Of a DNA stretch of 64,000 nt, positions 1 to 64,000 are shown in pieces. The position numbers and the translations under genes were made by a program. The notes beneath the pieces are model-generated. The model searched no databases. It was not told the origin of the DNA and worked only from the letters and a program-made list of their open reading frames with translations. The first letter of the stretch is position 1, and each line of letters begins with the position of its first letter. The stretch comes from Isoetes taiwanensis (lineage: Eukaryota; Streptophyta; Lycopodiopsida; Isoetales; Isoetaceae), in NCBI GenBank assembly GCA_021234155.1, contig JAJEKV010000518.1, positions 1 to 64,000 on the forward strand, read 5' to 3'.

Positions 1-3000
1 ATTATGTGTGGTCGGATGGTTGTGCATCTCAATTCAAATCAAGATCGCGTGCATGGTATGGAATCAGTAGATACCATGTTGAAAATAAAATTCGAAAGTG
101 ATATGGAATTTCTTTGGATCCGCCATGGGAAAGGTACGATTAGGTCTTATAGCAAAGCGTAATCCTTTTTTAAAAGCGTGATGCACAAAAAACAAAATTG
201 TGGGATTTCCTAAAAGAAACAAATTTTTTGCGTGTGTTTAGGGGGAAGCCAAAGAAAGGGTGTTTTGGGAGGTTGAAAAAAGATGAGAAAAGAGGTGCAA
301 ATGTGAGGGAATTTAAGGTGATCGTTATGTCTCTCGGTCCAGGGAAAATTTTAGGGGACCTATAATTTGTTTAAGTATAATGAATTGGCCATTCTTTGTA
401 AAAATGCCCCCAAAAGAAAAACTTTGGAACGCCATTTTTTCCATGTTTTCCTAATTGAATGCAAATGGAATTTTTGAACCAAATATCATGAGAATAGCTA
501 TTAGTTTAGCTAAATCTAGATAATTAAATATAGTGATAAGTTGAATTGATTTCAACTCATTTTGTTGATCAAAATTGATTAAGTTACATATTGGCTGAGT
601 TTGAATTCATACCCCATGTGGCACATAAAAATGGGAAAACCCTAATTAGGGGAGAATCGGAAAATCGGGATTGAAGAAAGGGAAAGAGGATTGAAAAGTG
701 CTCAATTTGATTTTCCTCCAGATTATTCTTAGTTGGTAAATATATTTAGAAATAAAAATTTCTAAATAATGTTGACCCCTATAAATGAGCATTTGAGTCG
801 AGAACTTCAAAAATCTTGGCTTTCAAGGCAACAAGGAGGCCGGGTTTTAAAATGGCCATTCCATAAGCCCCAAAGTGGAATCTAACTAGCAATCATCTTT
901 ATGGACACAATGTCATAATAGGGTAGTTAAAGCTCCAATTTGTCTAATCCGCATATAGTCCAACTCTAAGGCATCAAAATAAAGGCCGTTACGTTTCTTG
1001 TTTGATCTCCATTAATTTGGCAAATCCTCTTCATGATTCGAAAATTTTCAGTCGATTATGATCATCGGGGACTGCATCTGCATCCAACAAAGTTGCTTGC
1101 GGGGCAGAATCGCTTTTTGGATCTTGCATTTTCTTCAATTGGATGAATTGTGAGAACATTAATCAAATTGTGGAGAATCGGTATAAAAAGTTTGGAGCCC
1201 ACGCATCGATGCCTCTTAAATTGGCGTGTCTTGAAAAAATGATGGGATTACCGTACCTCCAGAGGACGAGGTCGTGGTTTAGATGACAATCAGAAATGGC
1301 TGAAATGTATCTAGGTCTTTTGGTAAAGATAGGACAATTTGGGAAGGTTTTTTCTCACATGTTCTCATGTGCATTCCCAAGCATGGAATGGAAGAAGGGT
1401 CTATATTGATGTCTTTTTTGGAAATTTTTTTTGTGCGGGGTGGCACTAGTTTCATTGAAGGGCAACATGGTGAACTAATGTGGTCAAATTTTTGAAAAAT
1501 GGCACTTTGATTGTTTTGGCTAAAAAGGTGAATCAATGGGGTTGGACATCCCATTCAAGAAAGTAAAAATGAAGGATGATGTGGCAAAGTCAAACATGGC
1601 CGATGAAGTCCATTTGAGACATTGTTATGCCCCTTGAAAGAATTGTTGATGAGGTGGATGATTTTTGACCCAAGTGGCAAGTATAACCAAAAGTTGGATA
1701 AAAGCTTTTTTGTGAGCAAGGTGGCCATCTTAGGTGGCATTTTGACTCTTGATGACGTGATGTACATTTTTTGTACATGTGTGCCATTCCACAAATTTAT
1801 AAAAATTTTGTTGGCTTTAAGTTGATTAGAATTGAACATCAAGAAAGTTTTGGATAAACACTAAAAAATGGTTGCCACTTGGCAAAGATAAGAAATGGAT
1901 AGATTTTTGTACAAAATGGTTGATATATTTTAGACATAAATATAACACAGCAAATTTGAGCGATGGCTCATAATTCATGACCAAGCTTCAAAATGGGAGG
2001 AGGCTCCAAAAAATTTATGACTATTGCATCATGTCTAGTTTTGGCTAAAAGTTTCAAGATATACTCAAAGTCCTAGAGTCCTGTTTCTATAGCACTGATA
2101 ATCGCAAAACCTTTCCATCCTACATGGCTCCTCAATCTTCCAATTTTCTTCACGCCTTCAAGGGTTGTGCTTCATGATTTGCCAATATACCTTTCATGGT
2201 TGCTCGTTCCTCATAATTTTCAATTTGGTCAACCTTTTCCCAAAGTTCAGAACAGCAATGATAGAGAAAACATAATCGGGTCCCCAACCCTATGTAGTCT
2301 GGCTTGTACTTGTGTTGGTTTTGTAAGGGCCAAGGGTCCGGATTGTAACTCTATCTTTTAGTTTCTTAATAGTCTTTTGTGTTTGATCCATTCATCTACA
2401 AAAATTCAAATGAAGATCACTTAATTATGTATACACACTCATAATTGTCACCAATAAGAAAGACAAGAAGAATAAAGTACCTGGCGCAATGAACAAAAAC
2501 TTTGATACATATATTCATAACATTTGAATTTGTACATCACCAAAGTCATTACCAACAATGGGCCAGTCGAGAGGCCAATAAAATGATGAAGCCCATTCGA
2601 GTTCATATTGCCTAAATTTAGGCAGCAGAAAATGATGTGGTTCTTTGCCATAGTTTGGAAGGGCGAAAATCTGTTCCAGATGCCTCCGATATGCCATCCG
2701 GCCGTTTAGTCATTGATGCTCTTTCACATAAACTGTACCATCTTGCCATTTTGAATCCATTAAGCCATGGAATGTGCCCATGATAAAGTTCTCATGTCAC
2801 GAGCTTAATATTCAATTGTCCAAAGAGAAAGGACATATGTAGCCTCCGCTGGCGGATTCAAAGTGGATTTGTATCTTCGCCGTCGACAATATTATGTCCA
2901 TAGTAATCGGGTACGCTTCCATAAGTATCCCTAATGGTTTCCACAAACAATGTTTTGAGGTTGCGAGGGTATTTGTGTGTTGGGAGTCCAACATCGCATT

Positions 3001-3240
3001 CCGGTCAGAACAAACACAAACTTTATGGAAAAAGCATCACAAATATGTTCCACAATTGGTTGAAGATTTTAGAAGTGAGTGAAGACATGGCAACATCAAA
3101 CCCTTCTTACAAATGCTAATGAATGGATGCTAACCCCGTGCGAAAAAAAAACCTGTTTCCATATTAAATTGAAGCTCATTTTATGCACTTTGTTATAGTA
3201 TCTTATATTATAAACTTTTTAGGCGTGATGTCTTACATCA
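1..3240. other. AT-rich stretch without a recognisable gene
   Basis: Only short overlapping open frames under 100 codons occur on both strands, none with a recognisable motif or consistent splice context. Short A or T runs are common. I see no repeats with clear boundaries here. It could be intergenic DNA or very old, decayed transposon sequence. Confidence 0.5.
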
Positions 3241-3329
3241 AACCCTAATTTAGATAGTTGAGATCGTACAACATCATCTTATGTACAGATTTATGTACAC
3301 AACTCCCATTCACCATGATTGGCCATTTT

Positions 3330-4812
3330 TTAGAGGAAAGGAAAATGGCAGAAAAGGGCAAAGTGAGACAAAAAGGCACGGGTAAAAAGGGAAAGACTGA
3401 GAAGGAAAAAGGAAAGGCAAAAAGATAAAAAAAGGGAAAGAAAAAGAAAGGGAGAAAAGGAAGGAAAAAAGACATATGAAAAGGAAAAGGGGGAAAGGGT
3501 GAGGAATATAAGGGAAAAGAAAAGGGGAAGGGAGGAAAAGGAAGAAAAGCTTCAACGGAAAAAAAAATCTGAAGACTAAAAGGGTGTCTTAAGGAAAAAG
3601 GGAAGATAATCCTGGTGGAGAGGGAAAATCATGGAAAAATAGAAAGGGAAGGAAAAAAAGGAGGCTAAAAAGGACCTTTCCATGAGGAAAAGGGAGAGGG
3701 AAATGAGAGAGGAAGGAGAAAGTGGCCCGAAGAGGAAAAGGGTGAGAAAAGGAAAAAAGCTGCCAAAAGAGATGGAAAAAGGAAAAAGGGTTCCTCATAA
3801 TTTTCAAAAAAGAGCCTTTTGAAAACATGGAATAGGAAAAAGAGGAAAAGGGAAAAGGGGAAGAGGGTGGGAAAAAGGAGGAAAAAGGGCATGTGAAAAA
3901 GGTGGAAAAAAATGGAATGGAAAAAGGTGTGGGAAATGGAAAGGAAAAGAGAGAAGGAAAAAAAAAAGGGTGGAAAGGAAAGCGAAAAAGGGCATGGAAA
4001 AAAGAGAAAAGGATGAAAAAAAGAAGGAAAAGGAAAAAGGAAATTAAAAGGAAAGGGGAAACTCAAAAAAGAACACGAGGAATAAGGAGGGAAAATAGAA
4101 AAGAGGAAGGAAAAATTACTGAAAAAAGGAAGAGGGAAAGGGTGAGGAAACTTTAAAAAATAAAGGGAAAAGAGCATGGGGAAAGGGAAAAGAAAAAGAA
4201 AAGGGGACCAGGACGGGAAAAGGGGAAGAGGGTAAGAAAAAACGGAAGAAAGGGAAAGGAAAGGGAAAGGGAAAGAGAAAAGGAAAGGGGGAAGGAAAGA
4301 GGAAAAGGGCACCCAAGTTGTTGGAAAGGGTGGGGAAATGATAAAAAAAGAAGGAAAGGAAAAGGAAAAGGGATCTGAAGGGGAAGGAATTGGATGCTCA
4401 TGAGAAAAAAGAAAGAACCATCTTGGGAAAAAGAGACATGAGATAAAGAAGAAGAGGCTCCAGGAGAGGAAGAAAAACATAAAAAAAGGTGGGAAAAAGG
4501 AATGCAAAAAGGACATATGCTTGGGGAAGGGAAAAGAGAAAAAAAAAGGATTGGGAAAAGGAAAGGAAAAAAGATCATGAGAAAAATGGGAATGGAGAAA
4601 GGTGAAAAGGGTACTTTCTTTCCATAAAAAAAGCTAATGGGAAAGGAAACAAAAAAAAAATGAGAAGGAGAAAAGGAAGAAAAAGAGGAGGGAGAAGAGG
4701 TCCCAAAAAAAAAAAAAGAGAGTAAAAGGAGAAAAGTAAATGTGAAAAGTGGAAAATCACAAAAGGGAAAAAAAAAATTGGTTGAAGAAAAAAATGAGGA
4801 AAAAAAGGATAT
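3330..4812. repeat. 1.5 kb purine-rich low-complexity tract (AAGGGAAAAG-like)
   Basis: The plus strand is almost entirely A and G for about 1.5 kb, built from irregular AAGG, GGAAAA and GAAAAAGG words, with rare pyrimidine islands such as CATG and CCCAAGTTGTTGG. There is no fixed period; it looks like a degenerate purine satellite. Long open frames on the minus strand (Phe/Pro/Ser/Leu-rich, up to 283 codons) arise only because the pyrimidine strand rarely forms stop codons. Such strand-asymmetric DNA can form triplex (H-DNA) structures; that is general knowledge, not shown here. Confidence 0.9.
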
Positions 4813-5479
4813 CAAGGATAGAGCAAAGGAAGGTTATCAAATGCACAAAAAACCTCTTATAGCCTAGCAATGATGGACTTGGTTTCTATTATATTAGATG
4901 TAAAAAAATGTTTCCGAAATATTAAGGTTTCCATCCACATTTCTTTTACAAAAGAACGCTTTGGGCACCATTACTAGTCTTGAGTTAATATTTTTCATTC
5001 TTGTGCACCTCTTGCCCAACACGTAATTTAAGTCAAAGATAACGAGCTTTCTCCCTGAATTAGATGATTCACCCAGCAAGAAAACACTTGAGATTCACAA
5101 TTTATAATTACATTTCAGACACACAATTGAGAAAACACATTGATAATTACATTGTTATTTGCATAGGTGTAAGTGAGACAAATAAATTAATTTTTTCATT
5201 ACTTATTGAGTACAAAGAAGCCTCTGAGCATGGCTCATACAAACCTGTAATTTACAAACAAGTCAAAGGGACTATCTACCCCGTGTAGGAACAAGCGCTT
5301 GTATATTCATCTCGCCTTCTACAATTAATGCCTCCATTAGATGATCCCTCCGTGACTTGGCATAGGCATCGGTGAACCAACCGGGTGTCATGCATGGTGC
5401 ACAAGTATTAGAGGACTATACCAACAAATAACTAATAGGAAAATAACATGTTCTACTTACAAAATGGAGCTTTACTGCA

Positions 5480-5633
5480 TCAACCCGGCAGATCTATGAA
5501 TTTGTGCATGTAAGCCACAATGTACATGCAAGGGTTGCTGGGTACTAGTTTTCGGCATTTTAACAGAGCATCAAAGTTCTTCCTACCATGGTTTAAGTTG
5601 TTGGATCCGAGCATCATGTTATTGATCACAAGC
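5480..5633 (-). pseudogene. Last coding segment of the 5.4-6.7 kb minus-strand spliced gene
   Basis: An open minus-strand stretch that ends at a TGA at 5480-5482. Residues include NNMMLGSNNLNHGRKNF and KCRKLVPSNPCMYIV, which look like ordinary protein sequence. It lies downstream of the exon at 5736-6057, across a gap with T-rich intron-like sequence. A strong donor (GTAAGT at 5730-5735) precedes the gap, but the acceptor is a weak ATAAG and the reading phase does not match the preceding exon as written. Product not recognised. Confidence 0.35.
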
Positions 5634-5735
5634 TTATGAAGAAACGCAAAATTGCAATGTGAGAATAAATCAAGCATAAGAAATTGCAATATGAGAATAA
5701 TCAAATCATAAAACAAAACAGAAACTCATACTTAC

Positions 5736-6057
5736 TACGGACCACTTTAGCATCGGTACATAGCCTTTGGCGGAGAGAGAGGATCTCAGATACTTGGGCT
5801 AGCTATACATGGAAAAGAGCTTTTCATTGGACCAGCAAGCACAAGTATTGCCAATGCCACATTTGGGCCTTGCGTAATTGAACAAATATGTATTGGCATC
5901 TTGCAATCAAAAATGCCATCTAGCCCTTCCTTTATGTTAGTGTTGCATTGCATCTGCCCTTTGGCTTCTTGAGGGAATTCACAAAATTTCGAAGGTGTCC
6001 GGCCGAACCGTAAAAAACTTGTGTTTCCAATCGGATGGAAGATCGCTACAAAGGTAC
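5736..6057 (-). pseudogene. Exon of an unrecognised spliced gene (minus strand)
   Basis: The segment starts after a strong acceptor (TGTGTGCAG, complement of 6058-6066) and ends at a GTAAGT donor (complement of 5730-5735). Its first codons join in phase to the exon at 6146-6290, giving the run YGRYLCSDLPSDWKHKFF across the junction. Further on, in a different frame, are KGQMQCNTNIKEGLDGIFDC and QGPNVALAILVLAGPM. The frame change inside the exon means it is either decayed or affected by sequence error. No family recognised. Confidence 0.45.
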
Positions 6058-6145
6058 CTGCACACAAATCCAGATTACATATTAATACATAAGATGAGTG
6101 ACTTAGGGAATGAAATAACATAAATATGTTGAAATGCTAGCCTAC

Positions 6146-6290
6146 CTCCCATAGACATCTACCATCTTAGAGGTCAAGTCCACTTCCGCCAGAGAACTCG
6201 CCAACATCACTTTGAAAGATAGAGGGTGCGTGCTTAGGAGGGGACAGTCCCTATAAGGAGTGAATGGAACCAACCTTTTCGACCGGTTCA
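6146..6290 (-). CDS. Internal exon of an unrecognised spliced gene (minus strand)
   Basis: A clean 145 bp minus-strand exon, open throughout in one frame, encoding about 48 residues including RSKRLVPFTPYRDCPLLSTH and SLAEVDLTSKMVDVYGR. It is bounded by an acceptor ending in GGTTTAG and a donor GTAGGC. The exon phases agree on both sides: the upstream exon ends in one extra base and the downstream exon supplies the third base of an Arg codon. This agreement is the best evidence that the 5.4-6.7 kb region was a real spliced gene. The family is unknown to me. It could belong to a transposon or to a host gene. Confidence 0.5.
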
Positions 6291-6362
6291 CTAAACCGTA
6301 CAAGAAACAACAAAGATTAGCAAAAAGAATATATCTATTGTAATCAATTGTATATTACTCAC

Positions 6363-6499
6363 CTTGTAAATTCATCACCGCTTCAAAGATCTTCGAGCTA
6401 ACTTTGCACCTTATTTGTTATCACATCAATATTTGCTTGTAGATCCTCTTCCTCTTCCGGTTCCGACTCAGAAGGATCAGGATCAGCTTCCTTCACGGC
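6363..6499 (-). pseudogene. Acidic exon of the same gene
   Basis: The minus-strand segment encodes an acidic linker (KEADPDPSESEPEEEED) followed, after a frame change, by SSKIFEAVMNLQ, and ends at a canonical AAG|GTGAGT donor (complement of 6357-6362). The end phase matches the exon at 6146-6290. The acceptor side is ambiguous: candidate TAG acceptors occur near 6500 and about 13 bases further upstream, and neither gives an uninterrupted join to the preceding Lys-rich exon. The acidic run suggests a disordered region next to a folded domain. Confidence 0.4.
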
Positions 6500-6584
6500 C
6501 TATGATCGTGTCCTATGTACAAAAAAAATGTGGTTAATTACCATAAATGAGATGTTTAACAAAATTAGTTCATCTTGGACATAC

Positions 6585-6736
6585 CTCTTTCTAGGTGGTG
6601 GTGGCACTTTTTTGCCTGGAGATTTTCTTTTCGGAGGACATTTTTTTGTTGCTGGAGATTTTGCCTGTTTTTTTCCTTTTGGAGTGCCATCACCAGCATT
6701 CTTTTTGCCTCCTCTTTGAGTGGACTCAACTACCAA
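6585..6736 (-). pseudogene. Lys/Pro-rich exon at the 5' side of the same gene
   Basis: An open minus-strand frame encoding a very basic, low-complexity segment with words such as KGKKQAKSPATKK, PPKRKSPGKK and PPPPRKR, ending at a canonical GTATGT donor (complement of 6579-6584). Basic tails like this are common in nuclear or nucleic-acid-binding proteins, but no fold can be assigned. It is placed with the downstream exons because of strand, spacing and donor quality only. Confidence 0.35.
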
Positions 6737-7375
6737 CTCGCCTTCCTCTTCCCCGTATCTCCGGGTTAAAAACTGATCTCAGGTCCTTTGCTTCTCCTCG
6801 TAACAGTCCGAGGCTCGACCTGCGCAGATGATTATGAGACGCGGTTGAATCTTTCTTAGCTTCTCCAATTACTAATTTAGCACTTGGTGATGAAAGATTT
6901 TTGCAAAGATCATTAAAGGCTCGCGCGACCGCAACGCTTTAGCTTTCTCAAGTGCCATCCTCTCAATTTCCTCAACTTCACTTTGCCATGTTCGGTGAGG
7001 CTTGTAAATGTCATTTGCTGCGATGGTTCTATTTATTATGCTTTCGGTAAAATCGTAAAAATGTCATTGGTGATCGATATTGGGGACACTTTTTGAGCTG
7101 GAAGGTTGAGGGTCTAAACCATTCTTTGGAAAAAAAAATTCAGATTTTTTTTTTTTAAAATTTTCCTAACGCTTATTATGACTTATAAAAAAAGGGATAA
7201 AATAAAGCATAAAAGATATGTAAATCAGAAGAGAGTCGATGCAGATGGCTCAAGAACATCAGCCATTAAAGCCGCTTCGATAGGAACAATCTCATCCGCA
7301 AAACAAACAAATGATCTAAATTTCAATAGACATAAAAGAACATGAAAACGTAACTAATGAGAAATATTCGGTACA

Positions 7376-7770
7376 TTCGCCAAGCATGTACATTTCATGT
7401 ACATAAATGTACCAAATGTACGTAACTACATTTAACTATAGCCAAATGTACATGTACATGTTCCTCAATGTACATAGAGGTACCTCAATGTACCTTGATA
7501 TTACAGGATGTACCCGTATCGGTTAGGGAATGTAGATCTATGCCAAAAAAAAGCACATATATGTAAAAAATGCACATACTTATGAATCCATCTCTGAGAT
7601 GCACTCTAAAGATAAATGCATGTACATCTATTTGCGATGTAGACTCCATTAGAGACATGTACAACCGATACAACTGCAGTCCAAGCTCAAAAATAAAAGC
7701 ATTAATAAACAAGCAAATATATGCCTATGTACCTCCCCATGATGATGAATACACTAAAAAGTTATACATG
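7376..7770. repeat. Cluster of ATGTAC / TGTACA motifs
   Basis: About a dozen ATGTAC words, several in the palindrome TGTACA, occur within 400 bases in AT-rich DNA. Spacing is irregular, so this is a motif cluster rather than a tandem array. A few more copies occur near 9270-9310. No promoter or gene start could be tied to it. Confidence 0.5.
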
Positions 7771-8429
7771 TACAAGGAATAGCAATGCAATCAAAGCCAT
7801 ACATGTAGAACTATGCAGATTACAATAACAAATATGAATGAAGAGAAATATAAGTTTAAATTAGTTGAGAGCAATGCATACCACCCGAAGGGAAACCAAG
7901 TTGAATAATGCCCTCATCCCGATGCAACCTTTTATGCAATTCTTGTCTTTCATGGACCAGATAAACACAAGCGAGAAGAGGCAATAAGCATCTCGCATGG
8001 AGCTAGTAAAGAATAAACCAGTTTTTAAGCAAAGCCTTGGCCACAACAGTACATGAACTGAATGTGATGAATGCTCTATAGAAGTAGCTCCTACAGTGGT
8101 GGGGGCCTCGGGCGCAGAACAATAGGTCCCCTCGCCTCCCATGAAATCCAAAATCTCGAATGCCTTTGCTGAACCAATTCAATGCAATTAAGTTTTTTCT
8201 TTGCTTGTTCAATTGAGATTTCATGCCTTTCAATGTCTTTAGTTGCTTCCCCGCAAACCAATTTCTAGCTTAGAAGAGTGCTTGTTCTTTATCATGTCTA
8301 CTCATAACCAAGTCTTCCAACTTGTACTTCAACACACCGAATATAACTTGATTTCCAGCAGGATCCCGGGACAATTTGTCAAATTCTCGCTTTTGTCTCA
8401 TCTATTTTCGGCAGATCTGCTGCGCATCT

Positions 8430-8918
8430 TTCGGATAGCATATCCTTTCTACCCTCAATCCGGCTGATGACCTTCAATGCATCCCCCCTTTTTTCTTCCA
8501 AAGGCTTCTACTTCATTCAATAGGTTAGTTTTCTCCTCCAACCCATGCTTAAGTAAGCGCTTTATTGTGTCAACATCTGATCTAGAATAACCCGGGGCTC
8601 TAATATTCTCACTGCAATACGATGTCCCGATTTGATAGTTGAGGATTTACCCGTTGTAGGGTCCTCTCAGAACGCCCGAAATGAGGGTTTTGGCAAGATC
8701 TTTGGCGGTCCTAGCCACGCCCATCCAATCAACAAGCCGTCCCCTTCAAGTGAAGAGCAAATGCTCGCAAAATAGGTTGAAATATAATGGTTTGTAACCC
8801 GTTTCTTGCCATAAACCAATTCATAATATTTAAAAATCATCTTTCCATGCCGGATTCTCCCTTCCTTGAATCCTCGCCCATTTATTTGAGCTTCACCCCA
8901 TACCTCGCTCATAACCAT
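8430..8918 (-). pseudogene. Coding-like minus-strand pieces, possibly upstream exons of the 5.4-6.7 kb gene
   Basis: Two minus-strand stretches look protein-like. One (8667-8918) contains FKYYELVYGKKRVTNHYIST. The other (about 8450-8660) contains SRSDVDTIKRLLKHGLEEKT followed by NLLNEVEAFGRKKG, an amphipathic helical segment. They are in different frames and no splice junction joins them cleanly. They share strand with the exons at 5.4-6.7 kb, about 2 kb away. Neither is recognised. Confidence 0.3.
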
Positions 8919-9844
8919 CTCTAGGTTGGGTATGTGGGCCTCTGATGTTTATCACGGAGGTCTTTGGCTTGGATCACCTCGTAACCCGAACGTAAAACCC
9001 CTTTGACGTAAAATTCCACCGCCGGAGCTTAATCGCATCTTGCTTGGCTGTATGGCGAGCAAGCACTCATCCGGGGGCGTTTTGGGGCCATAGCTAGATG
9101 AAGATTTCGTGATTGGAATTCAAGCAGAAGGCAGGGGCGGGATAGTGAACGAGAGGCAAACCAAGAAAGAATTTGGAAAAGAATTTCAAAATCCGATAAT
9201 TGCGGGTTCAGAGTAGTGGATAGCCATTAATCATGGCAGTTACTAGCTGGTCATGATGACAGTTATTCCAAAAATGTGCATTCGGTACATATGTATATGT
9301 ACAAAAAGGGCTACATTTATAGACACCCTTTCATGCTTTTACCCAAGATCATGCAATCACATGTCCATAGTGCCCCTAAGAGGACATGTGCACGCGCAAT
9401 ATCAATGTAATATTATAGCTCCTAATACCGCGGGGCATCTACAGGTTCAATAGAAGTGCAAAGCTAGCATATAATACGATCTCTTTGTCAAGATATATAT
9501 CCATCTCATATTGAAGTGGTATTATCTTTGAAAGGTTTCATTGATTTGGAGTTCAAAGATAATCTCAGATGCATGCATATTTTATGCTTAAGGCTTAATG
9601 TGACCTGCATCACTTACATTTCAGCTAATATCTTAATACCACCTCATAAATTGCTCGCTTTGCATGATTCCATGTTGATATTGACATTATTGCCAAGACT
9701 GGCATTTCGCTAGTAGAGCAAGGGCAGGTTTATGTCGACTTTAGTAGCCTTGGTTCCAAATCTCTTTGATTGATGGCCAGTATTGTATTCGTTCTTCTTT
9801 TGAATTTTTTGGCAGAAAATATGAATAAATATATGACCCTTTGA

Positions 9845-9957
9845 CCCTTTGACCTAGACCTTCTCCGAAAATTCCAAAAATTGGGCTGTGTGCTGGAGAT
9901 GAATTAGGAATCCAGCTGGCAAAAAATCAGAATTTATTTTCGCATAAATGCATTAAT
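9845..9957 (+). repeat. Direct repeat, left copy, bounding a GC-rich island
   Basis: About 110 bases beginning CCCTTTGACCTAGACC and ending near GCATTAAT recur, with small differences, at 10966-11069 in the same orientation. The two copies bracket a GC-rich 1.0 kb segment. No TG...CA ends or primer-binding site were found, so this is not called an LTR pair. Confidence 0.75.
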
Positions 9958-9962
9958 TACGA

Positions 9963-10960
9963 ATTTATAAATGTCTTGCCACCGCAAAAGCGCCCCGACT
10001 TCTACTTGCCACATCGGAGGAGGACAGGCCCAAACTCCACTGGGCTAGTTCCCATTGCTCCCAGATTCTCGGCTGCAGCTTCTCGGCCAGGTCCCTGTGC
10101 AACAGATCAAGTCTCGGCCCCCAAAATGAAACCCTTCTAGAACCTCGCAACCCGTGAGGGGTTTACGCTTTGGAGGCCCTCTCCTTGTCGACGGCCGGGC
10201 CCTTTGCCGCGGGACTTGACGGGAGTGGGGGTGTTGACGCCAGAGCACGGACCCTAAAATCCCCCCGGAAGCTGCTTGCCCCGAATTTCCTCTCCCCAAG
10301 GCCCTGGGGACGGACGGGCGACCTCCCCTCTCCGGAATCGCGATTTGGCTCTTTCAATAAACTCAAGACATCGACATTGCCCTCGGGACCAAGTTCCATG
10401 GCCAGAAGACCACCCGACCTCCAAGAAGCGCCAAAGTAGCTCACTTCCATCACACTCGTGAGTCAATTGGCCTAGGATGTGGATGCGGATACCGGTCGTG
10501 GAGGGCGGAGTGTTTCTTTTCTTTGCAAAACCGACCTTATAACTTGCTCCCCTAGGGTAATTTCGCCATTCCAGACGATTTGGCAGGTCGATTTGCCATT
10601 CGAGCCTCCCTGTGCCCGAACGACAAAACACCTGGTGGTTTATACAAGGCCGACCTCGGGACGCCTCGCGGGTTTGACAAGTTCTCCCGGACCGACTGGA
10701 ATCTTTTGGGCCTTCCCCAAGAGGGCCCCTGAACAGAGGATCCAACGGCCGGATAGGGGAACCGAGCTCCGGAGGGTGGTCATTAGCATGCAGCGGGAGC
10801 GCTGGAAGAACCGCCTCGGGAACTTTTGGATCCCGCCTCTTGGGGTCCCGGACTCTCCCCTCTTGTGAGGGATCCCCCCGCAAGGTCCCGGCCTCGCTTT
10901 GATTTGGGGAAGGGTGCCACCGGGCTTGCCCCGCAATGGGTCAGCCCGGACCGCTCTAAT
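9963..10960. other. GC-rich island with overlapping open frames on both strands
   Basis: Base composition switches abruptly from AT-rich to GC-rich for about 1 kb. Open frames overlap on both strands (up to 209 codons on the minus strand, 10254-10883), as expected for GC-rich DNA with few stop codons. None shows a motif I recognise, and none has clear splice support. It may be a captured fragment, a promoter/CpG-type island, or the inside of an uncharacterised mobile element bounded by the direct repeats. Confidence 0.5.
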
Positions 10961-10965
10961 GCCAA

Positions 10966-11069
10966 CCCTTTGACCTAGACCTTCTCCTCAAAATTGGGCT
11001 ATGTGGCCGGAGATGAATTAGGAATCCACCGCAAAAAATCGTAATTTATTTTCGTGATAATGCATTAAT
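10966..11069 (+). repeat. Direct repeat, right copy, bounding the GC-rich island
   Basis: Partner of 9845-9957. It shares CCCTTTGACCTAGACCTTCT, the GGAGATGAATTAGGAATCCA core and the AATTTATTTTCG...GCATTAAT end. Confidence 0.75.
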
Positions 11070-11080
11070 GGCGACGCCAC

Positions 11081-11370
11081 GTCAGCGACATCCACTTTGG
11101 CGCGGACACCGCCATCCACTGGGCGCCAAGTCCATCCGGGCGTGACAGATGGGCCAAGTCATCAGACGGCCGATGCGACGCGGACGCCTTGAAGCATCCA
11201 CCGGGCGCGGACAATTGCCGCCCACCGGCGCCTCAAGTCCACCGGGCGGACAGATGGACCAAGTCATCAGATGTCGTGATTGGCGCGACGCGGGACGCCG
11301 CAAGCATCCACCCGCTATGCGGACACTGCCGCCCACCTGGCGCAGACGCCCACCGGCGCAGACGCCCACC
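11081..11370 (+). repeat. GC-rich tandem repeat, period about 105 bp
   Basis: Two full units start with GACAGATGG(G/A)CCAAGTCATC at 11144 and 11249, and a partial unit precedes them. The units are rich in CCACCGGGCG, GCGGACA and GACGC words. Open frames across it (11082-11369 and 11149-11451) are by-products of the repeat. Confidence 0.7.
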
Positions 11371-11435
11371 GGGCGTGACCGCCAGTCACGACGTCGACGC
11401 CGCGAAGAAGACGCCGCATGCGACGGTGTCCGCGA

Positions 11436-11515
11436 CGTGACGTCGCATTGACGTCGATGGTCACGTGGTTTGCGACGTCACGTGACTTAGACGTCGCAAG
11501 CCCACGTCGCTAAAT
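11436..11515. promoter_or_regulatory. Cluster of ACGT-core motifs (TGACGTC, CACGTG)
   Basis: Within 80 bases there are several GACGT(C/G) words plus two CACGTG-containing words, many overlapping as palindromes. ACGT cores are the known target of plant bZIP factors (C-box TGACGTCA, G-box CACGTG). No gene start with coding support follows within a few hundred bases, so a regulatory role is inference. The cluster could instead be a continuation of the GC-rich satellite next to it. Confidence 0.35.
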
Positions 11516-11519
11516 GTCC

Positions 11520-13780
11520 ATTCTCTTGTTGTGAAATCCACTTAGAATACCCTGAAGGTTAGGCTTTGCACAAATCGCCATCCCCAGAGCACATCATAGC
11601 GAGATTTCCCAAAATCTGGAATACAATCGAGTTTTGCAAAAGGAGATTGTCCCAAAAAAAAAGGCGCGTGGCATGATCTTTAAAGACTCTTCACTGGCGA
11701 TGTAGCCCCATATGAATTTGTAGACGGATCTGTTTAGAATGCAGAGTGAGCAAATAGACAAAGAAGATTACCCCCAAAATCCCAAACCGCTTCCTCAATC
11801 CAGTGATTTGACCTCTTCCATTTTACAGCTCGATTTGCTACTCTGAAGGTTTTTAACTGCCATATTGAATAATGTATGCCATCGATCCGAGCCATCGGAT
11901 CGGTATTCTCGAAGAGGCATGCATTTTCTGGGGCTCTAGTTCATTTGGGGATCGCTATTTCTTGCAAGTTCTTCATCGACTTCTCATCGGCATTTTCTCC
12001 TCTATCAGTAGTTCCCTTGACTCCTACCCACTCTCCCTTAATGTATATATTATTATAAATATTGTTTTTTTTGTCGCGTGCGTGACCAGCCCCTCGCTCT
12101 TTGGAGGTGTAAATGTTGTTTTTCGTCGCGTGGCACGTGTGGTCAGCCCCTCGCTTTTCGAGGTTTTTTCTCTATTGGTTTTTTTGTTGGTGATGTACAG
12201 CTCCAGATTCTCTGTCGAGCGTGGGTTTTTTTTGTGGGAACGTTTAGCAGCCTTGCGTTGTCCAAGCCCCTTGCCGAAATTTTATCGCTAGGGTTTTTCC
12301 TCGAAAACTCGAAAGGGCGAGGTTTTTTAATCCCAGCGATAAGCTCTCGGCAGATACACTAGCCAACATCTGTAGCACACAATTTGGGGTCTAGGTGTTA
12401 TAACTGGATATTCCCTATGTTTTTCATTTTTTGGGTAGCCTGCGATGTGCAGCTACCCACTATACCATTGTAGAAAAACTATTGACATGAATGAAAAGCC
12501 TAGCTAGCGGGAGCTTTTGTCTGTTTTCATGCGAGCCCTATTCGAGAATAAGAGTTTAGGGTTAAATCCAAACCATTGGACTCTTGCCGCCTCCAAAATT
12601 GGACCCCTTTGCCATTTTTTTCCGTATCAGATATGTAATGCTGCCCCACACTCTCATGATTTATTTTGTCTTGAGCTTAGCCACTAGAGCCCCTTTTGCC
12701 AGAATTTGATCTACTGTGACGACCCTTTTGCAGATTGAGCACACCCATTTTGTTCAGACCATCAAATCGAGCTTTGGCCAGTTACGACGCTTTGGCTATA
12801 GCGATGCCCCTTCAATGAAGAAAAAACCCTGCCGTTGCAAGCGACATATCGGGTGATGGCACCTCTTAGGCGATGGTGCTTCACAATCCAACAATCCAAA
12901 GGTGTTGGTGCAGAATGAAGGGACAACTCGGATTAGTGCCCTGAAGAATACTCGAAGTCGTAAGTTCCGCTTGCTTGCCTTGAAAGGCAAGCAATTTTAA
13001 TATATAATCCCAGTGGCGCTCAAGAATCCCACCCTTGCTTTGAACGAAAGCTTCTCAGCTCAAATCAACACCTTGCAAAATCGACGGCCAAGTACGTGCC
13101 CTGGTGACACGAATATTCCAAGGAATCGTTATATAGCATTTTATATATGTTTAGATATATAAAAATCAATACCAACTAAATATTAAAAACATTAAGCTTT
13201 TGATAGAAAAACTTAAGACAGGTTTCTAAGTTCAATATGTGGGATCACGTTTACTAAACTAATATTGATTGCTTTGTCCGAAGCACCATTGGTGTTTCCT
13301 AATATTGAATAATTTAAAAGATTCAAGTACTTACTATTTTGATGAAAAAACCATTAGCAGTTCGCCTCTGTTTCTTGATAAAACATTGAGACATGTTATT
13401 GTATAGAACAATATTGGTTCATATAAAAAGATATAAGCAACTTCACTAGGTAACCACTTTATGTTGCATGAACAATCAAAAGAAAAATTACTACTAGTTT
13501 GTAGTCCACATACATAGTGCACTATTAAAACCATAGTAGTAAATCAAGCAAATTAACTATCATAAGATACCATAATCTTGAACTATGGAAAAAAACTAGA
13601 ACAATAAATCACAAGAAAGAACCACCCTATATAATTCTTCATGGTTAATCAACATATTAAACCACAAACTTAGATTAGTTTATTATTGTGGACTTATGAA
13701 AAAACTGCTACAAAAAACTAATAACAGTTATTTTTTGGGGGTCTTGTGCAAGATCCAGATGCCAGCATCATCTTCATACG
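11520..13780. other. No recognisable gene; short duplications only
   Basis: The stretch has a diverged tandem duplication near 12065-12170 (shared CAGCCCCTCGCT words preceded by TCGCGTG), a hairpin-like GGTAGC...GCTACC near 12436-12466, and otherwise AT-rich DNA. The 139-codon plus-strand frame at 11872-12291 is hydrophobic because of T-rich sequence and carries no motif. Confidence 0.45.
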
Positions 13781-13790
13781 TATTTCAATT

Positions 13791-14110
13791 GGTGAAAGCA
13801 TGCTAGGGTGTACCATCTAAAGTACTTTTTAGGGAGTGTGAAACTACCCAGGAAAGTATCCAGCACTGGGTATTGAGAACTTGCATAAATGCCGCAATAA
13901 ACAATAAGTTTGAGAGTTAATTCATTTATTTTAGTTCCTATTAGTATTGTTATTCTCTAGTACTATAGATTGACATGTTATTGACCCTCAATTCAAAAAT
14001 TTTCGATTGATTTTAATGGAAAGAAAAAACACAAAGCACCAGTTTTAAAAGTACCCAGTGTAGGTACTTTTGAGGGTTCCAAAAGTGGTACACCGTAGCA
14101 TGCTTCAAAA
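13791..14110. mobile_element. MITE, copy 1 (non-autonomous DNA transposon with inverted ends)
   Basis: A ~320 bp AT-rich element without coding capacity. Its ends are inverted copies of GGTGAAAGCATGCTAGGGTG (left), the right end being more degraded. The right half, reverse-complemented, matches the left half of the element at 59258-59575 (shared GTGTACCACTTTTGGAAC, CAAAAGTAC and GGGTACTT words), so the two belong to one family in opposite orientation. No convincing target-site duplication remains at this copy. The superfamily is undetermined. Confidence 0.8.
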
Positions 14111-14135
14111 ATAATATGTTACAAAAATACTCTTT

Positions 14136-14651
14136 TTGATTGGAAATGCTGCTGGGGAGACGGGTCATCCCGTCGTAAGCTTGGACCCCTCTTTGATAAG
14201 CTCTAGGATTGACGATTCTCATCCTAATCCTCAAGTTTATCCTCCTGAGGGGGAGCAGCTGTTCACTGCAGAGGAATTTATAACGAGTATTATCCAGGTT
14301 GGGACGGAGGCCCATCGAATAGCTGCTTCTCTTAGGATCCTGAGGAGGCAGTTGACTGGTTTTTATGTGGCCATTGATTCGGCAATCTCTATTGTTGCCT
14401 GGGAGCAGGTTGATGCTCCGTTAACTGAGTTACATGCTTTGAGATCTCACATGAGCGTCGCTAGGGGCTTGTTGACGCAAGAAATTTGGCAGCTTGATGC
14501 CATGATCAGGCGGGCTCCAAGCTCACTAATAGATTGTCTTTGTTGCTGCAAGCAGATTGTCTTTGTTGCATTGCAGCCATTCAAGGGAACTATGCATAGG
14601 ATCATCAAATGCATGCCATTGACAGCTGGAGCTTGGAATGGCAGCCAATGA
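14136..14651 (+). CDS. Unrecognised open reading frame next to MITE copy 1
   Basis: A 171-codon open frame with ordinary protein-like composition, including PEGEQLFTAEEFITSIIQVG, EAHRIAASLRILRRQLTGFY and VAIDSAISIVAWEQVDAPL. The middle is predicted helical and mildly amphipathic; a short Cys cluster (CLCCCKQIV) follows. No ATG lies at its beginning: the frame is open at the left toward the MITE, which suggests the true start or exon border is upstream and was displaced by the insertion, or that this is an internal exon. I do not recognise the family. Confidence 0.4.
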   Translation: MIGNAAGETGHPVVSLDPSLISSRIDDSHPNPQVYPPEGEQLFTAEEFITSIIQVGTEAHRIAASLRILRRQLTGFYVAIDSAISIVAWEQVDAPLTELHALRSHMSVARGLLTQEIWQLDAMIRRAPSSLIDCLCCCKQIVFVALQPFKGTMHRIIKCMPLTAGAWNGSQ

Positions 14652-16200
14652 CATGTGTTGGATGGCTCCTATGCATGTTCTCCACGTATCGTCCAGGCAA
14701 GCCATGGGCTTTGGATTCATCTGGGGTTCGATTCCCCAGGCTCATGTGATTGTGTAATGTTCTTCGTGTTCTTGAATCATGGAGTGCCGTTATGCAAGAA
14801 TTTGTTTTGTTGCTTTCATACTATAATCGCATAAAAAGCCAGAATATTGTTTTATCCAATGGTGTGTGCTTTAATAATGCCCCTTTAAAGTCCGGTCAAC
14901 AAGGGCGCTTTGACCCGAAAAAGACTTGAATTGAGTGTTCCGATTTGTGGAGGGGGGAATATGTTCTTAGATGTGCCGTTATCCAACAAAATTAAGCCAT
15001 AATACATACTTTAGCCATAATAATCCGGGACATGTGGAAGGTGCATACACGTGGGGTGTATAAGAAATTCCACGAGGAAAGACATGTATTATATGCGAAC
15101 AAATGAATAGAATAGGATAGTTTTTTTATCGTCCACTGAGACCAATCGAAGCAACAAGGAAAGGAAGAAGGTAAGTGCAACCTCCATAATAAATCCATAA
15201 TAAATCCGTAAGTCAAGTGGTGGTGGGGCGTAGGCCTAGCGCCAGCTTGTTAGCACGCCAGCCTAACCTAGCTTGCAGCCCTCCTTGCAATTCTAGGCTA
15301 TCCACGTAGCAGTTCCAAATCAGCCAAATCTTCGGTGGCATGGCATTAAGCCGTTGGATCTGTATTTTCCTAAATCGACGGTCGTGGAAATTAGAAATGG
15401 TTAAAATTTTACTGGGAGAATTGGAAAGAGCCTACATCGATTTGATTCTTGCAACCACCTCGTATTCTTCTGGCTCGGCAATCTAGAGGCAGGTTGGATT
15501 TTACTGTCAAGGATCCATGTGCATGCTTTCACGGCTACATCTGCATTATCCCATGAAATGGAAAAGGCCAAGAGTAATTTGTCAATAACGGATAACTTGC
15601 CTGTTTATATCAAAGAACTTATCATTGTGGTGTTGCCGGGATTTGCAAAACAGTGTAGCTCCTCGTGAATGCTTAGGAAGATCTTATTTTCGTAATGAAT
15701 GCAGCAGATCTTTGTTTATGTGGTTAATGATCATTCAGATAGTTGATGGCTAAACTAGCAGTATGCCCATCTCTATCTATGTTTTCTTTCTTTCTTGGAG
15801 TCAGATAAGGCTCCTTCCTTTTCTATTACTCTGAGCATTTTTTTGTGCTGATGGAGCCGCTTCCTCTTTCTCAAATTTAGATTGAACCACAGACCATGGC
15901 TTGAAGTATTTTAATGGGCCTGATGAAACCGGATTCGTAGCCCTTTTCTGCTCTAGCCGACAAATCTGAACCTAATTTATCTAAGCCTATGTATAGGCCA
16001 TTTATCTGGCAGGACCTTTTTCCATTCACACCAACAGCCTTTTCCTCTTTTTTATTTGGGTCAGAGAATGCAAAGTTTTGCTCAAATTGTGTACCAGCTT
16101 TAAAGGTACTATAGAGAACTATATGGAAAGTCATGCAAGAAAATCATTCTTCAAGTGGTTGAGTGTTGCACATGCTTTTTGTGAAGAGCAACAGAAGCTT
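14652..16200. other. No recognisable gene
   Basis: AT-rich sequence with short frames only. A T-arm-like stem (GGGGTTCGATTCCCC, around 14722-14737) is present but the rest of a tRNA cannot be folded around it. Confidence 0.4.
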
Positions 16201-16210
16201 TTTATCCGTT

Positions 16211-16285
16211 GGTCGTAGATAAACATGTTGCGTAAAGGAAAACATGTTGTGACTGAAGAAAAACATGTTGCACCGAAGAGCAATA
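16211..16285 (+). repeat. Short tandem repeat, AAACATGTTG units
   Basis: Three consecutive units of roughly 24 bases each share AAACATGTTG followed by variable sequence. Confidence 0.6.
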
Positions 16286-16358
16286 TTTTGATGCTCCGAG
16301 CATCATTCCGAAAGCACTATGTTGAACCATCTCTTGATCGCATTTGCTCGCTTGACCG

Positions 16359-16562
16359 TTGCTATATTGGAAGGAAAGGCAAAATGGAAAAGTAAGGATT
16401 GATTTGACATTTGTGGAAAGCGTTTTGAACGAGCTTAATGCATTGCATAATTGTAGTCGTACATCGAGGGAACAGCTAGAGAATTTGAGTGCTATCCTTC
16501 AAAAAATACAGGAGGATGTTAGCACCATGAAATCATATATGGACAAACAAGATATCCATTAG
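16359..16562 (+). CDS. Possible exon encoding a coiled-coil segment
   Basis: A 67-codon open frame with heptad-like spacing of Leu/Ile/Val: FVESVLNELNALHNCSRTSR, EQLENLSAILQKIQEDVSTM, ending KSYMDKQDIH and a stop. No ATG sits at its start, so it would be an internal or terminal exon. There is no recognisable family. It could be a remnant of the same gene as the frame at 14136-14651, but nothing proves a link. Confidence 0.3.
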   Translation: MLYWKERQNGKVRIDLTFVESVLNELNALHNCSRTSREQLENLSAILQKIQEDVSTMKSYMDKQDIH

Positions 16563-18495
16563 TGCATAGAACTTGAAGTCTTGTTGCCTTGGATGTTGCA
16601 TTTGGTCTCCTGTTTGGGATGCGGCGCATTTACTTACAATCACGTAAATGTTTTGGCATTCTAACAGATTGCAGTTTGCTGTTGTTTTGCATTGACATCC
16701 AACATAAGGAATCAAATATTAAGCAAGTTCTACGCATGGTGCATGTGCAAATAAGCAGAAATACGAGGTTTTGGAGCAGATCCTGGATGTATTTCTAGGC
16801 TATGCATGTGGAAATAGACGAACTCCATTGTAGCTCCCACAAACACCTTGCTATTGATGTCCTGTATGCTCAGCTATCTATGGACCATGTGAGTAACTTC
16901 TGAGGTCTGAAGTTTTTTTACTTTTCAGTTTTGTCACTTGTTTCATCTGACATGGCAACATCAAACCTCAGACATTTATGATGTGTTTTTAGGAGGCCTT
17001 GCTAAACAGAGGTGAAGATATTGTGATCATGCCTATTTGGAATTTTTTATAGAAGTTTTTTACAAGGCACAAGAACCTGCACATGTATTATCTGTTGACA
17101 ATGTGCATTATCACTTGGTTCGAATTTATGGCTTAGGGGACCACAGAGGCCATCGCTTTCCATGAATATGGTTTGCCCTTATTGTTCAGATCTGCTGGAG
17201 CTTGGTGATATATTTATCAGGTTTAATTGCTGCCACTGTATAGGGGGTCTATACATATAGAATGTGGTCTTAAAAATCTCTAGTAGATGCCCGCAGGCTT
17301 ATGTTTGTCCGAATTGTAAGGCACGCACACAAAGGCTGGTCCCCATGCTGCCATGGCGGTAACAAACAGATACTTCGGGTACTTCAAGTTAGAAATGAAC
17401 TAGAATGGCATCGGTGCTTCATTTTTGTGTTTGTTTATTGCCACTTAAGATCGGTTTCTTTTTCGGCTAGTCTCTTAATGATTCTAGACAAAGATTAAGC
17501 CTTTTCGTCGCCACAGAGTTCAAGTTTTATGTTACAGGCATACAAGTGGCACATTTTGCAAGCATGGGGATGTGTTCAGACCCAAATTCCTCCTCTTTCT
17601 TGTAGCCTTTTTCTTTATTCTTTGTAGATGATTGCTGAATGTTTCTTGTCTAAGTAGAAACAAAGATGAAGGCGGTAAGAGCAATCACATAGTCGCAACC
17701 TTTCTTAATCTCTTCATACATAGAGGTTATGGCCAAGACAATTAGAAAAATGAGAGAAATTTTATTGCCTCTATTGAGCTTTCTTGCAGGCAAAATCCTT
17801 TTTAACCCGACAATGCCATTCCAAAAGATGCTTTTCGTAAAATTAGATCCGAGAATGTTCTTTCCTCGCTTGTTTCCTTTTACCTTTTGATGAAGTTCAG
17901 AGCCTCATTCACAAATGTAACCCAAAGATCTAGAGTTGGAAATGGGTGCTTTGGAATTCTTCATCTTCCGAGATAATTGTGCCATCGGCTACATCGGTTA
18001 TTGGTGAAATTTATAGGGGTTATAATCGGGTACTACCGGGATAATAGTCATACCGAGTTTGAACATGAGAAGTGCCACTAACATGAACAGCCCCAATGTG
18101 AATCTTAATACCAACAGAGTGATTTTACAACTAATCTAATCTCTATTTACTAATTGCACGCGTGATTTTCTTGGGTGCGTGACTATACTTTCTTATTGGC
18201 CGAGAACTTGTGAATGCCTCAACTTGCGGTTAATTTTGGTCCGGAGGACTTGCTTTGTGCCGCAAGTAAAAGATATGGTTAGTGGAACTCCAATCGTTAA
18301 AAGCCAAATTGTTGTTTTGATTCTCGTGGATTAGGCAGATCAGAGCACATTGTTATGCCTTGATTGGTTCTTTGGGCCTTTGTTTTTTGGACTCTTCTTC
18401 ATGATGCTTTAAGAGATGCACACAATTTGCAATCCTAGATATTTTCTTCATCCAAACCTGGTTTTTCCTTTCCTAGTAATGCCAATACAATGCCA
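16563..18495. other. No recognisable gene
   Basis: AT-rich DNA with short frames, none with a motif or good splice context. Confidence 0.4.
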
Positions 18496-18552
18496 ACAAA
18501 TCTTTGGTGCATTGCCAACAAAAGCTGGTGCATTGCCAACAAATGCTTTTGT
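18496..18552 (+). repeat. Short tandem repeat, GGTGCATTGCCAACAAA units
   Basis: Three adjacent imperfect units of about 22 bases containing TGCCAACAAA. Confidence 0.6.
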
Positions 18553-18677
18553 TTGCCATTGTCAAGCTCTATGGAGGTAGCCGGAATTCTTAGGTTGGGA
18601 TAAAATTGCCTTGCCTACTTTAGATGGATCTCTTCCTTCTTCATTGGCTTATTGACTTACCAACCTGTTAGCTCATT

Positions 18678-18885
18678 ACTACCCCTTTTCCTCATTTTAT
18701 AGGTGCTAATTTGATGATTTGGATTGGCGGTGACATGTAATCTTATGCCATCCCCGATTGGAAAAATTGAAGATCGTCGTACTACCCTTTTCCTCATTCT
18801 ATAGGTGCTAATTTGATGATTTGGATTGGCCAGGTGACATGTAATCTTATGCCATCCCTGATTGGAAAATTGAAGACAGTCGTAG
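18678..18885 (+). repeat. Tandem duplication, two ~103 bp units
   Basis: Both units begin ACTACCC(C)TTTTCCTCAT, contain GGTGCTAATTTGATGATTTG and end after GATTGGAAAA...GAAGA. They differ at only a few positions, so the duplication is fairly recent. Confidence 0.85.
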
Positions 18886-19593
18886 CCTCCATGAAGGCCA
18901 AACATTTCTTCCCTTATTATTCCATCAATTCGCACAAAATGGCATTTTATATTTGTAATAGCTTAAGATGCTGTAAGTGTAACGACTCATCTGTATGTTT
19001 TTGGGGATGTGCCGTTAGACTTCTTTATGCAATTTTGATGCAACTCACTGCATGTATACTCACTTTGTGAGCATACTATTTTTGTCATTAAGGTGAATGC
19101 TTATTACTTATAAAGTTTTCTTGCTACCAAGGAATAATTGCAGAACATTTTGTAAGAACATCAGAACAAATAAGAAATGCTTTCTCTTTCCTTTTCCTCA
19201 ATCTTTCAAAAGAAGGAAAATAATAATGGATTTTCAACATTCTCAATGACATGCTTCATAAGTTAAATTTGATGGTGCCTAAACCCGCCTTTTCTATATT
19301 TTGATGGTGTTGACCCGCCTTTTTTATATTTTGATGGTGTTGCAGCTTTCGAACAAGAAGACTAGATTGTTTATCACCTCTACTTTTGTTGGTCTGCTTT
19401 AATATTATATTCATGGTGTTTGTTCTTAAGCCTATTGCACAACCAGATTCGAATTGCAACCAAATTTGCCTCTTCAATAGTGCATTTCTACCATAGATCT
19501 AGCAAACATTTTTAACTTCTCTGGCTTGAATCTACAGTGCACAAACTTTATTTTCTTTGGCCTCTGGCGTGCCTTTTTGCTAGTTTTGTCTTT

Positions 19594-19895
19594 TTAATCC
19601 GCAGCTTCTAATAGTTTAGATAGTAGGTTCTAATACACGGTGACGCCACGTGGCGCATTTATGGATCCTTTGTTGGGCGCCCAAGAAGAAAGGGCTTTCT
19701 AGTTATCAGAATCACACGAGAATTTTTTTTCGAGCAGAATTTTTTTCGTTAAGATTAGCTCTGTATTTTCTTTTTAATCCGCAGCTTCTAATAGTTTAGA
19801 TAGTAGCTTCTAATACACGGTGACGCCCAACAAGAAAGGAGAATCACACAACGTCGAGCAGAATTTTTTTGGCTCTGATTAGCTCTGTATTTTCA
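19594..19895 (+). repeat. Tandem duplication, two unequal ~180/120 bp units
   Basis: Both units share CTTTTTAATCCGCAGCTTCT, ATAGTTTAGATAGTAG and TACACGGTGACGCC, and both end near GAGCAGAATTTTTTT...TTAGCTCTGTATTTTC. The second unit is shorter internally. The first unit carries a CACGTG word at about 19646. The array lies just upstream of the decayed HIPP 3' end. Confidence 0.8.
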
Positions 19896-19961
19896 TAGTA
19901 TTTGCGTTCTAACTAATTATGTGCAGAAAACAGATTGGAAACAAACACACGTCTGTAGCGG

Positions 19962-20095
19962 CAACCGTGTGTTAGTGCCCTGATCAATATTCCAACAATT
20001 GTGTATTTCGAGTTTCCGGTTCTGTGCTGCATGATTGTTGGGATTTTGATCATGGCAAATAACACACTTATTGAAGCAAGAATTTGAATTTTGGC
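19962..20095 (+). pseudogene. Decayed copy of the 3' end of the HIPP gene
   Basis: About 130 bases align with the last codons and 3' UTR of the HIPP gene at 25050-25190: GTGTTA(G/T)T..CCCTGATCAATAT at the coding end, then TGCAT(G/A)ATTGTTGGGAT and TTGATCATGG in the UTR, and finally a shared GAATTTGAAT-like word. The frame corresponding to the HIPP tail (…DQY…) is kept for several codons but the stop and CaaX box are not preserved. No upstream HMA domain was found, so it is an isolated 3' relic of a tandem paralogue, about 5 kb from the intact gene and on the same strand. Confidence 0.65.
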
Positions 20096-20099
20096 ATAC

Positions 20100-21010
20100 T
20101 TATGAAATTTCTTGGTTTCAAACATGAGTTCTGTTTGGCATTCGGCAAATTCGGCTCTACATTCTTAAGGTAACGATTAACTTACTTTCCGAAATAGGCT
20201 GCTTAAAATTCCGAAACGGTAATGTAGCATTTCAGTCGATTTTTGTGGCGGCCATTTTGATAAATTTTAATTTATGCTAAAAATGCTCACATCATTCACA
20301 ATAATTATACAACCTTGAGAAGCTAGTTGCCCAAACACCAAATAAAGCCATTTTCATTCTCTCCATCAATACGATCATGGCCTAGAAGAATTGAATTGAA
20401 TGGAAGACTAAAAAGACATACAACTAAAATTTTTTGGTCATGTATCCTTGAAACGTTTTAACCGCCATAAATTCGTAAGACTTGAATTTATAATAGTGAT
20501 GCTTGGTTTGGGAAATTCCGAGGAAGCTTTGTAACCGACTGTCTATCTGGAATTGGAATTTCACAGAACAACAAATTTTCTTTATAAGATAACCATTTTT
20601 CTTGGTATTCCTGTTATGAATGGATGGGGTATGTAACTGGTAGGCTGGGCTAGATCTAGGAAGGAGCTTATGAATTATGTCTCGAACCAGGTAATGATGC
20701 ATAGTCCATTTTCTTCATAGCAACCAAATTGTAGGCATTCTTGGATGCGTTATACTTAGAATGACTATTGCACTATTTTACCCTATATGGCCCATAGGCC
20801 TTTCCTAGAACTTGTTGCCCAATTCCAAACCACCAAATAGGTCACCTCAATGATGGAGCGCCATGTGTTCAATCATGTGGTGATACCATTATTTTACATG
20901 GCATTTAGTTTGCATGGTTATATGAAGTGGTGTCTTTATTTAGCAATGAATCCATTGCTTTGTTAAACTCTCCCTCAATAATTTAGTCGCGTTATGAGGT
21001 ATTTGTCTTT
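20100..21010. other. No recognisable gene
   Basis: AT-rich DNA with short frames only; nothing with a motif. Confidence 0.4.
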
Positions 21011-21017
21011 TTGTGTC

Positions 21018-21041
21018 CATCCATCCATCCATCCATCCATC
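21018..21041 (+). repeat. (ATCC)n microsatellite
   Basis: Six adjacent CATC/ATCC units. Confidence 0.9.
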
Positions 21042-21080
21042 TAGAGAACAGAGAAATATAATCTGATCATAATCCTGCAT

Positions 21081-21292
21081 GCTTCATGCTCCAAAAAAAA
21101 TGTGAATTGGATAATTGTGTGCTAGTTTTCCTTTATGACTTTTAATGTTAATCATGCTTTAAGCCTTTCTATAACTTATAAATACAAGCTTCATGTTTTA
21201 AAGAATCATGAACTGAATAATTATGTGCTAGTTTTCCTTTACAATTTTGGTTGTTAATCATGTTTTAAGCCTTTATCTAACTTATGGTCTTC
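21081..21292 (+). repeat. Tandem duplication, two ~107 bp units
   Basis: Units begin GCTTCATG at 21081 and 21188 and share GTGCTAGTTTTCCTTTA, GTTAATCATG(C/T)TTTAAGCC and AACTTAT. The copies are moderately diverged. Confidence 0.8.
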
Positions 21293-21299
21293 CTAGGGG

Positions 21300-24120
21300 A
21301 CATTGTCCGCAAGTTGTAAGATATATATCTTGTTGTTGATTTCAACGAGCAATTTAATTTCGTGCCTTTAGAAGTAGAAAAAACGATATCTATTATTTTA
21401 GACTAGCAAGCACGTCTAGAAGTAATAAAATAGTGCTTACAACGAGTTGTAATGTTTGATGAGTTCAAATATTTGGTTCCTTTAGTGTAGGAATAAATTT
21501 TGAAATTCAATTTTCGCCCTTAGAATTGCATTGGTTTGATGAGGCCATGTTTCCCTGACAATGTTTCTAGAATTAATCTCATTGCTATTTTGGGCTGACA
21601 GGAAGCCTTCTTTATATCATATGCCACATTGAAAAACCCCAACTTTGGAATAGTCTACTTCTATTCCCACATGTATCCTATTAAACACCAATCCTCAACA
21701 AATCGTCAAAGGGAATAATAAACATTGGAAGAAATAAACGTTGAAATCATTATATTCTAGGATGGGGCTCGTATTGAAACCAACAAAACCGCCTCGATAG
21801 ATAAGAACTTCTCATTCATCTCGCCAGATTTTCTATGGCGGACGATTGGGTAGCCGTATAATTGCCGAACCACCCCAATTAAAAATAAAGTGGAAAATCC
21901 AATTATATCATTTGGACCAAAAAAAATACAACGCTAATAGATGAAGTTGGTCGATGCATTCGCCGAAAGCTTTTATCACCGATTAAAAACCTCGGCCTCT
22001 TTCGGGGTTTCGGAAAAACCCCCTGATAAGCCTTCTAAGCGTTTCATCGACAAACGTAGCATGTAAATCGCCTCCCAAAACCCCGCGCACGGAGAAGTCG
22101 AAAATGCCGCCACCCGCACTCGCATCACCAACACAACAAACGAGACAACACAAACATACTAGGATAGCATCACCCGTGGGGGCAGAAAAGCATCACCCAA
22201 ATGCAAAGGAAAAAACATGATAAACGTAAATTTGTGCACAATACAATAAAACAAACGTGGGGTGGGCCTCGTTATAATAAGGGATCGGCCGGTAGAAAAG
22301 TGGTTACCGATGTAGACGTTGACGCAACCGCCGCTACCTAAAACAATAAACCCCAATCTGGTGCACGTGATGCCGCGACGCATTGCGGGTAACGACGCCG
22401 CCCTATCTAGAATGTCGATCCGATGTCTCGGATCGACGGGATCATTAATAAGGTCTAAAACATGTGTAAGGCACAAACATCAACAACAAATAATATGTGT
22501 GGACAAATGGGAATGAACAAGACAACTTCAACCTCCATAATCATCCAAGATGACATTCTCATCTTCAATTCTCATTCTTTATTCCTTGGGGTAAAAAAAT
22601 AGCCAAAGTCAAGCGAAGGTGGGGCACAAGAAGACAAGGTCATTGTTATTTTTCGTTTAATCCAAAGCTTAGATTTGTCTTTAGGTAGTAGTAGTATAGT
22701 GGGACCGTTGGTCCTTGTTGGGAGGGGTCAATGGGCTAAAAAAAAGAGTACTTTGGCATTAACCATCAGAATCCATATTATTGCCTTGTTAGCCATGTAC
22801 TTAAATCAATATAAGCTGTGGAGATTATTATAATCTTTGATAGGTTATTCAATGTTCAAAACTTAGTGTTTAGGAAATGATCTCATCTTGTCAGGAGTGA
22901 TTAACACAATAATTAACTTAACTCCTATTGTTCTAAGATTTGTTAATTCTCCTTTTTACTATCTCTGCCTAGTAAATTTGAATTGGCTTGAAAAGAACAA
23001 GATGACATAAAAGGAAGTATGAAGATAGAAGAATGTTCTACGTAGGCTTGGTCTATGAAATAGATCTAACCATCATTCCCAACACAAAGTAATCCACATG
23101 TGAGCTAGGGAACAAGATGTTCTTGTCCATGACCTTTCTTCGAGGAGATAAATTTCAATGGACACCCTTGAATAGCTACATGCGTGGCCAAAACGATGGG
23201 GGAAGTCTCACCAATGGTTCAGAGTGTGACAACGCGTTTACAAGCATCTAAAGCACCAGACATTTCTTCACACGCATATAAAAGGATGCATAGGAGGGAT
23301 CTCCAACATTTGTTTGTAATTAAATATAAATATCTAGCTAGTGGCTTTTGTTGTGCATGCCACATGATCTACGAGGCCAAAAATTGTGGGGCGCATTCTC
23401 AACTTGAATTAGCACTATTTACTATTTCTATTAAATACTTGATTGATTACACATGAAAACTTCTGAAATTATGATACTCATCCGGTACAAGTTTTAAACC
23501 TCTGGGAGCTACAATAGTAGTATTATATTAATAGCTCAACACTAGATATTGCAAGGAAACCACCCATGAATATGAAGTTCGCTTTAATTGAGGGTCCCTT
23601 ATAAGAGTCCTAAATGTCAAGGACAAAGTGCGTGGCCAAGAGAAATGTTGATAGAAAACCATTGTTCAACAACAATTACGTCATCAAATTAACCACAGAG
23701 TTGGCAGCATTGATAATAAATCGTCGATTGTTGACCACTGTAGTGTTCGAATATGTGGCTTGCTTAATCCTACGAGAATTTGTAACATTCTTTTAGTGGT
23801 GGCATGACACATGGTAAAGAATACAAGTGTAGCTCACAACAAAACTTCTCTCTCATATTAATGAGACAGAAGAGCTTGAGTGAACAGGGCACATCAGAGT
23901 GCATGAGGACAAATTAGTAAAGCAGATTGAGGGAGAAAGGCAACGTTAACCTTATTTACTAGTCACACTACCTTCCGAAAATAACTTTTGAATTGGGTGT
24001 TCATTTTGATCTAGTATACGGTGGGGCATTGGCAAGAGAACAAGGCGAGATGGTCGGGACGCAAGGGTGTGGGGTAGATACATACACTAGGCGAGAAAAC
24101 GAAGGGCTATGGAAAGGTAT
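21300..24120. other. No recognisable gene
   Basis: AT-rich, with a slightly GC-richer patch at 21.95-22.45 kb whose frames on both strands lack recognisable motifs. It may contain the promoter and any 5' UTR intron of the downstream HIPP gene, but no clear TATA element could be tied to it. Confidence 0.4.
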
Positions 24121-24154
24121 GGCTACAAACTAAAGGTTGTAGGTGAATGAAATC

Positions 24155-24216
24155 TGTATAAATACAATATAATACAATACAATACAGAGTACAATAACAA
24201 TACAATACTATACAAG
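24155..24216 (+). repeat. AATAC-type microsatellite
   Basis: Irregular array of ATACAAT / AATACAATAC words about 150 bases upstream of the HIPP coding start. Confidence 0.8.
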
Positions 24217-24378
24217 ACAAACATATAAGAAGACATATAAGGAGACCTCATTAAGTTGTTTTGTACACTTCCTGTTCTTGCCATTTCAAGCTTGATTTGA
24301 TTTCTTGTGCTGCTAGCTAACAAGTTTGCTACAGTTGAAAGAGCTGCGCATTAATTGCAGAGGCCCTGTGTGTCAACT

Positions 24379-25099
24379 ATGAGCATGTACCCGCACATTC
24401 ATTATGGCCAACCACCAGATTACTGTCTGGCCTGTGGACGACCCCCACCAGAAGCCAAGAAAAAAACGCCAGAAGTCATCCTCAGGATCAATCTCAGCTG
24501 CAACCACTGCAAAAAACAGGTCGTGAGTGCCCTGGACTCTATAAAAGGCAAGTGTACACTAACTGCACTGTTCAATTCTGGCATATTATGTCTGAACTTG
24601 CTTTGTTTTTCTCTGTTTAATTGGCTTTGTTTTTCTCATAGCCCAATCGGTCTCCGTGGACGCTAAAAAATCTATTCTATTCTATTCTGTCTAACTTGCT
24701 TTGTTTTTATTATGCCCAGAGGTGCAGTCTGTGGAGGTTGATCATGCCAAAGACATGGTCACTGTGACTGGCAACGTGACATACGAGCAATGCATTAAGA
24801 AGGTGAAGGGTTTAGGCAAGAGTGTAGAGCCTTATCCCGAGAAGGAAGTGAAGAAAATGAAGGCTGCTGCTGAGAAGAAGAAAAAAGAGGCTGCCAAGCT
24901 TAAGCTGAAAGAGGCTGAGAAGAAGCTGAAAGATGCTGAGAAGGAAGCTGCGAAAAAAGCCCAGAAGGAGTTGAAAAAAGCCCCTGCTAAACCTGAAGTG
25001 GTCCATGTTTACCCACATTGGCCCTATCCTCCCTACTATCCTCCTCCACATGAGTGTTATTACCCTGATCAATATCCTGACAGTTGTGCTATTATGTGA
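24379..25099 (+). CDS. Heavy-metal-associated isoprenylated plant protein (HIPP), two exons
   Basis: Coding exons 24379-24547 and 24720-25099 give 182 residues. The N-terminal ~30 residues include a CxxC (YCLACGRPPP). An HMA domain follows (about residues 30-95) with the metal-binding loop NLSCNHCKKQV (CxxC), then SVEVDHAKDMVTVTGNVTYE. Next is a Lys/Ala/Glu-rich helix (KKKKEAAKLKLKEAEKKLK), a Pro/Tyr-rich tail (HWPYPPYYPPPHECYYP) and a C-terminal CAIM box expected to be farnesylated. HIPPs are metallochaperone-like plant proteins that bind Cu, Zn or Cd through the HMA loop and attach to membranes by the prenyl group. The ATG at 24379 is the first in frame; a TTGCAG at 24355-24360 could be the acceptor of a 5' UTR intron. 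Frame is intact throughout, unlike neighbouring regions. A decayed 3' copy lies 5 kb upstream. Confidence 0.9.
24548..24719 (+). other. GC-AG intron in the HIPP gene
   Basis: The 172 bp intron starts GCAAGT directly after AAAAG and ends TATGCCCAG. GC-AG introns typically have the extended donor AG|GCAAGT, as here. Using the only nearby GT (two bases downstream) breaks the frame, while the GC donor joins SIK to VQSVEVD in phase through a Glu codon. The intron is T-rich and contains repeated CTTGCTTTGTTTTT words and a TATTC microsatellite. Confidence 0.8.
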
Positions 25100-26650
25100 T
25101 CATCTTACCGTTTTTGTCTGCCTTGTCCTGCATAATTGTTGGGATATTGATCATGGTCATAACACTCTTCCTCCCATAGCATATTTGAATCTGTAAATCT
25201 TCCAAACATATATAATTCTAATTGCTCCTCAGCTTATTCTTCCTGCAATAGCTCATATACTCGTCTGAAAAAAGCGCTTTACTTGAATTGTTCCTTTTAG
25301 CGGGCTTATTTCATTTTACGTGATCTATTGATACTGATGTAGGAAAACAGAGAGCTACTTATGCTCACCTACATTGAAGCTGCATACCGACAAAGATAAT
25401 TGTAATTGTCAGATTTCGTGGGGCAAATTCAGGCTTTTGTGTTGTACATAAATATTAGCTTTATATTTGTTAGCCATATGCACACAGCAGAACACACACC
25501 ACACAAAAACTGCTTATCCTTGTATGCACAGATTTAGCCATCACAATATCCTTGTTTCTAAGCTAGAATTTGGTTGAACCTTCTGAGTCTAGGATGTAAA
25601 GAGATTGATGGTGGTAAATTACCCTCACATAGTGACGGTTTGCTTCTTATTTTGTCCTTTTTGCTTGAAAGTGAGAATTTTTCTAGTATACATGGGTACA
25701 ATGACCCACTATTTATTCTGTCCTTCAAGAATCTCTTGGGCATAAACAAAAGTAGCCACAAGGGATACTACTTGGCACAAGGAACTTACTACTTGTTTTG
25801 TCCTTTATCCTAAGATGACACACTTTTATAGCATCGTTGGAGCCATATGCACATTCATTGTATTGTACATTGTTTTGGTGCCAATGGCTATAGAGCCTCC
25901 GAATCTAAACAAGGTGGTGGTGTCGCACAATGGGTTGTCCTCATGAAAGGGGTAGAGATGAATGTGAATAAGAATGCAAGAGATAAATAGATGATATGCA
26001 ATGATTTAAGAAAAAAGAGGATAATGGTTTGTGATGTCAATTCATTTGATGAGGTAACGTTGGAGCCTACATAGAAGAAAATTGAACTGATATTGTTGAC
26101 ACATGCTTTGTGATGTGAACATAATGATAATTGGAGACATGAATGCGCCATTGCAATTGTTGAATCAATTACGAAAACTTGCAATGCTAGGTTGTAAATT
26201 GGAACAAAGCAATGTGGGTAGCATTATCAATATGAACGGTATTGGGAAGACCAAAATTAACTTTTCTTATGGATTGTAAGGTAGTAGCTTATTGTTGAGC
26301 CTAAGATACTGTTAATTGCAAATGATTTTGGATGGAAATTGGATGTTTAGTAATTGCTTTGAAATTTGTGTGGGATTATAACGAATGAAGTTGTTGAATC
26401 AATAATCAGGGTAACTGGTGTAGAGATTTTGGAGATGGAGTCATGTACTATGAGCTTGTGGTTGAAATGGTAAGGGATTCTTTGTTGTTTAATTGGATAA
26501 CGAATTTTTTATGAGGTAGTTCTATTGGAAGAGATTGAAGTGATTTAAATATTGTTTTAGTTTAAGTGGAAAGGTGTTTGCAGTGATTTAATTGGGGTAT
26601 AATCATGGAATATAATATTTGCTTAAAGCAATAGTATGTTGGATATCCAT
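25100..26650. other. HIPP 3' UTR, then no recognisable gene
   Basis: The first ~100 bases are likely 3' UTR, because they are shared with the relic at 19962-20095. Beyond that only short frames are present. Confidence 0.45.
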
Positions 26651-26660
26651 GCATCGAAAG

Positions 26661-26752
26661 CAAAGCAGGCTGTGCTCATGAGAGGCTGCTCCATTCAAAT
26701 TGCGTTGGCCAGAGTAGGCTGTGCTTATGAACGGCACATCCATTCAGATTGC
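26661..26752 (+). repeat. Tandem duplication, two ~50 bp units
   Basis: Both units contain AGGCTGTGCT(C/T)ATGA and CCATTCA(A/G)ATTGC. Confidence 0.75.
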
Positions 26753-27531
26753 TATAGTTCAATCATGGTTCTATAATGATGTGGGTAAAATGCATTTTTT
26801 GGGATAGAAAACAATAGCATGTTGTGGTCTAACCTTATTGAGTATTTTATTTATCGAATGTGCTATTTTCACAGGATACTAGTTCTAGACCACAACAAAA
26901 ATGCCTTAGACAAAATAAAAAATAGCAAGAACAACATGCAAAAACCAATAAGCAACTCTTTTGCCCACAAACATATAAATTCCCATACTATATATACCGA
27001 AATCATATTCCAAACCATACAAAACACATTGTGTGTGACTTATAGGGTTTGGCTATGACAATGATATAGACCGCAAGTTGCGGTCTGAAGGGTAGATTTA
27101 TTACATACTAGTGTAACTGGAATGCCTGCTTGCTTATGCACATTAGACCAACATCTATAGCCATAGTTAACAAATACAATAACCTAGCAAACATAGCTCA
27201 CATGTCTGTGGGCCCTCCAACACAAAGGATTTATAAATCAGTGACAAAATAAGTAATCATATGTTTGTAGGACTAAAAACTTGCATCTTGTTGCCTTTTG
27301 TTTAACACCGTTTATTCAACATGAAAAAGATATCATTAGCACTTAAACAAAACCCATTTGATTGATATAGGGAATGAAGCAAAAAATGTTTTGAAGAAGC
27401 TGAGAAGTTGTAGAGATGCAAAGGGCTAAAAGGACTTCACCCCTTTGAACCATAAATTATTATGACATATATCACCATGTGCACTTCTATCCAATCTAGA
27501 AAAAAATCATAGCTAGTACAACTGTAATTTA

Positions 27532-28410
27532 ATGCATTCTTACATTAGTTGGCGCGGAACTGCAGTACATGGAACATTGTATTTTATAAAGGATAGGCTT
27601 ATTATTGTACTTCATAAAGGACATGCTTACTTGGGATTGCATCTTAACATGGCGATTAAGTGCAAAATGGATGAGCAAACCCTTTGCAGAGTTCAAAATG
27701 TCACCGACATTATCCATCAGAATAAAATGCGGCCTTCCAGAATTCTAGAATATCCATATAAACTTTCATGTGACGATTACGAGGACACTCTAGTAGTACG
27801 AAAAGGATTGAATCTAGTAGCATCTTTGCAAGGACGCCCTCCACAGAGCATATTAGCTTTACCCTGATATACAGTTTAAGCATGTAACAAATGGGTTTAA
27901 GTTAAATGTTACATAAAAAATGCACATATTCAAAACCTATTTAATATATGCTAATTGGACAAGGCAGGTCACAAGCAAGTTAAGAAAGTGGAAGTATGCT
28001 ATTTCTTTGGCCCAAAATAACAAACTCCTTGATCCTCTCTTGTGCAGATCTGTAGAAGAAATTGTCTTGGACAACTTAAATTCAGACTTAGCCTCTCACT
28101 TCATCATGGTGTTTGTTTCAGCTTTAACTTTCTTGCCAGATTGTGTAGTGATGGCACCATATGAAGATGTAGACCATTGCAGACGGATGCTTCATCACTG
28201 CTACCTGCATTGGCTGCATATAGACAAGTTATTAGACATAGGAAGTTTCAAGCATATGCTACACTCAATTCTAGCTACTTGAGGACAACTCATAGAACGT
28301 GTGCCAAACTCTTTTTCCGAATCTGTAATCTTCCAAGAAAGCTCAGGTCAGAGGATGATGTTTTATGTTTTAGTATTTTGGGCACCAGCTATGAAGGTCG
28401 ATTAATTTAG
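27532..28410 (+). pseudogene. Possible relic coding pieces, plus strand
   Basis: Successive plus-strand frames (27532-27867, 27920-28282, 28177-28410) have protein-like composition, e.g. VEEIVLDNLNSDLASHFIMV and ALTFLPDCVVMAPYEDVDHC, then SSLLPALAAYRQVIRHRKFQ in another frame. They could be exons or pieces of one decayed gene. No domain recognised, and no splice pair convincingly joins them. Confidence 0.25.
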
Positions 28411-29458
28411 TGGAGTCTTTTGCAACTAGTTTTTGTAAAGCCTGGCATATGCAGAAGATTATCAATGATGTGAGTTGCTTTCTTTTTAAAGGTCTAGCAG
28501 CACAAATTTCGGCATGTTCCTTAGGGTTTATGAGTTTCTGAGTTTGCCAACCTCCCACTTTTTTTGAAAAATATGTGCCACCTAGAAAATCCGATGTCCA
28601 TTTTTTGCGAGTCTACGGATACACAACCAAGGCAGCAAGCGATCTTCGGGCTTGCGGCCACACTGAATTCATGGCATCCATGCAGTCACAATGGAACATT
28701 TGAATTTTTTATAAGGGTGAAAGAATGTAATTTTGGATGAGCGTGGGCGAACCACTAGAAAATGGCCTTCGAGTTAATCCAATACTTGATTGAGTGCATT
28801 TATATTGATCCATTGATTAATTGTTCGACCATTTGGGTGACTTTTGACGCAGAATCGGCAATTTGTTTGTTAGATCGTTTACAACTTGAGTTTTGATTCT
28901 ATGATCCATTGTGGACACGCAAAATAGGATAGCAAATTTGATTTAATGGATTTTGATAGAACACTAATATCTTGAAAGGTGAAAGAGATTGACAACTCAG
29001 GATCTTTGTGGGATATTCTGTAGCATAACATATTATGATTTTCATAATATACAATGTTGGAACAATTTTTTTCGTCAATACATGGATGCAACCAACCAAC
29101 CAACCATTTCGAAGTGAAACACAAACTCGTATTATTTGCCAGCATCTAATTTGGTGTCGAGGATTCCTGAATTTCTTTAGATGTCCTTGAATGAGCTACA
29201 ATTATTTCTCGGTTGAATTTAAAGGACAAACAAGTATTTGACATCTAAGCAAAATATAATATAACATCAAACAAAATCTTCTTGGACAAACTAATCTCAT
29301 TTAAACTCATTCTGAGGAGGACAAAAAGTATTTACCATCTAAGCAAAATGTAATCCAAAGGCAGAAACAAAGATTTCATTAGCACACTTTTCTATGTTGC
29401 AATTGAAGACAGGTTGACATGTAGGAATTATGAGCCTTTGGCAAAGCTTGCTCAAGAA
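28411..29458. other. No recognisable gene
   Basis: AT-rich, short frames; an (AACC)n microsatellite at 29092-29106. Confidence 0.4.
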
Positions 29459-29737
29459 AGAAAGAAAGAAAGTTTATTATGTCCATTGGGAGGCCTCAGA
29501 GGGCCCATTAGACAATGATTATTCACACATCATCATAAAATAATAGATGAGTCTCCGAGTCCTCATCTAGCTCATCACTCTCACTCCATGTATCTATGTC
29601 CTCCATATTTACATCAAGTTGGGTATCCAAGCAGGAATCCCTATATTTGAGCAGTTCAATTATATATTTCCCCAAAATGTCGCCTTTCAAGGTAAATAGT
29701 GATAGGAGATCATTATAGTGTATCCCATACTCCTTTC
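29459..29737 (-). mobile_element. LINE 3' end: ORF2 C-terminus, 3' UTR and CTTT tail
   Basis: Read on the minus strand, an open stretch encodes YNDLLSLFTLKGDILGKYII and then ELLKYRDSCLDTQLDVN, an acidic end (WSESDELDEDSE) and a stop near 29503. A short UTR with GGGCCCTCTGAGGCCTCCCA and AATAAAC then runs into a (CTTT)n tail at 29459-29475. Similar C-terminal helices follow the Cys/His motif in plant LINE ORF2 proteins. The piece resembles what should follow the LINE fragment at 35435-36200 (both have YND in the same context), so it may be the other side of an interrupted copy. Confidence 0.55.
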
Positions 29738-30251
29738 TTTTTTTTTTGAAGAATATAGGAATATATTAAACCACTACAATGTGATCAAGTACAATGATAA
29801 GTGTGGTGCTAAGAAATGAAGTGCCCATCATGATTCACAATTTGTAGGAATGTCGACCAAATTTCCCGCTTAACTGTGCCAGATAAGCTTGAGACTTGGT
29901 AAGCCTGCCACAACTTATGCCTCAAGATCGGAACCAACCGAAAAGGGCTAAGCACTGCATTCTGGAAGACCTTCGCTCTCCGTCTTTTCCAAATCAACCA
30001 CAGAAGCCAAGCTCTGCATAAATGGAACGCCTGCTGCTTGGCCACTGACCAACTGCTAGGAAAGACTCCCATGAGAAGCTTCTGACTGCACAGTGAAGAC
30101 CCAAAGAGGGCTCTCACCCAGGACCAAGCTGCCCCTACCTCTGTGCATAGGACAAAGCAGTGCTCAATGGTCTCTCGGCGCCTCCCACATAGAGGGCATG
30201 TTTCCGCTACCTGAGGCTTGAACCTGTGTACTCGGACATTCACCCTGAGTG
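29738..30251 (-). mobile_element. 5'-truncated LINE fragment with zf-RVT domain and poly(A)
   Basis: The minus strand encodes about 145 residues with the zinc-binding reverse-transcriptase C-terminal domain (zf-RVT). Visible parts are a CPLCGRRRETIEHCFVLC cysteine/histidine motif, then AWSWVRALFGSSLC, QAFHLCRAWLLWLIWKRR and a C-terminal helix ending at a stop near 29809. A UTR of ~60 bases and a poly(A) tract (poly(T) on the plus strand, about 29738-29747) follow. These are marks of a LINE retrocopy truncated at its 5' end. The 5' side abuts the LTR element at 30252. It belongs to a different LINE family from the flanking pieces. Confidence 0.75.
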
Positions 30252-32685
30252 TGACGAGCCTGTCGAGTTGACCCTCTAGGCAACTCGGGATCTTGTCAAT
30301 ACTGTGCTAGTTCTAGGTTGGTGTGACAAACAATGGAATATGGTGAAGAATTGAATCTTCCTCTTGCACAGTTAAATTACACGCTCAAAACTCAATGAGC
30401 AAATACTTAAGATCTCAATATAATCAGAAAATATTAACAGCCAAAGAATCCATATTCTCAACAAATATAACATCTAATTGTGAACAATTCATCCCAAGAG
30501 CTTCGCTCCACCTCGATCCTCAGCTGCACCACTGCCATCCCTTGCTTATTCACTGCACATGCACTCACTGGGGTTAGTCCTCGTGACTAAGTGGGGATCC
30601 CTGACTGCCACTGCATGCATGGAAATACTCTGGAAATCTCGGCGTAAAGACAGACGGAAAATCCTACGTGAGTACAGTGCTAAGACAATGACAACATAAT
30701 CCAAGGAAATATCAACATGAGCATCAGAAGCAAAGACATAGTCAAAAAAATACCAAACCATCATGACACATAGCTCCGGGACAATGGGAAGCTCAGCCAG
30801 CCTACATGCAGGCCCCGTAGCGTGAGAAATGCCCGCCAGCTCACATTCCGAGCCCGTTGGCGGAGTTGGTGGGGGTGAACCTCAGATGCAAGACCCTTCC
30901 CACCCCACCCCCGCGGCCGAGGACCTCTTACCATGGAGTTCACAAGAGTTGATCGACGAAAGCAATCCCGCCAGAGAACTAACGCCCAAGTGTCACAGAG
31001 CACAAGAATACCATAGAGAATCACAGATGAACATGAGCATGCCGGAGCAACCTAGGCCACCGAACCTAGAAGTCCGACCCCGGAGGTTTCAATAGACATC
31101 AAATACCAAGACAACAAAGGACAATGCAAGACCAAGACATGTGAAGTTCATTAGAATGTTTACTATCATGTGCCTAGACTATATTGTTGCTGATGTTGTC
31201 TATACAACCGCCCAAGTTGAAGCAGCCTAGGTTACCGATGAAGATAATGATCGCAATCCAACACGCCGAGAAGCCATAAGCCTAATCGCCTTGATGTAGC
31301 TCCAATAACTATGTACGCTATCGATCAAGGAAAGATACTAACATCTTCTATACCGCAAAACTTACCTCAAAATCATCCTCCCATGAGGAATACAACGTTC
31401 CATAATGTTTATACTTCAATCCATTAGCTATGATGCTTTTGATAAAATACAATGCAACAGCGACTTGAAAACTTATAGTTATGCACTCGGACTAGCGTTA
31501 CTTCATGCTATAACCACATTCGAGAAACCCCCAAGCTTCACATGGCTCTCCTTGTACTAATGTGGACCCGCCTCAATCTCAATAATCCTTAAGGTCGATG
31601 ACCGCTTATTCCTATTTCAAGATCCACATGCGAACTTGATGTCAAAAATCCTTGATGCCGAGGGTAGATTGACGCCTACGCCCTGTCTTTGGGCTACTTT
31701 TCAGCATTAGCTCCATCTCCATGAGCTAAGAAAGATACTTTATCCCAATCCTTAGAATTTTACCATAGTTAGACAATTATCAAACAATGCATATTCTTAC
31801 TATTATGATTATTTCGCCAAATCTTCATGTTCGATCTCTCGGCCGCTAAGCTCAAATGCAACCCAATTCCATCTATGAGGACTTAGCTTCATATTAGGAT
31901 ATGCAAATAAATTGAAAAAGGCAGCAAATACAAGACCAACAAAATAAAGCACAAAACCAAAATGACAAAAAACATATGAACACAAAATGGCATTGAGAGC
32001 CTTTTTGAGCCGAGCCAGATTTAATCTAATTCTGCCTTTTTTAAAGTTTCCATGCTGAATCGGTACTCTTCATGTACTATTCAGCCATTCTTGCCTTAAA
32101 ATCAGCCTTACAGGGATGTTTGCAATCGTTGATTATCTTCTCTAGCCTTATGAGTCTCCAACGAATTCATAATCTATCATATTTGCATGCAAAAATCATG
32201 TGCAGACTAATCATGGCAGCTCATAGCACACCTCAATTGATCAAAAGCAAAACCCCACCTGAGAATTTCTTCGCGGATAGACCTCTGGACCCCTTGCAAT
32301 TGATTGCGCCTCCAAAGATCGTCTTCTAACTCCAAGAATCAAACTGCAGAAGAACATACATAGTGCAGTCAATTCTGACCCAGCATCACAATTTCTGTCA
32401 TAACGTTCTCATACAGATGAGTTTCGGCCTGATCAGATCCATTCCGGAAAGCTAACTTAATGATCTTTCCAGCAAAAGAAAAATCATCTAAAAAGGATCT
32501 CGGGTCGCCGAGATATGATGCTTCAAAAAATCGGGTTCTAAAACTGCCTGCATTGCTCCCCCGCCTTCATGCTCGCAACAATACTTTCTCCAAAGAGACA
32601 AAACCCTGGTCTCATGCTGTATACATGCCATGAATATGTATATACATACATAAATATGTATATTGACCCATTAGGTGGCCAGATC
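30252..32685 (-). repeat. 3' LTR of the short-interior LTR element
   Basis: Direct repeat partner of 32995-35428. It starts (plus strand) TGACGAGCCTGTCGAG and ends near CATTAGGTGGCCA. Confidence 0.75.
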
Positions 32686-32994
32686 TGATTATAGTCTCCC
32701 TTCTAAAATTTAACCCATGACCTCATGGGTCGATCATTGATTTGGTGAAGCAATTCTCCAGCAACTTATAAAATCGATATGCAATGCCAACTTATTCACT
32801 AATTCATACCTCAACATCATCAGGAATTGTTCTCATTGCTTATATGGAGACTTCTCTCTTGAATACTTCTATAGTAACCACAAAGCCTCTAAATACTACT
32901 CCTCCTCTTGAGGATAGCACTTCTAAATCTCTCAATCGAATCCATGATCATAATGTCAACATCCAAAGATCCAACATTGCTCTGATACCAACCA

Positions 32995-35428
32995 GACGAG
33001 CACGGTCGAGTTGACCCTCTAGGCAACTCGGGATCTTGTCAATACTGTGCTAGTTCTAGGTTGGTGTGACAAACAATGGAATATGGTGAAGAATTGAATC
33101 TTCCTCTTGCACAGTTAAATTACACGCTCAAAACTCAATGAGCAAATACTTAAGATCTCAATATAATCAGAAAATATTAACAGCCAAAGAATCCATATTC
33201 TCAACAAATATAACATCTAATTGTGAACAATTCATCCCAAGAGCTTCGCTCCACCTCGATCCTCAGCTGCACCACTGCCATCCCTTGCTTATTCACTGCA
33301 CATGCACTCACTGGGGTTAGTCCTCGTGACTAAGTGGGGATCCCTGACTGCCACTGCATGCATGGAAATACTCTGGAAATCTCGGCGTAAAGACAGACGG
33401 AAAATCCTACGTGAGTACAGTGCTAAGACAATGACAACATAGTCCAAGGAAATATCAACATGAGCATCAGAAGCAAAGACATAGTAAAAAAAATACCAAA
33501 CCATCATGACACATAGCTCCGGGACAATGGGAAGCTCGGCCGACTTACATGCAGGGCCCCGTTAGCGCAGAGAAATGCCCGGCCACCACATTCCGAGCCC
33601 CGTTGGCGGAGTTGGTGGGGTGAACCTCAGAGGCAAGATACCCTTCCCACCTTACTGCCCGGCGCCTGGAGGACCTCTTACCATGGAGTTCACAAGAGTT
33701 GATCGATTTAGCAATCCCGCCGTGAGAACTAACAACTCGTGTCACAGAGCACAAGAATACCATAGAGAATCACGATGAACATGAGCATGCCGGAGCAACC
33801 TAGGCCACTTAGAACCTAGAAGTCCGACCCCTGAGGTTTCAATAGACATCAAATACCAAGACAACAAAGTGGACAATGCAAGACCAAGACATGTGAAGTT
33901 CATTAGAATGTTTACTATCATGTGCCTAGATTATATTGTTGCTGATGTTGTCTATACAACCCGGCCCAAGTTGAAGCGACTAGGTTCTTGATGAAGATAA
34001 TGATCGCAATCCAACACGTCGAGGAAGCCATAAGCCTAACTGTCCTTGATGTAGCTCCAATAACTATGTACGTTACTGATCAAGGAAAGATACTAACATC
34101 TTCTATACTGCAAAACTTACCTCAAAATCATCCTCCCATGAGGAATACAATGTTCCATAATGTTTATACTTCGAATCCATTAGCTATGATGCTCTTGATA
34201 AAATACAATGCAACGGCTTTGAAAACTTATAGTTATGCACTCAGACTAGCAGTACTTCATGCTATAACCACATTCAGAAACCCCCAAGCTTCACATGGCT
34301 CTCCTTGTACTAATGTGGACCCGTCTCAATCTCAATAATCCTTAAGGTCAGATGACCGCTTATTCCTATTTCAAGATCCACATGCGAACTTGATGCTGAA
34401 ATCCTTGATGCCGAGGGGTCGTTGACGCTCTACGTCTGTGCTGGGCTACTTTTCAGCATTAGCTCCATCTCCATGAGCTAAGAAAGATACTTTATCCCAA
34501 TCCTTAGAATTTTACCATAGTTAGACAATTATCAAACAATGCATATTCTTACTATTATGATTATTCTGCTCAGCTCTTCATGCTCCGATCTCCTCTGCTG
34601 CTAAGCTCAAATGCAACCCAATTCCATCTATGAGGACTTAGCTTCATATTAGGATATGCAAATAAATTGAAAAAGGCAGCAAATACAAGACCAACAAAAT
34701 AAAGCACAAAACCAAAATGACAAAACATATGAACACAAAATGGCATTGAGAGCTTCCTGAGTCGACCAGATTTAATCTAATTTCGCCTTTTTTAAAGTTT
34801 CCATGCTGAATCGGGTACTCTTCATGTACTATTCAGCCATTCTTTGCCTTAAAATCAGCCTTACAGGGGATGTTTGCAATCGTTGATTATCTTCTCTAGC
34901 CTTATGAGTCTCCAACGAATTCATAATCTATCATATTTGCATGCAAAAATCATGTGCGCACTAATCATGGCAGCTCATAGCACACCTCAATTGATCAAAA
35001 GCAAAACCCCACCTGAGAATTTCTTGGATAGACCTCTGGACCCTTTGCAATTGATTAGCCTCCAAAGATCGTCTTCTAACTCCAAGAATCAAACTGCGGA
35101 AGGAAGAACATACATAGTGCAGTCAATTCTGACCCAGCATCACAATTTCTGTCATAACGTTCTCATACAGATGAGTTTCGGCCTGATCAGATCCATTCGG
35201 AAAGCTAACTTAATGATCTTTCCAGCAAAGAAAAATCATCTAAAAAGGATCTCGGGTCGCCGAGATATGATGCTTCAAAAATCGGGTTCTAAAACTGCCC
35301 GTAATTGCTCGCCTTCATGCTCGCAACAATACTTTCTCCAAAGAGACAAAACCCTGGTCTCATGTCAGATACATGCCATGAATATGTATATACATACATA
35401 AATATGTATATTGACCCATTAGGTGGCC
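32995..35428 (-). repeat. 5' LTR of the short-interior LTR element
   Basis: Lies directly next to the tRNA-complementary site at 32979-32990 and matches 30252-32685 over its whole length. Confidence 0.75.
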
Positions 35429-35434
35429 AGGATC

Positions 35435-36200
35435 GTTATAATCGAGGCTCAACTTACCATATGCTTCACATTGGAGTAATGTGTGATATTCATCTTCTAC
35501 TTGTCATGAGTCACATAATTGCAATACCTTTTGTCCCTTTGGTATGATATGACCCCATCTCCCACTCCGACCCCAAGATGATGTGAGCTTAATCGAATTC
35601 GCATATGGCATGTCTTTTTTGGATGGAAAGTTCCTCGCTCAAGTGACCTGCTGGTTCCAAATTGGGATTGATATTCATCTTGTACAAAATCATCTTCGCC
35701 TTAGGTTGTGACCACATCTTCTTATATATCTTTTTCCGATATCCACCTTCACAGCATCTAAGTCTACCAATATCACCTCATCCCAAGATATACCCCACTT
35801 TACCAACCAGCGCTTAACATCCAAAGATAATCCCCTTCTCCTTGCTAGACAAGTAAGGCCTTACGCTGCACTGGACTCCTCCATCGTAGTACCTTTTAAG
35901 GTATAAAATGCATCTTATCATAGCTTCACCTTCTAAAGGCAAAGGAGCACACTTTCAGCCAACATCAACGGGTATGGTGTCTGAGCTTTCACCCCCAATT
36001 CAAGTCTTAAAATGTTTTTCTGAACTTGCTCTATGTCATCCCACAAACATTGTGGGAGATTAGGCCCCCAAACCTCACAACCATATAAGACTACACTTTG
36101 AACTAGAGATTGAAAAAGTCGTACCTTAAGGTGCCACGACCATAAGTGTGATCTCCTACACATACTTTGTAGCGCATATAAAAGCAGTGTTTCATTAAAG
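35435..36200 (-). mobile_element. LINE ORF2 C-terminal fragment
   Basis: Minus-strand frames encode the region downstream of the reverse transcriptase core. An open piece at 35933-36163 has SVVLYGCEVWGPNLPQ, then DIEQVQKNILRLELGVKAQT and YPLMLAES, a well-known block of plant LINE ORF2 proteins. Further 3', in other frames, is VEDEYHTLLQCEAYGKLSLD, the Cys/His-region block. There are at least two frame changes between these blocks. The fragment lacks the catalytic core and ORF1, so it is 5'-truncated. It ends where the LTR element starts. Confidence 0.75.
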
Positions 36201-36235
36201 TTGGAATTCTGAAGACAAGTTGGAATAATTTTTAT

Positions 36236-36560
36236 ATAGTATACCTTGGAGGGTTATGTATACCTCAATACTTATAGTATGGTTATGTGTATTACAAAAG
36301 GCTATGTATACCTGTTGCATACTAGTATACCTCAATACATATAGTATGGTTATGTGTATTACAAAAGGTTATGTATACCTGATAACAATAAGATTACAAT
36401 AAGATAACAATAAGAGTACAACCAGATTACAATAAGATAACAAGTACTATTATTTTACTATTACTTATAGTACCGGTTATGTGTATTACAAAGGTTATGT
36501 GTACTGTTGTATACTAACACAACCAGATTACAATAAGATAACAAGTATTATTATTCTTCT
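36236..36560 (+). repeat. AT-rich tandem repeat, GTTATGTGTATTACAAAAGG units
   Basis: Units carrying TATAGTATGGTTATGTG, TATTACAAAAGG and TATGTATACCT occur three to four times, followed by AACAAGATTACAATAAGAT words repeated four times. No coding. Confidence 0.8.
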
Positions 36561-36849
36561 ACTATTACTCAATGATCGAACTAGCGTATAAGCGAGCAGA
36601 TCCTTTCGATCATGAACATTTGATACTCCCTATTCCACAGAGATGGATGATAACATCGGCGGGATCGTGGATAATGGCGAGGGATTGAGAGCAACAGCAG
36701 TGAGCCGGCCTTCAAGCGGATATCTCGGCATCAAGACCGCTTGAAGTCCTCATGATTCATCTTGCAAGTGATAGAATCACGTTCAAGACCGTAATACGCC
36801 ATAGCTAGATCTGAGGCCAATGTTGTCGCGACTCGGCAATTTGATGTAT

Positions 36850-36960
36850 ATTTATACCCATCAAAATTATTGATGGTATATACCCACCAAAATTATTGAT
36901 GGTATATACTCACCAAAATTATTGATAGTATATACATAGAAATTATTGGATCATATACAT
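36850..36960 (+). repeat. Tandem repeat, ~31 bp units (CAAAATTATTGATGGTATATA)
   Basis: Three adjacent units with AAAATTATTGATGGTATATAC and a fourth degraded one. Confidence 0.85.
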
Positions 36961-36984
36961 GTATGGTACTGTGATAATGGCAAT

Positions 36985-37330
36985 GAACACCAATAATTCA
37001 CATCAATAATTTTACTTCACTATAAAAGCACTCCATCCGGTGGTAGAGCTCATTCATCTCCCATGGCTTCCCTTTGCCCGATCGCCCGTAGAACATCCGA
37101 TCCTTCGTGTGCTACCTTAGCTATAATGACTGCGGTGAATGCTACGTAAATGGTATCAAACTTGATCCATGGTCGCAATCCAAAGCAGATGGTCCTGAAA
37201 GTGCTTGCAAGAAGCTCACCGTGTTAAGGTCCACCTTTATTGGCTTCCTCGATCAGAGATCTATGAGCCGAATAGCATCAATGCTTTGATGTTGATGATG
37301 AGTGAATCAGACCGCTAAGGATATAATAAT
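36985..37330 (+). other. Duplicated small gene-like unit, copy 1 (TATA box plus ATG)
   Basis: An 80-base block shared with copy 2 contains CAATAATTCACATCAATAAT, a TATA box (CTATAAAAGC at 37020-37029) and CATTCATCTCCCATGG, placing an ATG at 37063 about 40 bases after the TATA box. The frame from that ATG closes after 26 codons. A different frame at 37107-37289 encodes LSYNDCGECYVNGIKLDPWS and later KKLTVLRSTFIGFLDQ. Similarity to copy 2 continues weakly downstream (GGCTTCC...CTATGAG and GATGA.TGAATCA words). Promoter-like context with a broken or unknown coding part; product not recognised. Confidence 0.4.
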
Positions 37331-37607
37331 GACATGAGTACCTATGAACTATGCAAGTCGCCTTTTATTTTCAATCACACCTATATTAGTCAAGCAAACA
37401 ATGACGAGTGAATCATCTATGATATGTATACATTAAGGATATAATAATAATATAAGCACTTATGATTTGTGTATCTCATTAAGGATATATATATAATATA
37501 AGCATAGTGAATATTCGATTTGATGTATAGAATGAAAGTACATGATAGAATCATACCAGTATGAAAGTACATGATACTTGTAAACGCCAATGATGGCGCT
37601 CTGAGCC

Positions 37608-37990
37608 CACCCCAATAATTCACATCAATAATTTTACTTCACTATAAAAACGGCCCATTAGGGCTAGAGGTCATTCATCTCCCATGGATTATTTGCCTTC
37701 TTCCTGCTCACCACATCGAGGCGATCAAGTGCTCAATGAGCCACTGATCTTGTTGGTTGCCTAGACAGCATATTCTTCTTGATCCCTACCGCGAAGAAAA
37801 GCTTTGGCGCTAAGATTCATTGCCCCGTCAATTCAGTGTTATGATCCATCTCATTTGGCTTCCCTGGCGCATGAGCTATGAGATATCGTGGATCACTACC
37901 ACTGATCCCGAAGATGAATGAATCACTGCTCAACATATAAGCACTTCACCATCTTATCTATGAATCATGTATGCATTTATATATTAAAGA
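37608..37990 (+). other. Duplicated small gene-like unit, copy 2 (TATA box plus ATG)
   Basis: Shares CCAATAATTCACATCAATAA, a TATA box (CTATAAAAAC near 37642) and CATTCATCTCCCATGG (ATG at 37684) with copy 1. Its ATG frame closes after about 26 codons (MDYLPSSCSPHRGDQV...). The two copies lie in tandem 620 bases apart and are moderately diverged. Confidence 0.4.
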
Positions 37991-38084
37991 TGTAAGCTGT
38001 TATATATGATCACAAATATAGTAATGTACAAGATCTTATGTATTAAGATGAAAGATATGTATTAGGAGTACAAGATCTCATATA

Positions 38085-39898
38085 TTAAGATGAACAATGT
38101 GCTATGTCTTTCCACATGTCTACAATATATTTTGAATTTGGACTGCTTTTCGGCCTCTTGCCATTGGCATCCCAAGCATAATGAATAGCATCTAAATTTT
38201 CGGCATCTTGAAGGATCGGAAGGATTAGGTCGCCAACGCTAGTCAAGCGCCTTTGTAGTCCCTCAAAAGAGAGGCTTCCACCACGATACAAAAATATGGC
38301 CAAAATATGTAGATTCCTCGATCAAGAAGCGACATTCTCCTCCAGATATCCTAACCAAGTGGTGTGTTATCATCTCCGGTGTCCTGACTAGAACAAACAT
38401 ACCCTTTGTCACATGTACGTGAGGATCAAACTCTTCAAGAGGTAACACCGGACGCCATCCGACGGGCCACAATAAGATGGTAAAGGTCGTGGTGACCAAG
38501 GCAGATATCGCCGACCTCTGGAACAAATGTTGTTTGTTCTAGAGAGCTTGTCTTGTTTGTGGCCAAAATGCATCATTTTGAGGACGCCCCGAGCAACATC
38601 CTCCAAAGAGATAAGAAGTCGTCCAATACTCAACACTTGCCGTGTATTGCCTTGCAAACAAGCTACTTTCTTGATTCTTACATATGTCCTTCCATAGGGA
38701 GATGTATTTGTTGATGCTATCCTTCAACCCCGAAGATCTTTCAATGTTGGTCTAGGAGGAATATTTTGTGGCACACCACTTGGTATCATTGGCTGACCAT
38801 GTTCATCCTCTTTCCACATTCTAACTCCCCGAGAATCTCTGGAAGCCACTCTTTTATGTGTAGGACGATTTTTGTATTGCATAACAGGCCAATCTCCCCG
38901 CCATCTTAAATTTGAAGAGCAATGGTTCAAGATGCCCAACCTGCGTTGGCCCTTATTAGGGATGAATCCCTTCACAAAAGCCTTCCAATTTGGAACTTCA
39001 TCAATAAAGTATGGAATTGAGATTTCGCATTGCACTCAATCTTTGAACAAGTAAAGTAGCTCGTAGTGTCAAAGCATCCGATGAACTCATCAAGGTTGAA
39101 AAATTTCCAAATAAAGCATCAATATCATCATGGGTGTGGCCAACCATCATAAAGCCCACTTGGATCTCATCAAAGACCTTAAGCCAAGTCAAATAAGATA
39201 AGTATGAAAAGACATACCTATTTTGTTTTGCCCTCGATGCATTATCAAGTTGCAAATAGAGATTTCGGGAGAGGGTTGAACACCTCGAATTCGTTGTAGT
39301 TGAAGCATTTGGCAATACTTCCGCCATAGAAGCAAGTTTGTTCTTCAAAGGATTGGTATCCTTGATGCTTGCATCCATTTGCAACTGCAGCTTACTTCCA
39401 CATAAGTCACCTATCTTGTCCTCTTGTACCAATTCCAAGTTATGCAATATCCTAGAAAGTGAACCAATATGGAAGTTTGAATCATCTTTCCATAAATCAA
39501 GTGAGAAATGACCATAGGCACGCACCACCATGCCCATGAGTTAGAGCTCCTGGCCAAACCGCTTCTTCTTATCACCTCTCCATACTGATTTTGTTAGATG
39601 ATGACTTCTAGGCACTAAAGTCTTAACCCCGATCCATCTTATCATGTATTATACATAGATGATTTTCTCGGAGACCGATGTGACAATGCTCTCCAATGCC
39701 AATATTGACTTCTCGCAAGAATGTCGCTTAGCATATGAGCCCGACGTTTGAATTGCAAGATTTCGTCTCTCTCTTGTATCTTTTTGTTTTTTTCCATTTT
39801 TGCTTAATTACCACGCAAATGTTGCATTTAGAGAAGGCTGTATTTTTTGCAATGCTAACATCCGGAAATTCTCTTTTCCATATACTATAAAAGAGTTT
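38085..39898 (-). pseudogene. C-terminal part of a DUF7869-like (probably transposase-derived) gene
   Basis: Minus-strand pieces in order: FPDVSIAKNTAFSKCNICVV (39728-39898); a segment with IIHDKMDR; LYLQLDNASRAKQNRYVFSY and QVGFMMVGHTHDDIDALFG (39001-39537); then NWKAFVKGFIPNKGQRRLG (38724-39035) and a C-terminal part at 38085-38727. Eukaryotic proteins of this family carry D(G)MDQ, QLDN(C)xxxNKNR and GHTHE/DDID blocks; the repeated acidic residues suggest an RNase H-like DDE catalytic fold, which is my inference. The gene lacks its N-terminal half here because the Gypsy element starts at 39899; that half continues at 50638. Several frame changes separate the blocks. Confidence 0.6.
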
Positions 39899-41613
39899 AG
39901 ACGACCCCTCAATATATACGACACCCATTAGGATAATATTGTGGACTTTCCCTCCCATGGCAACCAACTTGCCATGAGCAGGCTCTCCGGCCTATTTCGG
40001 CCATCTATGAAATGATGCCCCAAAAGAAGGACACAAAGGGGTCATTCGCCCACGCTTTCAATGGGACTCCTACCGCCGCTGAAGCATGAATACAAGGGTT
40101 AGTACACAAAGATAAATCATATATAAATAACCACCACTTAAGGGTGGCGATCCATCCAAATACCAATGGCATAGAATATGCATCTAAACCTAAGAAAACA
40201 CCCAAACCCCTGGTTCTACCCCGCCCAGACTCCAAAGGAGAGGGATCGACCTACTACCGGGCCTCAAGAGATCACAGACCGAAGTCTTGGCATGGCGCTG
40301 GCCGGCATAGAACATCGGCCAGGGGGTTGACCACTCCATCCGCCCCCCGTGCACACTTTGCGATGGGTCAATTCATTTTATGGCTTCGCCTTATAGCCTT
40401 CCCGAGACGCAGTTCAAGGTATCACCCTTGAGCCTACCTGTGTTCATGACGCGGGTCCGATGAGGCAGGCCTGGGAAGCGCCCCTTCCGTAATCGCAAAG
40501 GTTCCATGGGTGAGCTAGAGAATACGCCGTGATCAGCGCCCCCCCCGCATCCGCATTCACTTTACTCACCCTAAATCTACTCAAAGTGCATGGTGCCCCA
40601 TAATGGGTCACACCACTACACCTGTGGAGTGTCGGACTCCATACCCGCCCCTCTCCGCGGACTGGCCATCGTGCCTAGCCCATCAGAGGAGTCCTGTGAG
40701 CCTTGTATGTTCGCAAGGCAGACCCCACCCCCCCACTTCACCACTGTGTTCCTTGTCCGGTGCTAAGCCGCCCATAGCCGCCTATGACCCTGGGCTCTTG
40801 TACACGTGCCGCAATATTGGGAATTACTGTGGTTTTATCTAGGAACATACTAACGATATGAGTTCAGAGGTCTCTACCCCGCCTTTATTTCCCCCATTTC
40901 CGCAGAGTGATACCATACAAAGAACTATCAATCCATCCTTTTTAGGAACCAAACCTTTAATCGTAATATAAAGAGAACTTACCTTACAATCAAGGGTTAG
41001 TTCCTACCATTAAAACACGAGAGAAATGCATAACATCACAACAAGTGCCCAATGTGGCGCCACCCTAGAATTCACAACTAAACTACTACCAACCAGGTGT
41101 TCCTACTGACCCAAGTATCGTGGGTGCTTCCATAGTGCTGCATTTAAGGGTGGTAGCAATGCCTAGGGGTTGTTTAGTGATTTTGGTGAGGTCAAGAAAT
41201 TTTAACGGGGCTGCTCCTTAAAGCCAAGAATAGCCCTTGGGCACTCACCATGCTCCTTAGGCCAAAGAATTCCTAAGGCCAACCGCCTCCTTAGCTTCAG
41301 CCAGCCTCCTCTCCTCCATCTCCAGTCTCTTCCTAATTCGAATTGGGGCACAAAGCCCTAATTTGGGTGTCCAAAATGGAAACCATGCCTTGCCCAATCG
41401 ATTTGGGCCAAGTGGCACCCCTTGTTGGTGCTAATTAACTAATTTAGCTTAATTAGGGTAATTAGGCTATATACTTTATAATTATCCACAATGGATTTAT
41501 TAACATAGCTAAATAAAACCATTGTGGTCCACGCCACTTAGCCAATTACCCCTTATGTCCTAGTGACGTGTCCCTGCATGTATACGATACCGTATGAATG
41601 CCCGAACGCCACA
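39899..41613 (-). repeat. 3' LTR of the Gypsy-type element
   Basis: Matches 48923-50637 over its length, from GACACCC near the left edge to TACCGTATGAATG near the right edge. It is followed directly by the polypurine tract. Confidence 0.85.
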
Positions 41614-41639
41614 TTCTCCCCACCTTAAAAATGATGCCG

Positions 41640-44600
41640 CCCCCAAAGATCGGGATTCATGTTGTTGCAGGCAACACATCATGATCATCGCTTAGGAGTG
41701 TTAAAAGTGAACAAAGGAAAGTTTGTGGAAGTGTCACCGTTTCATCCGTGGTGACGAGCTCACACTCTATCTATTTTAGAAAGCATTCTTTCTATAGATC
41801 TGTGTAATCGATTATATATTAAAGACAGGTATAGATATAAAAAAAAAAAAAACTTCCATTTGTTGTTATATTATAATACAGAGTTATTAACCTCGCACTG
41901 ATTAATAGAAAGTCATTCTAATTAACTTTTGTGTGTATATGTATTATATTCTCCCTTCACTTTACAATTTCGTTTTCCTATTTTGGTACAATTTTAACAA
42001 CTCATATATTGCTATTGTGAGTGTTTAGATGCCTCGACATTTATAGTTACCCTTTAATAGAATTATATATTGTAAATCAGATATTCCATTTTGACCTATA
42101 TACGTTAACGTTATCTAAGTCTCGTTATTCCTTTAGGAGTTTGTGTAAGACATACATACTTATCCCCTTCTATTATATTTGATTATGTGTTTAATAACTT
42201 GCTGAGGACACATATTAATTCATTGGTTATGTTTGTACATTTACCAAACGTCCCGATATTCTTATATTTGAATTACTTATTTATTTTATTGTTATTTTCA
42301 TAAATTTATCACACATACAGTGCATGTGTACATACCGACGATACATTCAACGTAATTGGTAACCGCCTGGGCCGCTATCCCGGCAAAGGCTATGGCTATG
42401 CAATCGCCTTGTATCACGTATACGGTTTATGACTATGGTGTTCACGGCGAAGCATAGAAACCATGCGTGGTCCGGCCTCGAGCCTCGTTAGATGATGATA
42501 ATCGAGGGAGGTCCCTGACTTCTACTTGAAGTAGAAGTGTCGAATGTTGGGAATAAGGAGTGTTAAGATATCCCTAATTTGATGGATACCGAGAAAATTG
42601 GTATGACGATGTTTGGTATCTAAGTGAAATGCCGGACTTAAAAAATTATGAGGATTGATGTATGATGATCTAGGTTGATATTCAATGTAGAAGGAGACCG
42701 ATATAGCACCATATATCTGGTGGAGAAGTGGTTTATGATTATCTACTATAGACCATGTTAAGGAGGTACCATGCCAAGGTGGAAACCGGATTATAAGTAC
42801 CCAGCCTCGAGAGGGAAAACACTTTAAAAGTGTAGGTTTGATTCGTGGAACGGTAGAGAATAATGTTGTATGAGGATGTTGATCCATAAATTATGGATTA
42901 TAAAATTACACACATATTGTGTTTGGTAAAGAGATTGATGTTCCCGAGGTGTGAAACAAAGACGCAAGATTATAGACGACTAAGAAGACCATGAGGCACG
43001 GAATACACTTAATAACGCTGGTCAAATGCATGATCCTTATGTGGTGAAAATTAAAGAAATGGCCAGATCCTATGTCGACGGGGTATGTAGACGGATAAGA
43101 GATCGACAATAGTGTGGGACGTAGTTTTCCCACAAGGTGAAGAGAGCTGAGGTCGAACCGACGAATAAGGGTGAATAAGCATTCCGTGAAGATCGCTAGA
43201 ATGGAAGACTACAATTGCTAGCAAAAGGTGCAACCGCCTCAAAGCTACAAAGTATGTTGGAGCTCGCTAAGCTTATTCTATGAAGGAAAGTTGACGTTGA
43301 ACTAATGATACATTAGGAAGGCAAGTAATGCACCCGCACGACAAGTGGAAGACAAGAGGTGCTTGAAAGTTGTTGTAAACAACGCTTTCAAATATAGAGA
43401 GTTTGGAGCCAAGTTTGAGGACACCTTGAAGAGACCAAAGCCCGAATACTGAGAAGGGAGGCATCCAATGAACATCTCGCCAAGGAGGATGTGCTCGACT
43501 TGGTATCGTCGTGCATCCCGAGGAGTAGTTCCACGCTGGTAGATGTGTATTAGGACCATTTACTAGGAACATAGCTAGAAAAGATAGGGTATATACTAGA
43601 ACTTTTAGTTCATATATATGAATACTATGAGGTAATGAAGATAAGAATTCTATAGTAGACATCAAGTATGTCCACTAGGAACTTAGGGTGGCATGTGCCC
43701 CCATGGAATTTATGACTAGAGCGTGAGGACCAAGGCAACCTAAGGATAGAGAGTCTAGAAGGTGTGGTGTGAAATCCACAACATATATAGGAGAAGTTAA
43801 TCTAGGGCTACGCCAACTAATCATATATGAGTCAAGAGTTAGGGTTGGTGCACACATGTTACTATATCTCATAATAACAACGAGTGGTTTTGGGATGTTT
43901 GAAGGATTTAGTAGTATTACATACTACACTAGCGAGGATATCAAGGATGTCGATTGTGACATCCAGATGTATGTCATATTAAAAGATAATAGAATATTTA
44001 ACAAGGCTTAGGGAAATATTACTTGACAAGGTTTACGTATGAGCATGATGATATGCTTATATACTTAGATATTGGGTTAGGTATGCTTTACCAAGAGATA
44101 AGCATTCAAATTATCCGAATGGTTAGAGTTGATTATCTTAGATACGCCGCATAAGGAAGACGAGAAAAGTTTAAATGAGTGAGAATAGCTAGAGTAAGTC
44201 TAGCATATACCGGTGATGTTACGCTCGTAAACATCCCGAGGATGGTTGAAATCCAGATTAGAATAACCGATAATGAGAGCTTAACTACTCAAAGGTTCTA
44301 GATACCAATGTATTAGTTCAACGTTATAAGCTAAGAGCATTTATTTAAACTCCTAAGGGAATGAAAAGATATATAAGAATATTAAGGCCCCCTCGATGGA
44401 AGATAAGAAGGAGTAATGATGACTTTGGCGATTATACCCTTTAGGGTAACCAAGAAGAGGGCAAGACATAGGAATTCCAAGTCCCCGATAAAATCAAGAC
44501 GAGGTGTATTGATCGAATCGGTTAAGGTTATATAGACCAAGAGTCCATATAATCGAAGAGTTACCCTACACGCAGTGAACAATTCTAGGTACGTAAGTAG

Positions 44601-44860
44601 AAGCCGGAGGATCCGCTTCCTTCATGTGATAGACCCATTAGAGATTATGACTTCAAACTCTTAAGAGGGTAAGGAATTGATAATCATATGGCTGTTACTA
44701 ACGAAGATTGAAACATTGGATTTTCCTATTAGAAGACCAGGGGTTTTAGTGCCTCCGCCCATTATGAGGGAGCCAAAGACGACAACATTCAAAGGGATCA
44801 AAAGTTGAGGTTGACATGCTAACTTAAGATAAATAGGTAGGTGTGACAAAAACATGGCTT
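41640..44860 (-). other. Interior of the Gypsy-type element, 3' portion
   Basis: No long open frame. A minus-strand stretch around 42900-43240 has integrase-like blocks (GHFFNFHH and the HG...SIVSD-like context), scattered over frames. Nothing else is recognisable. Confidence 0.4.
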
Positions 44861-45125
44861 AAACGCTAAATTAATCAAGGAACCTTTAGAAAAGGCCTTG
44901 GACTGTGGTAGAAACCTTTGGAACTATGGCATAATCCCATGGGAAAATTATAGTTTATGTAATGGGTTAAAGTACCATAAGTTTAAATTCATCCCTTTTT
45001 AGGTCAACCCCTTAGGTTAAGATACTCCATGGTGGCGCATCTTTATTGGGTGACGGTCACTTTATTTATACATATACCATATAAATACATGGAACGCCAC
45101 ATTCACCCCTCTTAGAAAATAATGA
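44860..45125 (-). repeat. Related LTR edge plus second polypurine tract inside the Gypsy-type element
   Basis: At 45040-45150 the sequence repeats, in diverged form, the junction found at 41560-41660: an ATACCATATAAATACATGGA-like LTR end, GAACGCCACATTC, a polypurine tract on the minus strand (AGAGGGGTGAATG) and the following CAAAGATTGGGG word. The left limit of the LTR-like part is unclear. This suggests remains of an older related element within the interior. Confidence 0.5.
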
Positions 45126-48000
45126 TGTCCTCAAAGATTGGGGTTAGTTAAACAAATGACTGCTAATCTAAAATCGCAATAGAAGGAAGTATCCTTAAAC
45201 CTTCTTATGATAAGTATGTTAAATGCACCTTGGTCATTAGAGGAAAAATGAGATCACATTTTGTCCCATTAAGGGATGCTTAAAATGCCATGTCTTTTTT
45301 TTGAACTGGCCCAATAAGAGAAGAGCCCAAGATATCTCATTCCAAGATATGTGGAAAACAGAATTAATGCAACCGCAACTAACTTCAGTCAAGTATCATT
45401 TTTCATTATAACTTTTGATCCAACTCCCGATTTAAAAAACTTTTGTAGCAATGGATTCGCCTTTCACAAGATCTATCTAGTGATAACCCATTCATACATC
45501 TTTTACGATATAAATATATAAGAAATAAGCAAAAAATCATATTTTTTAAGGTTAACGCATATGACCATATTGAAATACATCATAACCATACATCATTGGA
45601 AAGATCGACAAACGCCGCAACATTTTGACAAGTGGATCAAAAAGTTATGGGGAAAACAACAACAATGAAGTTGTTGGTGCCGCATTAATTGCGCTAATAG
45701 AGGGTAGCCATTCCATTGGAGGATTCTTATGGGGATGAAATGAGATCTCAAATTTTTCTAATGGCTTAAACCGTTTCTATGCAGATCCATACATGGGCAA
45801 GTCACGCATCGCCATCGGGCGTGCACATGTGAATACATCAAATGTACAAGTCCAACGAGTTGGCCCCCCGCCCCATTTGGGAAGTAGGTGGTAGAAAATG
45901 CACATCATAAGAACTACAAAGGTTACATTTCAGCTAAGTTAGAGCAGAGCTCTAGCATTGTGGGATGAGGATATATGTTTGTTATGTACATAGCATGTAC
46001 ACATACGATAAACATGCTGGAGAGGTAATCTAGGTGGTGACACTAGGAGAGAAAGACGAAGCGCGATCCTAAAGCTACGGATTCCTGGCCGGAGATACGC
46101 TTCAAAATGTGCAAAGGATGATCAATCCGTTGCATGCTAGGGTATGATGTGGTAGTTGGCACTTGGAGTAAATGTCAACGGCCAATAGAATAAAGCTTAA
46201 GGTAGTGGGGTTGAGTAGTACAATAGTACAATTCCGTGATAGGTATCAAATAAGACCTACAACTAGTTTTCCCACATGATCCATACCGATCAAAAGTAGG
46301 TGACGCCATGGGTTACATGGATACAAGTCCGTGTTGTCTCAACATAGATAATTGTAGAAAGGCTCACAAAGTACAAGGCGAGCACCTTGTAATTCACGAT
46401 TTATACCAAGGCTCACCCACTCTTAGGCCATGACTATGGCTTAAATGCGACGCCAAGTCATTTGGAATGCCGTAACAAAGAAAGATGACATCATGACAGT
46501 AGAAATGTAATGAGTAACATTTCCGTGATGTAGGACAATGTTGGATTATAAACCCCAATGATAGGTAGGTTTACAATATAAGGGCCATATAATAGTGGCT
46601 TAGAAGGCACAAGATCTGCTAATCGGACACGTAAAGGAGTAATTGGATTGGTGACTCTACCGAATATAGATCACAATTAAAGGATGATTTGTATAATGAT
46701 GTGGCGCACGAAGGGCCGTGATACCGAAAATCGCCATAGACGAGAAAACATATTGAAGAAATAAAAGACCCCGATGCATGATATTTAGTAACTGATAGAA
46801 GGTTATTACCTAACATGAAGGGTGGTCATTGCTAATATGCAAAGGTAGACTTGCGGCTTGAAAGGCAACAAGAGCTGAAAAACTCCTTAAAGATTTGGTG
46901 CATGGCTTAGGGAAGAAGACTTCCATGTCCTAAGACAAGATGGTGAATTGAATTCACCAAGGACATTTTTAATAAATAGATAGATAGGTAGATAGCATTT
47001 ATATGTCATGCCACATTGGCAAAGGTCCACGAGGACATATGACGGACCCCGCAGACTTGAACACAAGATCTCTGGAATAGAGGAGGCCTACCTTGAGGGG
47101 TCTTTGAGTGGTACCGGCCCTTTGGGACATTCACATAACCCCTTGGAATAACGTGAAGTTCATTTGTGGAACTTAACGCCATTTGGGCACTAAAGGAATG
47201 GTTGGAAATACTTTGCCCCAACCATATTTGGGTACCCTAGAAGGAGGTGAGTAATCAACAATGGTTGGGTGGCATTGGTTTGTACGGGAGAACAACTCTA
47301 AAAGAGGGTAGACTGCTGTCACTTTGACAGGCGTGTGGTGCAGATAACTACCACTCACCATATATAGTTGTGGAAGTTTGGTACAAAAATGATACCAAGG
47401 TTTGTACCCAACATAAGGACTCATTACGACATGAGTATGCGCCATGATCTAGGGAAGTGATCCATAAAAGGAACAAGACCAATGAGAAGGAATATTGAAG
47501 GGTGGTAGGATCAAAGGAATCCAAACCGATGGTCTAGAGGTGTGCTGCATGGCAGTCCCTAGTCGGTTGGGCGACAAGGAGATCCTTTCTCTGGGAACTG
47601 AGACGAGTCAAGGTTTAGACACTAGAGAGAGGCAACGTTAATTAGAATTATGTTTATAAAGCATTACTTATATAACGTCGAATAAGGTCTAATATAAAGC
47701 ATATGAATGTAGTATGGATTGAATCATGGCAAGGGTCAAGAAACCGTGGTTATCAAGGCATCTACCAAAGGACAATAATAATTAAAGTTATGTATCGAGG
47801 AACGCCGATAACTGGACATTATTATCGTCGCCTAAAGAATATCCAAGGATATAACACATGCTGCTATTCTAGAGAGTTGCCCTGTCGTTAATTAAATTCC
47901 GGAATTAGTCCCACCAAGTGAGTTGATGTTATCATAACAAGTTGGCCGGACTTGCTAGATTACGTCGTGTCATTTGGTCGGTTTATTCCTAGGGGATACT
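45126..48000 (-). other. Interior of the Gypsy-type element, 5' portion
   Basis: Highly fragmented frames. A second integrase-like stretch on the minus strand lies around 46100-46300 (with LLAVDIYSKCQLP). The presence of two integrase-like patches separated by a PPT-like junction supports two superposed elements. Confidence 0.35.
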
Positions 48001-48030
48001 AGCTTTATATATGGTTAACAGTTATCCGGT

Positions 48031-48195
48031 TGACTATGGCAGAGAAAGGTCGACTCCCGTGGCCATGGCAAGAGTGCTTACTCCGGCGGCTATGGCGAGA
48101 GAGTTTGCCCCAAATGGGCTATGGCGAGAGAGCTTGCTCCGGGTGGCTATGGCGAGAGAGCTTGCTCCGGGCTATGGCGAGAGAGCTTGCCTCGG
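48031..48195 (+). repeat. Minisatellite, GGCTATGGCGAGAGAGCTTG units
   Basis: About six units of 25-29 bases with GGCTATGGCGAGAGAG(C/T)TTGC; the last three are nearly identical. It lies inside the Gypsy-type element near its 5' end. Confidence 0.85.
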
Positions 48196-48304
48196 TGAGT
48201 TGTCAGCCTCCACTTCGTGGGTTTACCAAAGGCACATAATGGCTCTAATTTTAAAATATAGATGCATTATAAATATTAGAAAAAGGGTTATATCCCTTCA
48301 AGAA

Positions 48305-48370
48305 AGAAGTTGGCTTATTGGTGAAGGTGTTGGTTTGGGTGCAGAAGGTCAGGGGTTCAAGACCCCATAG
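48305..48370 (+). mobile_element. tRNA-like SINE head, unit 1
   Basis: Box A-like TGGCTTATTGGT at 48311-48322 and box B GGTTCAAGACC at 48354-48364 are 43 bases apart, the spacing of an internal Pol III promoter. The T-arm stem (GGGGTTCAAGACCCC) is perfect. No full cloverleaf is apparent, so a tRNA-derived SINE head or tRNA relic is more likely than a gene. Confidence 0.4.
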
Positions 48371-48459
48371 TACCCTTTTATAGAAAAGTTGCTATGCAGA
48401 GAAATAGAGTACTATATGTGTATAAGAAATATGTGAAACACATATATTATATTCAAGAG

Positions 48460-48540
48460 AGAGTTTGGTGTGGTGGTAGGCACCTAGGTTTGGAGTTTAG
48501 AGGTCATGGGTTCAAATTTGGGTTGAGGCGCCATAAAATA
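48460..48540 (+). mobile_element. tRNA-like SINE head, unit 2
   Basis: Box A-like TGGTGTGGTGGTAGG at 48466-48480 and box B GGTTCAAATTT near 48509-48519 follow unit 1 by about 155 bases in the same orientation. The body after it is AT-rich. The two heads look like a dimeric SINE or two insertions. Confidence 0.4.
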
Positions 48541-48905
48541 TGTATATAATAAAGAAAGTAATAAAATCTTTTTATACGGCTGAAATATGCTTTTATACGG
48601 TCCGGCCGACAAAGATTATATCGCCGTTTTCTACCGCCTCACGGAGTCGATCAAAAGCAAGCGGCGCCCGAAAGTTGACTTTCGGGGCCCCTCCTTGACC
48701 ATTTTTCGCCAGCCTAACGACCGTCCCTAGGGTATTTGGGGTACGCCCGATCCAATGGAGCCATTTCCGCCTTTCATCCCAGCCTACCTACAAAGGTTAT
48801 AGCCCCTCCAAACTTGGGTCCTCCCAGCCCTAACTTCTTTAAACCTAACCGACGAAGCTACGAAGTTAGAGTTTGGCTGCTATGATTCCGGCCAACCGTA
48901 ATCAT

Positions 48906-48917
48906 GGCTCGATACCA
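48906..48917 (-). promoter_or_regulatory. Primer-binding site of the Gypsy-type element
   Basis: The minus strand reads TGGTATCGAGCC, close to the common plant site TGGTATCAGAGC complementary to the 3' end of initiator-Met tRNA, five bases inside the LTR edge. Confidence 0.7.
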
Positions 48918-48922
48918 CCGGG

Positions 48923-50637
48923 TGACGCCCCTCAATATATATGACACCCACCAGTATACATATTGTGGGGACTTTCCCCTCCCATGGCAACCAACTTGCC
49001 ATGAGCAGGCTCCTCCGCCTATTTCGGGCCATCTATGAAATGATGCCCAAAGAAGGACACAAAGGGGTCATTCGCCCACGCCTTCAATGGGACTCCTACG
49101 TCGGCGGAAGCATGAATACAAGGGTTAGCACACAAAGATAAATCATATATAAATAACCACCACGAAGGGTGGCGATCCATCCAAATACCAACGCATAGAA
49201 TATGCATCTAAACCTAAGAAAACACCCAAACCCCGTGTTCTACCCCTACTGCACTCGGTGAGGATCGACCGACTACCGGGCCTCAAGAGATCGCCAGACC
49301 GAAGTCTTGGCATGGCGCTATCGGCATAGAACATCGGCTAGGGTTGACCACTCCATCCGCCCCTCCCCGTGCACACTTTGCGGATGGGTCAATTCACGCT
49401 ATGGCTTCGCTATAGCCTTAGAGACGCGGGTTCAAGGTATCACCCTTTGAGCCTACTCCAGTTCATGACGCCCGGGTCCGATGAGGGTGGTCGGGGAAGC
49501 GCCCCTTCGTAATCCAAGTGGTTCCATGGGTGAGCTAGAGAATACGCGTGCCGCATCACCCCGACCCCGCATCCGTATCCGACTTACTCACCCTAAATCT
49601 ACTCAAAGTGCATGGTGCCCCATACGGGTCACACCACTACACCCGTGGAGTGTCCACCCATACCCGCCCTCTCCGGTGACCTGGCCATCAGGCCTAGCCC
49701 AATCGTAGGAGTCCCAGAGCCTTGTATGTTAGATGCGGGACCCCACCCCACTTCACCACTTTGTGTTCCTTGTCCGGTGCTAAGCCGGTCCCCATAGCGC
49801 CTATGACCGGTGGGCTCTTGTACACGTGCCGCAATATTGGGAATTCATGTGGTTTTATCTAGGAACATACTAACATTATATGAGTTCAATGGTCTCTACC
49901 ACCCTTATTTCCCCATTTCGAGTGATACCATACAAAGAACTATCAATCCATCCTTTTAGAAACCAAACCGTAATCGAATATAAAGAGAACTTACCTTTAC
50001 AATCAAGGGTTAGTTCCTACCATTAAAACACGAGAGAACGTATTTAACATCACAACAAGTGCCCAACAGTAGCTACCCTAGAATTCACAACTAAACTACT
50101 ACTAACGTTGGTTTTGGACCCGATTATCGTGGGGTGCTTCCATAGTGTCAGAGATTTAAGGGGGTGGTAGCAATGCAGCTAGGGGTTGTTTAGTGATTTT
50201 GGTGAGGTCAGCAACATCCTTGGGCGCCGGTTGCTCCTTAAGGCCAAAGAGGGATCCTTGGCGCCGGCTGCTCCTTAAGGCGCTCAGCAGTCCTTGGGGC
50301 CACCGCTTGCCTTGGGCCAGCAGCCTCCTCTCCTCCATCTCCAGCTGCTCTTAATTCGAATTAGGGCACAAAAGCCCTAATTTGGGTGTCCAAAATGGAA
50401 ACCATGCCTTGTCCAATCGATTTGGGCCAAGTGGCACCCCTTGTTGGTGCTAATTAACTAATTTAGCTTAATTAGGGTAATTAGGCTATATACTTTATAA
50501 TTATCCACAATGGATTTATTAACATAGCTAAATAAAACCATTGTGGTCGACGCCCACTTAGCCAATTACCCCTTATGTCCTAGTGACGTGTCCTGCATGC
50601 ATAATGCATACCGTATGAATGTTCGGAACGTCCTGCA
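48923..50637 (-). repeat. 5' LTR of the Gypsy-type element
   Basis: Pairs with 39899-41613. It begins TGACGCCCC and ends CCTGCA on the plus strand, and immediately abuts the N-terminal half of the interrupted gene. Confidence 0.85.
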
Positions 50638-51470
50638 GTTCAAGGCTACAGCTTGTTCCCGTAAGCTCTTCAACGACCGCCCAACTTCTTTATGTATAAG
50701 CTTCTTATTAAGAATGGAAGGAAGCTTATACATTTTTTCTTACATCATCTCTACCTCTTTTGCTCCTATGGGGAATACTTTCAAAGATTCTCCGAATGAA
50801 TCATCTGTCTAGCACACATTCTAAGTGGCGATTGTAGTGGATCTAGGCTTTTAGAGCCAAGATACCATGTTCAGCTACCTTTGCACCTCGCTTCATATCT
50901 CTTTCTCCAATTGTAAAATGTTGATCGACCGATACCTAAAGCCATGCGCCACCCAAATGCAGACAGAATTCCATCCCCTTGAGCACTATCATGTCCTCTC
51001 CTTCTCCCTGTAAGTCACACTCAAGACGCTAAAAAAAAAAAAAAAAAAAAAAGGTAACCCTTGCATTGTATGGTTGGGATAAAAATTCTTTTCTTAATTC
51101 ACGCGACTTGATGCTTGGTAAGTTTCTTGTTGCAAGTATTTTGCAAAAGCAGCCTTGACTTCATGAACTTATTGATTGAAGTTGTGGAGCATAGCCTTTC
51201 CTCTTTGCTTTTCCCCTTGGGCTCTCTTAAAATCCTATGTGTGTAAGTATACTTCCTCTTTCGTTTGAATTGAGCCTGAATGTTGTCCTCAAATGATTCA
51301 AGCTCAGTACTCGAAGCTTGCGGTGATGTTGTGAGACGTCCTTCCATCCAAAGAAGATCACATCGCTATTTTCCCACCGAACAAGTTCATTCTCACTTGG
51401 CCTTTCTCGCACAAGCATGACATCCTCGGATCCTCTTTCATTAGTTCTCGAAGCACCTTTCCAACACAAA
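50638..51470 (-). pseudogene. N-terminal part of the DUF7869-like gene, upstream of the Gypsy insertion
   Basis: Minus-strand pieces: ESFEDNIQAQFKRKRKYTY (51099-51347), GIGRSTFYNWRKRYEA (about 50887-50943; helix-turn-helix-like, as in the N-terminal part of the family), SLDPLQSPLRMCARQMIHSE (about 50770-50850) and LIHKEVGRSLKSLREQAVAL (50638-50705). The last segment is what should precede the KREFPDVSIAKNTAFSKC block at 39.8 kb, so the two pieces are one gene split by the LTR element. A 22-base poly(A) run (51031-51052, plus strand) interrupts the frame. Function is unproven; the family is likely transposase-derived. Confidence 0.5.
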
Positions 51471-51619
51471 GGCCAACCTTTGTGTCTCCTAAGAATTCAT
51501 CATCAACAAAGATCCCGAGGATCACCGAATAGAATTATAGCTTCGTGATATTTAGTTCTAGTACAAGAATGGAGAATGTGGCAATCGCATTTTTAGAGTT
51601 CTCGTTTTGAGTAACTAGG

Positions 51620-51830
51620 TGGTGGCTCATCATCATCTCGGGCCTGGTATTCTCGCGAAAGCAAACCGAGTAGCTAAATCCATCGATGGATCAATCTCTT
51701 CATCTCGCATCCGACACGCCTCCACGCATTCTATGTATGAGTTGTATGAGGTAGGTGTCCCCATGTCCGATCTTGGTGTCTCATCATGGGTCGCATCAAT
51801 GCCATGAAAACGTGATATCGCCGAGGCCAT
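51620..51830 (-). pseudogene. Coding-like minus-strand piece upstream of the DUF7869-like gene
   Basis: Open frame with FHGIDATHDETPRSDMGTPT, CRMRDEEIDPSMDLATRFAF and ARIPGP, continuing in another frame as DDDEPPPSYSKREL. Acidic and probably disordered. It may be the N-terminal part of the same gene or a separate one. Confidence 0.3.
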
Positions 51831-52390
51831 TCGATGAATGTGCCCACGTACCCCGCAATATTATCTACACCCGCATTATGCAATCGAAGCACGTGAGTTG
51901 GCACCACGGCCTCCAGAACTTGCACAACCACGCTCGCGTGCATCCACATCCTTCCCATGGATGCTACTTCTATTCACCAATGACCTCGCCAACAACAACA
52001 TTGTCATCAAGATAAGTTCACCAAGTTCTCCGTGTTGCTCATTGGTCGAGATGAAGGAGAACTGGGTGATGCCGATGTAGAGGAACCATCGGGCAGGTTG
52101 GGGTTTCCGTGACGATGATGATCTGGCGTGAAGCATCCGGACGATTCTCACGCCTCGCCTAGGCCATTCGATAAAATGCCTACCAAGATCAAAGAACATT
52201 ATCCGCTACCGCACATGGAATGGGAAGCACATGGGATGGAATTATGGCTTCAAGAACCTCCACGACGACGTTCTTAAAGTAGTCAATGTTCTTTCCATGT
52301 AGGTGCCTCTATGCGTTCATGCCCCTAACAACAACCACGCCCCCACAGAGGAAGTTCAAGGTCCTTTTTCCCGCAAGCATGCAATGACAC
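51829..52390 (-). repeat. Diverged tandem duplication with coding character on the minus strand
   Basis: Two units (about 51829-52160 and 52161-52390) share GGCCATTCGAT, CTCCA(G/C)..TTGCACAACCACG-like and TTCCCATG words. On the minus strand both encode a similar peptide: VVVQVLEAVVPTHVLRLHNA with GYVGTFIEWPRRYHVF in one, and VVVEVLEAIIPSHVL with GRHFIEWPRRG in the other. Shared protein-level pattern means the unit duplicated while coding. The repeat protein is not recognised. Confidence 0.45.
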
Positions 52391-52442
52391 ACACATTGTT
52401 AGAAACCCCGCGGAAATGACCATAAAATATTCATTAAACAGT

Positions 52443-52605
52443 AAATGGCGCTGGTGCGCCATTTGTTCAAATAGCGCTAGCCGCCGCCATTTGTTACAAA
52501 ATAAGCAGGCCCGGGCCTTATTTGAGTAAATAGCGGCTGCGCTATTTGAGGCAAATGGCGCTACGCTTATTTGATCTAATGGCGCATCACGCCATTTGGC
52601 TTTCT
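52443..52605. repeat. Hairpin array 1: tandem palindromes of AAATGGCG...CGCCATTT type
   Basis: Six consecutive imperfect palindromes of ~20-25 bases, each opening AAAT(G/A)(G/A)CG-like and closing CG(C)(C/T)(A/T)ATTT-like, with short spacers. The first is nearly perfect (AAATGGCGC, 4-base loop, GCGCCATTT). Arms and loops vary between units while arm complementarity is mostly kept. One unit is AAATAAGCAGGCCCGGGCCT TATTT. Confidence 0.8.
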
Positions 52606-52639
52606 TAGGAACAAAATAGGAAAACTTAGGACAGCTAGA

Positions 52640-52830
52640 TTACACAAGATGACATTACTACAGATTACTACATATAACTACACAGGATACAAACAGACAT
52701 CAAGATTACAGATTACACATTAGTAGAGATTACTACGCATCACTACAAGATTATTACAGATTGTTACAGACATCGCAGATTACAACGGACTACGACATTA
52801 TTTCCTGGATTGTTACAGTTACTACAGACA
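52640..52830 (+). repeat. ACAGATTACTA-type degenerate repeat
   Basis: About a dozen irregular copies of (A)CAGATTAC(TA) in 190 bases just after hairpin array 1. Confidence 0.75.
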
Positions 52831-52939
52831 CTCTGTGGTAGAAACATTATTCTCGCACTTATAGGAGAAATTGCCGACAGCTAAACTAAAAATGTAAGTC
52901 ACTAACCTTGGGATCATTGTAGATCGAGAATCGCCATTG

Positions 52940-53165
52940 AAAGAAGGGAAGAGCCTTGAATCAAGTAGGCGCCTTCAAAATAAAGGAAGCGCCGCAATCA
53001 AATGAAGAAGCTACCGCTATCAAATGAAGAAGTGCTCGCGAACCAACTAAAGCACTCGCGAATCAAGGTAGCGCCGCTATGAAATGAAGAAGCCACGCTA
53101 ACCAAGTGAAGCGCTCGCAACCAATCAAGCACCTCAGAATCAAGATAGCGCCCAAAGAAGCTTTC
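52940..53165 (+). repeat. Degenerate repeat, AAATGAAGAAG / GAATCAAG / GCGCC words
   Basis: Repeated words (TC)AAATGAAGAAG, GCGAATCAAG and (A)GCGCC alternate about every 30-40 bases. Frames through it on the minus strand are spurious. Confidence 0.65.
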
Positions 53166-53404
53166 TTTGACAAAGAAACACACTCAAATAACTCTATCGA
53201 GGAACCAATGCCTAAGGCGCAATAGACGCCCGACGAGCCGCCTTTGGCCGCCAAGTCCTCTCAGCGCAAGTACCGCGAATGTTGAAGCGAGGACGGGGAG
53301 CATAAAATCGCGAACCGCTAATAATGAGGATCTAAAGCGCCTTCATTTACCATATCCGTATCTCGAGATTTTATAGACGGCTTTCATTGTGGACCGCACA
53401 ATAT

Positions 53405-53640
53405 ATATCTAAAAGTGGCGGGCAATTCAAATTTTAAAATTCGGTTATGGACGGTAGGGAATTCAAATTTTAGAATTCAATTAAGGACGGGCGGAAATTC
53501 AAATTCAAATTTTAAAATTCAAGTGATTGTGACGGGCGGAAGGCCGGGCGGGGCGGAAGTGACGGGCGGGACAAATCTGTCGTGCCATTAATTTCGACGG
53601 GTTTATTTTTCTCTTCATTTCATTTCTCTCATTTCATTTC
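53405..53640 (+). promoter_or_regulatory. AATTCAAATTTTAAAATT repeats followed by pyrimidine-rich leader (possible promoter)
   Basis: Three copies of AATTCAAATTTTA(A/G)AATTC alternate with GACGGGCGG words (53420-53560). From 53610 the plus strand becomes pyrimidine-rich (TTCATTTCTCTCATTTCATT and, to 53760, CTCTCTAG repeats), as in plant Y-patch promoters and 5' leaders. A coding region follows from 54.57 kb. Promoter function is inferred from position only. Confidence 0.3.
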
Positions 53641-54055
53641 ATCGCCACCTATCGTTGCCTTCCTCGCCAGCCGCTTCAGCGCCCTTCCGCCCCTTCTCTC
53701 TCTAGCCTTTAGCTTTTCTCTCTAGCGCCTTTGTGTTTCTCTCTAGTGCCTTCGAAAGTAGCTTGTTGATCCGAGCTCCGGGGAAAAAAGGTGGAGTAGA
53801 ATTTCTACGGTCCCCTATGACGTTCCTCAGACGGTCGCATATATCGATGGCCTCGTGTTCGGGTTAGTTAAAATGACTTGTTTTTAGTCGTTTTCGGGGT
53901 CATGGGTATATAAATAGCGCCGATTGCCGTTTCATGTAGCCGGTGTCTAGGATAGTGAGTTTTGTGGTTCCGTCTCGAAAAGAAATGTACAGCCGGGCGC
54001 CATTTTTTGGGATGTGTTAGTTTTGTAGTTTGTTTAGATCAGATGTAGTGTAATG

Positions 54056-54535
54056 TAAATGGCGCCGCTGCGCCATTTCCATGCAAATGGCGTCATGCGC
54101 CATTTCTCAATCGCCGCCCTCTCCCTCAGCTTTTGCCAACAATCCAGAAAGTCTGAGGGCCTTATTATCCACTCGCCGAGAATGCCTCCTTCGTGGCCGA
54201 GAATAGGGAGTGTACACTCTGGATTGTTGGCTGGCCGGGGGATTCCCGATTCGCCCCGTCGAGAAATGGCCTTGATGATTTGAGTTTGAATGTCGCCACA
54301 TCTGCGCCATTTGCTTGAAACGGCGCCATTATGCATTTCTCGACCGCAAATGACGCAGCGGCCATTTCGATGCAAATGACGCCATTGCGCCATTTCGACC
54401 GGGCAAATGAAGCGAAATGACGCCATTTGCATCGAAATGGCGCCACCAAGGTCATTTGCCGTCGAGAAATGGCGATGGCGGCGCCTATTTCCCAAGCAAA
54501 TGGCTAGATGGCTTCATTTCCATGCAAATGGCATA
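54056..54535. repeat. Hairpin array 2: AAATGGCG...CGCCATTT palindromes
   Basis: At least eight palindromic units of the same type, in two sub-clusters (54056-54115 and 54300-54535). Examples are AAATGGCGCC..CTGCGCCATTT and AAATGACGCCATTGCGCCAT TT. Spacers are often C(C/G)ATGC or CGACCG. The array lies between the pyrimidine-rich leader and the first coding stretch, so it may sit in a 5' UTR or intron. Confidence 0.8.
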
Positions 54536-54565
54536 GTGGGTTGGGTTTGGGTTTCAATGATTTGA

Positions 54566-55023
54566 ATGTTGATTTGTTGTTTTCTTTGTGCGCCTTCGTT
54601 GTCCAAGGCCCAAAACGTTGTGACGGAGAAGACCGTGGTCATGGCTGGAAGGCCATGGTGCATGGAAATTGTCAGGGCAATTCCCTTGGAGGAAGGGGTC
54701 GACCCCACAAAGGGGGACAAGAAGAGAGAACTTTGCCTCCTCACAAAGTCAGAAGTGGTGAACAAGACGTTGTGATGCAGCTTGGCATCATTGTCAACAT
54801 GCGGGAGGTGAAAAAGCATGGAAGATTAGACTTCCTTGGTTGCACAGTGGAGGATCCCGTGAATTGCACCATTGATCTGTACTGCATGGACTGGCCGTTT
54901 TACGATCCACAGATGATGGAATCCAACATCAAGGACCGTACGGTCGCCAAAAAAAAAAAGGGCCGTTGCCTTCCTCTAAAAGTAGAGGCAAATGCTATTA
55001 ATGGCACGGGCCGAGCTACTTAG
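54566..55023 (+). pseudogene. First coding part of an unrecognised plus-strand gene
   Basis: Frame 1 (54566-54775) reads AQNVVTEKTVVMAGRPWCME, RAIPLEEGVDPTKGDKKREL and CLLTKSEVVNKTL; the sequence then continues in another frame as LGIIVNMREVKKHGRLDFLG, CTVEDPVNCTIDLYCMDWPF and YDPQMMESNIKDRT. Both have natural composition and one apparent frame change separates them. No family is recognised. The position between two hairpin arrays suggests they belong to one element or gene. Confidence 0.45.
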
Positions 55024-55115
55024 AGGATTTGGCATTCTCAACAGCCTATGGACGATCAAAGAACTCAGGTCACATATTGTCGAGCCAAGACCTCTTGTAA
55101 TATGCCTCGCTTCTA

Positions 55116-55409
55116 ATGGACAAAGACTTGGCTTCGACAGGAGATTTCAAGGAAAAAGCTAAGCCAAGCCTTAGGCAAGCCAAGCCAAGGGAAGAAAAAG
55201 CCAAACCAAGGGAAGTCCAAATGGAAGGGACAGAGCATGAGGAAGATAATCACAAGAAAGACGAGGAAAATCCCAAGTCTCCTCCCAAGTCAGCTCCCAA
55301 ATCTCCTCCTACCAGGACACCTATCGGTTCTCCTATCAAGTCCCTGGATAAACAGGATTCAGAGAGAACCATTAGTGATACTAAATCCTCCCCACATCTG
55401 GAGAGGTAA
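55116..55409 (+). pseudogene. Disordered charged/proline segment of the same gene
   Basis: 97-codon open frame: KEKAKPSLRQAKPREEKAKP, then an acidic part (HEEDNHKKDEENPK) and Ser/Pro repeats (SPPKSAPKSPPTRTPIGSP). Clearly low-complexity, likely an exposed linker. Starts with ATG but probably continues from upstream. Confidence 0.45.
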
Positions 55410-55426
55410 GGCGCAAGATCGACGGG

Positions 55427-55760
55427 TTGGTAGCATTCCGCCTAAAAAGGAAGAGGGAAACAAAGAAGGAGATGAGGGTCGGAAAGCAGAAGAAAATGGA
55501 AAGTTTGGAGGTGCCTTCGGAACTGAAGATGGACTGTGATGCCGAGGAGGAGTTGGCAGAAGAAACTCTAAAAAAAATACAGCAGCACGGTCACATGTTT
55601 CCTCTAGGTGTGACATATGTAAGAAAAATATCCATCTGGGATATGGAAGAGGCACCTCCTAACATGACAAAGACGAAGTTGTAAATCTTGAACATGTTAG
55701 GAAACTGCGGCAAGTCATTTGTCAAGATCCCCATCCGCCTTCACGCGGCAGATGTGGTGC
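55427..55760 (+). pseudogene. Basic and acidic segment of the same gene
   Basis: Frame 55427-55684 encodes FRLKRKRETKKEMRVGKQKK (nuclear-localisation-like), then SELKMDCDAEEELAEETLKK and HGHMFPLGVTYVRKISIWDM; just downstream, past the stop, GNCGKSFVKIPIRLHAADVV follows in a different frame. The basic cluster and acidic helix suggest a nuclear protein. No domain match known to me. Confidence 0.4.
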
Positions 55761-56124
55761 CCTTTGATCTAGATACAAAGCGGCTAGTACCCCGGTCTTG
55801 CAAATGACCGGCTGGTATGAGGTTCTACATTATTAATGGCAACCATTCTCGTCTCGGCCCGCTTTCATTTCGTGTGTCGGTTGGGGATGTAAGATGCGAA
55901 TAGAACTCGTAAAGATTTACATTTATAGAATGTGCGAGTTCTTTTCGGAGCATTGAGTGACTTGGACCTTCTTCACCAAAGGTGGATGTGACATCGTGAG
56001 CTGTGACAAGAGCGAAGGAACCCTACGCAGATCGGATACACCACCGCTGCAGGGCAATAATGTGAGGCGGCAAGCCAAACACCTGCCAGAAAAAGGCCAA
56101 TCAAGAAGTTTAATTTATCACAAG

Positions 56125-56205
56125 GTATGTACCATCAGTATGAGCCAAATGTCGCCCGCCGCGCCATTTGAGGTCAAATGGCTAGCCGCACCATTTGACA
56201 ACGCT
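56125..56205. repeat. Hairpin array 3, inside a putative intron
   Basis: Two palindromes (AAATGTCGC...GCGCCATTT and AAATGGCTAG...CACCATTT, about 56151-56200) follow a strong splice donor (CAAG|GTATGT, GT at 56125). Coding character resumes near 56215. So the repeats appear to lie in an intron of the plus-strand gene. Confidence 0.6.
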
Positions 56206-56214
56206 TTGCCGCAT

Positions 56215-57000
56215 TCAAGCTCTAACATATTTGGTTTGCCTTTCAAAGATTACCTTGAAATGGTTGACAAGATTCTCAAGGGAAAGCATACCAAGGATGT
56301 CAATGTGTTCGCTTTCATGCCGACGACATTTACGCCTCTTTTCGCCAAATGTGGAATAAATGGAAAAAGGGGTTGAAAGATAACAAGGGCCAACAAATGG
56401 CCAATTGGGCAAAAGGATAAGGACTATTTTAGCGAGAACTACCTCCGATGCATGAGAGGCCTAGATTATGAAGATTGCGTAACCGCCCTCCGTGAAGCCA
56501 TCGAGGGGACATTTATGTTAAGGTCAAGACGATTATAAGGGTGATAATTTTTTCAAGACGAGAGCACGTAACTTGAGGATTCTTGCCTACATGAAGAAGG
56601 AGATTCTCAACTACATCCATGATGAACTTGGAATCAAGTACGTAAAGTTCGAGGACTTGAGAAAGGTGTCCGAGGGATTCCTGCACTCAACCCTCCTATC
56701 GTGGGGGTGGTGCATAATAAGTGGTCTCCGACGCAAGATCCTGAAAGAGGGGGCCCATGGTAATGTGCCCTTCATTAGGCAGATCCATCCGTAAGCTTTA
56801 AAGCCCGAGGCCGAGGACGACCTCAAAAGATTTTATGTGGAGGCTTTCTAGTGGTGGGATTGTCCAGATCCGATCATGTTGTTCGCCAAAGATGATCTGT
56901 TTGGATGCGAGGCAAATTACCCGATTTGGGATCCCGCCACTCGCCAAATTCTTTGATGCTGCTTCTAAGATGACAGACATCGGATAATATGTTTTGCTAA
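56215..57000 (+). pseudogene. C-terminal coding pieces of the unrecognised plus-strand gene
   Basis: Successive frames encode FGLPFKDYLEMVDKILKGKH, TKDVNVFAFMPTTFTPLFAK, ENYLRCMRGLDYEDCVTALR, MKKEILNYIHDELGIKYVKF, EDLRKVSEGFLHSTLL and PIMLFAKDDLFGCEANYPIW followed by DPATRQIL. They have consistent natural composition but change frame several times. I do not recognise the protein. Whether it is a transposon protein or a host gene is open; the hairpin arrays favour a mobile element. Confidence 0.4.
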
Positions 57001-58080
57001 GCCGAACATACGAAGTCTCTTCTCGCAATGCCCCGGAGAGACTAGAATCCGATCTAGAGTTTACTTAGGCATGTGTACTAAGAGGAAAGTGGGTGGGCAC
57101 TGTGTGGTGGCATAAAAGAGCCAACAGTGTGGTTCTAGCCACCGTAATCTCAGCCCAAACACACCGATGAACACCGATATCAGGTTTTATGGTGAACATC
57201 CCCGAAAGCACCTCAAGTTCCTAAGACCCATAAAGATGCAAGAAAGTGAGCCGTAGAATCTGGCTAACAAGCCCCGCCGAGGGACAAAAGTTCAAATACG
57301 GTTATAAGGTATGGAAGGGGAATACTTGGTTCACAAGGTGTTGGTCCCGCTATAACAAAGATACCTTGTCGATAAGCTCTTCCCTCCAAGTAACTTTGTT
57401 CGACTTTTTTCCGGTGGGGCTTTTTGCTAGGCATCATTGCGCTTAAAAAGTAGTAGTGTGGCCTATGAGCATGATGGAAAAAAGATCCAATGTATGCTAG
57501 GGATTCTTGGAAGAATTGACAACGCCATTAATCCCTTTGCTTGATCCAGCATGACCATGGCCTCTCGTCGAAGTTTTGACACCGCCAAGGCTTACTCTGT
57601 GAGAGACATCACATGGTGGTGGAGGAGAGACATCACATGGTGGAGGAGAGGGGTCACAGGCCAGGCTGGTGCGGGGAGAGGCCACAGGATCCAAAGAAAA
57701 AGTGGTACAAGACATGATTCAAGCAGATTGACCAAGTAAGATTAACGCGGATGATATTGATAAAGCAAATGATAAGGTTTTGGTGAGGAATATTGAAAAC
57801 CGATTTGCATATCATACTTGTATATAAGATTTACTGTGGTATTGATAATTACTGCATCTTGATTAATCTTTTGAATACGATGACACATAATGATCTTAAT
57901 GTATTTGCCCCTTTTGTATATCTTACTTGTAAAGCAAATAAGCCAAAGAAATGTGGCTTTTGCAATATGAATATATTGTAAATGCATCAAGGCGGGGCTT
58001 ATTTGTTTGCTTTTGTCCGTATTGTCCTTATGATTCACTTCAAATGCAGTGACTTTATTGCTTTTTTTCCACAATTTTTA
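57000..58080. other. No recognisable gene beyond short frames
   Basis: Possible 3' portion of the plus-strand gene (57246-57446 frame with FKYGYKVWKGNTWFTRC), then an AT-rich stretch with short frames only. Confidence 0.35.
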
Positions 58081-58082
58081 TT

Positions 58083-58160
58083 CAAATGGCGCAACCAGGT
58101 TGTTTCGCCCGACGATTTCCGCCCCATTTCGTGTCAAATAGAGCGGTTTTCAGGCTAATC
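58083..58160. repeat. Hairpin set 4, degraded AAATGGCG palindromes
   Basis: AAATGGCGC...CCCCATTTCG spans a degenerate palindrome, followed by AAATAGAGCGG and a GCATTTTAAGTAAATAG remnant. It is the last occurrence of the motif to the right; none was noticed outside 52.4-58.2 kb. Confidence 0.5.
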
Positions 58161-58289
58161 CTTGTGCATTTTAAGTAAATAGCTGGATTTGATTCTTTGA
58201 ATGTGTGAAAACAACTAACAATTTCATTTCGAGTTAAAATGGAATCACTAAATTTCCAACTTTAATGAAACTCGCTTATAACGCTTTTT

Positions 58290-60955
58290 GGCCTCCATCT
58301 AACCGCTATGTATATACAAGCATTCCATCCGTAATTTCGCTAGGCCCAGATATTTGTAAGAATCACACATAGTTACCTTCCCTTATATTTGGAAATGGAT
58401 TCTTGTCTTACAACACCAACCGTCATAATATTGATCTTTTCTAAGTTCACTTGCATACTCATTTGGTCACAAAAAGCCGCCAAACCATCTAAATGTCTCT
58501 CGCATGTGCTCTTTTGAGCGCGTGTAAAAGCTTACAACATCATCCGTGATACAACAACAATCGGAATCACATAACCATGCACCTCCGCACCTCTCCCGGC
58601 AATTAACACGAGCCACTCCTCCAAACCGCCAATAAATATGCCAAATAATGTAGGAGATAGCGGGCACCCTTGCTTAACCCCTATATTATCAGTTTCATGC
58701 AATCCTCGCACTTCCAACGCCGAAGGGTGAGACAGTTGTACAAGCACCTTATCATAAAGTACTCGCATCAAGGCCCCTAAGCTCACAAGGTACATTTAGT
58801 TTTTCTAATCTGCTCCACAAATGGTTTCTTGGCACTTTGTCGAGGGCTTTCTTAAAATCCACAAAAGCCACAAACACTGGTTTCTTTGAGCCCTTCACAT
58901 TATCAAATATAGTTTTCAACACAAGTATATGGTCTAAAGTGGATCTCCCTGGCCGAAAACCAGCCTGTGATTCTGCTCTTTTTTTATTAAGTTCTGCCCA
59001 TGAACTTATCCTCTTTTCTAGAATTGTAGAAAATAATTTAGAAAGTAAACTACTTACCATGATTGTTCGGTAGTTGTTCACCTCATTTCTTGGCCCGCCT
59101 TTATACACCGGGACTACTCTATTCCGACACCAGTCAGGGGGAAATCCCTTCTTCATCGCCATATTGAACATATTAGCCACCAGAGTGTGTATTGAGGGCC
59201 CTGCCCACTTTAAATGCTCAGCCTTTAAGCCATTAATATCTTGAGCCTTACCATTTGGGTAAAAGCATGTTAGGGTGTACCACTTTTGGAACCTGCAAAA
59301 GTACATACACTAGGTACTTCAGAACTGGGTACTTTCTCATTTTTATTTTCATTAAAACTAGTACAAAAGTCTAAAATAAAAGTCACGGACGCATTAATAT
59401 TCAAAGTTAAGATAAAGATAATGCTACCGGAGACCAAAATATATATATAAGTTCTAGAATGTACCTTTTATTGAGATATTACAGTGTACCCAAAGATCAA
59501 GTCCCGGGTACCTTTTAGGTACTTTTTTTGTCACTAAATAATACTTTTTAAGGGACACCCTAACATGCTTTTACCCATTTGCAAGAGAAGCGATGCCATC
59601 CGCAACCTCCTCTACGGAAATTGATAAGTCTAATTTCCATCCTTCTCCCTCCTTGGCTATGCCTTCCCCGTGGTACAAGCCAACCACATATCTCCATAAC
59701 TCCTGCGCACATAATGGAATCTTCTCTTGCTTGTGGCTCCTAAGACCACGCCAGAATAATTTGGGCTCATCCATATAGCGTTGGCAGAGAAGTTGTTGGC
59801 GATTTTTTATAAACAACCTCTTCTTATTGCGCACTAAATTCTTATATTGCTGTTTACATAGCCTTTTGTGATCCGGGTTTGCTCTTTTCCATTTTTCTTT
59901 GGCATTTCTACAATCTCGATCAAACCAAGCCTTACATGGTAGCCCCGTTTTTACCCTGTGTGAGGAGAATATCTCCTGTGCTGCTTCCTCCAAGACATCC
60001 ATTAGCTGCTGATTCAATGTATCTAAATCATTTTCCCAGGATTGGATTGCTATTTTCTGCTCCACACAACTGCGATACTAAGTCTGCAAATGTGGTTTCA
60101 GGGAATACATTATTTGTTTGGATTTTGGTAGCTCATCCGGCCTATTAAACCGTAAATTGAAGAATAAAGGACTGTGATCAGATTCTATCTCTACTTTCCC
60201 AACTTCAAAACTTGTAATATCTTCTAATCCTTCTTCTGACATTACTAAATAATCCACGGTACTTCTCATTCTGCAAGTATTCTTTACCGTACCTGGAAAC
60301 CTATTCATCCCATTGCAGATCAAGAGATTAGCACTCCCACACAGGCTCAAAAATTGCCTACCCGTTTTGGTCACGATCTTGTCCATGGACTCTCTTTTTC
60401 TGCCCCAAACTTGCTGCTCATTATCATTCATGGATTCCAGCCAAAGTGGGTCTTTATCTCCTGTGAAAGTAACTGCATGTGACTTCCCTGTTCTTGCATT
60501 AAAGTCCCATGTTAATATCACATTTCCCTTTTTTTGATATTTCATAATATCCTGTTCTAAAGCAAAAAAGACATCTTCACTACAAGCCTCCATCTCAACA
60601 TATGTTTGCTTATGTCTGGGCGCAAAGTAGCAGACAACCATATGGTACATTTTGCGACAACCTTTTATTGCTAACCATGTCTTTTCTCACTCCTTGGATT
60701 AAATCTCTAAACTATGGTCTTACAAAACAAGCAACACCGCCATTGCCAACATCCTTATCTCTGAACTTTTTTATTTTTAACTGAAAATATCAATTCAAAG
60801 CCTACAATTTCAGGTAGAGCAAACAGATCATGTTCCTTAGTCTCTACAAAACAAATTACATCAGTACGATCTAAAATTTCCTGCATACTTAACACCTTAT
60901 CAATAGTCAATCTGTTGATGTTCCAGATTGCTATTCTAAGGTCTCCCACAAATAC
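58290..60955 (-). mobile_element. LINE ORF2: endonuclease and reverse transcriptase (interrupted)
   Basis: L1-like ORF2 on the minus strand, starting about 7 bases after ORF1. Endonuclease blocks: IAIWNINRL (60.93 kb), VICFVETKEHD, VILTWDFNARTG (about 60.5 kb) and IESDHSPLFF (about 60.17 kb). Linker: 59571-60065 (KAWFDRDCRNAKEKWKRA). Reverse transcriptase: VVPVYKGGPRNEVNNYRT, ESQAGFRPGRSTLDHILVLK, FVAFVDFKKALDKVPR (first catalytic Asp), and DNIGVKQGCPLSPTLFGIFI. The YADD box near 58545 is disturbed by a small sequence change. The MITE at 59258-59575 sits between ASLANG and KAQDINGLK; removing it leaves the frame continuous. Frame changes between EN parts and after the RT core make the copy inactive as written. 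Similarity fades near 58290; the C-terminus and 3' tail are missing, so it is 3'-incomplete. Confidence 0.85.
59258..59575. mobile_element. MITE, copy 2, inserted in LINE ORF2
   Basis: 318 bp, ends are inverted copies of GGTAAAAGCATGTTAGGGTG with 21 identical bases. The flanks carry the direct duplication CATTTG (59252-59257 and 59576-59581); depending on where the end is drawn the duplication is 4-6 bases. The insertion interrupts the LINE frame exactly between codons that otherwise read through, so it is younger than the LINE. It is the same family as 13791-14110. No coding capacity. Confidence 0.92.
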
Positions 60956-61690
60956 CTATTCAATGATCGCCTTGCTTTTATTCCACCTCACATTCAAGTT
61001 ATTTGTCTTGGCTTCTTTGAATTTTGCTATTTCCTGCTTCTTTTCCTGCATTTGCTTATTGGTAAGGTCATCATTCACCCAAATGAATCTGCCTTTCAGA
61101 GTGTTCCTTTGTTTAAGCACATGAAAACGATCCTCTCTATTTGCAAATTTAACCAGAATATGTCTTGTTCCCTGTCCCTTCTTCCCAATCCTAAAGGCAT
61201 CTGCAAGAACAAGATCTTTTACATGCATAACTTCCTCAAAGAATGTCCGGGCTACTTCTTTGGTATCTTCCTTCTCCTTTTCCGCCAATCCTACAATACG
61301 AAGATTAAGGGCTCTTTGTTTTCTCTCCCCGTGGTTCCACATATTCTTCAAAAGACCGCTTTCAGATCCGCTTATTTCCACACGCTTATTGGCTCAGGAT
61401 CTTCTATCCTTGCCTCTTGTACCATCCTCGATTTCGTGACTTGACTTAACTCAACCTCCCTCTTTCATTTGCATCAAATCTCCTCTTAGTGCCTCATTCT
61501 CAGCCTCAAACTTCGTGATTTCTCGCCATAAATTTTCTTCACGCAAAGTACCTTCGCCTAAAGGTCGATAGTTCTTTCCATATTGTCAAGAATCTAAACC
61601 TCTGCTTCGGGTCGCTCGACATCTCCCTTCCGACCAGATTCACCGCCTTTTTAGTGGTTTTGACGCTTTGGGTCCTTTTGGTATAGCCAT
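60956..61690 (-). CDS. LINE ORF1 protein: coiled coil plus RRM domain
   Basis: A minus-strand ORF1 likely starting at 61690 (MAIPKGPKASKPLKRR). A coiled coil near 61.5 kb (LWREITKFEAENEALRGDLM) precedes the RNA-binding RRM-like domain (61381-60956): RALNLRIVGLAEKEKEDTKE, DLVLADAFRIGKKGQGTRHI and LVKFANREDRFHVLKQRN, ending KSKAIIE and a stop. Coiled coil plus RRM is the layout of L1-type ORF1p, which trimerises and binds the element's RNA. At least two frame changes lie between the start and the RRM part. ORF2 follows within about 7 bases. Confidence 0.75.
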
Positions 61691-62190
61691 TGGCGTAACT
61701 ATTATGATGCCGTGGATGCCAAAAATCAGAACAAATGCACTGCCTCTCGACCTCGCCTCAACCCAAATGCACTCCTCCGACCTCGCTTCCTTGATTTAAC
61801 CTCCCCAACACTGGCTCTCAAGCCCTCAAACATGTTTTCGCGTAAGTGACCAAATGCTCGGGCCCCCGGCGCTTGCTCGCTTTGGCCGACTCACCCCAAA
61901 ATCTGTTTCAGGCAAGTGGGTCCGCCTCCCCGGTTGTTCAATGTGTATGTGGAGCTTTGTCTCGACAACAGATGCTCCCAAACCGCAAATGTTTGCCCTA
62001 TTCCAAAGCAGACATCGAAGTTCAAATAAACTAATTGACAACGGGCAAAGAAGCCAAATCTACATGACTCAGATCTTGGGAAGAGAAAACTCGAATCCAC
62101 AAGACCCTTTTGCCACAAATTTGATTCAGACTTCCTGCCAAATCACCTCCGCACTGCGAGAAAACCACCGCCTAGGGTGGGCGCTCCCAC
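61691..62190 (-). other. Probable LINE 5' UTR
   Basis: Sequence upstream of ORF1 (minus strand) without a protein motif, ending at a purine-rich microsatellite. GC content is higher than in surrounding DNA. The element's true 5' end is not marked by a visible target-site duplication. Confidence 0.35.
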
Positions 62191-62194
62191 ACGA

Positions 62195-62290
62195 GAGAGA
62201 GGGAGGAGGGAGGGAGGGGAGAGGGAGGGGGGGAGAGGGAGGGGGGAGAGGGGAGAGAGAGAGGGAGGGAGGGAGGGAGGGAGAGAGGCC
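62195..62290 (+). repeat. (GGGA)n / (GAGA)n microsatellite with G-runs
   Basis: Nearly pure GGGAGGGAGG and GAGAGA words for ~95 bases, containing many G3 runs, so G-quadruplex formation is possible. Confidence 0.9.
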
Positions 62291-62299
62291 TTGGCCACA

Positions 62300-63330
62300 T
62301 GCGGACTTAGAGATTACAGAGAGACAATGGCAGAGATGGGAGAAGGGGAGAGATGGGTGAGAGGGTTTTCTTTGACTCTCATCTTGAGACACAATTTCTC
62401 CCTAATGAGAGATAGGGGCATTTTCATTGATTTTGTAGTTAAGAAGTACCTCCGAAATTATTTCCTTTGCCGCGGAAACTTTTTGAGGTGTTCGCTAGAA
62501 TAGCAAAGGGGAAGCCTTCTTCTAAGAAGGGGAAGCCTTCGCTATGGCGCTTTTAATAGCATGATCCTTCTTCCTTTTTAGCAGATCTTGCAACGTTAAG
62601 CCATGTTCTCGTGTCGGGCCATGTCCGATAGTCGTGGCATGTGCCATGGCCCGGCTAAGAAAAGGCCCCGTTGTAATGTTCGAAAAACTCAGATCATGTT
62701 CAACCGGAAGGTAAGACCCTATTCTCCGATCTTGCTTTTCCAAAGAAATCCGCAAATAGGGCTTCAACCAAACCCCTGCATCATGAAAACGCCATGCCTC
62801 TCTACTTGTTTGTCCATGTGTCGCCAGCCTACTTGTTTACAAAGTTATACCGAATGCCTTTTGACCGGCCATTTGCTCAGATTTGCCTTTGCCATACCAG
62901 AGCATATTACCCATTATGAGCTTGGCTATGGCACCCATAAAATCTCAGAAGGCTCGCTTCCATATATGGCTTGTTCTTCCTATAGAGCGATTTGTCGCTA
63001 GAACCAATTATAAGAAGCGGAAATACCTGTTTGCACCAATCATGCTAGATTTATCTATGCTGATAGGAAGCTCATGAATTAGAAGCCCATCTGCTACATT
63101 ATAATTTTCTTTTCTGCTTCCTTTTCCGCTTCCATCAGGGATAATATATCAAAGTATGGGTCGATTTTTACAGCCTCAAACACGTCATGCAATGCCCATT
63201 TGCCATTGAAGGTTCATGCTTTTCGAATCCGGCAAGGAAGGGTTAAAGATGAGATTGAAGATGGCACTGTCATTTAGAACTCCAAAGAATGCTAGTGTTG
63301 GATTTGTTTTAGCGCTAGAGCTCCAAGAAT
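62300..63330. other. No recognisable gene
   Basis: Plus-strand frame 62603-63001 (132 codons, Cys/Pro/Leu-rich) has no motif or splice support. The rest consists of short frames. Confidence 0.4.
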
Positions 63331-63340
63331 GCCAAGAATG

Positions 63341-63528
63341 GGAAGAAGCATCCGCTTGAGCACCAAGAAAAAATCGATTTTACGTGATATAGTTGTGGGA
63401 AGATGGGGAAGAAGGATCCGCTTTTGAGCGAAAGAAAACTGATTTCACGATATAAGCAGGGAAGATGCAGGGAAGAAGAATCGCTTCTTGAGCACAAAAA
63501 ACCGATTTCACGTGATATATGCTTCCAA
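63341..63528 (+). repeat. Tandem triplication, ~65 bp units
   Basis: Units start GGGAAGAAG at 63341, 63407 and 63471 and share ATCCGCTT-like, GAGC..AAGAAAA and TTTCACGTGATATA words. The short basic open frame 63403-63606 comes from the repeat. Confidence 0.8.
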
Positions 63529-63946
63529 AAATCAAATTTTGAGCTTATGAAGATCAAATTGAAGCAGAAAAATTACGCTCGAGCGCCTCTTTGGCAATTC
63601 TTTTGAAAACAGGATCTCGAAAGTCGCGATAAATTTTTTCTTCGCCATATGATTTTATATCATAAGTTTCCTCGCTTCAAGCTTCAAACCGACCGCTCGC
63701 GGACTATCCTGTTCACGCGTAACTCTTCGTGGACGCCTAAGTTGGGGATCCAAAACTAAAACTAAAGGCAATAAAAATATTCCTACCAGATAGGAATTTC
63801 AGGCCAAACTAGGCCAAACCGGGCCGCTTAGTGTAGAGATAATTGTCTCACATCTCTCGCGGCACATACGATAACATTGTCTCTCGCCAGATACAACGAG
63901 ATAAAAAATGATCGAGCATGTGGCCTAATTTGAGAGAGAGGTGAGA

Positions 63947-64000
63947 GAGGGAGGGAGGGAGGGAGGGAGGGGAGGGAGGAGGGGGAGGGGAGGGAGGGAG
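63947..64000 (+). repeat. (GGGA)n microsatellite at the window edge
   Basis: GAGAGAGGGAGGGAGGG continuing to the last base. Same composition as 62195-62290 and likewise preceded by GAGAGAG. Confidence 0.9.

Follow-up and report, generated by a model that had tools for sequence, protein, structure and literature searches.

The palindromes described here are parts of a large, multi-copy DNA transposon of the terminal inverted repeat type (class II). One whole copy, with both ends and flanks identified, lies in the window, i.e., the complete stretch of 64,000 nucleotides of Isoetes taiwanensis that was analyzed (Table 1; the copy has its accessory gene on the plus strand and its transposase-like gene on the minus strand). 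The element has AAGC termini, and patterns of its left and right ends (up to 3 mismatches) had 211 and 567 matches genome-wide, respectively, with none for either reversed control. Identical 4-bp flanks were found in 12 of the 13 elements with both ends read, which were the window copy, E10, the C907 copy, and ten further end pairs; nine of the latter were clean, and only the L052/L053 pair had no clean target duplication. These duplications (ATAA, TATT, CATA, AAGA, TTGT, ATAA, TAAT, TAGG, CTAT, TATA, TAAG, and CATG) lean toward AT, without all being pure AT. In a subset of 69 left ends among the matches listed, biased toward contigs with a partner end, 40 had a right end no more than 40 kb away, including 17 at a distance of ca. 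11.0 to 11.6 kb. The usual length of the element is ca. 11.3 kb, and three other full-length copies (11,202, 11,303, and 11,466 bp) are colinear with that of the window, which aligns to the C907 copy at 82 to 90%. Many copies, including that of the window, are decayed. The initial annotation had suggested that the block from 52.4 to 58.2 kb might itself be a DNA transposon; fixed ends and a target duplication do exist, but they delimit the much larger unit given in Table 1.

Table 1. Features of the transposon copy and its palindrome arrays in the window
Feature	Position	Strand	Basis or remark
Whole transposon copy	36182..58277	+	22,096 bp including nested 10.7-kb insert; both ends and flanks identified
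Left target-site duplication ATAA	36178..36181	.	
Left terminal inverted repeat AAGCAGTGTTTCATTAAAGTTGGAA	36182..36206	+	
Transposase-like gene, 3' part with DUF7869	38544..39892	-	tblastn; PF25273 match
Nested insert, LTR-retrotransposon-like	39900..50621	.	long direct repeats 39900-41600 and 48924-50621, 86.4% identical
Transposase-like gene, 5' part (N-terminal and HTH-like region), decayed	50638..52386	-	tblastn matches 50638-51098, 51515-52386
Array 1, upstream of transposase-like gene	52443..52605	.	4 units with <=2 mismatches (52443-52597)
Array 2, upstream of accessory gene	54056..54535	.	8 units with <=2 mismatches (54057-54489)
Accessory exon 1, decayed	54635..56092	+	tblastn with L033, L034, and L023 exon-1 proteins
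Array 3, within the probable intron of the accessory gene	56147..56196	.	2 units with <=2 mismatches
Accessory exon 2, methyltransferase-like C-terminal region, decayed	56251..57782	+	tblastn; profile match of relatives
Array 4, accessory 3' flank near right end, decayed	58083..58160	.	mismatches per unit: 4 and 5
Right terminal inverted repeat AAGCGAGTTTCATTAAAGTTGGAAA on minus strand	58253..58277	-	
Right target-site duplication ATAA	58278..58281	.	

Two divergent genes are found within the element. The one on the minus strand, transposase-like, matches PF25273 (DUF7869) at 39004-39540 (E=2e-29). The family described here is thereby characterized by a transposase-like gene of the DUF7869 type, a term that was absent from the open-licence literature searched. 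Its HTH-like region matches HTH_23 in the relative L011 (E=2e-4), which falls short of the Pfam cut-off. The gene is split by the nested, LTR-retrotransposon-like insert, and the protein match resumes on the other side (query residues 148 and 150). A boundary at 50637 was rejected since this is the point at which the insert interrupts the gene. A Helitron was also considered because the right terminus is hairpin-like, and it was rejected given the inverted repeats and target duplications. The plus-strand accessory gene would consist of two exons. Its intron is placed from the tblastn queries, which were cut where similarity between diverged copies stops, and the exon-1 frames of several copies stay open into the units of array 3.

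The palindromic units were defined by up to 2 mismatches over the 16 arm positions of AAATGGCG...CGCCATTT. By this measure, 14 units were found within 52400-58200 and none outside it in the 64-kb window, against a mean of 0.025 and a maximum of 1 in 40 order-1 Markov shuffles of the block, which confirms that the repeated palindromes are real. Looser units (up to 4 mismatches) numbered 26 in the block and 31 elsewhere in the window, with 4.2 expected per shuffled block. Three of the four sets originally proposed (4, 8, and 2 units) were recovered in this way, but the fourth does not stand by itself, its units having 4 and 5 mismatches. The confinement to a single block held for the window but not for the genome, where the exact pattern with a gap of 0 to 14 nt has 3016 sites (one for the reversed control). 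The 50 of these 3016 sites that were listed fall into 12 places or clusters, all in or near copies of the element, and thus an even spread with no link to the genes was not what we saw among them.

The unit is a 22-bp dyad made of 9-bp half-sites, AAATGGCGC/GCGCCATTT, flanking a 4-bp core. Among the 245 units of 23 loci, 189 have a gap of 6 nt between the 8-mers, i.e., exactly 22 bp, and exact half-sites have a partner (up to 2 mismatches) in 363 cases and lack one in 35. Within arrays, the spacing is regular (27 to 28, 59, or 69 bp), and the cores of the units differ between copy groups. These units are not independent, because the copies have common ancestry. In three elements, the observed/expected CpG ratio was 1.37 to 1.66 in the units versus 0.48 to 0.85 elsewhere; this is a consequence of the motif's own sequence and is only compatible with low methylation.

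The arrays have conserved places within the element. The layout of arrays 1 to 3 is common to all four full-length copies, and in the three uninterrupted ones, their counterparts are at 5.4 to 5.8, 7.0 to 7.4, and 9.0 to 9.3 kb, respectively. Array 4, present in two of the four, is not above chance by itself in the window and has no units in the C907 copy; it is credible only because relatives (E10, C1030, L033, and L035) hold units with 1 to 2 mismatches at the same place. None of the 245 units overlaps a coding match by 8 bp or more, with coding matches covering 70,730 of the 175,742 bp of the 23 loci. As the initial annotation had it, a probable intron harbors one set (array 3, on the inferred exon limits), and another is located in the leader of an unrecognized plus-strand gene (array 2, accessory gene). 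Its further suggestion that the palindromes are subterminal sites for the transposase did not survive: the first 5.3 kb from the left end carry no units (up to 2 mismatches) in any of the four full-length copies, which makes the palindromes poor candidates for transposase end sites. Transposase sites of the CACTA/Spm type are subterminal at both ends, unlike these arrays.

This distribution also bears on the broader idea that the units serve the element's own transposase, both in the assembly of a transposition complex and in autoregulation of its promoter. The element does encode an HTH-like/DUF7869 protein, one array is directly upstream of its gene, a dimer of HTH proteins would fit dyad sites, and in L013, the 10 kb covered contain units and transposase matches but none to the accessory gene. 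Against this, besides the empty left end, arrays 2 to 4 are in or beside the accessory gene, and the HTH matches are below the Pfam cut-offs. We consider this explanation unlikely.

The way in which the arms change discriminates between a fold and a DNA site. Over the five inner arm pairs of 84 distinct units, there were 107 one-sided changes against 5 compensated and 4 two-sided uncompensated ones (the outer AAAT/ATTT pairs had been used to select the units and hence are outside this count). Selection on the fold, one of the readings first offered, was therefore rejected. The observation that units keep their internal pairing is correct, but pairing is kept because the arms are near-constant and not because changes are compensated. 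In the wider form of this idea, the units would be selected as hairpins, in RNA or cruciform DNA, or would be self-copying mini-palindromes. They are indeed palindromic, and the inner-core pairs are paired above chance (48 of 84 versus 27.6 expected and 35 of 84 versus 29.7); however, what is fixed is sequence and spacing rather than fold, and the window contained nothing that reached the gathering cut-off in Rfam, so that we hold such an origin to be highly improbable. Arms that mutate without compensation speak against the fold only. The unit is, as judged from its one-sided, uncompensated inner-arm changes, a dyad DNA site and not a fold. Another reading first offered, a site for a dimeric protein, is the one favored by these changes together with the rigid dyad geometry, and the sites are treated below as putative dimeric sites.

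The sites have been retained between copies whose surrounding noncoding DNA no longer aligns. When the array 2 stretches (300 to 600 bp) of L033, L034, and L008 were compared (blastn, E 0.01), only pieces of 22 to 29 bp covering units aligned; the exon-1 proteins of L034 and L033 are 44% identical. Closer copies, such as C1030 and L024, align across the entire upstream stretch. Meanwhile, the regular spacing and a stretch of array (54256-54480) in which the window copy does not align to its C907 relative show that arrays turn over by repeat formation. Such spacing, and the group-specific cores, reveal duplication and homogenization, as would be found if a palindrome had entered the ancestral element once and spread by neutral tandem duplication. 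Yet neutral spread predicts neither arms that remain constant in diverged copies whose flanking noncoding DNA fails to align nor arrays 1 to 3 holding their positions in 4/4 full-length copies, and we regard it as very unlikely.

Alternatively, the arrays could be hijacked promoter and intron enhancers, bound by a host transcription factor, e.g., a YY1-like zinc finger or an E2F-like protein. Their places upstream of both genes and in the inferred intron would suit this role. The mammalian YY1 and E2F motifs offer a comparison for the half-site. The half-site includes GCCAT, reminiscent of the CCATnTT bound by AtYY1 according to the sections of the source used here (PMC10146089), but the final T is not conserved in the unit. 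A zinc-finger monomer would also leave the 22-bp geometry unexplained, and since the 50 listed of the 3016 exact sites are all in or near elements, no host gene set carrying the site appears among them. Host factor sites thus seem quite unlikely.

If the putative dimeric sites are bound by a protein of the element itself, the accessory product is the most plausible one. On the negative side, its exons gave no Pfam match at cut-off and no recognized DNA-binding domain, there was no significant match in PHROGs or PDB, and the AlphaFold models were uninformative (mean pLDDT of 36 and 35). Profile comparison did detect the region of AdoMet motif I. The C-terminal region that contains it resembled N6/N4 DNA methyltransferases (PF01555) in hhalign against a set of 11 bacterial and phage proteins (90.3%, P=1.5e-6, 74 columns), with controls at no more than 0.7% (40 column shuffles) and 0.1% (reversed). 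When the comparison was limited to the 5 longer phage methyltransferases, the value was 25% (P=8e-4), and a single-sequence Pfam search gave E=0.11 for the same family. At the place where the catalytic DPPY is expected, LDARQ or LDTRT is found (aligned by eye, as the profile alignment stopped short), and for this reason the accessory protein is probably not an active methyltransferase. A ParB/Srx domain had been suspected from an NGNHSVxAAQLV stretch and from the ParB-methylase fusions that occur in phages and mobile elements, as stated in the part of the source drawn on (PMC5512222), which would have made the arrays parS-like. It was rejected, with hhalign below 1% against 7 and 10 ParB-type proteins (shallow query alignment, Neff 1.6, hence of limited power). 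A phage or prokaryote origin of the protein was rejected as well, with no tblastn match in phages; in viral and genome contigs, where the searches reach close relatives only, there was no confirmed match.

Taking these data together, we propose that the units are putative dimeric sites for a self-regulatory, possibly anti-silencing, protein encoded by the element, a reading to which we give about an even chance. A dimer, most likely of the accessory protein, would bind the 22-bp dyads, keep the array regions active and unsilenced, and drive both divergent genes, modeled on the action of VANC on VANDAL elements and of TnpA on Spm. A more specific version, which we put forward as a tentative possibility well short of even, is that this lycophyte transposon has independently evolved anti-silencing, with a catalytically dead, methyltransferase-derived or -like accessory protein that protects the 22-bp arrays from methylation; those upstream of both genes, in the accessory intron, and in the 3' flank would all be protected. 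Few systems are described in which an element loses its silencing through a protein that it encodes, namely VANC/VANDAL, TnpA/Spm, and MURA/MuDR, in the passages considered here (PMC10398659). If our proposal is right, the same site layout would exist in a further, unrelated lineage, that of a seed-free vascular plant, which would suggest that placing motif arrays in an intron and ahead of each gene is a convergent solution. The family would also provide a natural series for the study of protein-site coevolution, with one motif, diverged copy groups, and hundreds of ends.

Literature searches on lycophyte transposon palindromes and on ParB/methyltransferase transposons returned nothing pertinent. 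Sola2 elements, compared by description only, have short terminal repeats and mostly AT-rich target duplications of 4 bp, which the AT-leaning ones found here may resemble, and the sections of their description used here mention neither a divergent two-gene layout nor site arrays (PMC3627910). The AdoMet-motif region of the accessory protein is like that of bacterial and phage N6/N4 methyltransferases, from which it differs in the apparent replacement of DPPY noted above. Maize En/Spm (CACTA) is a two-product DNA transposon with clustered protein sites, and CACTA elements have CACTA termini and a 3-bp duplication. The present element is similar to En/Spm with its TnpA in having clustered sites in a two-gene element, but its termini are AAGC, its duplication is of 4 bp, and its arrays are internal and missing near the left end. 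Activation of Spm by TnpA correlates with demethylation, in the account drawn upon (PMC10398659). The accessory protein may also differ from VANC, its exons having no Pfam match at cut-off. VANDAL elements are of the Mutator type and have 9-bp duplications, unlike the 4-bp duplications and the DUF7869 transposase-like gene found here. Also, the motif here is a 22-bp palindrome, whereas the sections consulted do not call those of VANC palindromic (PMC5735166). The targets of VANC lie in introns and upstream regions and evolve via tandem repeat formation, in the same sections (PMC5735166), and the resemblance to VANDAL21/VANC of Arabidopsis, as far as these descriptions extend, consists of a dense, short, noncoding motif in introns (a probable one here) and upstream of genes, its turnover by tandem repeats with differences between related families, and an accessory gene besides the transposase (PMC5735166, PMC10398659).

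Within the window, the palindromic units (AAAT...ATTT) are concentrated in the 52.4-58.2 kb block, with 14 there and none in the remainder when two mismatches are allowed over the 16 arm positions, and shuffled versions of the block contain 0.025 units on average (40 shuffles, same threshold). With up to four mismatches, 26 units are found in the block versus 4.2 expected, and another 31 in the remaining window, so that the weaker units are not trustworthy one by one. The initial annotation described the palindromes as confined to one block, which holds for the window but not for the genome, where the exact pattern is found at 3016 sites versus one for the reversed control. Among the 50 of these sites examined, all on the first contigs, the 12 places or clusters were all in or near a copy of a TIR DNA transposon, as judged by protein, end, or whole-element matches. 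These were located on contigs C9, C16, C17, C26 (three), C28, C30, C33 (two), C14 (by an end only), and C24 (a right end 9 kb off, the basis being that end and not the interior).

The comparison of ten 10-kb loci revealed sequence common to both flanks of the palindrome clusters and, on one side of them, a shared terminus whose inverted partner is at 36182 in the window. The block had been taken as a possible transposon in itself, but the copy actually runs from 36182 to 58277, flanked by ATAA duplications. The 11,466-bp copy E10 (L010 plus L015) is flanked by TATT duplications, the C907 copy has CATA at both ends, and nine of ten further end pairs have identical 4-bp flanks (AAGA, TTGT, ATAA, TAAT, TAGG, CTAT, TATA, TAAG, and CATG). 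Overall, identical 4-bp target duplications were present in 12 of 13 elements, and the fixed ends and target-site duplication that had been anticipated do exist. Genome-wide, the end patterns (up to three mismatches) were detected 211 times for the left and 567 times for the right end, with none in the controls. Among the matches listed, 40 of 69 left ends, a sample biased to contigs holding a partner, could be paired with a right end at most 40 kb away, 17 of the 40 at ca. 11.0 to 11.6 kb. Used as a query, the half of the window copy that carries the accessory gene had 50 matches, with 40 of 441 candidates being scored; apart from the self-match, those of whole length were 83-87% identical. 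An LTR-retrotransposon-like insert (39900-50621) in the transposase-like gene, flanked by long direct repeats (39900-41600 and 48924-50621, 86.4% identical), makes the window copy longer than the related ones. Just beyond the right duplication of the transposon are decayed LINE-like frames that match reverse transcriptase (RVT_1, E=5e-11) and an endonuclease (E=4e-7). Elsewhere in the window, open frames of simple composition overlap over a long stretch, and GC and AT skew are strong in the region around them. At the L014 locus, a PPR gene was detected.

The transposase-like gene has a match to DUF7869 (PF25273; E about 1e-29) and HTH-like matches below cut-off (E=2e-4). This genome is rich in DUF7869; first-look candidates number 9902, and all 150 matches scored among them clear the cut-off, some coming from open frames as long as 987 aa. 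By reading and not by formal comparison, the best four (L029-L032) look unlike the protein of the element and may belong to other transposon families. The N-terminal part of the gene contains a domain in two copies (L027:3269-4072), with no Pfam match reaching cut-off, that resembles one in plant En/Spm-like proteins.

The four full-length copies (window, E10, C907, and C1030) are colinear in layout.

Genes and arrays of the element, with other features of the window (array positions as distances in full-length copies)
Feature	Position	Strand	Remarks
Order in full-length copies			left end, transposase-like gene (minus), array 1, gap, array 2, exon 1, array 3, exon 2, (array 4), right end
Transposase-like gene	about 52.4 to 38.5 kb	minus	HTH-like and DUF7869 matches
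Accessory gene, two inferred exons	54635-56092; 56251-57782	plus	
Array 1	5.4-5.8 kb (three uninterrupted copies)		upstream of transposase-like gene
Array 2	7.0-7.4 kb (three uninterrupted copies)		upstream of accessory gene
Array 3	9.0-9.3 kb (three uninterrupted copies)		inferred intron of accessory gene
Array 4	10.8-11.1 kb in E10 and C1030		beyond exon 2
AATTCAAATTTTAAAATTC repeats	53421-53540		between divergent genes
LINE-like frames	58755-60686	minus	decayed
Overlapping open frames	3592-4833	minus	simple composition

Array 4 was also present at L033 and L035 and was not found at up to two mismatches in the C907 copy or the window. None of 245 units at 23 loci overlaps coding matches (70,730 of 175,742 bp) by 8 bp or more, with exon-1 queries trimmed where the similarity of diverged copies stops. 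The set that had been placed in the leader of a plus-strand gene is array 2, upstream of the accessory gene. The one assigned to a probable intron does lie between exons 1 and 2 (array 3), but in several copies the exon-1 open frame continues into its units, so that the intron is a putative one. The AATTCAAATTTTAAAATTC repeats, which have GGGCGG-like spacers, are possibly part of the promoter region of the divergent genes.

Unit length is exactly 22 bp in 189 of the 245 units, and 363 exact half-sites have a partner while 35 have none. The core varies by copy group, being AGCT or AGGT in one, CATG in another, and mostly CGCG in L034. For L033, L034, and L008, the sole matches detected between the array-2 stretches are 22- to 29-bp pieces covering units; in the closer copies C1030 and L024 these stretches align throughout. 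The regular spacing (27-28, 59, or 69 bp) points to tandem duplication, and an array stretch of the window (54256-54480) is unaligned with the C907 relative, with flanks aligning on both sides. Selection on the fold had been suggested, with arms mutating without compensation as the evidence against it, and this is what the five inner arm pairs show (the units were chosen by the outer AAAT/ATTT): 107 one-sided changes versus 5 compensated, plus 4 two-sided uncompensated, among 84 distinct 22-mers. Two core pairs are paired above expectation (48 versus 27.6 and 35 versus 29.7 of 84). As most changes are one-sided, it is chiefly the sequence of a dyad DNA site that selection acts on. Subterminal palindromes serving as transposase sites had also been proposed; since the first 5.3 kb from the left end are free of units with up to two mismatches in all four full-length copies, a role as transposase end-sites is unlikely. 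Besides the accessory protein (see below), the transposase or a host factor (YY1- or E2F-like) may be what binds the units.

A 383-aa accessory-protein query, taken from a single copy, has 111 scored matches in the genome, of which at least 30 are stop-free, some partial; L033 and L034 share 44% identity in their exon-1 proteins. The accessory protein gave no Pfam match reaching cut-off and no significant PHROGs or PDB match, and structure predictions yielded no usable model (mean pLDDT 36 and 35). A ParB domain was first suspected, and profile comparison with a shallow alignment gave no support to it. The exon-2 profile matches N6/N4 DNA methyltransferases (E. coli YhdJ and ten phage proteins) with a probability of 90.3% (P=1.5e-6), the aligned 74 columns surrounding the AdoMet motif; as controls, 40 column shuffles never exceeded 0.7% and reversal gave 0.1%. 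Against the five longer phage methyltransferases alone, the probability drops to 25%. At the position of the usual DPPY motif we read, by eye, LDARQ or LDTRT.

Neither the element nor its palindromic motif or accessory protein was found in the open-licence PMC papers searched. In the excerpts available from PMC5735166, the targets of VANC in VANDAL transposons are described as a dense motif in non-coding regions, upstream and intronic, spread by tandem repeats and diverging between families, and the element as a whole loses DNA methylation when the VANC that it encodes binds the motif. Further self-encoded anti-silencing proteins, in an excerpt from PMC10398659, are TnpA of Spm and MURA of MuDR. 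As far as these excerpts go, the arrays described here have the same layout as VANC targets (non-coding, upstream, in a putative intron, with tandem spread and divergence). By this analogy, the accessory protein might fill a VANC-like role at the arrays, a regulatory function for which we see about equal chances either way; that it would demethylate or block methylation is even less certain. As a kind, systems in which a transposon encodes a regulator and carries arrays of sites for it are already known.
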